From the NCBI GenBank assembly GCA_037893225.1, contig JAZGUH010000145.1, positions 1,240,001-1,304,000 of the forward strand: DNA of 64,000 nt. The letters run 5' to 3'. Source of the DNA: Hippasteria phrygiana (taxonomy: Eukaryota; Echinodermata; Asteroidea; Valvatida; Goniasteridae). The translations under genes and the position numbers were made by a program. This document shows positions 1-64,000 of the stretch, in pieces; position 1 is the first letter of the stretch, and each line of letters opens with the position of its first letter. The notes under the pieces were generated by a model. It had not been told where the DNA came from and made no database searches. It worked only from the letters and a program-made list of their open reading frames with translations.

Positions 1-3000
1 TAGAGCTGGAAGGACTTACATTGGGTTTACTGCGGTTTTTGTTTGGAGCGCCGATATCTTCCGTTTCCCTGAATATATCAACCAAACACTCACCCAAAAT
101 GCAGAGTAGTCATTCATGCAGCGACTGATCCCCTCAAAATGAGAATACGATCAAGTTAAACCCGAAAAAAAACATTTTTCGTGCAACCCGGAGCATGCAC
201 AAACGAGCTGTGCATATTATAGTAGTGGATTCTTAAACATGACATGGATACATGTTTGCATATATCGGCCAGCGGCACTGCGCGCGCCTCGGGGCTCAAC
301 GGGTGCCTCTTGGAGTTGGACGTGAAATTCGACTTTTCGTCCGGCTCGTATTTGAACCTTAGTGTCTGCACCTTATTCCTCGAACTCTACTTGTATCTCA
401 AGTGACGTATCTATCATTTTGGATGCTGTTGTAAGGGTGAAACCGGATGCTTTTGTTGAGACTTCAGATACATATTCAGAAAAACCACACGATCACTGCA
501 GACGACCTTAGACGCTACTATCGGCAGATCATGTCCAAACGTTTAAAAAGGCGATAGAGGATCCAATGGAGGAAGTTCAGTAGCGGACAGCAACATGTTT
601 CAATTTGGTGGTCCAGATATTCAGGTAAGCATGTCGAAAATTGCGAGATTTTACTTTAATATTCCGCACCAGCATGGTTCAGAAGCAGCGAAATCTTGGA
701 AAATAAACCAACCCTGCTTGCCTAAATATGTGGCACTACGTGTTATTTTTAAAGATTTATCTCCTAAATATTTGTGGAATATGAGATAGAAATTTACATA
801 GTACAAAATATATATATGAACACTCTACATGTACATTACTAAAAGAAATTTGTGACCATACACTGCCAATAATACATGTAGGCCTAAAGTCAACACAAAT
901 TAACATGTTTTTCCTCTATTTAGCAGTGCAAATTCTCCAACAAAAGCCTCAAATGTATGTGATTACACAATTCTGAACATGAATGATTGCAGCTAAATGC
1001 TTTGACATGTTGGACAGACATTTTCAACACAACTTGAAAAAGTTGTTGTTGGGGAGTGAGTTATGCTCCTATACTAGTCTTGTCTCAGAAAAGTTACAAC
1101 CCAGTCTGCAAGTAGGGCCTACATGTAGTACATCTGTACAAATTATAAACCCAACCAGCTAGTCAGATACAGCGAAATCTTGGAAATTAACCAACCCTGC
1201 TTGTCTAAATATGTGCCACAACCTGTTACTTCAAGATTTATCTCCTAAATATTTGTGGAAAATGAGACACAAATTTACTGTACATGTATGTGAACACTGT
1301 AGTGAAAATTCCCTAACAAAATTACAAAATTCTGAGGAGAGATTTTACTTTAATACCCCTACCAGCATGGGTCAGAAACACAGAAATCTTGGGAAATAAC
1401 CAACCCTGTTTGTCTAAGTATGTGGCACAACTTATTTCAAGATTTATTTCCTAAAGATTTGTGGAAAATGAGACAGAAATTTACATATGTACATGTACAT
1501 GTATATAAACACTGTAGTACATGTACATTAATTTCTGACCAGACACTGCCAAGAATAATTAGGCTATGTATAGTGAACACAAACTGTTTTCCTCTATTTA
1601 GCAGTGAAAATTCCCCAACAAAAGCCTCCAACTAAAGGTTGTGCCATATGATGACACGATTATGAAGAGAGATTTTACTTTCAAACCCCCACCAACTGAA
1701 TAAACTGAAGAGTTTGATGTCTAAAATACATGTTTTCGGGGAGTGAGATATGCCCCTACTTGTCTCAGAGAAGTTAATTATTATTATTATACACAGCCTA
1801 GTCTGCAAGTTGGGCCTGGGGGCATGCATGTATCTGTACAAATTATAAACCCAACCAGCTCACCCTGAACCCCAGATAAAAAACCCAAAACTCAACACAT
1901 GAATAAAATATAGAAATACACAGGGGACAATTTTTATTGTTCCTTATTTCAGATTTGATGACAGCATGTACATTTGTCAGTGAAGATGGCAGTGGATCAA
2001 ACAGAATTGAGCTGCAGTACCTAACTTTTGCCATATCTTAAGAACTTTATTCAACACTTTCTTTAATAAACCACCTTCTGTGTACTTACAGACAGCAATA
2101 TTGAACAAATGGAAGTCAGACTTTTGCAATTGAAATTTACAGTGATATGGTACAAATAAGCGATGGGTTTCACATGTAACATTGACACCAGTGTCTATGT
2201 TACATGTAAAATCCACAAAAATTCATATTTTATGCCTCATATTTACTGAAGAGGTCTGATTTTCATATATTTTCATTAGAGATGTATATCCTTAACTAGT
2301 TCATAAAATGTTCAAGGCAAATCAATGGAAATATGTCAGAAAATGTGTTTTTGTTTCACATGTAACACGAACACCATATATTTTTCATTTACGGAAGACC
2401 CATCAGCCTATATCTACCAGCTTTCTTAGAAGAGTCGCAAGTTTTATACCATAATAAGACCTACTTATAAGTTTATAAAATTAGTAACAATTAGACAAAT
2501 TAATAAAAGCAGAGAGAATATAATGACATTTTAAGGTACTGGTTTCACGTGTAACAGGACACCAAATTTGGAGGAATGTCACACATTTTGACAATATATC
2601 TTCATCGAGTGTGAAAAACAATCCAAAGAATCCTGTATTTGACTTGTGAAACTACTAATTGCAAGTGTGCATGAACAACGTATCCAGATCAGGGAAAACT
2701 GATAAAGGTAGAAAATATATATTTTAGGGTTTAAACATTGCCCTTTTTGGCAAAATGTCACACTTTATGTACCCAACTTCATGGAATGAACCACATACAT
2801 GTAGGTTTAACTCAATACACGTAAGCTCAATGTAATGTGGGCACATAAACATGATATAATTGAAAACAAGATTAGAGATGGTAGCTGAATATTAAACCTA
2901 ATCATGTAAATGATATCTTAACCATAAAAGTCCTCAATTCTCAGTAGATGATTTTCACACACCCTAGGAGATTATTAGGGTAAAGGTTTGTATGCAATCT

Positions 3001-3986
3001 GTTTAGACTATAAGAAAATAAACTTTAAAAGAAAACAAAGCAGACTGTACATACCTACATGTTGATATTTAATGGTGGCCGCATTGAATAGTTTTATTCC
3101 ACCATGATTGTTTGCAGGGGGGGGGGGGGTCCTGTTATCAACTTGGATGAGAAATGTGCAGTATGGTGATGATGCTGTAACTTATAATACCACAGAGATT
3201 TTAAGACAAACAATTCTTTTAAATATTATATTACTGAAAAGAGTAAATAGAATTAGAAATAGAATGAGAGCCAATAGTAGTCATGTTAGGTTAACCCTAT
3301 TGTGGATTTTTATTGATTCAATTTTTTGGTAATTTTGGAGGACAATTTCAGTTAAAAGTTGTGACCATTATTGCTAAATTGCTAATTTTATAATTGAAAA
3401 TTTGAGCCTAATTTATTTCTGATCAATTTGTTATAAATATAAAAATAATGTTATGAGTCATTTAAAATAGTAACAATAAACAAACACCAATTATTATAGA
3501 AAATTAAATGATCAAAACTAAATAAAAACAAATTAAAGCCAGTCGCAGCACTGACAGAAAATTGGGCATTGCAAATAGCGTCGCCAATGCCGGTTCGCGT
3601 GAATCTCTCTACTGACGTGCTAGCTCCATGTGTCTGCTGCATGTGATTTAGCCATTTACTATCTTTCTTCTTTCTATCTTTTTTCTGTCTTCTTTGCTGA
3701 TGGTAGCTGTTAGTGCCACAGCCATTATGTACATCTTATAATATATCATCTTATCTTGTTTTTGTTATTAAAGTGGGTGGATCGGATGGCTGTAATGGGA
3801 GGAGGGCATTATTAATTAACACTTATTTTCAAAAGCTAACAAATGGTTAGCCCCATCAGGGGTTCATCAGTACCATAATACCAAACAACTTTTCTCTGCA
3901 AAATGATATTAAATGTCATGGAAATTTAGTCTTGGAAAGTCATGGAAAGGTCATGGAATTTGATTTTCAGATTTCTGTGGGAACCC
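1..3986. repeat. Copy 1 (5'-truncated by window) of a duplicated non-coding module
   Basis: Position 1 matches 11,441 and 33,134, and the similarity runs colinearly to the start of the satellite. The module is AT-rich with no credible coding region; its short open frames are not preserved among the three copies. It contains old internal repeats of the phrase around 'AAGATTTATCTCCTAAATAT' (about 740, 1,230 and 1,440), ACATGT-rich stretches and a poly-G run near 3,117-3,130 that differs in length in every copy. Relative to copies 2 and 3 it lacks roughly 90 bp near 1,725. The site GGAAA at 3,944-3,948 is the unoccupied counterpart of the RAG-like insertion in copy 3. Confidence 0.85.
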
Positions 3987-5364
3987 TGACTTGACTTTCA
4001 ATGATGGTCATCACATGTCACGTGACGCCATCTTAAAGAGGCATTTTTCGAAGCCATATATCTATGGAAGTACAAGTCCGATTAAGTTGATACGTGGTAT
4101 CTAGATAGGCCAGCATGTGTTACAGATGGAAATTGATGTGACGTCATGATTACGTCATCATACGATTTTATAGTATTCTTTTAGTTTTTGAACCTTTTAA
4201 AGTCATATCTCATCAACGGTACATACTAATTTCGAAAAAAAAATTATTAGGTCCGTTAGGTCATAGATACTTACATATAAATGCGAAAAATGGGTGCCGT
4301 CATGATGACGTCATCAAAAATGTGCTTTTTTTTAAAGCACGTATAAGGGTAGGTTTGATCGTCATGAAAATTGGTGGGCCAGTTGGTATTGTCATAGCAT
4401 GTAAAATTCGAAATGCCGTCATGATCACGTCATTGGCTGATTTTTTGTGAATCTTTAAATGTTTCACATTTCATTGTAGGCCTACTCTCCAATTCTATAT
4501 TGTCATTGATCAAATTGACTCCAATCTTGACACAGGCCAAGACCACGTTGCAAATTTGCTTTGAGAAGTGCTGGCGTTATAACGTCATCATGGATCACGC
4601 AGCATGAACTTAAAGGTCGAGTTTAAAGTTAGAAATTTGGGTCATGAAATAATCTCAGATCTTAGAAACCTCATCAAAGACAAGACCCTTAACAACTTTT
4701 ATGCTGAAAAAAAATTAAAAAAACGGAAAAGCCCTATGTTCTGTTCTTGTAACAGACATAGAAGTCTAGTTTGTTCTTCTTCTTCTTCTTCTTCTTTTAG
4801 TTCTGACCAAAATCCCATAGACTTTGTACACGAATTTTGTCGGCGGCACTTTAGGTCTTAAAAAACCTCAGAACCTAACCAAACTTACATCAAACATAGA
4901 CCCTAAGCTGAAATTGTATGTCGTAGAGTGACGTCATGATGACGTCATCAAGTGATTTTTTATGAATTTTTGAATTTTTAAAATCGTAACATTCTTTTCA
5001 ATATATCTAGCGAACAAAACAAGATATTTTCAAAATTCTTTTTGTTATAGCTTTGGTATGTCTCAAAGATATGTCTTAAAAGGGAAAAATTGTGTGACGT
5101 CAAGATGACGTCATCAAAAATTAGTTTTTTTTTAAACGCATGCCAGGCTCGGTCCGATTATAAAAATGTATACATTGAATTTTTCTCTACCTAGTTCCAA
5201 AATTTCATGATCGTGGCTCACTCAAGTCAGAAATAACAGTCATTTGAAAATTTAGAGCAAATTCAATATAACACAAAGGAATTCTGGGAAGGGCGGATAA
5301 CCATGGCTTAAATGTGCATGCTGTTTATAAAAAGGGTTGATTTCTAGTCTTTTTTCAAGTCGCT
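3987..5364. repeat. Satellite block S1 with TGACGTCA dyads
   Basis: Short (1.4 kb) version of the satellite seen at 16,135-27,040 and 44,377-54,481. Paired TGACGTCA-like palindromes recur in degenerate or intact form (about 4,138, 4,298, 4,930 and 5,095). It contains a Helitron-like terminus (4,725-4,769), a TTC microsatellite (about 4,775-4,797) and a single 401-bp-family unit (about 4,985-5,364), whose last bases 'TTCAAGTCGCT' abut the LINE. It is colinear with the start of S3, so S1 may represent the less expanded arrangement. No gene is evident. Confidence 0.8.
4725..4769 (+). mobile_element. Helitron-like 3' terminus
   Basis: GGAAAAGCC is followed by an imperfect hairpin (CTATGTTCTGTT / AACAGACATAG), a short spacer and CTAG, with T as the next base. 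A hairpin a few bases before CTRR, inserted 5' of T, is the known 3' signature of Helitrons. The same arrangement with different hairpin sequences recurs at seven other places in this window. Confidence 0.55.
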
Positions 5365-6045
5365 AATCACAGGTAGCTGTGGACGGTCGTACATTTTTGC
5401 TCTCTGTGCTTTTCACCGTTTTCTAGCGTTTTTCGAGTGGCGTTTTGCCCATTTTTTGCAGGGTTGGTCAATTTCAACTTATAGACCACCCTGGTCATTC
5501 TTTTGGTCAATTTTTTGGTGTTTTTGTTGAGTTTTTAGAGGGTTTTTGGGGGTATTTTTGGTTACTGCTGTTGTGTATAAGTTCTACACACAGCAGCGTT
5601 TCTTTTGTTTGCACGTACGGCTTGTGGCAGTGCACAGCCCTACGTAGCGTTTGTTAAGCTTTTGTGTTCAGTGCACAGCCCCCAGTCTTCGGTTACGTAA
5701 GCATCCGGAGTACTGTGTGGGCTGTGTTATTTCTTTTGAATAGGCGGGCAAAGGTATTTGCCCTCCTTTCTTTCTTTTTCTCAGCACTGTCGAAGTAGAC
5801 AGTGCTTGTGTATATATACAAATACATATATATCCTGTTTGCCTTGCTATCTGCAGTGAGATAGCAAGGTAGATATTTTCTTTCGGCACCAATACAAGTG
5901 TTTTTGGTGCCATTTGTACATATAATTATCCGAGTAGGATAATTTTATTCTTTTTTACCGGACTAGGCAGCTGCTAGCCGGTTCCTTTTTTTGCCTACCC
6001 CAGTTGGGTTAGTTTTTCTTTGCGTTTCCCCTTTTTCCCCTAGGA
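5365..6045 (+). promoter_or_regulatory. LINE copy A 5' leader with a row of stem-loops
   Basis: The leader upstream of ORF1 contains successive perfect or near-perfect hairpins: CACAGCCC/GGGCTGTG (5,674-5,726), GCACTGTC/GACAGTGC (5,783-5,804), CCTTGCTATCT/AGATAGCAAGG (5,842-5,869), GGCACCAA/TTGGTGCC (5,885-5,911), AATTATCC/GGATAATT (5,924-5,944), CCGG(A)CTAG/CTAGCCGG (5,958-5,981) and ACCCC/GGGT (about 5,996-6,010). The stems are kept in copy B while most loop and spacer bases vary. An internal promoter or a translation-related RNA structure is plausible but is inference. Confidence 0.6.
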
Positions 6046-7473
6046 ATGCCTTCCCAAGCATTCTCCCCCCGGCGCCTCCGAGCCTTCGAACTGAAAGTCG
6101 ATGGCAAAGAGGCGCCTAGTGATGTGTTTAAGGTCCTCCGGGAGGTCGGGGTTATCCCCAAAGACCACTTGGAGGCCTTACAACCTCTACCCGGCGGCAG
6201 ATTTGACGTCACTTTCAAGTCTGCCGCATTAGCCCAACGTTTTGGGCCAGTTTTGGCGGGGCGTCCCGGTTGCCATGTGTCGTCATTTGGCGCCGTGACG
6301 CTCGTCACTGTCAAGTTTGTGGAGGTGGACTTGGACGACAACGTCGTCCGGTCCATCCTCTCACGCTTTGGGAAGGTTCAGAAGGGTAGGTTTCAAACCT
6401 ACCCGGATGAGCCTTCCGTTTTTACTGGCACCCGGCAGTACCTCATGTCGGATGTCAAGTCCATCCCTTCAGTTCTCCGCATCGGGAACCGCAACGCCTG
6501 GGTGTCCCACTTGGGACAGACCAGGACCTGTGCCCGATGCGGGGACCCTGGCCACACGGCCAATCAATGTAACACCGTGAGGTGTTACAAGTGTTTGGAG
6601 GTGGGACACACTTCCTCCGAGTGTCCAAACTCGGTGAAGTGTACTTTTTGCGGGGAGGCGGGGCACAACTTTCAGCGGTGCCCCAAATCCTACGCAACTA
6701 AAGTTAAGCCTACCAAACGGTGGGCTGATGTAGTGGTGGTTCAGGAGCCAACTCCTCCTGCACCACCCCCTAGTCCAGAACCTTCCGCTACGTCTGCATC
6801 TGCAGCTGCAGATGCAGACAAATCGGAAGGCTCCACGCCCGTTTCGTCTTCGTCTTCGGACGGGGACACTATTTGTGGGGACGACAGCCCGCAGACGTCC
6901 TCTTTTAAGTTGCCTCGAGCGTCCTGCCTTGGATGTTCGGGGATTGTAGGTCCGTTTGAGGCGCACTCCGAGTGGAAATGTTTCCACTGCGAGCGTGCCA
7001 TCATTCGGACTACTAGTTTTAGCCTTGTCGGTTGCGCCGGGTGCACGGGCGTTAACTCGCAGCCAACTTTGGTCTGCGACAAGCCCGCGTGCCTAGGGGC
7101 CGCGACCGATAAGGTTAATCCCTTTGTAGTCCCGCGAGGAAGGAGGAAGAAGACGAAGAGGGCTCGTCCCTCCTCAGATTCGGACTCCCCATCCTCCGGG
7201 TCAATTCCCCAGAAACGTTTTTCTGGAAAGCCCGGATCTACACTCTCCGAATCTTCTGACTCGGAAGAGGGTAGACCCGGGAAGGAGATTCTTCCTCCCC
7301 TCTCACCTTTGTTTCCTTCTGTGGAGACTATTCCTGCTACTCAACCTAGCCTGTCCGGCTCCTCGGGGTCCGGGGAGTCGGACATGGACGGGCAGGGTGG
7401 AGATGAGGACGAATTTTTGTCCTCGGCAGAATCTCCCCCTAGCCCAACCCCTGGGGCGGAATCGCCCCCTTAG
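6046..7473 (+). CDS. LINE ORF1: zinc-knuckle RNA-binding protein (copy A)
   Basis: A 475-aa protein starting at the ATG in 'AGGAATGCCTTC'. The N-terminal ~150 residues read like an RNA-recognition-type fold (a variable region preceding the knuckles, as in Tx1-type ORF1/ZCCHC3-like proteins; inference). Three consecutive CCHC knuckles (C-x2-C-x4-H-x4-C) lie at residues 162-175, 180-193 and 199-212. After an Ala/Pro/Ser-rich linker comes a second cysteine cluster with pairs at 294/297, 312/315, 330/333 and 344/349, which I do not recognise. The C-terminus is acidic and Ser/Pro-rich. The expected role is to coat the LINE RNA in the ribonucleoprotein particle and act as a nucleic-acid chaperone. 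The stop lies 24 bp before the ORF2 ATG. Confidence 0.9.
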   Translation: MPSQAFSPRRLRAFELKVDGKEAPSDVFKVLREVGVIPKDHLEALQPLPGGRFDVTFKSAALAQRFGPVLAGRPGCHVSSFGAVTLVTVKFVEVDLDDNVVRSILSRFGKVQKGRFQTYPDEPSVFTGTRQYLMSDVKSIPSVLRIGNRNAWVSHLGQTRTCARCGDPGHTANQCNTVRCYKCLEVGHTSSECPNSVKCTFCGEAGHNFQRCPKSYATKVKPTKRWADVVVVQEPTPPAPPPSPEPSATSASAAADADKSEGSTPVSSSSSDGDTICGDDSPQTSSFKLPRASCLGCSGIVGPFEAHSEWKCFHCERAIIRTTSFSLVGCAGCTGVNSQPTLVCDKPACLGAATDKVNPFVVPRGRRKKTKRARPSSDSDSPSSGSIPQKRFSGKPGSTLSESSDSEEGRPGKEILPPLSPLFPSVETIPATQPSLSGSSGSGESDMDGQGGDEDEFLSSAESPPSPTPGAESPP

Positions 7474-7497
7474 TTTTTTTGATCCATAATTCACAAT

Positions 7498-10400
7498 ATG
7501 GTCGCCATTCTTACACTTAATGTCCAGGGCATGCGCGCTCCCGTAAAGAGGAGACAAGTTTTTGAGTTGTGTGGAGATTACGATATTTCCTGTATTCAGG
7601 AATGTCATATCTCCTCCAACTCCGATTTAGCTGCTTGGCAGGCAGAATGGAGGGGCAGGATGTTCGCCAGTTTTGGCACATTCAACTCCTGTGGTACCAT
7701 CATCCTTCTGCCTGCTAAAAGCCCCTTCGTTTTTTCTGATCCTTCCTTCGATACTGAGGGGAGGATCGTTTCTGGTATTTTGCGTGGTCCTGGCAGCGGG
7801 TCTGGGGTGCGACTTTGCACAATTTATGCCCCCACCAATGCCAGGTCGCGCCGTCTCTTCTTTGCAGGATTAGGCGTATACCTGACGGGTAACTTTCCCA
7901 TTCTCCTGACGGGCGATTTTAATTGTGTTTCAGATGTAGCTTTAGATCACCGAGGTTCCGATAACACACGTTGTGGAATCGGGGCCAAGGAGATCGAACA
8001 TCTGCTTTCTGATTTTGACCTTCGAGACTGCTGGCGGTCTCTTCACCCGTCGGACGTTTCTTATACATGGCGTAATGCGGCTAACACACTATCCAGCCGG
8101 CTAGACCGTTTTTACGTGTCGAACCTGGTTGATGTGGTGTCTTGCCAGCATGAGCCATGTTATTTTAGCGACCATGATTGTGTAGTTATGGATTTTCCTT
8201 TACCGGAGAAAGCACGTGTTGGTGGAGGTTTTTGGAAATGTAATGTTTCCGTCCTTGCCGACGCGGGTTTTCAACGGGAATTCCGCTGTGCTTATGCGGG
8301 TTGGCGGTCTCTCAAGGAGGGGTACGACAACGAGCTCCTCTGGTGGGAGGACGCCAAATCCCGCATAAAGCGTTTTATTATTTCCTTTTCTTGTCGCTTG
8401 GCAAGAAAGAAGCGGAAGCGTAGGGTGTCACTTTTGTCTTCCCTGCGCTCCGTTACTTCTGATTTAGATGCCGGGAAGTGTGACGCTGCCACTCTTTCCC
8501 GGCATAACGAAATCAAGGAGGCCCTTCAAGAATTGGACGACTTCGAAGCGGAGGGTGCCCGGATCCGCTCGCGGGTTCGGGAACTCGAGGAAGGGGAGAA
8601 GCCGTCCAAGTATTTTTTTCATCTAGAATCCTCCCAGGCTCGGAAGAAAATTATTTCCTCCGTCCGTAACCCACGGGGAGACATCGTTACATCCTCCGGA
8701 GAAATTTCTACCGTTTATCGAGATTTCTTTCTCGACCTTTTTTTTGAAGAGCCTGTGGAGGTTGACTCACAGGGCCCTTTTCTTGACTCTTTGTCTACAC
8801 TTGTAGATGAAGCGAGCCGCATTGACTTGGACAGTCCACTTGAATTGTCTGAGCTCGATGCGGCCCTTCGTAGCATGGCCAACGGTAAGACTCCCGGAGG
8901 GGACGGCCTGCTCAGGGAATTCTACGTGAATTTTTGGGACATGGTCGGCCCCGACCTTCTTGGGGTCTTTCATTGTGCCTTTATACTCAATCATTTAGGT
9001 GATTCCCAACGTTTGGGGATCATAACACTTTTGGAGAAGGTTGGGGATCCGCTTGATCCCAAAAACAAGCGCCCCATCTCTCTCCTTAATGTTGATTATA
9101 AGATCCTGTCGAAGGCCTTGTGCCTCCGTTTGGGTAATGTTTTACCTGACATAGTCGGTCAATTTCAGACTTGTGGCGTCAAGGGGAGGTCCATCCATGA
9201 TAATACCAGACTCCTTCGGGATCTGGTAGCATACGTGGATGGAAGGAACCTTGACTGCCTCGTTATTTCCCTCGACCAGCAGAAGGCCTTCGACAGGGTC
9301 AATTGGGATTTCCTTTTTAAGGTCCTAGACCAATTTGGTTTTGGGCCGAATTTCCGGCACTGGATTAAACTGTTATACACAGATATATCCAGTGCAGTCT
9401 TGTTGAATGGGGTTGTTTCCGACCCCTTTTTTGTCACGAGGGGTGTAAGGCAAGGTTGCCCTCTCTCCCCTCTTCTATATGTCCTTTTTATTGAGCCTTT
9501 TGCTCAGACAGTCCTCAATGATCGCCGCGTGACTGGTTTGGCAATGCCCGGGGCCAATGGCTTGCAATGCAAAGTGTTGCAGTACGCTGACGACACGACC
9601 TGCATTGTAAGGGATTGCCAATCTCTCAGGCGGCTTTTTGGGATCATTGATTTTTTTTCGCGTGCGAGCGGGTCTCGCTTAAATCTTGCCAAGTCGAAAG
9701 GCTTGGTCTTTGGCTCCTGGCCCGATTGCCTTCCCGATCTGGTCCCTATTCAGTGGACCACCGACCCGATCAAGATCAACGGTGTCTGGGTTGGCAAGGG
9801 GGACATGGGCCCTTTTAATTGGAAAGCGCGGCTTCCCAAACTGCAGTCCTCTTTGGACAGCTGGAAAAGGGGGACGTTTTCCCTCTTAGGTAAGGTATTG
9901 CTGGTCAATACCTTAATTCTATCACCTTTGTTTTTTCTGGCTCCGGTTTATCCACTTCCACTTGCAGTAGAGCGGACTATAAACCGAGCTATTTTTTCCT
10001 TCATTTGGTCAGGCAAGACTGAACTCGTCCGGAGGACAGTTCTTGTCCAGTCCCTAGCCAAGGGCGGGTTGGGTGTTACCAACCTCCGCGACAAATGTGA
10101 CGCCTTTTTCGTTCTTGGGGTAAAGGCCTTGTTGGGCGATGGGGGCCCACCCTTGAGATTTTTTTCTCTATACTGGGTGGCCTTGTCGCTCCGCCGGGTC
10201 TTTCCCCCGAATTGGTGGCGGAACGATGTTCCTCACGCTTTTTCGCCCACGGGCTATTATAAGCAGTTTTGCAAGCTGGTCTTGCTGGCTGTTGAGATTT
10301 CCCCGGACGTTGATTGGGGGCCGGCGTCGGTTCGCAGTCTTTGCGAGCTTTTTGCGGGCCAACGTCCTAATCAGCGTCCGGCTTGCAACATTTCTGACAT

Positions 10401-10950
10401 CAGTCAGCTTTTTAAAGTTTGTCATGCCTCCAATTTGAGCAACCGACTTCGGGACTTAAATTGGAGGATCGTTTGGGGGGCACTTAAGACTTCTCAACGT
10501 CTTTTTCGTTGGGGTATAGGGGACGGTAAGTGCCCTCGGGTCGGCTGTGCCGCTCCCGAGACACTCTGTCATATTTTTTGGGACTGTTCCTTTGTTTACA
10601 ATTTGTGGGCTTGGGTTGAGCATCTTGGATGTAAAGCACAAGCCCGACGTTTTTCTCTTACACGTTCCTATGTCCTCTACGGGTCTGGTGTGGACACTAG
10701 CCCGGAGTCCCTTTTGATTTGGTTTTTAATTTGCACGGTGAGGTGGCTGGTTTGGCTTTCGCGTTGCGAGACATTGTATGATGGATCCCGACAGGATGCC
10801 GACCAGGTACTTCTCCGTGTCAAGGGTTCAATTAGGGCACGGCTCCAAGCAGACTTTGCCCGGCTGGACCGGACAAAGTTTCGCACCATTTGGTGCGTGC
10901 GGGGAGCCGTCTGTACTGTCAGAGACGACCGATTGGTATTTCACCTTTAA
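7498..10950 (+). CDS. LINE ORF2: APE endonuclease / reverse transcriptase (copy A, intact)
   Basis: A 1,150-aa replicase. The N-terminal APE-like endonuclease shows the catalytic Glu in 'IQECH' (E35), 'GDFN' (139-142) and 'SDH' (224-226). The reverse transcriptase follows, with 'QKAFDRVNWDF', 'GVRQGCPLSPLLY' and the catalytic 'YADD' (696-699). A C-terminal zinc-finger-like cluster (C1012, C1017, C1024, H1025, C1030) resembles the zf-RVT motif common in LINE ORF2. The enzyme would nick target DNA and prime reverse transcription on it. No frameshift or stop occurs through the full length, in contrast to copy B. Translation probably depends on reinitiation or internal entry because ORF1 ends just upstream. 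Confidence 0.95.
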   Translation: MVAILTLNVQGMRAPVKRRQVFELCGDYDISCIQECHISSNSDLAAWQAEWRGRMFASFGTFNSCGTIILLPAKSPFVFSDPSFDTEGRIVSGILRGPGSGSGVRLCTIYAPTNARSRRLFFAGLGVYLTGNFPILLTGDFNCVSDVALDHRGSDNTRCGIGAKEIEHLLSDFDLRDCWRSLHPSDVSYTWRNAANTLSSRLDRFYVSNLVDVVSCQHEPCYFSDHDCVVMDFPLPEKARVGGGFWKCNVSVLADAGFQREFRCAYAGWRSLKEGYDNELLWWEDAKSRIKRFIISFSCRLARKKRKRRVSLLSSLRSVTSDLDAGKCDAATLSRHNEIKEALQELDDFEAEGARIRSRVRELEEGEKPSKYFFHLESSQARKKIISSVRNPRGDIVTSSGEISTVYRDFFLDLFFEEPVEVDSQGPFLDSLSTLVDEASRIDLDSPLELSELDAALRSMANGKTPGGDGLLREFYVNFWDMVGPDLLGVFHCAFILNHLGDSQRLGIITLLEKVGDPLDPKNKRPISLLNVDYKILSKALCLRLGNVLPDIVGQFQTCGVKGRSIHDNTRLLRDLVAYVDGRNLDCLVISLDQQKAFDRVNWDFLFKVLDQFGFGPNFRHWIKLLYTDISSAVLLNGVVSDPFFVTRGVRQGCPLSPLLYVLFIEPFAQTVLNDRRVTGLAMPGANGLQCKVLQYADDTTCIVRDCQSLRRLFGIIDFFSRASGSRLNLAKSKGLVFGSWPDCLPDLVPIQWTTDPIKINGVWVGKGDMGPFNWKARLPKLQSSLDSWKRGTFSLLGKVLLVNTLILSPLFFLAPVYPLPLAVERTINRAIFSFIWSGKTELVRRTVLVQSLAKGGLGVTNLRDKCDAFFVLGVKALLGDGGPPLRFFSLYWVALSLRRVFPPNWWRNDVPHAFSPTGYYKQFCKLVLLAVEISPDVDWGPASVRSLCELFAGQRPNQRPACNISDISQLFKVCHASNLSNRLRDLNWRIVWGALKTSQRLFRWGIGDGKCPRVGCAAPETLCHIFWDCSFVYNLWAWVEHLGCKAQARRFSLTRSYVLYGSGVDTSPESLLIWFLICTVRWLVWLSRCETLYDGSRQDADQVLLRVKGSIRARLQADFARLDRTKFRTIWCVRGAVCTVRDDRLVFHL

Positions 10951-11290
10951 AGTCCCCTGAAGTCATTTTATGGAGCTTCTGTCTCCCGTCTTTTTTCTGA
11001 ACTAATTTGTTCACATGTTTTGCTTGTTCTTATACGTCTTGTTTACTGCTTGTTCCTTGTGATATTTTAGTTCACCGTTTTGGTTGAAGACAGGGGGGGT
11101 CGTACCCCCTCATGGTAATGCATGGGTAGCGAGGCTACATTGTCTTCGTGTAATGTGCTTGTTTAGTGTTTGTTTTTTGATGTTCAAATGTAGTCAGGGG
11201 TAGGGGGGCTCGAAGCCTCACGTATCTAGGTATAGCGTGGCTATCCTACCCCGGGGACTTTAGAAGTCCCCGAAACTTAAAAATAGGTAT
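10951..11290 (+). other. LINE copy A 3' untranslated region
   Basis: Shared almost base for base with 32,647-32,990. It contains inverted repeats such as GGGGACTT/AAGTCCCC (near 11,253-11,271) and GGGGGTCGTACCCCC (near 11,095). No poly-A or simple-repeat tail is apparent, and the exact end cannot be fixed because both copies share the flanking sequence. Confidence 0.6.
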
Positions 11291-14200
11291 CCGAAACCGT
11301 GCGTAACGTTTCGCTAACTTCCTAATCATGCAGAATCAAGCCTAACAAAGTACGTACATACGCTGCAGATGCCAAATTTCCACACACGTATAGTCTGCAA
11401 CAACAACAAAATCTATCCGTACATGCGAGATTCGCCGTTTAGAGCTGGAAGGACTTACATTGGGTTCACAGCGATTTTTGTTTGGAGCGCCGATATCTTC
11501 TGTTTCCCTGAATATATCAACCAAACACTCACCCAAAATGCAGAGTAGTCATTCATGCAGCGACTGATCCCCTCAAAATGAGAATACGATCAAGTTAAAC
11601 CCGAAAAAACATTTTTCGTGCAACCCGGAGCATGCACAAACGAGCTGTGCATATATATTATGGTAGTGGATTCTTAAACATGACATGGATACATGTTTGC
11701 ATATATCGGCCAGCGGCACTGCGCGCGCCTCGGGGCTCAACGGGTGCCTCTTGGAGTTGGACGTGAAATTCGACTTTTCGTCCGGCTCGTATTTGAACCT
11801 TAGTGTCTGCACCTTAATCCTCGAACTCTACTTGTATCTCAAGTGACGTATCTATCATTTTGGAGGCCGTTGTAAGGGTGAAACCGGATGCTTTTGTTGA
11901 GACTTCAGATACATTTTCAGAAAAACCACACGATCACTGCAGACGACCTTAGACGCTACTATCGGCAGATCACGTCCAAACGTTTAAAAAGGCTATAGAG
12001 GGTCCAATCATGGAGACAGTTCAGTAGGACAGCAACATGTTTCAATTTGGTGGTCCAGATATTCAGGTAAGCATGTCGAAAATTGCGAGATTTTACTTTA
12101 ATATTCCGCACCAGCATGGTTCAGAAGCAGCGAAATCTTGGAAAATAACCAACCCTGCTTGTCTAAATATGTGGCACTACGTGTTTTTTTAAAGATTTAT
12201 CTCTTAAATATTTGTGGAATATGAGATAGAAATTTACATAGTACAAAATATATATATGAACACTCTACATGTACATTACTAAAAGACATTTGTGACCATA
12301 CACTGCCAATAATACATGTAGGCCTGAAGTCAAAACAAATTAACATGTTTTCCTCTATTTAGCAGTGCAAATTCTCCAACAAAAGCCTCAAATTTATGTG
12401 ATTACACAATTCTGAACATGAATGATTGCAGATAAATGCTTTGACATGTTGGACAGACATTTTCAACACAACTTGAAAAAGTTGTTGTTGGGGAGTGAGT
12501 TATGCCCCTATACTAGTCTTGTCTCAGAAAAGTTACAACCCAGTCTGCAAGTATAGGGCCTACATGTAGTACATCTGTACAAATTATAAACCCAACCAGC
12601 TAGTCAGAAACAGCGAAATCTTGGAAATTAACAAACCCTGCTTGTCTAAATATGTGCCACAACCTGTTACTTCAAGATTTATCTCCTAAATATTTGTGGA
12701 AAATAAGACACAAATTTACTGTACATGTATGTGAACACTGTAGTGAAAATTCCCCAACAAAATTACAAAATTCTGTGGAGAGATTTTACTTTAATACCCC
12801 TACCAGCATGGGTCAGAAACACAGAAATCGTGGGAAATAACCAACCCTGTTTGTCTAAGTATGTGGCACAACTTATTTCAAGATTTATTTCCTAAAAATT
12901 TGTGGAAAATGAGACAGAAATTTACATGTACATGTAACCCTGCTTGTCTAAATATGTGCCACAACCTGTTACTTCAAGATTTATCTCCTAAATATTTGTG
13001 GAAAATAAGACACAAATTTACTGTACATGTATGTGAACACTGTAGTGAAAATTCCCCAACAAAATTACAAAATTCTGTGGAGAGATTTTACTTTAATACC
13101 CCTACCAGCATGGGTCAGAAAAACAGAAATCGTGGGAAATAACCAACCCTGTTTGTCTAAGTATGTGGCACAACTTATTTCAAGATTTATTTCCTAAAAA
13201 TTTGTGGAAAATGAGACAGAAATTTACATATGTACATGTAACCCTGCTTGTCTAAATATGTGCCACAACCTGTTACTTCAAGATTTATCTCCTAAATATT
13301 TGTGGAAAATAAGACACAAATTTACTGTACATGTATGTGAACACTGTAGTGAAAATTCCCCAACAAAATTACAAAATTCTGTGGAGAGATTTTACTTTAA
13401 TACCCCTACCAGCATGGGTCAGAAACACCGAAATCGTGGGAAATAACCAACCCTGTTTGTCTAAGTATGTGGCACAACTTATTTCAAGATTTATTTCCTA
13501 AAAATTTGTGGAAAATGAGACAGAAATTTACATATGTACATGTACCTGTATGTAAACACTTGTAGTACATGTACATTAATTTCTGACCAGACACTGCCAA
13601 GAATAATTAGGCTATGTATAGTGAACACAAACTGTTTTCCTCTATTTAGCAGTGAAAATTCCCCAACAAAAGCCTCCAACTAAAAGTTGTGCCATATGAT
13701 GACACGATTATGAAGAGAGATTTTACTTTCAAACCCCCACCAACTGAATAAACTGAAGAGTTTGATGTCTAAAATACAAACATTGTCACGTATAATACTG
13801 CAATATTTTGGCAATGCTTTGCCATGTTGCATATGCATTTTCAACGCAACTTTAAAAAGTTGTTTTCGGGGAGTGAGATATGCCCCTACTTGTCTCAGAG
13901 AAGTTAATTATTATTATTATACACAGCCTAGTCTGTAAGTTGGGCCTGGGGGCATGCATGTATCTGTACAAATTATAAACCCAACCAGCTCACCCTGAAC
14001 CCCAGATAAAAACCCAAAACACAACACATGAATAAAATATAGAAATACACAGGGGACAATTTTTATTGTTCCTTATTTCAGATTTGATGACAGCATGTAC
14101 ATTTGTCAGTGAAGATGACAGTGGATCAAACAGAATTGACCTGCAGTACCTAACTTTTGCCATATCTTAAGAACTTTATTCAACACTTTCTTTAATAAAC

Positions 14201-16134
14201 CACCTTTTGTGTACTTAGACAGCAATATTGAACAAATGGAAGTCAGACTTTTGCAATTGAAATTTACAGTGATATGGTACAAATATGCGATGGGTTTCAC
14301 ATGTAACATTGACACCAGTGTCTATGTTACATGGAAAATCCACAAAAAAATCATATTTTATGCCTCATATTTACTGAAGAGGTCTGATTTTCATATCTTT
14401 TCATTAGAGATGTATATCCTTAACTAGTTCATAAAATGCAGACATGTTCAAGGCAAATCAATGGAAATATGTCAGAAAATGTGTTTTTGTTTCACATGTA
14501 ACACGAACACCATATATTTTTAATTTACGGAATGACCCATAAGCCTATATCTACCAGCTTTCTTAGAAGAGTCGCAAGTTTCATACCCTAATAAGACCTA
14601 CTTATAAGTTTATAAAATTAGTAACAATTAGACAAATTAATACAAGCAGAGAGAATATAATGACATTTTAAGGTACTGGTTTCACGTGTAACAGGACTCC
14701 AAATTTGGAGGAATGTCACACATTTTGACAATTATATCTTCATCGAGTGTGAAAAAACAATCCAAAGAATCCTTTATTGGACTTGTGAAACTACTAATTG
14801 CAAGTGTGCATGAACAACGTATCCAGATCAGGGAAAACTGATAAAGGTAGAAAATGTATATTTTAGGGTTTAAACATTGCCCTTTTTGGCAAAATGTCAC
14901 ACCCAACTTCATGGAATGAACCACATCCATGTAGGTTTAACTCAATACACGTAAGCTCAATGTAATGTGGGCACATAAACATGATATAATTGAAAACAAG
15001 ATTAGAGATGGTAGCTGAATATTAAACCTAATCATGTAAATGATATCTTAACCATAAAAGTCCTCAATTCTTAGTAGATGATTTTTCACACACCCTAGGA
15101 GATTATTAGGGTAATGGTTTGTATGCAATCTGTTTAGACTATCAGAAAATAAATTTTAAAAGAAAACAAAGCAGACAGTACATACCTACATGTTGATATT
15201 TAATGGTAGCCGCATTAAATAGTTTTATTCCACCATGATTGTGTGCAGGGGGGGGGGGGGGTCCTGTTATCAACTTGGATGAGAAATGTGCAGTATGGTG
15301 ATGATGCTGTAACTGATACCACAGAGATTTTAAGACAAACAATTCTTTTAAATATTATATTACTGAAAAGAGTAAATAGAATTAGAAATAGAATGAGGGC
15401 CAATAGTAGTCATGTTAGGTTAACCCTATTGTGGATTTTTGTTGATTGAATTTTTTGGTCATTTTGGAGGACAATTTCAGTTAAAAGTTGTGACCATTAT
15501 TGCTAAATTGCTAATTTTATAATTAAAAATTTGAGCCTAATATATTTCTGATCAATTTGTTATAAATATAAAAATAATGTTATGAGTCATTTAAAATAGT
15601 AACAATAAACAAACACCAATTATTATGGAAAATTAAATGATCAAAACTAAATAAAAACAAATTAAAGCCAGTCGCAGCACTGACAGAAAATTGGGCATTG
15701 CAAATAGCGTCGCCAATGCCGGTTCGCGTGAATCTCTCTACTAACGTGCTAGCTCCATGTGTCTGCTGTATGTGATTTAGCCATTTACTATCTTTCTTCT
15801 TTCTATCCTTTTCTGTCTTCTTTGCTGATGGTAGCTGTTAGTGCCACAGCCATTGTGTACATCTTATAATATATCATCTTATCTTCTTCTTTTTTTATTA
15901 AAGTGGGTGGATCGGATGGCTGTAATGGGAGGAGGGCATTATAAATTAACACTTATTTTCAAAAGCTAACAAATGGTTAGCCCCATATCAGGGGTTTATC
16001 AGTACCATAATACCAAACTTTTCTCTGCAAAATAATATTAAATGTCATGGAAATTTAGTCTTGGAAAGTCATGGAAAGGTCATGGAATTTGGTTTTCAGA
16101 TTTCTGTGGGAACCCTGACTTGATTTTTAATGAT
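11291..16134. repeat. Copy 2 of the duplicated non-coding module
   Basis: Colinear with 1-3,986 and 32,991-38,770. It includes the part between the LINE 3' end and the sequence equivalent to window position 1. It differs by a local triplication (12,635-13,545) and a longer poly-G run (about 15,247-15,261). GGAAA at 16,073-16,077 is a second empty site for the RAG-like insertion. No coding region is supported. Confidence 0.85.
12635..13545. repeat. Local triplication of a ~303-bp segment
   Basis: The phrase 'AATATGTGCCACAACCTG' recurs at about 12,650, 12,953 and 13,257 with near-identical surroundings, giving three tandem units of about 303 bp. Modules 1 and 3 have a single unit at this place (about 1,200-1,500 and 34,320-34,620), so the expansion is specific to copy 2. 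Each unit is itself two diverged halves of about 150 bp. The 62-93 aa open frames that recur with the unit are repeat artefacts. Confidence 0.85.
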
Positions 16135-17261
16135 GGTCATCACATGTCACGTGACGTCATCTTAAAGGCGCATTTTTCGAAGCCATATATCCATGGAAGT
16201 ACAAGTCCGATTAAGTTGATACGTGGTATCTAGATAGGACAGCATGTGTTACAGATGGAAATTGATGTGACGTCAAGATGACGTCATCATACGATTTTAT
16301 AGTAATTGTTAAGTTTTTGAACTTCAAAGTTTCTTTAAGCCATATTTCACCAACAGAACATGCTAAATTCAAATTTTTTTTTGTAATAGCTTTGTTAGCT
16401 CCTATATTCTTTCACATAAATGTGAAAAAGTGTGACGTCATCAAAAATAGGCTTTTTTGAAACACATATAAGGGTAGGTCTGATCGTCATAAAAGTTAGT
16501 GGGTAGGTAGATGGTGCCACTAGCATGTAGAATCCGAGGTGACGTCATGATGACGTCGTCTGTTGATTTTCTATGAATTTTTAAATGTTTCAAATTTCAT
16601 TGTACTCTTTGGAACCTAAGTAAAGTTTCTTAGTCATATATCTCATTAACAGAATATTCGAAATTCGTTTTGTAATAGGTTTGTTAGCCCATACATTCTT
16701 TCATATTAATGTCAAAAAGTGTGACGTCATCATGACGTCCTCAAAATGTGCTTTTTGAAAACATAAGTAAACATATATCCAATAATCATAACAATTGGTG
16801 GGTTGGTAGATGTTGTCGCTAGCATGTGAAATCCGAAGTAATCTTATGATGACGTCATCGGCTGTTTTTCTATGATTTTTTTAATGTTTCTAATTTCATT
16901 GTACATACTCTCAAAATTGTACATTGTCATTGATCAGATTGACTCTAATCTATATACAGGCCAAGAGCACACATTGAGGTGATGTGTTATTGAGGTGATG
17001 TCATGATGACCATCATATGATTTATATATATTTGGCTTTTCCGAAATCCTTCGGAAAAGGCTTTGTTTTTGTTCTGATTTTTTTTTTTTTTCTTTTTCTT
17101 CTTCTTCTTCTTCTTCTTCTTCTTTTAGTTCTGACCAAAATCCCATAGACTTTGTACACGAATTTTGTCGGCGGCACTTTAGGTCTTAAAAAACCTCAGA
17201 ACCTAACCAAACTTACCTCAAACGTAGACCCTAAGCTGAAATTGTATGTCGTAGAGTGACG

Positions 17262-19690
17262 TCATGATGACGTCATCACGTGTCACGTGACGTCATCCTA
17301 AATGTGCGTTTTTCAAGGGCCCATATCTAGAGAACGGTATATCCAATTTCCTTCAAACCTGGTATGTTGGTAGGCTAGCTCGTGTTATAGATGAAAATTG
17401 ACGTGACGTCATGATGACGTCATCATGCGATTTTATAGTAATTTTTAAGTTTTTGAACTTTAAAGTTTCTTAAAGCCATATCTCACCAACAGAACATGCT
17501 AAATTCAAAATTCTTTTTGTAATAGCTTTGTTAGCTCCTATATTCTTTCACATAAATGTGAAAAATGTGTGACGTCATCATGACGTCATCAAAAATATGC
17601 TTTTTTGAAACACATATAAGGGTAGGGACGATCGTCATAAAAATTAGTGTGCAGGTAGATAATGCTACTAGGATGTTAAATCCGAGGTGACGTCATGATG
17701 ACGTCATCGGCTGATTTTCTATGAATTTTTAGTTCTATCCCAAATCCCATAGACTTTGTACACGAATTTTGTACGGGACACTTTGGTCACTAAACAACAT
17801 CAGATCTTAATCAAACTTAACACAAACAGGGACCCTAAGCTGAAAATGTATGCCGAAACGTGACGTCGTGATGACGTCATCACGTGTCATGTGACGTCAT
17901 CTTAAAGGTGCATTTTGGAAGGGCCCATATCTAGAGAACGGTAGGTCCGATTGCCTTCAAACCAGGTATGTTGGTATGGTAGATCGTGTTATAGATGAAA
18001 ATTGAGGTGACGTCATGATGACGTCATCATACGATTTGACAGTAATATTAAAGTTTTTGAACTTCAAAGTTTCTTAAAGCCATATCTCATCAACAGAACA
18101 TGCTAAATTCAAAATTCTTTTTGTAATAGCTTTGTTAGCTCCTATATTCTTTCACATAAATGTGAAAAATGTGTGACGTCATCATGACGTCATCAAAAAT
18201 ATGCTTTTTTGAAACACATATAAGGGTAGGGACGATCGTTAGAAAAATTAGTGTGCAGGTAGATAGTGCTACTAGCATGTTAAATCCGAGGTGACGTCAT
18301 GATGACGTCATCGGCTGATTTTCTATGAATTTTTAGTTCTATCCCAAATCCCATAGACTTTGTACACGAATTTTGTACGGGACACTTTGGTCACTAAACA
18401 ACATCAGATCTTAATCAAACTTAACACAAACAGGGACCCTAAGCTGAAAATGTATGCCAAAACGTGACGTCATGATGACGTCATCACGTGTCATGTGACG
18501 TCATCTTAAAGGTGCATTTTGGAAGGGCCCATATCTAGAGAACGGTAGGTCCGATTGCCTTCAAACCAGGTATGTTGGTATGGTAGATCGTGTTATAGAT
18601 GAAAATTAAGGTGACGTCATGATGACGTCATTATACGATTTTACAGTAATATTAAAGTTTTTGAACTTCAAAGTTTCTTAAAGCCATATCTCATCAACAG
18701 AACATGCTAAATTCAAAATTCTTTTTGTAATAGCTTTGTTAGCTCCTATATTCTTTCACATAAATGTGAAAAATGTGTGACGTCATCATGACGTCATCAA
18801 AAATATGCTTTTTTGAAACACATATAAGGGTAGGGACGATCGTTATAAAAATTAGTGTGCAGGTAGATAGTGCTACTAGCATGTTAAATCCGAGGTGACG
18901 TCATGATGACGTCATCGGCTGATTTTCTATGATTATTTTAGTTCTATCCCAAATCCCATAGACTTTGTACACGAATTTTGTACGGGACACTTTGGTCACT
19001 AAGCAACATCAGATCTTAATCAGGCTTAACACAAACAGAGACCCTAAGCTGAAAATGTATGCCAAAACGTGACGTCATGATGACGTCATCACGTGTCATG
19101 TGACGTCATCTTAAAGGTGCATTTTTCAAGGGCCCATATCTAGAGAACGGTAGGTCCGATTGCCTTCAAACGAGGTATGTTGGTATGGTAGCTCGTGTTA
19201 TAGATGAAAATTGAGGTGACGTCATGATGACGTCATCATACGATTTTACAGTAATATTAAAGTTTTTGAACTTCAAAGTTTCTTAAAGCCATATCTCATC
19301 AACAGAACATGCTAAATTCAAAATTCTTTTTGTAATAGCTTTGTTAGCTCCTATATTCTTTCACATAAATGTGAAAAATGTGTGACGTCATCATGACGTC
19401 ATCAAAAATATGCTTTTTTGAAACACATATAAGGGTAGGGACGATCGTCATAAAAATTAGTGTGTAGGTAGATAGTGCTACTAGCATGTTAAATCCGAGG
19501 TGACGTCATGATGACGTCATCGGCTGATTTTCTATGATTATTTTAGTTCTATCCCAAATCTCATAGACTTTGTACACGAATTTTGTACGGGACACTTTGG
19601 TCACTAAACAACATCAGATCTTAATCAGGCTTAACACAAACAGAGACCCTAAGCTGAAAATGTATGCCGAAACGTGACGTCATGATGACG
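17262..19690. repeat. Four tandem ~605-bp satellite units
   Basis: The marker around 'ACGTGACGTCATGATGACG' after 'TGTATGCC' recurs at about 17,858, 18,461, 19,068 and 19,671, a spacing of about 605 bp. Each unit carries four copies of two TGACGTCA palindromes separated by TGA or its complement, spaced about 120-170 bp, plus the phrase 'GGGCCCATATCTAGAGAACG'. Neighbouring units are nearly identical, which implies recent homogenisation. Confidence 0.9.
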
Positions 19691-19915
19691 TCATCACGTG
19701 TCATGTAACATGAACTTAAAGGTCAAGTATGGAGTACGAAATGTGAATCATAAAATAATCTCAGATCTTAAACATAGCAAAGACATAGACCTTCTGATAA
19801 TTTATGTTAAAGAAAAAAAGAAAACGGAAAAGCCATGCGTATGTTTACAACAGACGCAAAATTTTCGGCTTTTCCGCTACAGCAGCAAAGCCTTGGTTTT
19901 TGTTCTGTTCGCGCG

Positions 19916-20325
19916 ATTGTGTAGTTTAGTACACTTTCGCCCAGGCATGAACACAATCTACTTGAAAATTGTTCGTTTTGCCACATTCAGAACAAAGGGC
20001 CACGTCCAAGAACATCTCCAGGTTTTTTTTTGAATGAAATCGTTAGCTCAGAGGTCAAAAACACATGATTGCACAATACCCAGCTTCACACGGATATATA
20101 ACTGGTGGGAGAGTAGGAGCTGGTTCGAAATTGACCGAGCCAAAACATGACACAACGGGTGGAAAATCATATTTTCCGCCTTAAAAAACCTTTCCAAATC
20201 ACAAAAGCACGTGTCATTGGGATTCAGAGAAGTCTACTTTAGTGACAAAAAAGGCTTTTGGAATAATCAAATACTCCAGGAGCTAACATGAACACAATTA
20301 ATACACAAATCCTAAACTACACAAT
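19916..20325. mobile_element. Small inverted-repeat (MITE-like) element
   Basis: ATTGTGTAGTTTAG at 19,916-19,929 is repeated in inverted orientation at 20,312-20,325. The interior has no coding potential and is unlike the surrounding satellite. The same structure is at 53,458-53,867. A target duplication is not clear. Confidence 0.4.
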
Positions 20326-20903
20326 ACCCACTTTTTTGGTTTCTTCTTAAACACGAATTTTGTCTACGGCACTTTAGTCACTAAACAACATCAGATCTTA
20401 TTCAAACTTAATACAAACATAGACCCTAATCTGAAATTGTGTGCCGAAAAGTGACATCATGATGACGTCATTATGTGTCACGTGATGTCATCTTAAAGGC
20501 GCATTTTTCAAGGCCCATATCAAGAGAACCGTAAGTCCAATTGCATTCAAACCTGGTATGTTGCTAGACAAGTACGTTATAAATAAAAATTGAGGTGACG
20601 TCATAATGACGTCATCATATGATTTTTATAGTAATTTCAAAGTTTTAACGTTAAAGATTCTTAAAACCATATCTCATCAACAGAACATATGTTAAATTCA
20701 AAATTCTTTTTGTAATAGCTTTGTTAGCTCGTACATTCTTTTATATAAATGCGTAAAATTTCTGAGGTCATAATGACGTCATCAAAGGCATGATTTCTTG
20801 AAAGACATATAAGGGTAGACCATGTCTAATCGTCATGAAACTTGGTGGTTAGGTAGATTTGTCACTAGTTTACAAAATTCGAAATAACATCATAAAAAGA
20901 TAT

Positions 20904-20940
20904 GGAAAAGCCCTATGTTCTTAAAAACATAGACCTCTAG
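20904..20940 (+). mobile_element. Helitron-like 3' terminus
   Basis: GGAAAAGCC, then a perfect hairpin CTATGTT/AACATAG, the spacer ACCT and CTAG before T. The same sequence closes the satellite at 54,445-54,481. Confidence 0.6.
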
Positions 20941-22900
20941 TTTCTTCTTTTAGTTCTGACCAAAATCCCATAGACTTTGCACACGATTTTTGTCGGCGGC
21001 ACTTTAGGTCTTAAAAAACCTAAGATCATAACCAAACTTACCTCAAACATAGACCCTAAGCTGAAATTGTATGTCGAAGAGTGACGTCATGATGACGTCA
21101 TCACGTGTCACGTGACGTCACCCTAAAGGTGCGTTTTTCAAGGGCCCATATATAGAGAACGGTAGGTCCGATTTCCTTCAAACCTGGTATGTTGGTAGGC
21201 TAGCTCGTGTTATAGATGAAAATTGAGGTGACGTCATGATGACGTCATCATACGATTTTATAGTAATTTTTAAGTTTTTGAACTTTAAAGTTTCTTAAAG
21301 CCATATCTCACCAACAGAACATGCTAAATTCAAAATTCTTTTTGTAATAGCTTTGTTAGCTCCTATATTCTTTCACATAAATGTGGAAAATGTGTGACGT
21401 CATCATGACGTCATCAAAAATATGCTTTTTTGAAACACATATAAGGGTAGGGACGATCGTCATAAAAATTAGTGGGTAGGTAGATAGTGCTACTAGCATG
21501 TAAAATCCGAGGTGACGTCATGATGACGTCATCGGCTGATTTTCTATGATTATTTTAGTTCTATCCCAAATCCCATAGACTTTGTACACGAATTTTGTAC
21601 GGGACACTTTGGTCACTAAACAACATCAGATCTTAATCAAACTTAACACAAACAGAGACCCTAAGCTGAAAATGTATGCCGAAATGTGACGTCACGATGA
21701 CGTCATCACGTGTCATGTGACGTCATCTTAAAGGTGCATTTTTCAAGGGCCCATATCTAGAGAACGGTAGGTCCGATTGCCTTCAAACGAGGTATGTTGG
21801 TATGGTGCTCGTGTTATAGATGAAAATTGAGGTGACGTCATGATGACGTCATCATACAGTTTTTTTTTCTATTTTAAAGTTTTTGAACACTAAAGTTTCT
21901 TAAAACCATATCTCATCAACAGAACATGCTAAATTCAAAATTCTTTTTGTAATAGATTTGTTAGCTCCTATATTCTTTCACATAAATGTGAAAAATGTGT
22001 GACGTCATCATGCCGTCATCAAAAATATGCTTTTTTGAAACACATATAAGGGTAGGGACGATCGTCATAAAAATTTGTGTGCAGGTAGATAGTGCTACTA
22101 GCATGTTAAATCCGAGGTGACGTCATGATGACGTCATCGGCTGATTTTCTATGATTATTTTAGTTATATCCCAAATCCCATAGACTTTGTACACGAATTT
22201 TGTAAGAGCCACTTTGGTCACTAAACAACATCAGATCTTAATCAAACTTAACACAAACAGAGACCCTAAGCTGAAAATGTATGCCGAAACGTGACGTCAC
22301 GATGACGTCATCACGTGTCATGTGACGTCATCTTAAAGGTGCATTTTTCAAGGGCCCATATCTAGAGAACGGTACGTCCGATTGCCTTCAAACCAGGTAT
22401 GTTGGTACGGTAGCTCGTGTTATAGATGAAAATTGAGGTGACGTCATGATGACGTCATCATACTATTTTACAGTAATATTAAAGTTGTTGAACACTAAAG
22501 TTTCCTAAAGCCATATCTCATCAACAAAACACGCTAAATTCAAAATTCTTTTTGTAATAGCTTTGTTAGCTCCTATATTCTTTCACATAAATGTGAAAAA
22601 TGTGTGACGTCATCATGACGCCATCAAAAATATGCTTTTTTGAAACACATATAAGGGTAGGGACGATCGTCATAAAAATTACTGTGCAGGTAGATAGTGC
22701 TACTAGCATGTAAAATCCGAGGTGACGTCATAATGACGTCATCGGCTGATTTTCTATGATTTTTTTAGTTATATCCCAAATCCCATAGACTTTGTACACG
22801 AATTTTGTAAGAGCCACTTTGGTCACTAAACAACATCAGATCTTAATCAAACTTAACACAAACAGAGACCCTAAGCTGAAATTGTATGTCGAAGAGTGAC
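20941..22900. repeat. Three tandem ~605-bp satellite units
   Basis: Same family as 17,262-19,690, with markers near 21,083, 21,684 and 22,289. Individual dyads carry point changes, for example one CGTCA replaced by CCGTCA near 22,013 and one truncated dyad near 22,903. Confidence 0.85.
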
Positions 22901-23317
22901 GTCATGATATCATCACGTGTCACGTGACGTCATCTTAAAGGTGCGTTTTTCAAGGGCCCATATCTAGAGAACGGTAGGTCCGATTGCCTTCAAACCTGGT
23001 ATGTTGCTAGTGTATCTCGTGTTATAGATGAACATTTAGGTGCCATCATGATAACGTCATCAACTGATTTTCTATGAATTTTTAAATATTTAACATATTA
23101 TTATATATTACTGTCATTGATCAGATTGACTCCAATCTCGACACAGGCCAACACCATGTATAAGTACTATCCTTATAATGTCATCATAGGTCAAGTAATA
23201 TAAACTTAAAGGTCAACTTTCAAGTAAGAAATCTAGATCATGAAATAATCTCAGATCTTAGAAAACTCAGCGAAAACAAAACCCTTAACAACTTTAATGC
23301 TGATTAAAAAAAAACCA

Positions 23318-23363
23318 GGAAAAGCCATGCGTCTGTTGACCTCAACAGACGCTTAACCTCTAG
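23318..23363 (+). mobile_element. Helitron-like 3' terminus
   Basis: GGAAAAGCC, then a perfect hairpin GCGTCTGTTG/CAACAGACGC, the spacer TTAACCT and CTAG before T, followed by a TTC microsatellite. This is the clearest example; an identical one is at 51,865-51,910. Confidence 0.6.
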
Positions 23364-23519
23364 TTTTTTCTTCTTCTTCTTCTTCTTCTTCTTCTTCTTC
23401 TTCTTTTAGTTCTGACCAAAATCCCATAGACTTTGTACACGAATTTTGTCGGCGGCACTTTAGGTCTTAAAAAACCTCAGAACCTAACCAAACTTACCTC
23501 AAACATAGACCCTAAACTG

Positions 23520-24560
23520 AAATTGTATGTCGTAGAGTGACGTCATGATGACGTCATCAAGTGATTTTTTATGAATTTTTGAATTTTATAAATCGTAACC
23601 TTCTTTTCAATATATCTAGCGAACAAAACAAGATATTTTCAAAATTCTTTTTGTTATAGCTTTGGTATGTCTCAAAGATATGTCTTAAAAGGGAAAAATT
23701 GTGTGACGTCATGATGACGTTATCAAAAATGTGTTTTTTTTGTTAACGCATGTAAGGGTCAATCCGATTACAAAAATGTATATATTGAATTTTCCTGTAC
23801 CCAATTCCAAAATTTCATGATCGTGGCTCACTCAAGTAAGAAATGACAGCCATTTCAAAATTTAGACCAAATTCAATATAACACAAAGGAATTCTGGGAC
23901 GGGCTGATAACCATTGCTATTATGAGCTTGCTGTTTATAAAAGGGGTTGATTTCTAGTCTTTTTTCAAGTCGCTGAATTTTTGAAGTTTTAAAATCGTAA
24001 CATTCTTTTCAATATATCTAGCGAACAAAACAAGATATTTTCAAAATTATTTTTGTTACAGCTTTGGTATGTCTCAAAGATATGCCCTAAATGGCGAAAA
24101 TTGTGTGACGTCATGATGACGTCATCAACAAATCTTTTTTTTTTAACGCATGTAAGGGTCAATCCGATTACAAAAATGTATACATTGTATTTTTCTGTAC
24201 CCAATTCCAAAATTTCATGATCGTGGCTCACCCAAGTAAGAAATAACAGCCATTTCAAAATTTAGACCAAATTCAATATAACACAAAGGAATTCTGGGAA
24301 GGGCAGATAACCATGGCTTAAATGTGCATGCTGTTTATAAAAAGAATTGATTTGTAGTCTTTTTTCAAGTCGGTGAATTTTTAAATTTTTTAAATCGCAA
24401 CATTCTTTTCAATATATCTAGCGAACAAAACAAGATATTTTCAAAAATCTTTTTGTTATAGCTTTGGTATGTCTCAAAGATATGCCCTAAAAAGCGAAAA
24501 TTGTGTGACGTCATGATGACGTAATAAAAAAAAATGTTTTTCAAGTCGCTAGAACATTGC
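23520..24560. repeat. 401-bp-family satellite units (about 2.5 copies)
   Basis: The unit is marked by 'CAATATATCTAGCGAACAAA' (about 23,610, 24,010 and 24,412), one TGACGTCA dyad, 'AAGGAATTCTGGGA' and 'TTTTTTCAAGTCGCT'. The same family forms the 45,380-47,900 array and the 5' flank of both LINE copies. Confidence 0.85.
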
Positions 24561-25645
24561 CCATAGCATTGTAAACGTTTTCTTTCTTACCGGCCACTTT
24601 GGGTACTTTTAAACTTGGCAGACACTTACCCCAACTGCTCACAATGTGTGGCGAACTTTTACGTCATGATGACGTCATCACATGTCACGTGACGTCATCT
24701 TAAAGATGATTTTTCAAGGGCCCATATCTAGAGAGCCGTAGGTCCGATTGCCTTTAAACCTGGTATGTTGGTGGACCACCACGTGTTATAGATGAAAATT
24801 GACGTGACGTCATGATGACGTCATCATACGATTTTATAGTAATTTTAAAGTTTTTGAACCTTAAAGTTTCTTAAAGCCATATCTTATCAACAGAACATGC
24901 TAAATCAAAAATTCTTTTTGGAATAGCTTTGTTAGCTCCTATATTCTTTCACATGAATGGGAAAAATGTGTGACGTCATCATGACGTCATCAAAAATTGG
25001 CTTTTTTGAAACACATATAAGGGTATGTCCGATCGTCATAAAAATTACTGGGTAGGTAGATAATGCCACTAGCATGTAAAATCCAAAGTGACGTCATGAT
25101 GACGTCATCGGCTGATTTTCTATGAATTTTTAGTTTTATCCCAAATCCCATAGACTTTGTACACGAATTTTGTACGGGACACTTTGGTCACTAAACAACC
25201 TCAGAATTTGTAAATGTTTCAAATTTCATTGTGCTATTTAAATTTTATACTGTCGTTGATCAGATTGACTTCAATCTTGACAGGCCAAGACCACGTTGCA
25301 AATATTTGCTTTGACAAGTGCCGTCGTGATGACGTCATCATTGGTCACATGACATCATCTTAAAGGTGCATATTTTAAGCTCCTATATCTAGAGAACTGT
25401 ACTTAAGATTGCATCCATTCCTAGTATGCTAGTAGGCCAACTAGCATTACAGATGAAAATTGATGTGACGTCACGATGATTTTATAGCTTTGTTTAAATT
25501 TTCCAACTTTTAAGCAATATCTCTTCCACGGAACATGCAAATGTCGAAATTCCTTTTTGAAAACGTTTGTTTGGTCACATATACTTAAATATAAATGTGA
25601 ACAACGTAGCCTATGCAACATTCTAAGTGATGTAATAAAAAATGC

Positions 25646-25690
25646 GGAAAAGCCCTATGTTCTGTTCTTGCAACAGACATAGAAGTCTAG
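25646..25690 (+). mobile_element. Helitron-like 3' terminus
   Basis: GGAAAAGCC, an imperfect hairpin (CTATGTTCTGTT/AACAGACATAG), a short spacer and CTAG before T, with a short TTC run after it. Same hairpin type as 4,725-4,769. Confidence 0.5.
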
Positions 25691-25839
25691 TTTCTTCTTC
25701 TTTTAGTTCTGACCAAAATCCCATAGACTTTGCACACGAATTTTGTCGGCGGCACTTTAGGTCCTCAAAAACCTCAGATCATAACCAAACTTACCTCAAA
25801 CATAGACCCTATGCTGAAATTGCATGTCGAAGAGTGACG

Positions 25840-26845
25840 TCATGATGACGTCATCACGTGTCACGTGACGTCATCTTAAAGGTGCGTTTTTCAAGGGCCC
25901 ATATCTAGAGAACGGTAGGTCCGATTTCCTTTAAACCTGGTATGTTGGTAGGCTAGCTCGTGTTATAGATGAAAATTGAGGTGACGTCATGGTGACGTCA
26001 TCATACGATTTTATAGTAATTTTTAAGTTTTTGAACTTCAAAGTTTCTTAAAGCCATATCTCATCAACAGAACATGCTAAATTCAAAATTCTTTTTGTAA
26101 TAGCTTTGTTAGCTCCTATATTCTTTCACATAAATGTGAAAAATGTGTGACGTCATCATGACGTCATCAAAAATATGCTTTTTTGAAACACATATAAGGG
26201 TACGTCCGATCGTCATAAAAATTAGTGGGCAGGTAGATAGTGCTACTAGCATGTAAAATCCGAGGTGACGTCATGATGACGTCATCGGCTGATTTTCTAT
26301 GAATTTTTTAGTTCTATCCCAAATCCCATAGACTTTGTACACTAATTTTGTAAGAGCCTCTTTGGTCACTAAACAACCTCAGATCTTAATCAGGCTTAAC
26401 ACAAACAAAGACCCTGAGCTGAAAATGTATGCCGAAACGTGACGTCATGATGACGTCATCACGTGTCATGTGACGTCATCTTAAAGGTGCATTTTGGAAG
26501 GGCCCATATCTAGAGAACGTTACCTCCGATTGCCTTCAAACCAGGTATGTTGGTATGGTAGATCGTGTTATAGATGAAAATTGAGGTGACGTCATGATGA
26601 CGTCATCATACGATTTTACAGTAATATTAAAGTTTTTGAACTTCAAAGTTTCTTAAAGCCATATCTCATCAACAGAACATGCTAAATTCAAAATTCTTTT
26701 TGTAATAGCTTTGTTAGCTCCTATATTCTTTCACATAAATGTGAAAAATGTGTGACGTCATCATGACGTCATCAAAAATATGCTTTTTTGAAACACATAT
26801 AAGGGTAGGGACGATCGTTATAAAAATTAGTGTGCAGGTAGATAG
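25840..26845. repeat. ~605-bp satellite units, array end
   Basis: One complete and one partial unit. The partial unit breaks off at about 26,846 in the middle of 'AGGTAGATAGT' and switches directly to the tail of a 401-bp unit that leads into LINE copy B. This is a recombination-type junction between two satellite families. Confidence 0.8.
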
Positions 26846-27040
26846 TATACACTGAATTTTTCTCTCCCTAATTCCAAAATTTCATGATCGTGGCTCACTC
26901 AAGTAAGAAATAACAGCCATTTGAATATTTAGACCAAATTCAATATAACACAAAGGAATTCTGGGAGGGCGGATAACCATGGCTTAAATGTACATGCTGT
27001 TTATAAAAAGGGTTGATTTATAGTCTTTTTTCAAGTCGCT

Positions 27041-27715
27041 AATCACAGGTAGCTGTGGACGGTCGTACATTTTTGCTCTCTGTGCTTTTCACCGTTTTCT
27101 AGCGTTTTTCGAGTGGCGTTTTGCCCATTTTTTGCAGGGTTGGTGTATTTCAGGTCATAGACCACCCTGGTCATTCTTTTCGCTCTTTTTTTTGTATATC
27201 CGTTGAGTTTTTAGAGGGTTTTGAGGATAGTTTTGGTTGCTGCTGTGGTGTATACGTTCTACACACAGCAGCGTTTCTTTTGTTTGCACGTAGGGCTTGT
27301 GGCAGTGCACAGCCTAACGTAGCCTTTGTTAAGCCTTTTTTGTTCAGTGCACAGCCCCCGGTCTTCGGTTACGTAAGCATCCGGAGTACTGTGTGGGCTG
27401 TGTTATTTCCTTTCAATAGGCGGGCAAAGGTATTGCCTTCCTTTCTTTTTTCAGCACTGTCAAAGTAGACAGTGCCTGTAAATATATCTACATAATTATT
27501 AGCTTGTTCGCCTTGCTATCTGCAGTGAGATAGCAAGGTAGTTATTTCTTCCGGCACCAATACAAGTGTTATTGGTGCCATTTATTTATTTATAGAATTA
27601 TCCAAGTAGGATAATTTTATTGACTTACCGGACTAGGCAGTTGCTAGCCGGTAGTTTTTCCTACCCCAGTTGGGATTTGTTTTCATTTTGCTCTTCTGTT
27701 TTTCCTGTTTTCGGA
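27041..27715 (+). promoter_or_regulatory. LINE copy B 5' leader with conserved stem-loops
   Basis: The same series of hairpins as in copy A is present (GCACTGTC/GACAGTGC near 27,454; CCTTGCTATCT/AGATAGCAAGG near 27,511; GGCACCAA/TTGGTGCC near 27,553; TTATCC/GGATAA near 27,598; CCGG(A)CTAG/CTAGCCGG near 27,629). Differences from copy A fall mainly in loops and spacers. Confidence 0.55.
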
Positions 27716-29169
27716 ATGCCTTCACAAGCATTCACCCCCGGCGCCTCCGAGCCTTCGAACTGAAAGTCGATGGCAAAGAGGCGCCTAGTGAAGTTTTCAA
27801 GGTCCTCCGAGAGGTCGGGGTAATCCCCAAAGACCACTTGGAGGCCTTGCAACCTCTTCCTGGCGGCAGATTTGATGTCACTTTCAAATCTGCCGCATTA
27901 GCCCAACGTTTTGGGCCAGTTTTGGCAGAGCGTCCCGGTTGCCAGGTTTCATCCTTTGGCGCCGTGACGCTCGTCACCGTCAAGTTTGTGGAGGTGGACT
28001 TGGATGACAATGTCGTCCGGTCCATCCTCTCACGCTACGGGAAGGTTCAAAAGGGTAGGTTTCAAACCTACCCGGATGAGCCTTCCGTATTTACTGGCAC
28101 CCGGCAGTACCTCATGTCGGATGTCAAGTCAATTCCATCGGTTCTCCGCATCGGGAACCGCAACGCCTGGGTGTCCCACTTGGGACAGACCAGGACTTGT
28201 GCCCGATGCGGGGACCCCGGCCACACGGCCAATAAATGTAACACCGTGCGGTGTTACAAGTGTTTGGAGGTGGGACACACTTCCTCCGAGTGTCCAAACT
28301 CGGTCAAGTGTACATTTTGCGGGGAGGTGGGGCACAACTTCCAGCGGTGCCCCAAATCATACGCCACCAAAGTTAAGCCCACCAAACGGTGGGCCGATGT
28401 AGTGGTGCAGGAGCAAACTGTTCCTGCACCACCCCCTAGTCAGGAGCCGTCCGCTGCGCCTGCTCCCGCATCTGCGCAGGCAGGCAAATCGGAGGGCTCT
28501 CCGTCCGGTTCGTCTTCGTCTGGTTCGTCTTCGTCTGGTTCGTCTTCTTCTGGTTCGTCCTCGTCTGCGGACACTATTTCTGGGAACGAAACTCCCCAGC
28601 TGTCGCGTTTTCAGTTGCCTCGGGCATCCTGTATTGGATGCTCGAGGATCGTAGGTCCTTTTCAGGCGCGCTCCGAGTGGAATTGTTTCCACTGTGAGCG
28701 TGCAATCATTAGGACCACCAGTTTCAGCCTTGTCGGTTGTGCCGGGTGTACGGGCGTCAATTCGCAGCCCACTTTGGTCTGCGATAAGCCCGCGTGCCTG
28801 GAGGCCGCGACCGATAGGGTTAATCCTTTTGTTTTATCGAGAGGAAGGAGGAAGAAGACGAAGAGGGCCCGTCCCTCTTCAGATTCGGACTCCCCATCCT
28901 CCGGGCTAAGTCCCCAGAAACGTCCTTCTGGGAAACTCCCATCCAGACTCTCCGAATCTTCGGAATCGGAGGAGGATGGACCCGGGGTGGGGGATCCTCC
29001 TCCGCTCTCAGCACTAATCCCTCAAGAGGAGATTGCTTCTCCTCCTGAGCTTAGCCTGTCTGACTCCTCGGAGTCGGACATTGACGAGCAGGGTGGAGAT
29101 GAGGACGATTTTTTGTCCTCGGCAGAATCTCCCCCTAGCCCAACCCCTGGGGCGGAATCGCCCCCTTAG
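27716..29169 (+). pseudogene. LINE ORF1, copy B, start frameshifted
   Basis: The native ATG is at 27,716, but the cytosine run at 27,735-27,739 has five bases where copy A has six. The native start therefore runs into a stop within a short distance. The rest of ORF1 is open in the correct frame to 29,169 (an upstream ATG at 27,670 is in that frame but adds a non-native hydrophobic leader). The three zinc knuckles and the four-pair cysteine cluster are intact. A Gly-Ser repeat (four GSSSS-like units, about 28,506-28,566) is expanded relative to copy A. Confidence 0.8.
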
Positions 29170-29194
29170 ATTTTTTTGATCCAAAACTCACAAT

Positions 29195-32100
29195 ATGGTC
29201 GCAATTCTTACACTTAATGTAAATGGCATGCGCGATCCCGTAAAGAGGAGACAAGTTTTTGCGTTGTGTGGAGATTATGATATTTCCTGTCTTCAGGAAT
29301 GTCATATCTCCTCCAACTCTGATTTAGCTGCTTGGCAGGCAGAATGGAAGGGCAGGATGTTTGCCAGTTTTGGCACATCCACATCCTGTGGTACCATCAT
29401 CCTTCTGCCTGCTAAAAGCCACTTTGTTTTTTCTGATCCTTCCTTCGATACTGAGGGGAGGATCGTTTCTGGTATTTTGCGTGATCCTGGCAGCGGGTCG
29501 GATGTGCGCCTTTGCACAATTTATGCCCCCACCAATCCAAGGTCACGCCGTCTCTTCTTTGCAGGATTAGGTACATACCTGACAGGTAACTTTCCCGTTG
29601 TCCTCGCGGGAGATTTTAATTGCGTTTTAGATGTTGTGTTAGACCACCGAGGTTCCGATAACACACGTTGTGGAATCGGGGCCAAGGAGCTCGAACATCT
29701 GCTATCTGATTTTTGCCTTCGAGACTGCTGGCGGTCTCTTAACCCGTCTAACTTTTCCTATACCTGGCGCAATGCAGCGAACACACTTTCCAGCCGGCTG
29801 GACCGTATTTACGTGTCGAACCCGGTTGATTTTGTGTCGTGCCAGCATAGGCCCTGTTATTTTAGTGACCATGAATGTGTAGTTTTGGATTTTCCTTTAC
29901 CGGCGAAAGCACGTGTTGGTGGAGGTTTTTGGAAATGTAATGTTTCCGTCCTTGCCGACTCGGGTTTTCAACGGGAATTTCGTTGTGCTTATGCGGGTTG
30001 GCGGACTCTCAAGGAGGGCTTTGACAACGAGCTCCTCTGGTGGGAGGACGTCAAATCCCGCATAAAGCGTTTTATTATTTCCTTTTCTTGTCGTTTGGCA
30101 AGAAAGAAGCGGAAGCGTAGGGAGTCACTTTTGTCTTCCCTGCGCTCCGTTACTTCTGATCTAGATGCCGGGAAGTGTGATGCTGACACTCTTTCCCGGC
30201 ATAACGAAATAAAGGAGGCCCTTCAAGAATTGGACGACTTCGAAGCGGAGGGTGCCCGGATCCGCTCGCGGGTTCGGGAACTCGAGGAAGGGGAGAAGCC
30301 GTCCAAATATTTTTTTCATCTGGAATAATCCCAGGCTCAGAAGAAAGTTATTTCCTCCGTCCGTAACTCACGGGGAGACATAATTACATCTTCCGGTGGA
30401 ATTTCAACCGTGTATCGAGATTTCTTTCTCGACCTTTTTTCTGAAGAGCCTGTGGAGGTTGACTCACAGGGACCTTTTCTTGAATCTTTGTCTACACTTG
30501 TAGATGAAGAGAGCCGCATTGACTTAGACAGTCCACTTGCATTGTCTGAGCTCGATGCGGCCCTTCATAGCATGACCAACGGTAAGACTCCCGGAGGGAA
30601 CGGCCTGCCCAAGGAATTCTATGTGATTTTTTGGGACATGGTCGGTCCTGATCTTCTCGGGGTCTTCCGGTCTGCATTTGCACTGCATCATTTAGGTGAT
30701 TCCCAACGTTTGGGAATCATCACACTTTTGGAGAAGGGTGGGGATCAGCTTGATCCCAAAAACAAGCGCCCCATCTCTCTCCTTAATGTTGATTATAAGA
30801 TCCTGTCGAAGGCCTTGTGCCTCCGTTTGGGTAATGTTTTACCTGAAATGGTAGGTCAATTTCAGACTTGTGGCGTCAAGGGGAGGTCCATCCATGATAA
30901 TATCAGACTCCTTCGGGATCTGGTAGCATACGTGGATGGAAGGAACCTTGACTGCCTCGTTATTTCCCTCGACCAGCAGAAGGCCTTCGACAGGGTCAAT
31001 TGGGATTTCCTTTTTAAGGTCCTAGACCAATTTGGTTTTGGGCCGAATTTCCGGCACTGGATTAAACTGTTATACACAGATATATCCAGTGCAGTCTTGG
31101 TGAATGGGGTTGTTTCCGACCCTTTTTTAGTCACGAGGGGTGTAAGGCAAGGTTGCCCTCTCTCCCCTCTTCTATATGTCCTTTTTATTGAGCCTTTTGC
31201 TCAGGCAGTCCTCAATGATCGCCGCGTGACTGGTTTGGCAATGCCCGGGGCCAATGGCTTGCAATGCAAAGTGTTGCAGTACGCTGACGACACGACCTGC
31301 ATTGTAAGGGATTGCCAATCTCTCAGGCGGCTTTTTGGGATCATTGATGATTTTTCGCGTGCGAGCGGGTCTCGCTTAAATCTCGCCAAGTCGAAAGGCT
31401 TGGTCTTTGGCTTATGGCCCGATTGCCTTCCCGATCTGGTCCCTATTCAGTGGACCACCGACCCGATCAAGATCAACGGTGTCTGGGTTGGCAAGGGGGA
31501 CATGGGCCCTTTTAATTGGAAAGCGCGGCTTCCAAAACTGCAGTCCTCTTTGGACGGCTGGAAAAGGGGGACGTTTTCCCTCTTAGGTAAGGTATTGCTG
31601 GTCAATACCTTAATTCTATCACCTTTGTTTTTTCTGGCTCCGGTTTATCCACTTCCACTTGCAGTGGAGCGGACTATAAACCGAGCTATTTTTTCCTTCA
31701 TTTGGTCAGGCAAGACTGAACTCGTCCGGAGGACAGTTCTTGTCCAGTCCCTAGCCAAGGGCGGGTTGGGTGTTACCAACCTCCGCGACAAATGTGACGC
31801 CTTTTTCGTTCTTGGGGTAAAGGCCTTGTTGGGCGATGGGGGCCCACCCTGGAGATTTTTTTCTCTAAACTGGGTGGCCTTGTCGCTCCGACGGGTCTTT
31901 CCGCCGAATTGGTGGCGGAACGATGTTCCTCAGCTTTTTCGCCCACGGGCTATTATAAGCAGTTTTGCAAGCTGGTCTTGCTGGCTGTTGAGATTTCCCC
32001 GGACATTGATTGGGGGCCGGCATCGGTTCGCAGTCTTTGTGAGCTTTTTGCGGGCCAACATCCCAATCAGCGTCCGGCTTGTAACATTTCTGACACCGGT

Positions 32101-32646
32101 CAGATTTTTAAAGTTTGTCATGCCTCCAATTTGAGCAACCGCCTTCGGGACTTAAATTGGAGGATCGTTTGGGGGGCACTTAAGACTTCTCAACGTCTTC
32201 ATCGCTGGGGTATAGGGGATGGCAAGTGCCCTCGGGTCGGCTGTGCCGCTCCCGAGTCACTTTGTCATACATTTTGGGACTGTTCTTTCGTTTATCATTT
32301 GTGGGCTTGGGTTGAGCATCTTGGATGTAAAGCACAAGCCCGACAATTTTCTCTTACACGTTCCTGTGTCCTCTACGGGTCTGGTGTGGACACTAGCCCG
32401 GAGTCCCTTTTGATTTGGTTTTTGATTTGCACGGTGAGGTGGCTGGTTTGGCGTTCGCGTTGCGAGACATTGTATGATGGATCCCGACAGGACGCCGACC
32501 AGGTACTTCTCCGTGTCAAGGGTTCACTTAAGGCACGGCTCCAAGCAGACTTTGCCCGGCTGGACCGGACAAAGTTTCGCACCACTTGGTGCGTGCGGGG
32601 AGCCGTCTGTACTGTCAGAGACGACCGATTGGTATTTCACCTTTAA
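29195..32646 (+). pseudogene. LINE ORF2, copy B, nonsense and frameshift
   Basis: The first 377 codons (endonuclease and linker) are open, then TAA at 30,326-30,328 replaces a serine codon of copy A. The reverse transcriptase region including YADD continues in the same frame to about 31,930. There a 1-bp loss (CAGC instead of CACGC) shifts the frame, and the C-terminal zinc-finger region continues in another frame to 32,646. It cannot encode a full replicase. Confidence 0.9.
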
Positions 32647-32990
32647 AGTCCCCTGAAGTCATTTTATGGAGCTTCTGTCTCCCGTCTTTTTTCTGAACTA
32701 ATTTGTTCACATGTTTTGCTTGTTCTTATACGTCTTGTTTACTGCTTGTTCCTTGTGATATTTTAGTTCACCGTTTTGGTTGAAGACAGGGGGGGTCGTA
32801 CCCCCTCATGGTAATGCATGGGTAGCGAGGCTACACTGTCTTCGTGTAATGTGCTTGTTTAGTGTTTGTTTTTTGATGTTCAAATGTAGTCAGGGGTAGG
32901 GGGGCTCGAAGCCTCACGTATCTAGGTATAGCGTGGCTATCCTACCCCGGGGACTTTAGAAGTCCCCGAAACTTAAAAATAGGTATCCGA
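32647..32990 (+). other. LINE copy B 3' untranslated region
   Basis: Almost identical to 10,951-11,290, with the same inverted repeats. The boundary with the duplicated module is approximate. Confidence 0.55.
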
Positions 32991-34956
32991 AACCGTGCGT
33001 AACGTTTCGCTAACTTCCTAATCATGCAGAATCAAGCCTAACAAAGTACGTACATACGCTGCAGATGCCAAATTTCCACACACGTATAGTCTGCAACAAC
33101 AAAATCTATCCGTACATGCGAGATTCGCCGTTTAGAGCTGGAAGGACTTACATTGGGTTCACAGCGGTTTTTGTTTGGAGCGCCGACATCTTCCGTTTCC
33201 CTGAATATATCAACCAAACACTCACCCAAAATGCAGAGTAGTCATTCATGCAGCGACTGATCCCCTCAAAATGAGAATACGATCAAGTTAAACCCGAAAA
33301 ACATTTTTCGTGCAACCCGGAGCATGCACAAACGAGCTGTGCATATATTATAGTAGCGGATTCTTAAACATGACATGGATACATGTTTGCGTATATCGGC
33401 CAGCGGCACTGTGCGCGCCTCGGGGCTCAACGGGTGCCTCTTGGAGTTGGACGTGAAATTCGACTTTTCGTCTGGCTCGTATTTGAACCTTAGTGTCTGC
33501 ACCTTAATCCTCGAACTCTACTTGTATCTCAAGTGACGTATCTATCATTTTGGATGCTGTTGTAAGGGTGAAACCGGATGCTTTTGTTGAGACTTCAGAT
33601 ACATATTCAGAAAAACCACACGATCACTGCAGACGACCTTAGACGCTACTATGGGCAGCGTTTAAAAAGGCGATAGAGGGTCCAATCATGGAGGAAGTTC
33701 AGTAGGACAGCAACATGTTTCAATTTGGTGGTCCAGATATTCAGGTAAGCATGTCGAAAATTGCGAGATTTTACTTTAATATTCCGCACCAGCATGGTTC
33801 AGAAGCAGCGAAATCTTGGAAAATAAACCAACCCTGCTTGTCTAAATATGTGGCACTACGTGTTATTTTTAAAGATTTATCTCCTAAATATTTGTGAAAT
33901 ATGAGATAGAAATTTACATAGTACAAAATATATATATGAACACTCTACATGTACATTACTAAAAGAAATTTGTGACCATACACTGCCAATAATACATGTA
34001 GGCCTAAAGTCAAAACAAATTAACATGTTTTTCCTCTATTTAGCAGTGCAAATTCTCCAACAAAAGCCTCAAATTTATGTGATTACACAATTCTGAACAT
34101 GAATAATTGCAGATAAATGCTTTGACATGTTGGACAGACATTTTCAACACAACTTGAACAAGTTGTTGTTGGGGAGTGAGTTATGCCCCTATACTAGTCT
34201 TGTCTCAGAAAAGTTACAACCCAGTCTGCAAGTATAGGGCCTACATGTAGTACATCTGTACAAATTATAAACCCAACGAGCTAGTCAGAAACAGCGAAAT
34301 CTTGGAAATTAACCAACCCTGCTTGTCTAAATATGTGCCACAACCTGTTACTTCAAGATTTATCTCCTAAATATTTGTGGAAAATAAGACTCACATTTAC
34401 TGTACATGTATGTGAACACTGTAGTGAAAATTCCCCAACAAAATTACAAAATTCTGAGGAGAGATTTTACTTTAATACCCTACCAGTATGGGTCAGAAAC
34501 ACAGAAATCTTGGGAAATAACCAACCCTGTTTGTCTAAGTATGTGGCACAACTTATTTCAAGATTTATTTCCTAAAGATTTGTGGAAAATGAGACAGAAA
34601 TTTACATATGTACATGTACATGTACATGTATGTAAACACTGTAGTACATGTACATTAATTTCTGACCAGACACTGCCAAGAATAATTAGGCTATGTATAG
34701 TGAACACAAACTGTTTTCCTCTATTTAGCAGTGAAAATTCCCCAACAAAAGCCTCCAACTAAAGGCTGTGCCATATGATGACACGATTATGAAGAGAGAT
34801 TTTACTTTCAAACCCCCACCAACTGAATAAACTGAAGAGTTTGATGTCTAAAATACAAACATTGTCACGTATAATACTGCAATATTTTGGCAATGCTTTG
34901 CCATGTTGCATATGCATTTTCAACGCAACTTTAAAGAGTTGTTTTTGGGGAGTGAG

Positions 34957-37900
34957 ATATGCCCCTACTTGTCTCAGAGAAGTTAATTATTATTATTATA
35001 CACAGCCTAGTCTGCAAGTTGGGCCTGGGGGCATGCATGTATCTGTACAAATTATAAACCTAACCAGCTCACCCTGAACCCCAGATAAAAAACCCAAAAC
35101 ACAACACATGAATAAAATATAGAAATACACAGGGGACAATTTTTATTGTTCCTTATTTCAGATTTGATGACAGCATGTACATTTGTCAGTGAAGATGGCA
35201 GTGGATCAAACAGAATTGAGCTGCAGTACCTAACTTTTGCCATATCTTAAGAACTTTATTCAACACTTTCTTTAATAAACCACCTTTTGTGTACTTACAG
35301 ACAGCAATATTGAACAAATGGAAGTCAGACTTTTGCAATTGAAATGTACAGTGATATGGTACAAATAAGCGATGGGTTTCACATGTAACATTGACACCAG
35401 TGTCTATGTTACATGTAAAATCCACAAAAATTCATATTTTATGCCTCATATTTACTGAAGAGGTCTGATTTTCATATCTTTTCATTAGAGATATATATCC
35501 TTAACAAGTTTGTAAAATGTAGACATGTTCAAGGCAAATCAATTGAAATATGTCAGAAAATGTATTTTTGTTTCACATGTAACACGGACACCATATTTTT
35601 TTCATTTACGGAATGACCCATAAGCCTATATCTACCAGCTTTCTTAGAAGAGTCGCACGTTTCATACCCTAATAAGACCTACTTATAAGTTCATAAAATT
35701 AGTAACAATTAGAAACATTAATTAATAAAAGCAGAGAGAATATAGTGACATTTTAAGGTACTGGTTTCACGTGTAACAGGATACAACATTTGGAGGAATG
35801 TCACACACACATTTTGACAATATATCTTCATCGAGTGTGAAAAAACAATCCAAAGAATCCTTTATTGGACTTGTGAAACTACTAATTGCAAATGTGCATG
35901 AACAACGTATCCAGATCAGGGAAAACTGATAAAGGTAGAAAATATATATTTTAGGGTTTAAATATTGCCCTTTTTGGCAAAATGTCACACTTTATGTACC
36001 CAACTCCATGGAATGAACCACATACATGTAGGTTTAACTCAATACACGTACATGTAAGCTCAATGTAATGTGGGCACATGAAAATAATATAATTGAAAAC
36101 AAGATAAGAGATGGTAGCTGAATATTAAACCTAATCATGTAAATGATATCTTAACCATAAAAGTCCTCAATTCTCAGTAGATGATTTTTCACACACCCTA
36201 GGAGATTATTAGGGTAATGGTTTGTATGCAATCTGTTTAGACTATAAGAAAATATACTTTAAAAGAAAACAAAGCAGACTGTACATACCTACATGTTGAT
36301 ATTTAATGGTGGCCGCATTAAATAGTTTTATTCCACCATGATTGTGTGCAGGGGGGGGGGGGGGGGCCTGTTATCAACTTGGATGAGAAATGTGCAGTAT
36401 GGTGATGATACCGTAACTTATAATACCACAGAGAACAATTCTTTTAAATATTATATTACTGAAAAGAGTAAAAAAATATAGAAATAAAATGAGGGCCAAT
36501 AGTAGTCATGTTAGGTTAACCCTACTATGGATTTTTGTTGAGATATGCCCCTACTTGTCTCAGAGAAGTTAATTATTATTATTATACACAGCCTAGTCTG
36601 CAAGTTGGGCCTGGGGGCATGCATGTATCTGTACAAATTATAAACCCAACCAGCTCACCCTGAACCCCAGATAAAAAACCCAAAACACAACACATGAATA
36701 AAATATAGAAATACACAGGGGACAATTTTTATTGTTCCTTATTTCAGATTTGATGACAGCATGTACATTTGTCAGTGAAGATGACAGTGGATCAAACAGA
36801 ATTGAGCTGCAGTACCTAACTTTTGCTATATCTTAAGAACTTTATTCAACACTTTCTTTAATAAACCACCTTTTGTGTACTTACAGACAGCAATATTGAA
36901 CAAATGGAAGTCAGACTTTTGCAATTGAAATTTACAGTGATATGGTACAAATAAGCGATGGGTTTCACATGTAACATTGACACCAGTGTCTATGTTACAT
37001 GTAAAATCCACAAACATTCATATTTTATGCGTCATATTTACTGAAGAGGTCTGATTTTCATATCTTTTCATTAGAGATGTATATCCTTAACTAGTTCATA
37101 AAATGCAGGCATGTTCAAGGCAAATCAATGGAAATATGTCAGAAAATGTGTTTTTGTTTCACATGTAACACGAACACCATATATTTTTCATTTACGGAAT
37201 GACCCATCAGCCTATATCTACCAGCTTTCTTAGAAGAGTCGCAAGTTTCATACCCTAATAAGACCTACTTATAAGTTTATAAAATTAGTAACAATTAGAC
37301 AAAAATAATAAAAGCAGAGAGAATATAATGACATTTTAAGGTACTGGTTTCACGTGTAACAGGACACCAAATTTGGAGGAATGTCACACATTTTGACAAT
37401 ATATCTTCATCGAGTGTGAAAAAACAATCCAAAGAATCCTTTATTGGATTTGTGAAACTACTAATTGCAAGTGTGCATGAACAACGTATCCAGATCAGGG
37501 AAAACTGATAAAGGTAGAAAATGTATATTTTAGGGTTTAAACATTGCCCTTTTTGGCAAAATGTCACACTTTATGTACCCAACTCCATGGAATGAACCAC
37601 ATCCATGTAGGTTTAACTCAATACACGTAAGCTCAATGTAATGTGGGCACATAAACATGATATAATTGAAAACAAGATTAGAGATGGTAGTTGAATATTA
37701 AACCTAATCATGTAAATGATATCTTAACCATAAAAGTCCTCAATTCTCAGTAGATGATTTTTCACACACCCTAGGAGATTATTAGGGTAATGGTTTGTAT
37801 GCAATCTGTTTAGACTATAAGAAAATAAATTTTAAAAGAAAACAAAGCAGACAGTACATACCTACATGTTGATATTTAATGGTAGCCGCATTAAATAGTT

Positions 37901-38120
37901 GTATTCCACCATGATTGTGTGCAGGGGGGGGGGGGGGGGGGGGGGTCCTGTTATCAACGTGGATGAGAAATGTGCAGTATGGTGATGATGCTGTAACTTA
38001 TAATACCACAGAGATTTTAAGACAGACAATTCTTTTAAATATTCTGAAAAGAGTAAATAGAATTAGAAATAGAATGAGGGCCAACAGTAGTCATGTTAGG
38101 TTAATCCTATTGTGGATTTT
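34957..38120. repeat. ~1.58-kb tandem duplication inside module copy 3
   Basis: Sequence starting 'GATATGCCCCTACTTGTCTC' at about 34,956 begins again at about 36,541, directly after 'GGATTTTTGTT' of the first unit. Both halves then proceed through the same landmarks to their own poly-G runs (36,351-36,366 and 37,923-37,945). Modules 1 and 2 have a single unit. The junction has only a few bases of homology. Confidence 0.85.
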
Positions 38121-38765
38121 TGTTGATTTAATTTTTTGGTCATTTTGGAGGACAATTTCAGTTAAAAGTTGTGACCATTATTGCTAAATTGCAAATTTTT
38201 TTAATTGAAAATTTGAGCCTAATTTATTTCTGATCAATTTGTTATAAATATAAACATATTTTTATGAGTCATTTAAAATAGTAACAATAAACAAACACCA
38301 ATTATTATAAACAATTAAATGATCAAAACTAAATAAAACAAAATTAAAGCCAGTCGGAGCACTGACAGAAAATTAGGCATTGCAAATAGCGCCGCCAATG
38401 CCGGTTCGCGTGAATCTCTCTACTAACGTGCTAGCTCCATGTGTCTGCTGTATGTGATTTAGCCATTTACTATCTTTCTTCTTTATATCTTTTTTTCTGT
38501 CTTCTTTGCTGATGGTAGCTGTTAGTGCCACAGCCATTATGTACATCTTATAATATATCATCTTATCTTTTATTATTAAAGTGGGTGGATCGGATGGCTG
38601 TAATGGGAGGAGGAGGGCATTATTAATTAACACTTATTTTCAAAAGCTAACAAATGGTTAGCCCCATATCAGGGGTTCATCAGTATCATAATACCAAACA
38701 ACTTTTCTCTGCAAAATGATATTAAATGTCATGGAAATTGTCATGTTTTAGTCTTGGAAAGTCCT

Positions 38766-38770
38766 GGAAA
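38766..38770. repeat. Left target-site duplication GGAAA
   Basis: GGAAA precedes the insertion and is repeated at 44,372-44,376. The empty sites at 3,944-3,948 and 16,073-16,077 have one copy within 'CATGGAAAGGTCATGG'. Five-bp duplication is typical of the RAG/Transib group. Confidence 0.75.
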
Positions 38771-38786
38771 CACGTACAAACCTATC
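38771..38786 (+). repeat. Left terminal inverted repeat
   Basis: CACGTACAAACCTATC begins immediately after the GGAAA duplication. It matches the inverted right end at 13 of 16 positions. CAC followed shortly by ACAAACC is reminiscent of heptamer and nonamer elements but the spacing is not that of a recombination signal. Confidence 0.65.
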
Positions 38787-40432
38787 GCGGAAATTCATAT
38801 ATGCAAATTAGGTGAACAGCGCCGCTCATTATGACGTCATCGTACGTTCTTGCTTTACGCGCGTCATCGCCTTCGGCCACTTCCGAGTACGAACTCGGTT
38901 CAGTTTTATGAATGAATGCATTATGCATCGGGTATTGCACATGCGTAGTAATGGTAGAAGAACAAGCTAAGATGGCCGCTGTCTCGTGCAGAAAAAAGCG
39001 TCCGAATCGGTGAAGTTTTGGGTGAGTTATGACAGTTTAAAAACTTTTTGCGTCTTCCTCTTTTGGAACTCAAACTTCTTACTGTCTCAAGGAGTCCATA
39101 TTTTTAATCATTTTATTCTTACTTACTAAATTTGGTTGGAAATCAAGTGAATTAGTTCCGAATAGTTCATTTGTTTAGCTGTCGAATGGTGTGGCACATG
39201 TGGGTGGTCGGATTGATAGTGCAATGGTCGCGAGCAATATGCATGGCCATTTTTAGATGAAACTGCCAAAACTTACGAATAATTCTCAAGTGATCACGTG
39301 ATGAAACACGTGCAAGAGCTAAACAATAGTGTTACTTACAATACAAAGCTTAAAAAGGATAACATTTATTTCTTTTCTGATGACTGAAAATGTGTCTTTC
39401 AGTTTCACACACTGTAATTTCCTTTTTTTAGTATAGTTTTGCCAATGCTTTCGCAGCAACATCTTTCAACTGTCACCGACATCCCGACCCTGGGGGGACG
39501 GGGCGCTCCAACCCCGGATGGTGGGGATTAAAAAAAATATATATATATATTTTTTAAATTATTTTATTATTATTATTTTTTTTTATTGTGTGGTGTAGGG
39601 CCCTGTTCCCTAGTATAAGGAAACAAAAAAAAACCACTTTTATTAATGCAATTGCCAAACTAGTTAACGACATTACAAACCAACAGGTATGCCATTGATA
39701 AAGGGCAGGGTTTTAGTTTTTGAGGGAATTTTTTGGGTAAAGTGGCGATGAAAATAAAAGATGGCGATTGCATTTTCTACCGCAATAAACTGTTCAAAAT
39801 TACAACAACAACAACAACAACAAAAGAATTAAGGGAAGTCTGCTCTAGGTTAAAAAGTCATTTTTGAATGAGAAAAAATACCCTTGACTCTATTTTGATC
39901 AAAACTAAAGCGGGGCCCTACACTACACAATTGCCCTTTTTGTGTTTTTATCTAATTACATTTTCAGTGCAGTTCCCGACCTGACCGGGGGAGGGTGTGT
40001 GGTAAACTGAAGTGCCCCAACCCATGCGGTGGGCCTTGCATTTTTAATAAATATCGGACGGAATTGTTTGCACACATTTCATAATTTTGTTTCTCCAAAT
40101 TTGTTGTCAGAAGTTACATATACTGACGCATTAAAGTTCATGTCCATATCAATGACAGGTTTAGTTAACTTGTTAGTTGAGCTTTAATGTTCCTTTAAAT
40201 ACAAATATACATGTACATGTTTCTGTTCATTGCTATTCGTAGTATTCTTTTAAATATCATAAATAAATGAACACTTCAAACCTGTAGTATTAACATTGGT
40301 AGACATAATTCTGCTTCAGAATTAGGAGTATAAATCAGTCAATAAGGAACATGTACAGTTAAAATTGTTGAAATCAGCAAACATTTGTTGATAACCCTAT
40401 TTTAGTTAATGGCCTGAATACATTCTTTTTCA

Positions 40433-40608
40433 GATCTCCGTCCATTGGTAGCTTTCCAAGTCCAGTAGATAGATGGAGCAGTCAAAGCATTCCTCCCGCG
40501 GACGTAGTATTGCAGCACCTAGTCTCCTGTTTGGGCCAAGAGTTGCCCCGCCAAACATGAACGCAACTTTGGTTGTGCCAACACGGACGAATGTGTGCCC
40601 ATTTCTAC
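40433..40608 (-). pseudogene. RAG2-like Kelch-repeat exon
   Basis: Read on the minus strand after an AG acceptor (40,610-40,609), the frame gives 'RNGHTFVRVG', then 'VAFMFGG', and after 19 residues 'CFDCSIYLLDLE'. This order (R-x-GH, FGG, CxxC and a hydrophobic D-x-E strand) is a Kelch blade. The CxxC exactly 19 residues after FGG is, as I recall, a peculiarity of vertebrate RAG2. RAG2 is the Kelch/PHD cofactor of the RAG1 transposase. The frame stops soon after 'YQWTEI' with no clear GT donor, so this is likely a broken exon. No other blade or PHD finger was found nearby. Confidence 0.6.
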
Positions 40609-40895
40609 CTATTAAAAAATGGAACAAATTAGGAAAATTAATCCACATGTCAATCAATTCTGGCACTTTTTATTTTCCTTTTTCAGACTGCCAGCCGAAT
40701 TAATTTCACTAAAAAGAAAAATTGTACAGAATTTACAGTTTGGATGTTTTAAAGAATTAGACAACTGTACTATTGTTGGTATTCATTTTAACATTATTGA
40801 TAAATAAACAGTTGAACACTTTTATTGTGAGTTCCTTGGGACTTATTGCCCTGTTATATTACAGGAACATTGTATAAGCAGTCACAAAAGTATTG

Positions 40896-41191
40896 TTATA
40901 GACCTTTCTTTCATTTACAAACATTGACTGTCACTTTGTATGCGTGGCCAAAGCTAACACAAAGTTGACTATTGATTTGCAACAACTTTGGTCTCAAAAT
41001 GCACATTTTGATTCATCATTGTCGGCATGAGAGGCATTTTCTGTTACTATTTAAGTTTTTTAATATTGACGTGAGATTTTTTAACACTTTGTGAATTATT
41101 CTTTTGGTTTTGTACTCCTGACCAGCCATAGTTTTGCCAACCACTGGTTGGCAAATATGCGCTTGTGATGCAGCTAAAGAAAGGTCTATAA
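40896..41191. mobile_element. Small inverted-repeat (MITE-like) element
   Basis: TTATAGACCTTTCTTT (40,896-40,911) is repeated inverted at 41,176-41,191, enclosing 296 bp without coding potential. It is nested within the RAG-like element. Confidence 0.5.
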
Positions 41192-41789
41192 GCAGGATGT
41201 TGTATTGACAGTGCTCTCATTTTCAGTGTTAAACTGTATTTGCTTTAAAGTTCAAATTTGCTGTGATCATTAGCATTTAGATGTATAAAGCCACAATTTA
41301 CTTTTTCCCATTTGTTTATTTTGCCTGTTATTGAATATTATGTTTTTCACAGGTGTATGCATTTGCGTGTTTTCATTTCTGCATCTTAATTGCCAGCATG
41401 AATACTACATGGATTGTCTTAGATTAATTAAGGTAATTGTAATAAAAAAATCTCTTGTATTATTCTCTTGAAAATTGGCTTCAAACATTTTCCCTTTAAC
41501 GGGTGGTGTTAAGTTCATCAATGTGTGAATATACATTTACATGTACATGTAGTAATATGAAGTTAATAATATAAAAATGAAACTTATTACTTCCAATACA
41601 CCGATTGACTGTTTGCTTTATTGTGGCTAATCAAATCTTAGATTAAATGGCATCTCACTGTATTTCAAATTATATATACTGTAGTCTTAGTACAAAGACA
41701 TGAAGATGAAGATGATCTGTACGATTAGGCATAACAATGGATGTTGCGGGTTCAACCACACTCTTGTGAATTTCTTTGTTTGTTCACCT

Positions 41790-41953
41790 CCAATAATTGA
41801 TGGTAAGCAGCTGTAACACGTTCATATTTAACTTGATTTTCATTTTTGCCTTTTTTAAGATATAAGATCAAAATGTGGCTACTTTTCCGTAAAAATGCAA
41901 AGTCTTGGCTAAAAGTCGATATCAGGCAATGTAGCCTCAAATTTAGCCCAAAA
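41790..41953 (-). pseudogene. Possible RAG1-like core fragment (frameshifted)
   Basis: On the minus strand one frame gives 'FWAKFEATLPDIDF' then a stop. An adjacent frame gives 'LLAKTLHFYGKV' and a third gives 'GKNENQVKYERVTAAYHQLL' before a GT donor. Laid end to end, the spacing agrees with the RAG1 stretch around the second catalytic aspartate ('PSID', then FYK, then KN and ER), but the catalytic 'HCDIG' block is not preserved. The assignment rests on weak local similarity judged by eye. Confidence 0.35.
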
Positions 41954-42067
41954 TAAGACATGCATGCAAAACCACGAGTAACCTAACAATAGAAAAGTAT
42001 TTATGAAAAACGACAGTTAAATGTAAACGTGTTCTGTGATAAAAACAGAATTACAAATGATTCTCAC

Positions 42068-42112
42068 CAGTAACCCATTCCGGTTGGAAAGAGAATTGCC
42101 ACCAATTGAAGT
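42068..42112 (-). pseudogene. Possible RAG1-like mini-exon
   Basis: A 45-bp segment bounded by a good acceptor (TTTTCCAG) and donor (GTGAGA) on the minus strand. One frame reads 'FNWWQFSFQPEWVT', reminiscent of the 'HFEWQPPL' stretch of RAG1. Its place between the N-terminal region and the core-like fragment is colinear with RAG1. The segment is short, so this is a suggestion only. Confidence 0.25.
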
Positions 42113-43264
42113 CTGGAAAATTGGCTCCAATTATTGTTTTGTGCGTATGTTAAATACAAAATAAAAAAGTAGGCTCCCTGCCAGGTTGGATTTGTACATA
42201 TTCTTCACAGTTCGCACAGCTACATGACATTTTCCCCGACCCACACATCTTATTCCCCTGTTCGTTTTTGAGAAGTATGCATTTCAAGTTTCTGAATATG
42301 GCTTTTCCGCTTGCATGACGTTTTGGCATTGATTTGGCCTAGCTGTTGTTAAAACATGTATAACATGTTGTTAAAACATTTTGCTGTTTGGACATGTTCC
42401 TTATCTTTTATAAGAGTTGTTCATGTAAAAAAACCACGTATAATGTGTTGTAATTAGTGAGCAGTGATTACAAAACTAAAAAAATTTCCTCTGATCCCTG
42501 ACATCTGACCCGCGAAACATAGACTTATTTCCAGTAGTAAATACCACCGTCTAAATAATGCGCAAAATACGCTGTAAGAATCTTTAGGCTGGCGCCGCAG
42601 CCAGTGGCCTTGTAAACCTATCAGATGATCGCCAGGTACTATTCTCTACCTCGCGACTTGCCAGTGCTGGGCGCCGTGCCACATGCACAGTACATCAAAA
42701 TGGATCAACAGAACGTACTTCAACCAGCTGCGACTGGAAATACGACTGGGGAACACGGTCCGCCATTTTGTGGAGTCAAAAATTTGGTTCTACAAAATGG
42801 CGGGCCTTTATTTGTCACGAAATTAAACAAAAAACACGCAATTTGAAGGGATATTTATGTGAATCTTTATATTCTACTTTTAAAAAAGCTTCCCAACCAT
42901 ATCCATTTCAGTTTTATAGCCCAAATCGCAAAATCAAAAGCAATGTGTCCCTCTAAAATAGTCTTGCAATTTTTTGAGCTGCCAAACTTGTATGAAAAGT
43001 TTCAGAGAACCCAAAATGCAAGACTCACTAAAACAAACCATTTGCTTAGCTATTCCTGTAATATTTCAAAACATGAGATTCCTTACCGGGCCCAGAAAAA
43101 AATCTGTATTGTCCAAATAAATTCACACAAGCAATTAAAACCCAAACTCAATTTATAAGTCAAACCCGTCTGTAATTTAAAAAAATGTGAATTGATTAAA
43201 ACATGTATTTCAGCGATGTTGATGACATTGTTCTGTTTTGTCTGTATCGTACAATACAAAAATG

Positions 43265-43510
43265 CTCTGCTCAGCATATGATTTGTAAACCTTGCACTCC
43301 TCTGAGTGCTCCTCCCATATGATTGCCACTTGTTTCCTCTTGTGAAAAAGCTTCAGGCGGCACAAGTCGCAGATATTCGGGGGTGGATCGTCTGAACGTC
43401 ATCAGTTGTCACGTCTGTGCTGAAAATCACCATCGCTTCCTTACAATAGTTGGCAACCTTCTTTGCTTTTTTTTCTCTTTCCGCATAACCGGCAGATTTT
43501 ATGGAGGGAA
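43265..43510 (-). pseudogene. RAG1-like N-terminal zinc-binding region with frameshifts
   Basis: After an acceptor (CACCTCAG) the minus strand reads 'LHKICRLCGKRKKSK', then in a second frame 'MVIFSTDVTTDDVQTIHP', then in a third 'PPNICDLCRLKLFHKRKQ', followed by 'IIWEEHSEECKVY'. The order CRxCG, VFxxDVxxDV, IHP, CxxC, WxxHxxxC is that of the zinc-binding region preceding the RING finger of RAG1 (recalled family knowledge). The shifts coincide with an A8 run (43,467-43,474) and a C5 run (43,379-43,383), so decay or base-calling errors in homopolymers could both explain them. The usual role is zinc-dependent dimerisation and ubiquitin-related functions of RAG1. Confidence 0.7.
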
Positions 43511-44355
43511 CTGAGGTGGAACTTTAAATCTAAAGCCATTTTCAAACGCGCATTACAGCAAAAAGTCATTCCACAAGCTAAATTTGGCCCAACCGAAATG
43601 GTATTGTTACCGAATACCGATTGAAGTATCGAATACCGTTAGAAGAAAAACCCATACGTAGTAAGTATTCGATCCCCTACCTCCATGCTATAACTAAATA
43701 GTCGGTATCCATAATCGAATAATACCGATGAGTTGCAATTTGTTAACATTTACTTCAACGATTATACATATGGCAGAGACCACTCACAATTTTAAGGAAT
43801 GTATTTCTAAAAGATTTTATATGCATGCGAATAAAACTAATGTTAAAACAATTGTGTTTTTCTTCTTCTGGGGGGCGGTTTTTTTCACGATGATTTTTTT
43901 ATTAAAAATTCGTGAGGAAAGATGAACAACTTTTGTCTTTTCTAATTATTACCAATGAGAACAGTTGATTAAAAATCTACCTTTTATCAAATATTTCATT
44001 TCCCTGTGTTGTGTAAATAATTTGTCACATTGTAAACGTATCTAAAATGTACATTGGCCCTATGGGATCGGACGTGAACATACATCTGTACATGTACATA
44101 CATGACTGCATGCACAGTGTGGTACGCTACGTACACGGCGTGGGAACGTATCAAATTACATCGATGGCTCGGTCGACCCGCGCGTCGATGCATTGTTATG
44201 CAAATTAAGCGGCAGCGCGTCGTTAAAAATAGAATGACTGGAGGGGAATGACCAGCAAATTGGCGCGCCAATCTGACGTCACAACAGTCACTGACAATTT
44301 TTGGCGTCAAATGTGTTGAAGTGCGCATGCGTGCAAATTACCGCACGGTCTATGG

Positions 44356-44371
44356 GACAGGTTTGTTTGTG
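44356..44371 (-). repeat. Right terminal inverted repeat
   Basis: Read on the minus strand: CACAAACAAACCTGTC. It ends exactly before the second GGAAA (44,372-44,376), after which the module sequence 'GGTCATGGAATTTGG' resumes. Confidence 0.65.
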
Positions 44372-45144
44372 GGAAAGGTCATGGAATTTGGTTTTCAGAT
44401 TTCTGTGGGAACCCTGACTTGACTTTCAATGATGGTCATCACATGTCACGTGACGTCATCTTAAAGGGGCATTTTTCGAAGCCATATATCTATGGAAGTA
44501 CAAGTTCGATTAAGTTGAAACGTGGTATCTAGATAGGCCAGCGTGTGTTACAGATAGAAATTGATGTGACGTCATGATGACGTCATCATACGATTTTATA
44601 GTATTTTTTTACTTTTTGAACCTTTTAAAGTCATATCTCATCAACAGTACATACTAATTTCGAAATTCTTTTTATTAGGTCCGTTAGGTCATAGATACTT
44701 ACATATAAATGCGAAAAATGTTTGCCGTCATGATGACGTCATAAAAAAATGTGCTATTTTTGAAGCACGTATAAGGGTAGGTTCGATCGTCATGAAAATT
44801 GGTGGGCCAGTTGGTATTGTCATTAGCATGTAAAATTCAAAGTGCCGTCATGGTCACGTCATTGGCTGATTTTTTGTGAATCTTTAAATGTTTCACATTT
44901 CATTGTAGGCCTACTCTCCAATTTTATATTGTCATTGATCAAATTGACTCCAATCTTGACACAGGCCAAGATCACGTTGCAAACTTGCTTTGAGAAGTGC
45001 TGGCGTTATAACGTCATCATGGATCACGCAACATTGTTTGAAGTTTGAAGTTTGAAATTTGGGTCATGAAATCTCAGATCTTAGAAAACTCATCAAGGAC
45101 AAGACCCTTAACAACTTTTATGCTGAATAAAAATACAAAAAAAC

Positions 45145-45189
45145 GGAAAAGCCCTATGTTCTGTTCTTGTAACAGACATAGAAGTCTAG
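45145..45189 (+). mobile_element. Helitron-like 3' terminus
   Basis: GGAAAAGCC, an imperfect hairpin (CTATGTTCTGTT/AACAGACATAG), a short spacer and CTAG before T. Orthologous in position to 4,725-4,769 of S1. Confidence 0.5.
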
Positions 45190-45379
45190 TTTCTTCTTCT
45201 TTTAGTTCTGACCAAAATCCCATAGACTTTGTACACGAATTTTGTCGGCGGCACTTTAGGTCTTAAAAAACCTCAGAACCTAACCAAACTTACATCAAAC
45301 ATAGACCCTAAGCTGAAATTGTATGTCGTAGAGTGACGTCGTGATGACGTCATCACGTGATTTTTTATGAATTTTTGAA

Positions 45380-47900
45380 TTTTTAAAATCGTAACATTCT
45401 TTTCAATATATCTAGCGAACAAAACAAGATATTTTCAAAATTCTTTTTCTTATAGCTTTGGTATGTCTCAAAGATATGCCCTAAATTGCGAAAATTGTGT
45501 GACGTCATGATGACGTCATCAAAAATGTGTTTTTTTGTTAACGCATGTAAGGGTCAATCCGATTACAAAAATGTATATATTGAATTTTCCTGTATCCAAT
45601 TCCAAAATTTCATGATCGTGGCTCACTCAAATAAGAAATGACAGCCATTTCAAAATTTAGACCAAATTCAATATAACACAAAGGAATTCTGGGACGGGCT
45701 GATAACCATGGCTATTATGAGCTTGCTGTTTATAAAAGGGGTTGATTTCTAGTCTTTTTTCAAGTCGCTGAATTTTTGAAGTTTTAAAATCGTAACATTC
45801 TTTTCAATATATCTAGCGAACAAAACAAGATATTTTCAAAATTATTTTTGTTACAGCTTTGGTATGTCTCAAAGATATGCCCTAAATGGCGAAAATTGTG
45901 TGACGTCATGATGACGTCATCAACAATATTTTTTTTTTTAAACGCATGTAAGGGTCAATCTGATTACAAAAATGTATACATTGTATTTTTCTGTACCCAA
46001 TTCCAAAATTTCATGATCGTGGCTCACTCAAGTAAGAAATAACAGCCATTTCAAAATTTAGACCAAATTCAATATAACACAAAGGAATTCTGGGACGGGC
46101 TGATAACCATGGCTATTATGAGCTTGCTGTTTATAAAAGGGGTTGATTTCTAGTCTTTTTTCAAGTCGCTGAATTTTTGAAGTATTAAAATCGTAACATT
46201 CTTTTCAATATATCTAGCGAACAAAACAAGATATTTTCAAAATTCTTTTTCTTATAGCTTTAGTATGTCTCAAAGATATGCCCTAAATTGCGAAAATTGT
46301 GTGACGTCATGATGACGTCATCAAAAATGTGTTTTTTTGTTAACGCATGTAAGGGTCAATCCGATTACAAAAATGTATATATTGAATTTTCCTGTACCCA
46401 ATTCCAAAATTTCATGATCGTGGCTCACTCAAGTAAGAAATGACAGCCATTTCAAAATTTAGACCAAATTCAATATAACACAAAGGAATTCTGGGACGGG
46501 CTGATAACCATGGCTATTATGAGCTTGCTGTTTATAAAAGGGGTTGATTTCTAGTCTTTTTTCAAGTCGCTGAATTTTTGAAGTTTTAAAATCGTAACAT
46601 TCTTTTCAATATATCTAGCGAACAAAACAAGATATTTTCAAAATTATTTTTGTTACAGCTTTGGTATGTCTCAAAGATATGCCCTAAATGGCGAAAATTG
46701 TGTGACGTCATGATGACGTCATCAACAATATTTTTTTTTTTAAACGCATGTAAGGGTCAATCTGATTACAAAAATGTATACATTGTATTTTTCTGTACCC
46801 AATTCCAAAATTTCATGATCGTGGCTCACTCAAGTAAGAAATAACAGCCATTTCAAAATTTAGACCAAATTCAATATAACACAAAGGAATTCTGGGACGG
46901 GCTGATAACCATGGCTATTATGAGCTTGCTGTTTATAAAAGGGGTTGATTTCTAGTCTTTTTTCAAGTCGCTGAATTTTTGAAGTATTAAAATCGTAACA
47001 TTCTTTTCAATATATCTAGCGAACAAAACAAGATATTTTCAAAATTCTTTTTGTTATAGCTTTGGTATGTCTCAAAGATATGCCCTAAAAGGCGAAAATT
47101 GTGTGACGTCATGATGACGTCATCAAAAATATGTTTTTTTTTTAACGCATGTAAGGGTCAATCCGATTACAAAAATGTATACATTGTATTTTTCTGTACC
47201 CAATTCCAAAATTTCATGATCGTGGCTCACTCAAGTAAGAAATGACAGCCATTTCAAAATTTAGACCAAATTCAATATAACACAAAGGAATTCTGGGACG
47301 GGCTGATAACCATGGCTATTATGAGCTTGCTGTTTATAAAAGGGGTTGATTTCTTGTCTTTTTTCAAGTCGCAACATTCTTTTCAATATATCTAGCGAAC
47401 AAAACAAGATATTTTCAAAATTATTTTTGTTACAGCTTTGGTATGTCTCAAAGATATGCCCTAAATGGCGAAAATTGTGTGACGTCATGATGACGTCATC
47501 AACAATATTTTTTTTTTTTAACGCATGTAAGGGTCAATCTGATTACAAAAATGTATACATTGAATTTTCCTGTACCTAATTCAAAAATTTCGTGATCGTG
47601 GCTCACTCAAGTAAGAAATAGGAGCCATTTCAAAATGTAGACCAAATTCAATATAACACAAAGGAATTCTGGGAAGGGCTGATAACCATGGCTTAAATGT
47701 GCATGCTGTTTATAACCCTTTTTTCAAGTCGCTGAATTCTTGAAGTTTTATAATCGTAACATTCTTTTCACTATATCTAGCGAACAAAACAAGATATTTT
47801 CAAAATTCTTTTTGTTATAGCTTTGGTATGTCTCAAAGATATGCCCTAAAAAGCGAAAATTGTGTGACGTCATGATGACGTCATAAAAAAATGCTTTTTT
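45380..47900. repeat. 401-bp tandem array with 802-bp dimer structure
   Basis: The marker 'AACATTCTTTTCAATATATC' starts at 45,393, 45,794, 46,195, 46,596, 46,997, 47,373 and 47,758. Units 1 and 3 share 'TTTTTCTTATAG' and units 2 and 4 share 'TTTTTGTTACAG', so the homogenising unit is a dimer of 802 bp. Each monomer has one TGACGTCA dyad and 'TTTATAAAAGGGG'. The repeated 64-codon open frames at 45,848 and 46,650 are by-products. Confidence 0.9.
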
Positions 47901-48029
47901 CAAGTCGATAGAATATTGCCCATAGCATTTGTAAACGTTTACTTTCTTACCGGCCACATTGGCTACTTTTAAACTTGGCAGACACTTACCCCAACTGCTC
48001 ACAATGTGTGCCGAACTTTTACGTCCTGA

Positions 48030-48930
48030 TGACGTCATCACATGTCACGTGACGTCATCTTAAAGGGGCATTTTTCGAAGCCATATATCTACAAAAGTAC
48101 AAGTCCGATTCAGTTGGAACGTAAGGTATGCCACCTGGTGTTATAGATGAAAATTGACATGACGTTATGATCAAGTCATAACATGTCACGTGGTGTCATC
48201 TTAAAGGGGCACTCGCTAGATTATTGCCTATAGCATTTGTACACGTTTTCTTTCTTACCGGCACTTTGGGTACTTTTAAACTTGGCAGACACTTAGACTA
48301 ACTGCTCACAATGTGTGCCGAACTTTTACCTCTTGATGACGTCATGACATGCCACGTGACGTCATCTTAAAGGGGCAGTTTTTGAAGCCATATATCTACA
48401 AAAGTACAAATTCGATTAAGTTGAAAAGTAATATCTAGGTAGCCCAGTAGGTTTATAGCTGAAAATTGACATGACATTATCATAATTGATGTCATCACAT
48501 GTCACGTGACGTCATCTTAAAGGGGCAGTTTTTGAAGCCATATGTCTACAAAAGCACAAGTCCGATTAAGTTCAAAAGTAATATCTAGGTAGCCCAGTAG
48601 GTTTAAAGATAAAAATTGAATTGACGTTATGATGACGTCATCACATGTCACGTGACGTCATCTTAAAGGGGCAGTTTTTGAAGCCATATATATACAAAAT
48701 TACAAGTTCGATTAAGTTGAAAAGTAATATCTAGGTAGCCCAGTAGGTTTATAGCTGAAAATTGACATGACATTATCATGATGTCATCACATGTCACGTG
48801 ACGTCATCTTAAAGGGGCAGTTTTTGAAGCCATATCTACAAAAGTACAAGCTCGATTAAGTTGAAATGTAATATCTAAGTAGGCCAGCAGGTTTATAGAT
48901 GAAAATTGACATGACGTCATGATGACGTCA
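48030..48930. repeat. Short (~150-bp) satellite units
   Basis: The phrase 'CACGTGACGTCATCTTAAAG' recurs with changes near 48,046, 48,187, 48,353, 48,504, 48,650 and 48,796, each followed by 'GGGGCA' and a 'GAAGCCATAT' phrase in most units. This is the probable basic monomer from which the 605-bp units were built. Confidence 0.75.
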
Positions 48931-49827
48931 TACGATTTTATAGTAATTTTTAAGTTTTTGAACTTCAAAGTTTCTTAAAGCCATATCTCACCAACAGAAC
49001 ATGCTAAATTCAAAATTCTTTTTGTAATAGCTTTGTTAGCTCCTATATTCCTTTACATAAATGTGAAAATTGTGTGACGTCATCATTACGTCATCAAAAA
49101 TAGGCTTTTTGAAACACATACAAGGGTTGGTCCGAGCGTCATAAAAATTGGTGGGTAAGTAGATAGTGATACTAGCATGTAAAATCCGAGGTGACGTCAT
49201 GATGACGTCATCGGCTGATTTTCTGTTAATTTTTTAGTCATGATGACCATCAAATTATTTGTATATTTTTTTTAAGGTTTTGAAATTTTAAGCCATATCT
49301 CATTAACAGAATATAATAAATTCGAAATTCCTTTTTGTAATCAATTCATTAGGTCAGAGTTATGTATGTTAAAATGTGTAACATCATCCTGACGTCATCA
49401 AAATGCCCTTTTAAAAAACACATGAGAGTAAGTGGATCGTTATGAAAATTTGTAAAATCTGAAGTGACGTGATTGGCTGATTTTGTAGGAATTTTTCATT
49501 TTTTTCAATTTTTTTAAACTGTCATTGATCAGATTGACTGCAATCTTGACACAAGCCAAGACCACGTTCCGAATATGTGACGTCATGACGACGCTATCCT
49601 ACGATTTTATGTTGATTGTTAGGTTTTTTAAATTTTTTATGTAATTTCTAACCGGGACTTGCGCCACATAACAGCCTAAGGTCTTAAACAAGTTTGTCAT
49701 ATATATCCTATAATGGAAATTACATGACCAAGAAAGAAGTCAGGATGGCGTCACGCTTAAAGGTCAAGTTTGAAGTAGCAAAAGACATAGAAGTGATGGA
49801 GCTTTGTGCTTAATATAACAGAAAAAC

Positions 49828-49870
49828 GGAAAAGCCCTGCGTCTGTTTGCAAGAGACGCAAGATGTCTAG
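49828..49870 (+). mobile_element. Helitron-like 3' terminus
   Basis: GGAAAAGCC, hairpin TGCGTCT/AGACGCA with a short loop, a short spacer and CTAG before T, followed by a TTC run (49,876-49,895). Its hairpin differs from the others while the architecture is the same. Confidence 0.5.
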
Positions 49871-50029
49871 TTATTTCTTCTTCTTCTTCTTCTTTTAGTT
49901 CTGACCAAAATCCCATAGACTTTGTACACGAATTTTGTCGGCGGCACTTTAGGTCTTAAAAAACCTCAGAACCTAACCAAACTTACCTCAAACGTAGACC
50001 CTAAGCTGAAATTGTATGTCGTAGAGTGA

Positions 50030-51340
50030 TGACGTCATCACGTGTCACGTGACGTCATCCTAAATGTGCGTTTTTCAAGGGCCCATATTTAGAGAACGGT
50101 ATATCCAATTTCCTTCAAACCTGGTATGTTGGTAGGCTAGCTCGTGTTATAGATGAAAATTGAGGTGACGTCAGATCTTAATCAGGCTTAACACAAACGG
50201 AGACCCTAAGCTGAAAATGTATGCCAAAACGTGACGTCATGGTGACGTCATCACGTGTCATGTGACGTCATCTTAAAGGTGCATTTTTCAAGGGCCCATA
50301 TCTAGAGAACGGTACGTCCGATTGCCTTCAAACCAGGTATGTTGGTATGGTAGCTCGTGTTATAGATGAAAATTGAGGTGACGTCATGATGACGTCATCA
50401 TACGATTTTACAGTAATATTAAAGTTTTTGAACTTCAATGTTTCTTAAAGCCATATCTCATCAACAGAACATGCTAAATTCAAAATTCTTTTTGTAATAG
50501 CTTTGTTAGCTCCTATATTCTTTCACATAAATGTGAAAAATGTGTGACGTCATCATGACGTCATCAAAAATATGCTTTTTTGAAACACATATAAGGGTAG
50601 GGACGATCGTTATACAAATTAGTGTGCAGGTAGATAGTGCTACTAGCATGTTAAATCCGAGGTGACGTCATGATGACGTCATCGGCTGATTTTCTATGAT
50701 TATTTTAGTTCTATCCCAAATCCCATAGACTTTGTACACGAATTTTGTACGGGACACTTTGGTCACTAAACAACATCAGATCTTAATCAGGCTTAACACA
50801 AACAGAGATCCTAAGCTGAAAATGTATGCCGAAACGTGACGTCATGATGACGTCATCACGTGTCATGTGACGTCATCTTAAAGGTGCATTTTTCAAGGGC
50901 CCATATCTAGAGAACGGTAGGTCCGATTGCCTTCAAACCAGGTATGTTGGTATGGTAGCTCGTGTTATAGATGAAAATTGAGGTGACGTCATGATGACGT
51001 CATCATACGATTTTACAGTAATATTAAAGTTTTTGAACTTCAAAGTTTCCTAAAGCCATATCTCATCAACAGAACATGCTAAATTCAAAATTCTTTTTGT
51101 AATAGCTTTGTTAGCTCCTATATTCTTTCACATAAATGTGAAAAATGTGTGACGTCATCATGACGTCATCAAAAATATGCTTTTTTGAAACACATATAAG
51201 GGTAGGGACGATCGTCATAAAAATTACTGTGCAGGTAGATAGTGCTACTAGCATGTAAAATCCGAGGTGACGTCATGATGACGTCATCGGCTGATTTTCT
51301 ATGAATTTTTAGTTCTATCCCAAATCCCATAGACTTTGTA
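50030..51340. repeat. ~605-bp satellite units
   Basis: Two units and a fragment (markers near 50,229 and 50,834). A fusion near 50,172 joins 'GAGGTGACGTCA' directly to 'GATCTTAATCAGG', which indicates recombination at the dyad. Confidence 0.85.
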
Positions 51341-51864
51341 CACGAATTTTGTCGGCGGCACTTTAGGTCTTAAAAAACCTCAGATCTTAACCAAACTTAC
51401 CTCAATCATAGACCCTAAGCTGAAATTGTATGTCGAAGAGTGACGTCATGATGACATCATCACGTGTCATGTGACGTCATCTTAAAGGTGCGTTTTTCAA
51501 GGGCCTATATCTAGAGAACGGTAGGTCCGATTGCCTTCAAACCTGGTATGTTGCTAGTGTATCTCGTGTTATAGATGAAAATTGAGGTGCCATCATGATA
51601 ACGTCATCAACTGATTTTCTATGAATTTTTAAATATTTAACATATTATTATATATTACTGTCATTGATCAGATTGACTCCAATCTCGACACAGGCCAACA
51701 CCATGTATAAGTACTATCCTTATAATGTCATCATAGGTCAAGTAATATAAACTTAAAGGTCAACTTTCAAGTAAGAAATCTAGATCATGAAATAATCTCA
51801 GATCTTAGAAAACTCAGCGAAAACAAAACCCTTAACAACTTTAATGCTGATTAAAAAAAAACCA

Positions 51865-51910
51865 GGAAAAGCCATGCGTCTGTTGACCTCAACAGACGCT
51901 TAACCTCTAG
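51865..51910 (+). mobile_element. Helitron-like 3' terminus
   Basis: A perfect GCGTCTGTTG/CAACAGACGC hairpin, TTAACCT and CTAG before T, identical to 23,318-23,363 and likewise followed by a TTC microsatellite. The surrounding 51,570-52,000 matches 23,020-23,460, so the two are duplicates. Confidence 0.6.
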
Positions 51911-52079
51911 TTTTTTCTTCTTCTTCTTCTTCTTCTTCTTCTTCTTCTTCTTTTAGTTCTGACCAAAATCCCCTAGACTTTGTACACGAATTTTATCGGC
52001 GGCACTTTAGGTCTTAAAAAACCTCAGAACCTAACCAAACTTACATCAAACATAGACCCTAAGCTGAAATTGTATGTCG

Positions 52080-53010
52080 TAGAGTGACGTCATGATGACG
52101 TCATCACGTGTCACGTGACGTCATCCTAAATGTGCGTTTTTCAAGGGCCCATATATAGAGAACGGTATATCCAATTTCCTTCAAACCTGGTATGTTGGTT
52201 GGCTAGCTCGTGTTATAGATAAAATTTGAGGTGACGTCAAGATGACGTCATCATATGATTTTATATTAATATTTAAGTTTTTGAACTTCAAAGTTTCTTA
52301 AAGCCATATCTCACCAACAGAACATGCTAAATTCAAAATTCTTTTTGTAATAGCTTTGTTAGCTCCTATATTCTTTCACATAAGTTTAAAAAATGTGTGA
52401 CGTCATCATGACGTCATCAAAAATGTGCTTTTTTGAAACACATATAAGGGTACGTCCGATCGTCATACAAATTGGTGGGTAGGTAGATAGTGCCACTAGC
52501 ATGTACAATCCAAAGTGACGTCATGATGACGTCATCGGCTGATTTTTAATGAATTTTTAGTTCTATCCTAAATCTCATAGACTTTGTACACGAATTTTGT
52601 ATGCGGTACTTTGGTCACTAAACAACCTCGGATCTTAATCAGACTTAACACAAACATAGACCCTAAGCTGAAAATGTAAGCCGAAACGTGACGTCATGAT
52701 GACGTCATCACGTGTCATGTGACGTCATCTTAAATGTGCATTTTTCAAGGGCCCATATCTAGAGAACGGTAGGTCCGATTGCCTTCAAACCTGGTATGTT
52801 GGTATGGTAGCTCGTGTTATAGATGAAAATTAAGGTGACGTCATGATGACGTCATCATACGATTTTACAGTAATATTAAAGTTTTGAACTTCAAAGTTTC
52901 TTAAAGCCATATCTCACCAACAGAACATGCTAAATTCAAATTTGTTTTTGTAATACATGTAGCTTTGTTAGCTCCTATATTTTTTCATGTCACTGTGACA
53001 AATGTGTGAC
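52080..53010. repeat. ~605-bp satellite units, more diverged
   Basis: About one and a half units with more substitutions than elsewhere (for example near 52,880-53,010), ending in 'ACGACGTCATG' before unrelated AT-rich sequence (53,050-53,220). Confidence 0.75.
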
Positions 53011-53232
53011 GTCATCACGACGTCATGAAAAATGTGCTTTTTTGAAACACATATAATTTATGATTTAAGTTCTTAAAAACGTATGAGTCTGCCATTGACT
53101 TTGTACACGTACATGTACATACAATTTGCAACCGCACTTCCGGTACTAAACAACCGATGTTCTTTATAAAACTTGCCTCAGACATAGTAACCATAGTGAT
53201 ATCGTATGTCTAAGAGTGACGTCATGATGACG

Positions 53233-54481
53233 TCATCGTGTGTCATGTAACATGAACTTAAAGGTCAAGTATGGAGTACGAAATGTGAATCATAAAATAA
53301 TCTCAGATCTTAAACATAGCAAAGACATAGACCTTCTGATAATTTATGTTAAAGAAAAAAAGAAAACGGAAAAGCCATGCGTATGTTTACAACAGACGCA
53401 AAATTTTCGGCTTTTCCGCTACAGCAGCAAAGCCTTGGTTTTTGTTCTGTTCGCGCGATTGTGTAGTTTAGTACACTTTCGCCCAGGCATGAACACAATC
53501 TACTTGAAAATTGTTCGTTTTGCCACATTCAGAACAAAGGGCCACGTCCAAGAACATCTCCAGGTTTTTTTTTGAATGAAATCGTTAGCTCAGAGGTCAA
53601 AAACACATGATTGCACAATACCCAGCTTCACACGGATATATAACTGGTGGGAGAGTAGGAGCTGGTTCGAAATTGACCGAGCCAAAACATGACACAACGG
53701 GTGGAAAATCATATTTTCCGCCTTAAAAAACCTTTCCAAATCACAAAAGCACGTGTCATTGGGATTCAGAGAAGTCTACTTTAGTGACAAAAAAGGCTTT
53801 TGGAATAATCAAATACTCCAGGAGCTAACATGAACACAATTAATACACAAATCCTAAACTACACAATACCCACTTTGTTGGTTTCTTCTTAAACACGAAT
53901 TTTGTCTACGGCACTTTAGTCACTAAACAACATCAGATCTTATTCAAACTTAATACAAACATAGACCCTAATCTGAAATTGTGTGCCGAAAAGTGACATC
54001 ATGATGACGTCATTATGTGTCACGTGATGTCATCTTAAAGGCGCATTTTCAAGGCCCATATCAAGAGAACCGTAAGTCCAATTGCATTCAAACCTGGTAT
54101 GTTGCTAGACAAGTACGTTATAAATAAAAATTGAGGTGACGTCATAATGACGTCATCATATGATTTTTATAGTAATTTCAAAGTTTTAACATTAAAGATT
54201 CTTAAAACCATATCTCATCAACAGAACATATGTTAAATTCAAAATTCTTTTTGTAATAGCTTTGTTAGCTCGTACATTCTTTTATATAAATGCGAAAAAT
54301 TTCTGAGGTCATAATGACGTCATCAAAGGCATGATTTCTTGAAAGACATATAAGGGTAGACCATGTCTAATCGTCATGAAACTTGGTGGTTAGGTAGATT
54401 TGTCACTAGTTTACAAAATTCGAAATAACATCATAAAAACATATGGAAAAGCCCTATGTTCTTAAAAACATAGACCTCTAG
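53233..54481. repeat. Second copy of the 1.25-kb segment
   Basis: Matches 19,691-20,940 almost base for base, including the 111-codon open frame, the 410-bp inverted-repeat element (53,458-53,867) and the closing hairpin with CTAG. Flanks upstream of both copies differ partly, so it moved or was copied as a block. Confidence 0.85.
54445..54481 (+). mobile_element. Helitron-like 3' terminus at the repeat/unique boundary
   Basis: GGAAAAGCC, the perfect hairpin CTATGTT/AACATAG, ACCT and CTAG before T. Downstream sequence has no satellite similarity, so here the terminus coincides with the edge of the whole repeat block. Confidence 0.65.
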
Positions 54482-56624
54482 TTTTTTTTTTAAGTTGTTA
54501 AGATTACATTGTATATGGAGAATATATATATCATTATGTTAGCCTTTTTTTTTTGCAATTTTTTTGCCATGTCATGCATCACTACAAAAATCTAAGTTTC
54601 TCCCTCCCCCATTTTTGGCGTCTAATTTGCAGTTTTTCCCCTTCATTTTTAATTTCAGGAATTTTTCTTGGTTTTAATTCAGTTCAGTTGAAGTTTTCAA
54701 AAAATGGGCTTGATTTCAGACTGTTCCTTGCCCTGTGTTAAAACCATCGGCAGAGGATTTAGGCACATTTAGTATGTCATTCAGTCAAGTGATCCATTGT
54801 TTCCTGCTGGTTGGGGCCATTTAACCTGTAATAAACTCCCCAAGGGAATTATATGTTGAGATGCACCGCGATTGAAGGGGGATCGATGGACAGAGTTGAA
54901 ATCCCAGGGATCCGGGAAATACACCGATTTTCTCTTAAAAGAGGGATTCTAGTTCCATGGCATGATTGATAACCTATTTTTTTCTTATTGCATTTTTCAG
55001 TAGTTTTATGCCAAAAAGTAGACACAGCAGATGTTTAATATCGGCGGCGGTATTTTTTTTTAAGGAGGTTGCCCTCCTCCCTTCCCTTTTTTTTTCTCTC
55101 TTTTTTTTTTTTGGACTCAATTTACCGGGGGGCACGTGCCCCGCGGCCACCCCCCCCCCCCCCCCCCCGGATCCGCGCCTGTACATACCGAGCTCTTGCC
55201 CACAGTGCGTTTAAACTCAATGCAGGGAAAGTATACGAACGACACTCGCACTTGCTGGGCTGCGTATTGCTGGCCTGTCATGTCATGGTATCGCATTACA
55301 CGCGAGGACAGAAAAGAGGGTATAACAAAGGGAACAATACTGTCCTCACATTTATTTCTTTGTTACGGAAAAAGTGAGGACAGACAAACTAGTGCTTATG
55401 CCTAATTCACATTTGTCCCGGGCGCCGTGCGATAAATGGGTCTACGATTTTCCGTACGATTTTTGAGGCATCGTAGGTGGCTACGGGCTAAGGCGTATGT
55501 GTTCACATTGTGTACGAGCATCGTGTGATTTCTCGTACGGGCCCTCGGGGGCAGGCCGGGGCAAAGCCGTACAGAGGCTGCGCGGAGATGGTGCGGCCGC
55601 TGTGGGGTTGCCGCGGGATGACTGCTCAATATCCGTGCGATTTCACGGGTACTGCACGGGCAGCGAGCGGCAACCTTGCGATAGCTGTGTGAGGGCCGTG
55701 CGATTGTCCCAAGAGCCTACAATCTCCGTACGGTTCTTTTTGCCCCAATGTCCACCTAATATCTTGCGTTTTCTGCACGATCAGCGCGCGGCCTCCGCGC
55801 GGTGCCCGTGCGGGGATTGTGCATTGCCACCTACGACATGTCTACGGGCTACGGGATTACGATTTTTTTAAATTTGTATAACTTCTCGCTAAACAAAATC
55901 GTAGAGGCCGCGGCGCCCGTGAATCCGTACGAAAATCTCACGGCCGCCTGGATACGGGCAGGATACGGGCTCCGTAGACCCATCGCAGGCCAAATGTGAA
56001 TTAGGCATTAGTCTATGGGGATGGGTTATATTAAAGGGATCAATGGAAAGTCATCACGTGTATAGCGAAACAAAAATACATGTATTGGCAAGTTACGGAC
56101 TCTGCGCAAGTTAGTACGCCTACCCTTAAAAAGTGGGGGGATGATTACATTGGTCATCCCCCAGGTCAAAAAGTGGGGGGGGGGGGGAAATATCCCCCCC
56201 GGGATCTCCGCCCATGGCCCTAAGTGTCACTGCAATATCAAACAGTATGGTGAATTGACGCTGGAAAGTTAAATCCACCCAGAACTAGGAAAGCGACTAA
56301 TTAAAATAAGCACCAAACAAACATGTCGATGTTACATTTGAAATGTTTATTCGTTTCTTCATGTACAAAAATGGCATATTGTAAGCTTGACGATTTCTAC
56401 GTAGGTAGCATGACTCACAACAAAGTGAAGAGATCTTTTACTGATATTTCTAATTAATTCTGTAAATTTTGTTTCAAACATATCCTGATGCCGATCAGAG
56501 GAGATTGTCCGAAATGACAAGTTAAGCTAATTATAATGTCAATTAATTAATTCACACACTGTCCAAAAATAATGAATACTGGAAACGTCTTGTACCATTT
56601 GTAAGAGATAAGAAAGAAACTTAC
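54482..56624. other. Gene-free stretch downstream of the last visible oxidase exon
   Basis: Contains homopolymer and pyrimidine tracts (55,040-55,110), a poly-C run (55,150-55,168), an inverted-repeat element (55,399-56,007) and a poly-G/C foldback (56,135-56,210). I saw no exon continuing the oxidase reading frame here, and no other gene. Confidence 0.6.
55399..56007. mobile_element. MITE with TTA target duplication (PIF/Harbinger-like)
   Basis: The ends TGCCTAATTCACATTTG and its inverse at 55,991-56,007 are perfect inverted repeats. TTA flanks both sides (55,396-55,398 and 56,008-56,010). A 3-bp TTA duplication fits the PIF/Harbinger superfamily. The GC-rich interior is built from short words related to CGTACG and GTGCGATT and contains no transposase; the 124-codon open frame inside is a by-product. 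Confidence 0.75.
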
Positions 56625-56676
56625 ATGATGTTGGCGTGGGCCTTCTTACTGACAACCAAACCAAGATAAAGTTCAC
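56625..56676 (-). CDS. Oxidase exon: last one visible
   Basis: Reads '[17 protein letters not shown]' and ends in phase 2 at GTAAGT. It corresponds to the LxxxLVxSxxAHAxI strand of the Mo domain. The next exon (expected to begin with the SID/xxA segment) was not found between here and 54,482. Confidence 0.85.
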
Positions 56677-59600
56677 CTGTAGAATTCCAAGTAAAAAAGG
56701 AGAGCTTGTAATTTTACAAATTAATTATTATATATCTTGAACTGTCTCTAGGAACATGTTAAAAATTGAAGTTTTCGCTGATAATGCGATGGGATGGGAA
56801 ATTATGGCTGATTTCGGAGATTATTTTCGACAATACTGACCTTTGCGCGAAGGAAGATCATCCACATATATAGCCTCTCCAGTGACTTGCTTAAAAGCAG
56901 ACTGGTGGGTCAAAGGTCGACCCACAGCATCTGATTCGGGTTGACCCGATGGAACTTCCTGAGATAAAACAAAACCAATAGATAGCTTCCTTTTCAGATT
57001 TGAATCTGTAGGCTAACAGGTATTGAACACATCGTATACACTGATTTTGTTTTACTAATTAATTCTTTCTGGTAGTGAAACCAAGGATTCTTATGAGTGC
57101 ATATCGCAATGTAGCTCGAAAGCCTGAACAAACTGTAGGAAAACAGTGTAAATTTTTAGGGGTGTGAGGAAAACCAGTATATTCTGGAGAAAAACCCACG
57201 GAATCAGGCAGGGACTGAAAATTCAATCCACATGTCGGCCCTGGTGGGATTCGAACCCGGGTCACAGGGAGTCAACCTTGCAAGAAGGCAGGAAAGTATC
57301 ACAAGGCCAACCTGACTAACCTGACTTGATTATTTAGCTTGATTTACTTCAAATATGCAATGACATTATGTCTTAATGATCAATTCGACAAAAACGGTAC
57401 CGACAAAAACATTAGGACCAACATAAAAAAGAATTGTTCTGAATTTGATTATATTGTTTTTATCATTAATACGAGTTGTATTTTTATGAATATACATTTC
57501 TCGTTTTGTGGGGATGCACAGTACAGGGCCCCCATGGAGAACAGTTCATTGATAACATATGGGCTACCCTGGTAAAACTAAACTATAACTTGTTCCGTCA
57601 TCCTACCTGATACATTTGTAGACCCACTGCAAGATTGTTTTGATGGCGCTGATTGGCTGTCTTGTAGGATACCGGAATAGTTGCGTCATTCAAACCAGGC
57701 TTCAAAATCAATCAGGTAAAATACAATCTTAAATTACTGACAATACCAGGGGTGTACTTTTGGGGAACAGAGGAATGAATGCAGGTGACTCTCAGCCAAA
57801 GCCCTCATTGTGCATACAAATTTAACACCATTCTAGTTTCTCATTTATAACTGTCCCCCAGAAAATATTATGCAGCATGACAGCACTAAATTGAACCATA
57901 TGCCACTGCACAACACTGGCCCAATGGCCTAAATTTGTATTTTGTGCACGCTTATTAATGTCAATATAATACAAACAAGTTGGGAGGGTCCGTCGGTTCG
58001 ATCTAGGATCTTTCTGAAAGATTAACATATTTTTCTATTGAAATCACCCAATACAATGCTAACAGCCACTGTATGTAAACGGTTACGATCAGAGGTGGTA
58101 GGGTTGGCGACATTTTGAGCTGCAAACCCTGCCACCCTTACGGTTTTCCTGGGCACAGATTTAAATAGAGGATAATAATCTTCAGCAGATGTGAGAGAAA
58201 TTCTCCCAATTTTCAGACCCCTTTGAGAAAGATCCAGGGATTGAAACGTGAGGCCCTGCAACCTTTGATCATATATATTTCAGTCAATTGCAGTTGACAA
58301 AGAGTTTCCAGCAGATAATTGTCATTTCGTTGAAATGATGATTCGTGTCTTTATTCAAAACGAAAGTCATGTGAAAAAGCCTCAGACATAAATTTCGAGG
58401 CAGGAATAAAATGTGAATAAACATTAAAGATGCTGTGTCCGTGCTTTTTGGGCGTGGTACCGCAAAAAATAAATTTTCAAATTACATTTATATTTTGTTA
58501 GCTTAGATAAGTTACGAGCTTTCCAATGAGACATTCCACGTTCAAAAAATCGTTTGAAGACACGTTGCGCAGTTAACAAGTTTCAATTTTTGCAATCGGA
58601 GTAGGACGTCCCTTTCCTACAGAGTTAATGTATAGGGCAGTCATCGCGCGTAAAGTTAGACCAAATAGGTTACTGATTGTCGTAAGTGGGTTTCTTTTTT
58701 CGTTCAAAAAAAATTTCTCTCCATTATTCGTTTGCAGGAGAAAATCCATTGACAGACATACGACAGAACGTTAAATAAACAAGAATAAACAAGTGGAAAT
58801 TATAGCCAAAAGACGAGTTAAACAGCATACACGGGTGAAATACAGGGGATGGTTTACTCATCAGCTACTCATCGATCCAATTACTTAAGTATTTGGAATA
58901 AAAACTGGCGTGAAGCTAAAGCTGTTTTAGACAAGCCAGTTACAACATTATTGTTGATTTCCTTCTTGTTTAAAGTTTCTAAGAATGGTTTGATGCGAAA
59001 CATATTGTTATGGATATCGAGACCACGGCTTTCTATCTTAATGTCTATAAAGTGATCAAATGTAGAGCTTTCATGGAGCCTCACCAATTTCAGGTTGACT
59101 TGTTCCAGGACGGCCAGGTAGAACTTGAAGAAGAAGCTGAGAGTGAGTGACTGACGATAGGGTTCCATACCACCTGGTGCACTGGGGGACAGAGAGAGAT
59201 CTTCGGCCAGTAATGGACACATCGCTTCCATCAAACCCTCACCCCACTTTCTGTTATGTTAATGCATCAAATAGAGTCACTGTATTGCAATACCTGATTT
59301 CATAATGGAACAGCACGCTGATCAAATAACAAGTTTAATATATTCAGATTTAGAGAGAACAAAACGGAAACTTTCAAGCATCGTCTCGTCAGAAAATTTC
59401 GAGAAAATTTAAGGAACCCGCGAACTTTAGAAAAAAACTATCAGGTGTACTAAACACTGATGGCATGATACAAGAAATGATTACTCGACCGATCTATTAA
59501 TTAAGTTCAGGATTGGCTAGCGGCGCGCGCACGTACTCACACGCATGTTGGATTTGTTGGTCACGCATGTCGGACCATTCGCTGTTGTTATTGGTCAATA

Positions 59601-62600
59601 CGTAAATGAGCGGAGCATAATTGATCGGTCCACTGTGATCATGCCCAGTATAACCAACAAGTTGGATTTTCAGGGAGTCTGATATTTACCCGACACCGTC
59701 ACTGCCCTCACATTGTACTTGTCTCCTGGATGCACTTTGTGACGAAGTGTCTTGCTCAAGGACACATGTACAATGACCCTCCCCCCCCCCCACGTTGGGA
59801 TGAAAACCGCCCTCTGTAGAACCACCCAGATCTTCCGACCACTGCCCTTGGCCAAGGCATTCCATATGGACAAAATTAAGCTTGGTGGTGCAAGAGTACT
59901 TTCAACGAAAATACAGTCTCAGTAAATGTTGCAAATTAACCTTCCACTTCATAACAAGCCTACGGTTGGTCTACGCAGTCTGTCTTGGCGTCAACCTTAC
60001 CTTCCATTGATGTACTTCATAGTCTTTGTAGCCAGGATTGTTGTTGGAGCCATACCACCATACGCCAAGGTACAATCCTCTACAACATGGGTACCAGACT
60101 TCATGACAACCCTCATACCAGCATTGACTATAGCCACATCATCTACACGGCGTTGGGCTTGCTTGAATCCGTAGAAGTACTCATTCTGTCAAGTTTAGGG
60201 ACATAAATAATATTTCAGGTTGAACTTCAGATTGGTTTTTATGATGAATAACGTGAATTGGGTATAAAATCGGGGTTTGAAGCACTACAAAGTTATGTTC
60301 TAACTAGCTAATGTCGTAATCTTGTTTTGTTTTTCACGACCAGAGAATTACTTGAGACGAACATCTACAATTTAAAGGTATGGACAATGCGATAAAGCAT
60401 TTTACACATACGCGACTTTTGTCGTGCGTTTTTCTAAATACGCACAAATCAGTGAGCGTCTCGTGCATCTCGTCGTACGACTCTTTCGCGTAAATGAAAA
60501 CGCACCAATTGATTTGCGTGAATTTAACAAATCGTCGCGCGACTATGTCGCGTATGTGTAAATTGGCCTTAAAGCCCCAGTCCCACTAGGACCTGCGATT
60601 TCTCGCGACCATTTCACTCGTGCGACAAGGCCGGTCGTGTGTAGTCGTAAATATTTCCTGCGATTTGAGCCTAGCAGTCACATTGTAAGACCAGTCGTGC
60701 GACCTGTAGAAGACTTGTTGTCGACTGATAGCACCACTAATTGCACGCTGTCGCACGACTACCCAAGACTACGTACGAGTGGTAAGGTCCTGTAGCACGA
60801 CTGGCTACGACCAATCGTGCGAAATGTGCCGACTGGCTGTGACTTATCGCGCGACTGGTAGTGACTGGCTGCGACCGGTCTTGATCAGTCGTGCGACAAG
60901 TCGTGCCAGTAGTCGTTGAAAGTCGTGCGACTTTCGTACGACAGGAGAATCCTACGATCAGCCACGACAATGAAGGACCACCAAGACTTGTCCCACGACC
61001 ATCGCACGACCGTCGCACGACAAATGAAGACTAGGCTGCGACAAGATGTGACTACGTCAGTCGCAGCCAGGTTTTTGAACAAGATCAAAAACCTCTCTGC
61101 GACTGATTTCGGTCGTGCGAATATCCAAGACTACCCACGACCACCCAAGACTTGTGGCACGACTTTTTAAAGATTGCCTGCGATTTCCAGTCGCAGCCTG
61201 TCGTATTTCCTAGTGGGACTGGGGCTTTACACAACACAGTTATCATTCAAGTAACCGTTTGCTTTTTGTGGTTGTAAAATTTTGTTATATGAAATAATTG
61301 TTTTTCTCTAAACTGACAAACTCTTAAAATCGCTTCCCAATGGCAAAATCTTGTTTCTGCTGATAACTCAATGAAATGGAGGGACTATCTGCTCATTTCA
61401 GTGTGCAATATTCTGGTTGCAATCAAGCGTACCTCAGATGAGAATGGAATGTTCACAGTCAGAATAATTTCATCTTCGCCAATGATAGTCTGTCTGTAGC
61501 CGTTGAAAAAAGCGCTGTCCATAGAAACAGTGCGTGTACCTGAAAGCAACATGATAAAAGAGTAGGGCTACGGATATGTGCATAGCACAGCAACAAGCTG
61601 ATTTGAGTAAGCTACAAACATCGTTAGAAATGCATCACAGTAAAGGCCTGCCCATCCGTTCTCCGACCCACGGGTGCAGAACAAAGCAATTTCTGACAAC
61701 ATACCGTGATTTTCAAACCTACCTCTGTTTCTTTTGACATAGTGTAATAAAAAAGAACGACATTGGTATTTAGAATGGCGACTCGGTTCATCAAAGTTTA
61801 ACCGAGTTAAAAGCAGGCCCGTACGCAAGATTTTGTATACTCTGTGGGTGTATTCGAAACCCTGTTCGCGGGTAACCCGCGAACAGTGTTCTCTGGTTGC
61901 CGATTACGAACGCCAAAGTGCCGTGTAGAGTGCATCTGGGCGAAAGTCATGATGGCAGCCGCCATATTGATACTCCGAATGAAAAATAGGAAAATTCACG
62001 ATCTTACGAAAATAATTGAAATCCTGGAACAGCAATAAAAATTGGCAAAGACAATGCCACCACTATGATCACCTACAGTTAGATTTTGTATATCATTTAT
62101 ACTGTTCCCAGACTGAAGTTCCGGAAGGGCCTAGTCCGCTATATTTGTTCTTGACGTTCTTCATCTACTCCCCAATAAGCGGGGAGTGAAAATCCTGTTC
62201 GCGAACACCGTTCACCTGTTCATTCAACACGAGAACGGGTTTTGGAATACGCTCTTTGTGGACCTGTGAACAAAATATGTCAACAGGATGTATTAAAGAA
62301 GGGTTAGGGGTCGTGCGTATCAAAATTTGCAGCCCCAATTGTTTTAAAATGTTCGCAAAAAACTAGACTTCGGGGTCTACTTTTTTAAGCTCAGCACTTT
62401 TTCATTTGCCTTCAATACTTCTAAACAGGACACATGTCGATGTAAAAGAAGGAAACCTGGACGAAGAAACCTGTAGAAAGATGACGAAGAAAATAATGTT
62501 TAGTTTTAGAGGTGGGAGGAAAACGCCCACGGAATCAGGCAGGGACTGAAAACCCAATCCACGTGTTGGCCCTGGGCGGGATTCGAACCCGAGTCACTGC

Positions 62601-63975
62601 GATGGTAAGCGAAGAAACTACCACTATCCCAACCTGGTGAAATACTTCCCCTTTCTTTCCCTGGTACCTCCCCGTAGGCTACTTCGTAATATTCATTACA
62701 ACTCACCCCTTTTCGATACGAGTTCCACTTTGCAAATCGCCGCCATCAGCAGAGGATTTAGGTCAGATATTGGGCTTCCGGTTGCTATGTTACCACCCAA
62801 CGACTGGAAGCAAGTAACAATCAAGGAAACTACAACCAGAATGTATGCCATTTTAAGAAAGTGTAGCCATTCAGAGATTGAAAACGTCTGCTTCGTTTCC
62901 CCCCAAAACCTTCAGTTTTGTCATTTTATTTATCTGTAAAAAAGGGCGCTCTACAGGCGGCCATTATACTAGATACTTTGATATTTTGCGCGTGTTAAAT
63001 TTGCACCATGCCATATATGTTGAACGAGTCGCCCAATACAGAAAACGCATAGTGTTAATATGACAGCAGTGTTTGAAGACACTAAGCTTGCTATAGGCCT
63101 AATTGTATATTTAGTGATATTGTCATTTGTAGCACAAAGTGAAAGGTACGATACACACACACAATGGGCGTCGCCAGGATTTTTTCCAGAGGGGAAAAAT
63201 CTCAAATTCCTTGTACTTTCCCTGGCATATTATTAATGTATTATTTTTTTTGAGGGTGGGTGGGAGGAATTTGCACACTCCGGACGCTCATGTTGTTAAA
63301 TGTGAATTGAATTGACAGTAAGATGACCCTTCGTTTTCTTTTTATTATGTGTTTAATTTGTTATATTTTCTATTTCTAGTGGAGGGAGAAAGTCCCCCCA
63401 CCCCCCACCCCCCACCCCCCACGACGCCCATGACCCACACGGCATTGGTTGTGATTGGGGCAATAAGACTTACTTTTGAACTTAAATTCAAATGCACTTG
63501 ACACCTGCTTAGATAATTTAAACTTGAAAGGAATGAAAGACATGAAAGGAATAGCCATCACTTTCACATTCTTCAATTCCCATTCAATATTCGCAGTTTC
63601 TGTTACTCTTCGATACTTACAGCAACATTTCTGATCTGTTGTCCAGCAAACCAGCGTAGCATCTCAACAAAAGCTGCATACACACGAATCTTAGGCTCTG
63701 CTCAAAACCAAAAAGAAAACCAACAAATAGTTGTTTTGCTTGTTACAATTACACTCTGATTGTGGAGTGCAGATTTTATCTATTAATGCCTGTGAATTCC
63801 TACTTACCGGGATGTGCTTGTATGACGTTTTGTAGATAGTCATTGAGTGACGTCAGAGGCACTGACGCCCCTACTCTGATTCCAGTGGGAGTGGTTTCGA
63901 TATTGGTTAAGTTAGGAATGTGATTCAGATCAATCAACACAGGATACATCTGATTCTTGAACTTCACTTCCACAC
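56625..63975 (-). CDS. Xanthine dehydrogenase/aldehyde oxidase family gene (partial, nine exons)
   Basis: Nine exons on the minus strand (63,975-63,808; 63,697-63,621; 62,803-62,707; 61,539-61,433; 60,185-60,001; 59,250-59,085; 57,699-57,607; 56,958-56,841; 56,676-56,625) join in phase for 1,063 nt, about 354 codons. They cover the FAD-binding domain ('[17 protein letters not shown]', '[15 protein letters not shown]'), its C-terminal part ('[15 protein letters not shown]'), the linker ('[14 protein letters not shown]') and the start of the molybdopterin domain ('VGRPLTHQ', '[10 protein letters not shown]'). The family oxidises hypoxanthine/xanthine or aldehydes using Mo cofactor, 2Fe-2S clusters and [16 protein letters not shown] favours xanthine dehydrogenase. 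The iron-sulphur N-terminus lies beyond 64,000. The Mo-domain remainder is not seen to the left. Confidence 0.9.
56841..56958 (-). CDS. Oxidase exon: start of molybdopterin-binding domain
   Basis: Reads '[20 protein letters not shown]' and '[19 protein letters not shown]'. VGRPLxHxxAxxQxTGEAxYxDD is the conserved entry to the molybdenum domain. Acceptor TATCTCAG, donor GTCAGT, ends in phase 1. Confidence 0.9.
57165..57320 (-). mobile_element. tRNA-derived SINE-like repeat, copy 1
   Basis: The minus strand contains GGGTTCGAATCCCACC, a Pol III B-box, followed by 'CAGTCCCTGCCTGATTCCG' and a tail ending near 'CACCCC'. The same order is found at 62,508-62,638. It lies in an intron of the oxidase gene. 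Confidence 0.6.
57607..57699 (-). CDS. Oxidase exon: interdomain linker
   Basis: A 31-codon phase-0 exon reading '[20 protein letters not shown]' and '[11 protein letters not shown]', between an acceptor TTTGAAG and donor GTAGGA. The linker is poorly conserved in the family, but QxxQ before the next exon's 'EVP' fits its usual position. The acceptor is weaker than the others. Confidence 0.75.
59085..59250 (-). CDS. Oxidase exon: [10 protein letters not shown] linker
   Basis: Reads '[20 protein letters not shown]', '[20 protein letters not shown]' and '[15 protein letters not shown]', matching [24 protein letters not shown] of the family. Acceptor ATAACAG, donor GTGAGG, ends in phase 0. Confidence 0.9.
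60001..60185 (-). CDS. Oxidase exon: C-terminal FAD domain
   Basis: Reads '[20 protein letters not shown]', '[20 protein letters not shown]' and '[19 protein letters not shown]'. FKQAxRRxDDIA and YGGMA are hallmarks of the CO-dehydrogenase flavoprotein C-terminal domain. Ends in phase 2. Confidence 0.9.
60401..60562. mobile_element. Short MITE-like inverted repeat
   Basis: TTTACACATACGCGAC at the left is repeated inverted at the right end (60,547-60,562). The interior is rich in CGTACG- and GTCGCGCGAC-like words. No coding potential. Confidence 0.6.
60572..61227. mobile_element. Foldback MITE with probable TA target duplication
   Basis: Terminal inverted repeats of about 20 bp (AAGCCCCAGTCCCACTAGGA and its inverse) flanked on each side by TA. 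The interior consists of permutations of the word TCGTGCGAC and its complement, which makes it able to fold extensively. TA duplication suggests mobilisation by a Tc1/mariner-type enzyme. Intronic in the oxidase gene. Confidence 0.7.
61433..61539 (-). CDS. Oxidase exon: FFxGYRxT segment
   Basis: Reads '[19 protein letters not shown]' then '[17 protein letters not shown]', matching the FFxGYRKT...EILLxIxIPxS block of the FAD domain. Acceptor CTTTCAG, donor GTACGC, ends in phase 0. Confidence 0.88.
61849..62252. mobile_element. MITE-like inverted-repeat element
   Basis: Left end GTATTCGAAACCCTGTTCGC and right end (inverted) GTATTCCAAAACCCGTTCTC are imperfect inverted repeats. A 10-bp palindrome arm pair (GTTCGCGGGT/ACCCGCGAAC) sits inside the left end. 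A 64-codon open frame inside is not considered a gene. Confidence 0.5.
62508..62638 (-). mobile_element. tRNA-derived SINE-like repeat, copy 2
   Basis: The minus strand has 'GGTTGGGATAGTGGTAG' (A-box-like) about 30 bp before GGGTTCGAATCCCGCC (B-box), then 'CAGTCCCTGCCTGATTCCG' as in 57,165-57,320. Intronic, just upstream on the plus axis of the 62,707 exon. Confidence 0.65.
62707..62803 (-). CDS. Oxidase exon: GGN / SPISDLNP motif
   Basis: Starts '[19 protein letters not shown]' and continues '[13 protein letters not shown]'. This is the FAD-binding signature of the family; SPISDLNP with N after GG is the xanthine dehydrogenase form as I recall it. Acceptor CTTCCAG, donor GTGAGT, ends in phase 1. 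Confidence 0.9.
63163..63432. repeat. Inverted-repeat fragment with a C-rich minisatellite
   Basis: 'ATGGGCGTCG' near 63,164 recurs inverted near 63,422 ('CGACGCCCAT'). The interior ends with repeated CCCCCCA units (about 63,395-63,420). Probably a decayed interspersed repeat. Confidence 0.4.
63621..63697 (-). CDS. Oxidase exon: FAD-binding helix
   Basis: Reads '[20 protein letters not shown]' then 'QIRNVA' between an AGCAG acceptor and GTAAGT donor. The LRWFAGxQ motif is typical of xanthine dehydrogenase just before the GGN segment. Ends in phase 0. Confidence 0.88.
63808..63975 (-). CDS. Oxidase exon: FAD-binding domain, first part
   Basis: Acceptor TTTCAG, donor GTAAGT. Begins with the last two bases of a Gly codon and reads '[17 protein letters not shown]', '[19 protein letters not shown]' and '[18 protein letters not shown]'. 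This corresponds to the FAD-domain segment that begins 'EMKFKN' in animal xanthine dehydrogenases. Ends in phase 1. Confidence 0.88.
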
Positions 63976-64000
63976 CTGAAATTAATTTATACAGAAGATT

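Follow-up and report, generated by a model that had tools for sequence, protein, structure and literature searches.

A young, multi-copy transposon family with RAG-like ends in Hippasteria phrygiana, probably a shortened derivative of a RAGL transposon

The stretch of DNA analysed here, a window of 64,000 nucleotides, contains a 5,601-bp transposon that belongs to a young family with many copies in the same genome. We consider it likely that this is a non-autonomous RAGL family, which arose from a longer transposon by internal deletion and was moved in trans. The element would then be a shortened relative of the transposon that gave rise to the antibody-rearranging RAG enzyme.

A search of the 944-Mb genome recovered 24 two-ended copies of the element, located on 24 contigs, and the end pattern gave 50 matches versus 2 for a reversed control. 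Perfect 5-bp target-site duplications, every one different, were found in 20 of the 22 copies inspected and were missing in the other two (2/22), and the printed flanks of the inspected copies also differed from each other. Pairwise distances among 20 copies ranged from 0.02 to 0.91%, with one pair only 0.02% apart. Since the genome carries so many near-identical copies, the element was probably moved very recently by a RAG-like enzyme.

In the window, self-comparison defined the element as an insertion at 38,771-44,371 (Table 1). Module 1 aligned with the filled module on both sides of it, 1744-3958 with 36539-38769 (95.7% identity) and 3944-5367 with 44372-45773 (92.3%), as did module 2, 13874-16087 with 36539-38769 (95.3%) and 16073-16604 with 44372-44907 (83.1%). 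The flanks of the element, once joined, align to both empty sites, and GGAAAGGTCATGG begins exactly at 3944 and at 16073. A sequence-only reading had described an insertion of 5,601 bp bounded by CAC tips and duplicated GGAAA, together with two exact unoccupied counterparts, and the self-comparison and the flank alignment agree on it. That reading also placed the insertion after the duplication of the module, which is borne out because, along most of their length, the module copies are 4-8% divergent, whereas copies of the element mostly differ by less than 1%. Left of GGAAA, the filled site has an extra piece of 9 bp and one substitution, both absent from the empty sites.

Table 1. Features of the element and of the empty sites, in window coordinates
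Feature	Position	Strand	Remark
Target-site duplication GGAAA, left copy	38766..38770	.	
Left terminal inverted repeat CACGTACAAACCTATCG	38771..38787	+	14/17 to RAGL consensus
TGCAAATTA, positions 32-40 from left tip	38802..38810	+	possible second end element, function inferred
Non-coding DNA, two blocks 87-88% to region upstream of C591 RAG1L	39264..40438	+	homology
Internal hairpin-ended insert	39585..39931	.	19-nt arms, 95% complementary
RAG2L kelch exon remnant	40433..40615	-	acceptor-like AG precedes, read from sequence
Internal hairpin-ended insert	40896..41191	.	16-nt perfect arms
RAG1-type N-terminal zinc-binding domain	43213..43638	-	split over three frames in window copy
TGCAAATTA, positions 32-40 from right tip	44332..44340	+	orientation relative to tip opposite; function inferred
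Right terminal inverted repeat CACAAACAAACCTGTCC	44355..44371	-	14/17 to RAGL consensus
Target-site duplication GGAAA, right copy	44372..44376	.	
Empty site, paralogous module 1	3944..3948	.	self-comparison and joined-flank alignment
Empty site, paralogous module 2	16073..16077	.	self-comparison and joined-flank alignment

The two tips, CACGTACAAACCTATC and CACAAACAAACCTGTC, are alike at 13 of 16 positions, a level reached by 9 of 200,000 random 16-mer pairs drawn from the element. Both terminal inverted repeats start with CAC and have AAA at positions 8-10, and their similarity to the published RAGL end consensus is matched by 36 of the 127,968 17-mers of the window. The ends of the 5.6-kb family are CACNNACAAACCTRTC. 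Another 21 two-ended copies retrieved from this genome all had the identical left tip (21/21), and 20 of them the identical right tip, the exception being L012 with CGC instead of CAC; therefore, the ends are established independently of the window. The proposed termini were thus confirmed by the search for other copies, and RAG-like ends with a 5-bp duplication, as first suggested, stand.

Between these ends, coding similarity is confined to short pieces, each protein match of the element being short. Six-frame Pfam scans of the full-length read-through and a PDB search with one of its minus-strand frames gave no match, so that short pieces had to be used; at gathering scores, Rfam had no match within the window. 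A RAG2-like coding remnant had been proposed and was recovered as the only kelch exon detected in the element, present in 22/22 copies. Its best PDB match is amphioxus RAG2L (E 0.0099), and a RAG2L fragment of the host locus C496 aligned to it with 32.7 bits, a score reached by none of 300 dinucleotide shuffles. Protein database searches with this exon found no homologue. The left part of the element shares non-coding DNA with C591, where the homologous stretch is located upstream of a frame that matches PF12560 (E 4.4e-12) and RING (1.2e-6); the best match of the following frame is amphioxus RAG1L (E 1.9e-5). Its counterpart in the element terminates in TTTTTCAG, which, judged by its sequence, resembles a splice acceptor. 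The insert at 39585..39931 is present in 22/22 copies (partial in L019, L029 and L030) and that at 40896..41191 in 21/22.

The RAG1-like remnant that had also been proposed was only partly recovered, as an N-terminal zinc domain. The analysis used five of the 25 fetched loci, chosen for informative N-terminal-domain frames, plus the window; with a profile built from this genome, the domain reached E 5e-6 in copy L020 and only E 0.03-0.14 in the window copy alone. A PDB search with the read-through N-terminal piece gave no match, and element copies were absent from the 31 matches at E <= 1 of a genome-wide PF12560 search. The RAG1 catalytic core was not found in element copies, either by tblastn or by a genome search in which only the best candidates were scored. 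A core remnant considered at 39,434-39,532 (minus strand) was discarded, as its 25.8 bits lie below the best of 60 shuffles (27.3 bits) and the stretch belongs to the DNA common to C591.

The element thus has CAC/AAA ends and 5-bp duplications and encloses neither an intact RAG1L nor an intact RAG2L, as is the case for non-autonomous RAGL elements; the convergent RAG1L and RAG2L genes of a complete RAGL transposon were not found in it. The orientation of the remains, with the RAG1L side at the left and the RAG2L exon on the minus strand, agrees with a convergent arrangement, RAG1L itself being absent. An initial reading with both genes in the same direction was abandoned, as C591 places the RAG1L side at the left end. 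We propose descent from a RAGL transposon in which RAG1L was read to the right, starting at the left end, and RAG2L to the left, starting at the right end. An internal deletion that comprised RAG1L together with the 3' part of RAG2L would have fused the non-coding DNA upstream of RAG1L (to about 40,438) with the RAG2L kelch exon, leaving both CAC ends in place. A RAG-like transposase encoded elsewhere in the genome would then recognise these ends, cut beside CAC, by analogy with RAG, ProtoRAG and Transib, and insert the element at targets cut with a 5-bp stagger. In the window, such an insertion would have struck one of the three related modules. A simple deletion does not explain why the RAG1-type N-terminal domain is on the same strand as RAG2L.

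The genome also carries RAG1L/RAG2L loci of two kinds and, at C607, a Transib-like gene. The latter has two long open frames, and its best match is 6pqn (E 1.5e-19), presumably HzTransib. The element could therefore be moved by a Transib transposase, the RAG pieces being historical passengers, since Transib likewise uses CAC tips and 5-bp duplications and the RAG1L loci appear interrupted as assembled. We consider this unlikely, because the ends conform to the RAGL consensus, RAG2L and RAG1L-side DNA are present in the element, and no such ends occur in the 10 kb around C607. A comparison of the C607 transposase with the element by tblastn and tblastx gave no Transib transposase. In the search for a parent, none of four RAG1-core loci had matching ends within the 10-18 kb scanned, and C182, C496, C693 and C607 were rejected on this ground; a pattern search of the genome found no autonomous element with the same ends, the end pattern being private to the family. 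Protein database searches with a C182 segment gave no homologue at E <= 0.001. As a lead only, a RAG1L of this genome resembles vertebrate RAG1 more closely than it does amphioxus RAG1L, which recalls the RAGL_A family reported in the acorn worm P. flava (PMC7204232).

The sequence-only reading had taken the element for a fossil, an old and dead relative of ProtoRAG. The element does lack the RAG1 core, and its coding remnants are disrupted, but the age is refuted by the number of two-ended copies, their perfect duplications and their low distances, and "fossil" is wrong because the same genome carries many near-identical copies. The tip also differs from CACTATG, a terminal heptamer absent from the element, so that it is not ProtoRAG in the strict sense, and this reading is very improbable. 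Equally improbable is another CAC-tipped DNA transposon with chance kelch and zinc-domain similarity or captured host genes: the matches are short and numerous other genes in the genome also carry RAG1-type N-terminal domains, but the ends, the kelch exon and the RAG1L-upstream homology independently indicate RAGL. Segmental or assembly duplication as the source of the copies, for which nothing speaks beyond their high identity, is refuted by their 24 contigs, their 20 differing perfect duplications and their differing flanks.

Most descriptions of RAGL transposons concern scattered, broken or possibly domesticated copies. The present family, with its mapped ends, 20 perfect duplications, empty sites and a pair of copies 0.02% apart, would provide natural substrates to establish which ends are cut by which RAG1L/RAG2L pair. 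It is also relevant to the origin of the RAG1 N-terminus, either from a separate N-RAG-TP transposon or with such elements as deletion derivatives of RAGL transposons. More tentatively, and with less confidence than in the deletion origin, we speculate that this animal has RAG-like transposition active now or very recently, moving the 5.6-kb family in trans, and that the RAG1-type zinc domain on the RAG2L strand belongs either to a fused RAG2L or to a third gene. If so, N-RAG-TP-like elements would derive from RAGL transposons and would not be an independent source of the RAG1 N-terminus.

Non-autonomous RAGL elements are known from Pinctada imbricata and several deuterostomes (PMC7204232), and, as described there, they share with our family CAC-tipped end pairs, often 5-bp duplications, and the lack of any intact RAG1L or RAG2L inside the pair. 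However, a "small number" of end pairs is mentioned in that description, whereas here there are 24 two-ended copies of very low divergence. Amphioxus ProtoRAG, of the RAGL_B family, has the CAC tip, 5-bp duplications, RAG2L kelch sequence and, possibly, a two-part end in common with the element, but its terminal heptamer is CACTATG instead of CACGTAC and CACAAAC, and the element has neither a RAG1 core nor a complete gene (PMC8289069). AanRAGL of Aureococcus resembles it in recent mobility and in its 13-bp end element CACACCCAAACCT, with CAC and CAAACCT in common, but carries genes for both RAG1L and RAG2L, which are read in one direction (PMC9435367). Transib shares CAC tips and 5-bp duplications and, as described, differs from the element in having neither RAG2L nor a RAG1-type N-terminal region. 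N-RAG-TP of Aplysia, compared by its description, is likewise a transposon with RAG1 N-terminal-like sequence and no RAG1 core (PMC8355894). Unlike N-RAG-TP, described as entirely RAG1 N-terminal-like, our element also contains a RAG2L exon and RAG1L-upstream DNA, and therefore its descent from a RAGL transposon is indicated.

The element, best read as a 5.6-kb non-autonomous RAG-like (RAGL) transposon, is a multi-copy family and not a relic. The genome (944 Mb, 1,285 contigs) yielded 27 matches for its left 730 bp and 30 for its right 730 bp. The end pattern CACNNACAAACCTRTCNC occurred 50 times, compared with 2 for the reversed control, and these occurrences represented 24 left and 26 right ends, all on contigs that were also matched by the left or right 730 bp. 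For 23 of the 24 left ends, a right end was found on the same contig; the 24th, on contig C10, belongs to a copy (L012) with the right tip CGC in place of CAC, which has a perfect 5-bp duplication. Thus, 24 copies possess both ends, confirming the termini, and C167, C295 and C470 contain a right end only. The right-end-only copies on C167 and C470 (L049 and L050) cover 140-176 bp at 94%; on C470, element positions 4184-4696 are also present further in.

Flanks were read on both sides for 22 of the 24 copies (21 fetched plus that of the window, with C914 and C965 left out). Perfect 5-bp target-site duplications, no two the same, were observed in 20 of them; in L027 four of five bases agreed and in L019 there was no agreement. 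The G+C content of the duplications was 57% (57/100 bases). Substitution distances ranged from 0.02 to 0.91% among 20 of the 22 copies, and L029 and L030 were 2.0-2.5% from the others. L010 and L011, only 0.02% apart, lie on different contigs and have different duplications; L022 shows an additional internal deletion. The sequence-only reading had called the element a fossil, which these copy numbers, duplications and distances contradict. Non-autonomous RAGL elements are described in passages of PMC7204232; in searches of the open-licence literature, no report of a young, high-copy non-autonomous RAGL family like this one was among the papers listed.

The window copy spans 5,601 bp (38,771-44,371) with GGAAA on either side. 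Self-comparison revealed two paralogous modules without the element, uninterrupted at 3,944 and 16,073, bearing out an insertion with GGAAA duplication and two empty sites. The tips are identical at 13 of 16 positions, a level reached by 9 of 200,000 random 16-mer pairs drawn from the element. Across most of their length, the modules around the element are 4-8% diverged; for the shortest match the figure is 17%. Since 4-8% is much higher than the distances between the 20 close copies, the insertion postdates the module duplication, as had been proposed. The window also contains two non-LTR retrotransposon copies (6046-10950 and 27670-32646, 94% identical), whose domains are zinc-knuckle, endonuclease, reverse transcriptase and zf-RVT; two long open frames are present in the first copy, and the second is broken. 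Mutually related arrays (17083-23095, 50168-53056 and 45368-47900) with ~605-bp offsets and a 401-bp tandem repeat are found there as well.

The RAG2-like coding remnant claimed from sequence alone was recovered. The best PDB match of the minus-strand ORF 40,430-40,669 was B. belcheri RAG2L (E 0.0099; runner-up 0.63; 177,635 sequences), and Pfam returned weak kelch matches only (best E 0.021). In tblastn, a RAG2L fragment from C496, whose own best PDB match is amphioxus RAG2L (E 0.039), aligned to the exon with 31.2 bits versus 27.3 for the best of 60 block shuffles; without composition correction, its 32.7 bits were reached by none of 300 dinucleotide shuffles (best 31.2). Nine other 5.6-kb window pieces gave at most 24.6 bits with this fragment. 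The exon is present in 22/22 copies.

Element positions 494-1306 (87%) and 1601-1668 (87-88%, twice), counted from the left tip, match DNA on C591, and an open frame follows some 0.9 kb downstream of it. This frame matches the RAG1-type N-terminal domain PF12560 (E 4.4e-12) and RING (1.2e-6), with full-length RAG1 as best PDB match (3.3e-9), and the next frame is best matched by amphioxus RAG1L (chain residues 13-72, 1.9e-5); we therefore take them to be the 5' portion of a RAG1L gene. No RAG1 core (PF12940) at C591 was among the genome matches listed. A second, broken relative of the frame (88-91%) lies at C292:1545745-1546325. The C591 homology extends to about 40,438 and there gives way to the RAG2L exon.

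The PF12940 search gave 10 genome matches at four loci (C182, C693, C496 and C607), none of those listed being in a copy of the family. Host RAGL segments in tblastn against the element gave nothing above shuffles but the RAG2L exon, full-length six-frame Pfam scans of it gave no match, and neither did one full-length minus-strand frame against PDB. On the simplest reading, the ancestor would have been a canonical element with RAG1L rightward and RAG2L leftward, and a deletion would have taken out RAG1L together with the 3' portion of RAG2L, fusing the remainder. As all 22 copies carry the exon, this deletion would be older than their divergence. From the ends and duplications, we infer that the element was moved in trans by a RAGL enzyme.

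Of the predicted RAG1-like remnant, the N-terminal domain was supported and the core was not found in the copies. Two window ORFs, in different frames and colinear order, matched PF12560 (E 0.079 and 0.055), and a third ORF of this region had no Pfam match. In other copies, E values were 0.0017 (L020), 0.0021 (L032) and 0.011 (L030), with no PF12560 match in the L012 ORF. A profile built from three N-terminal domains of this genome, searched against 1,989 ORFs (window and five chosen loci), ranked the element segment first, with E 5e-6 for L020 and 0.033 and 0.13 for the window ORFs; all of the top eight matches came from this segment. No element copy was among the 31 genome-wide PF12560 matches at E <= 1, the segment had no PDB match, and L020 matched the C182 domain at E 0.008 only (blastp). 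The genome has PF12560 matches at numerous other loci (C76, C965, C564, C1006, C20 and others); C76 has six with equal score, and C965 has a 593-aa frame with RING less than 1 kb outside an element copy. The domain lies near the right end on the RAG2L strand, which fits poorly with a simple deletion. Animal RAG1L/RAG2L pairs are described as tail to tail in parts of PMC7204232 and PMC8355894, and a section of PMC4411706 notes partial duplication and inversion in starfish and oyster. The domain could represent a duplicated segment, an additional gene or a fused RAG2L.

Among the candidate enzyme loci, the C182 RAG1L has an N-terminal domain (E 1.7e-13) and a 200-aa core segment closer to vertebrate RAG1 (8e-35) than to amphioxus RAG1L (1.6e-19); an opposite-strand frame is weakly kelch-like (E 0.087). 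The C496 RAG1L resembles that of ProtoRAG (7.2e-34, compared with 5.4e-11 for vertebrate RAG1), and that of C693 is its close relative by translation. As assembled, the frames of all three are interrupted by stops or frame changes, possibly introns or assembly errors. The element's ends were absent from the stretches scanned at the four core loci.

RAG-related features in the window and at other loci of the genome
Feature	Location	Strand	Basis or content
RAG2L exon	40,433-40,615	minus	C496 RAG2L and amphioxus RAG2L matches
5' part of RAG1L gene adjoining element-homologous DNA	L033:6922-8092 (C591)		domain and PDB matches
C182 RAG1L locus	L044:4433-8510 and L045 (C182:1010433-1021254)		N-terminal, RING and core parts
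ProtoRAG-like RAG1L with a convergent RAG2L	C496 (L047)		broken as assembled
ProtoRAG-like RAG1L	C693 (L046)		PHD-finger frame downstream; broken as assembled
C607 Transib-like gene	L048:4622-7117		open frames of 297 and 414 aa

Each end agrees at 14/17 positions with the RAGL consensus CACTWMCAAACKTYKBB (given in a portion of PMC7204232), a protostome consensus; at least 14/17 is attained by 36 of 127,968 window 17-mers on both strands. TGCAAATTA occupies positions 32-40 from both the left and the right tip, its orientation with respect to the tip being opposite at the two ends. Both L029 and L030 retain it, with a right-hand spacer that differs in length by one base (shorter or longer). A common 9-mer at equal offset was seen in 153 of 100,000 random pairs of window 45-mers; with any offset allowed, the figure was 1,492. 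Judged by its sequence, tip plus TGCAAATTA is possibly a two-part end. The 13-bp end element of AanRAGL, CACACCCAAACCT in an excerpt of PMC9435367, has CAC and CAAACCT in common with the element's ends, and the arrangement of tip and TGCAAATTA resembles the two-part ends of ProtoRAG, the amphioxus RAGL transposon, and AanRAGL.
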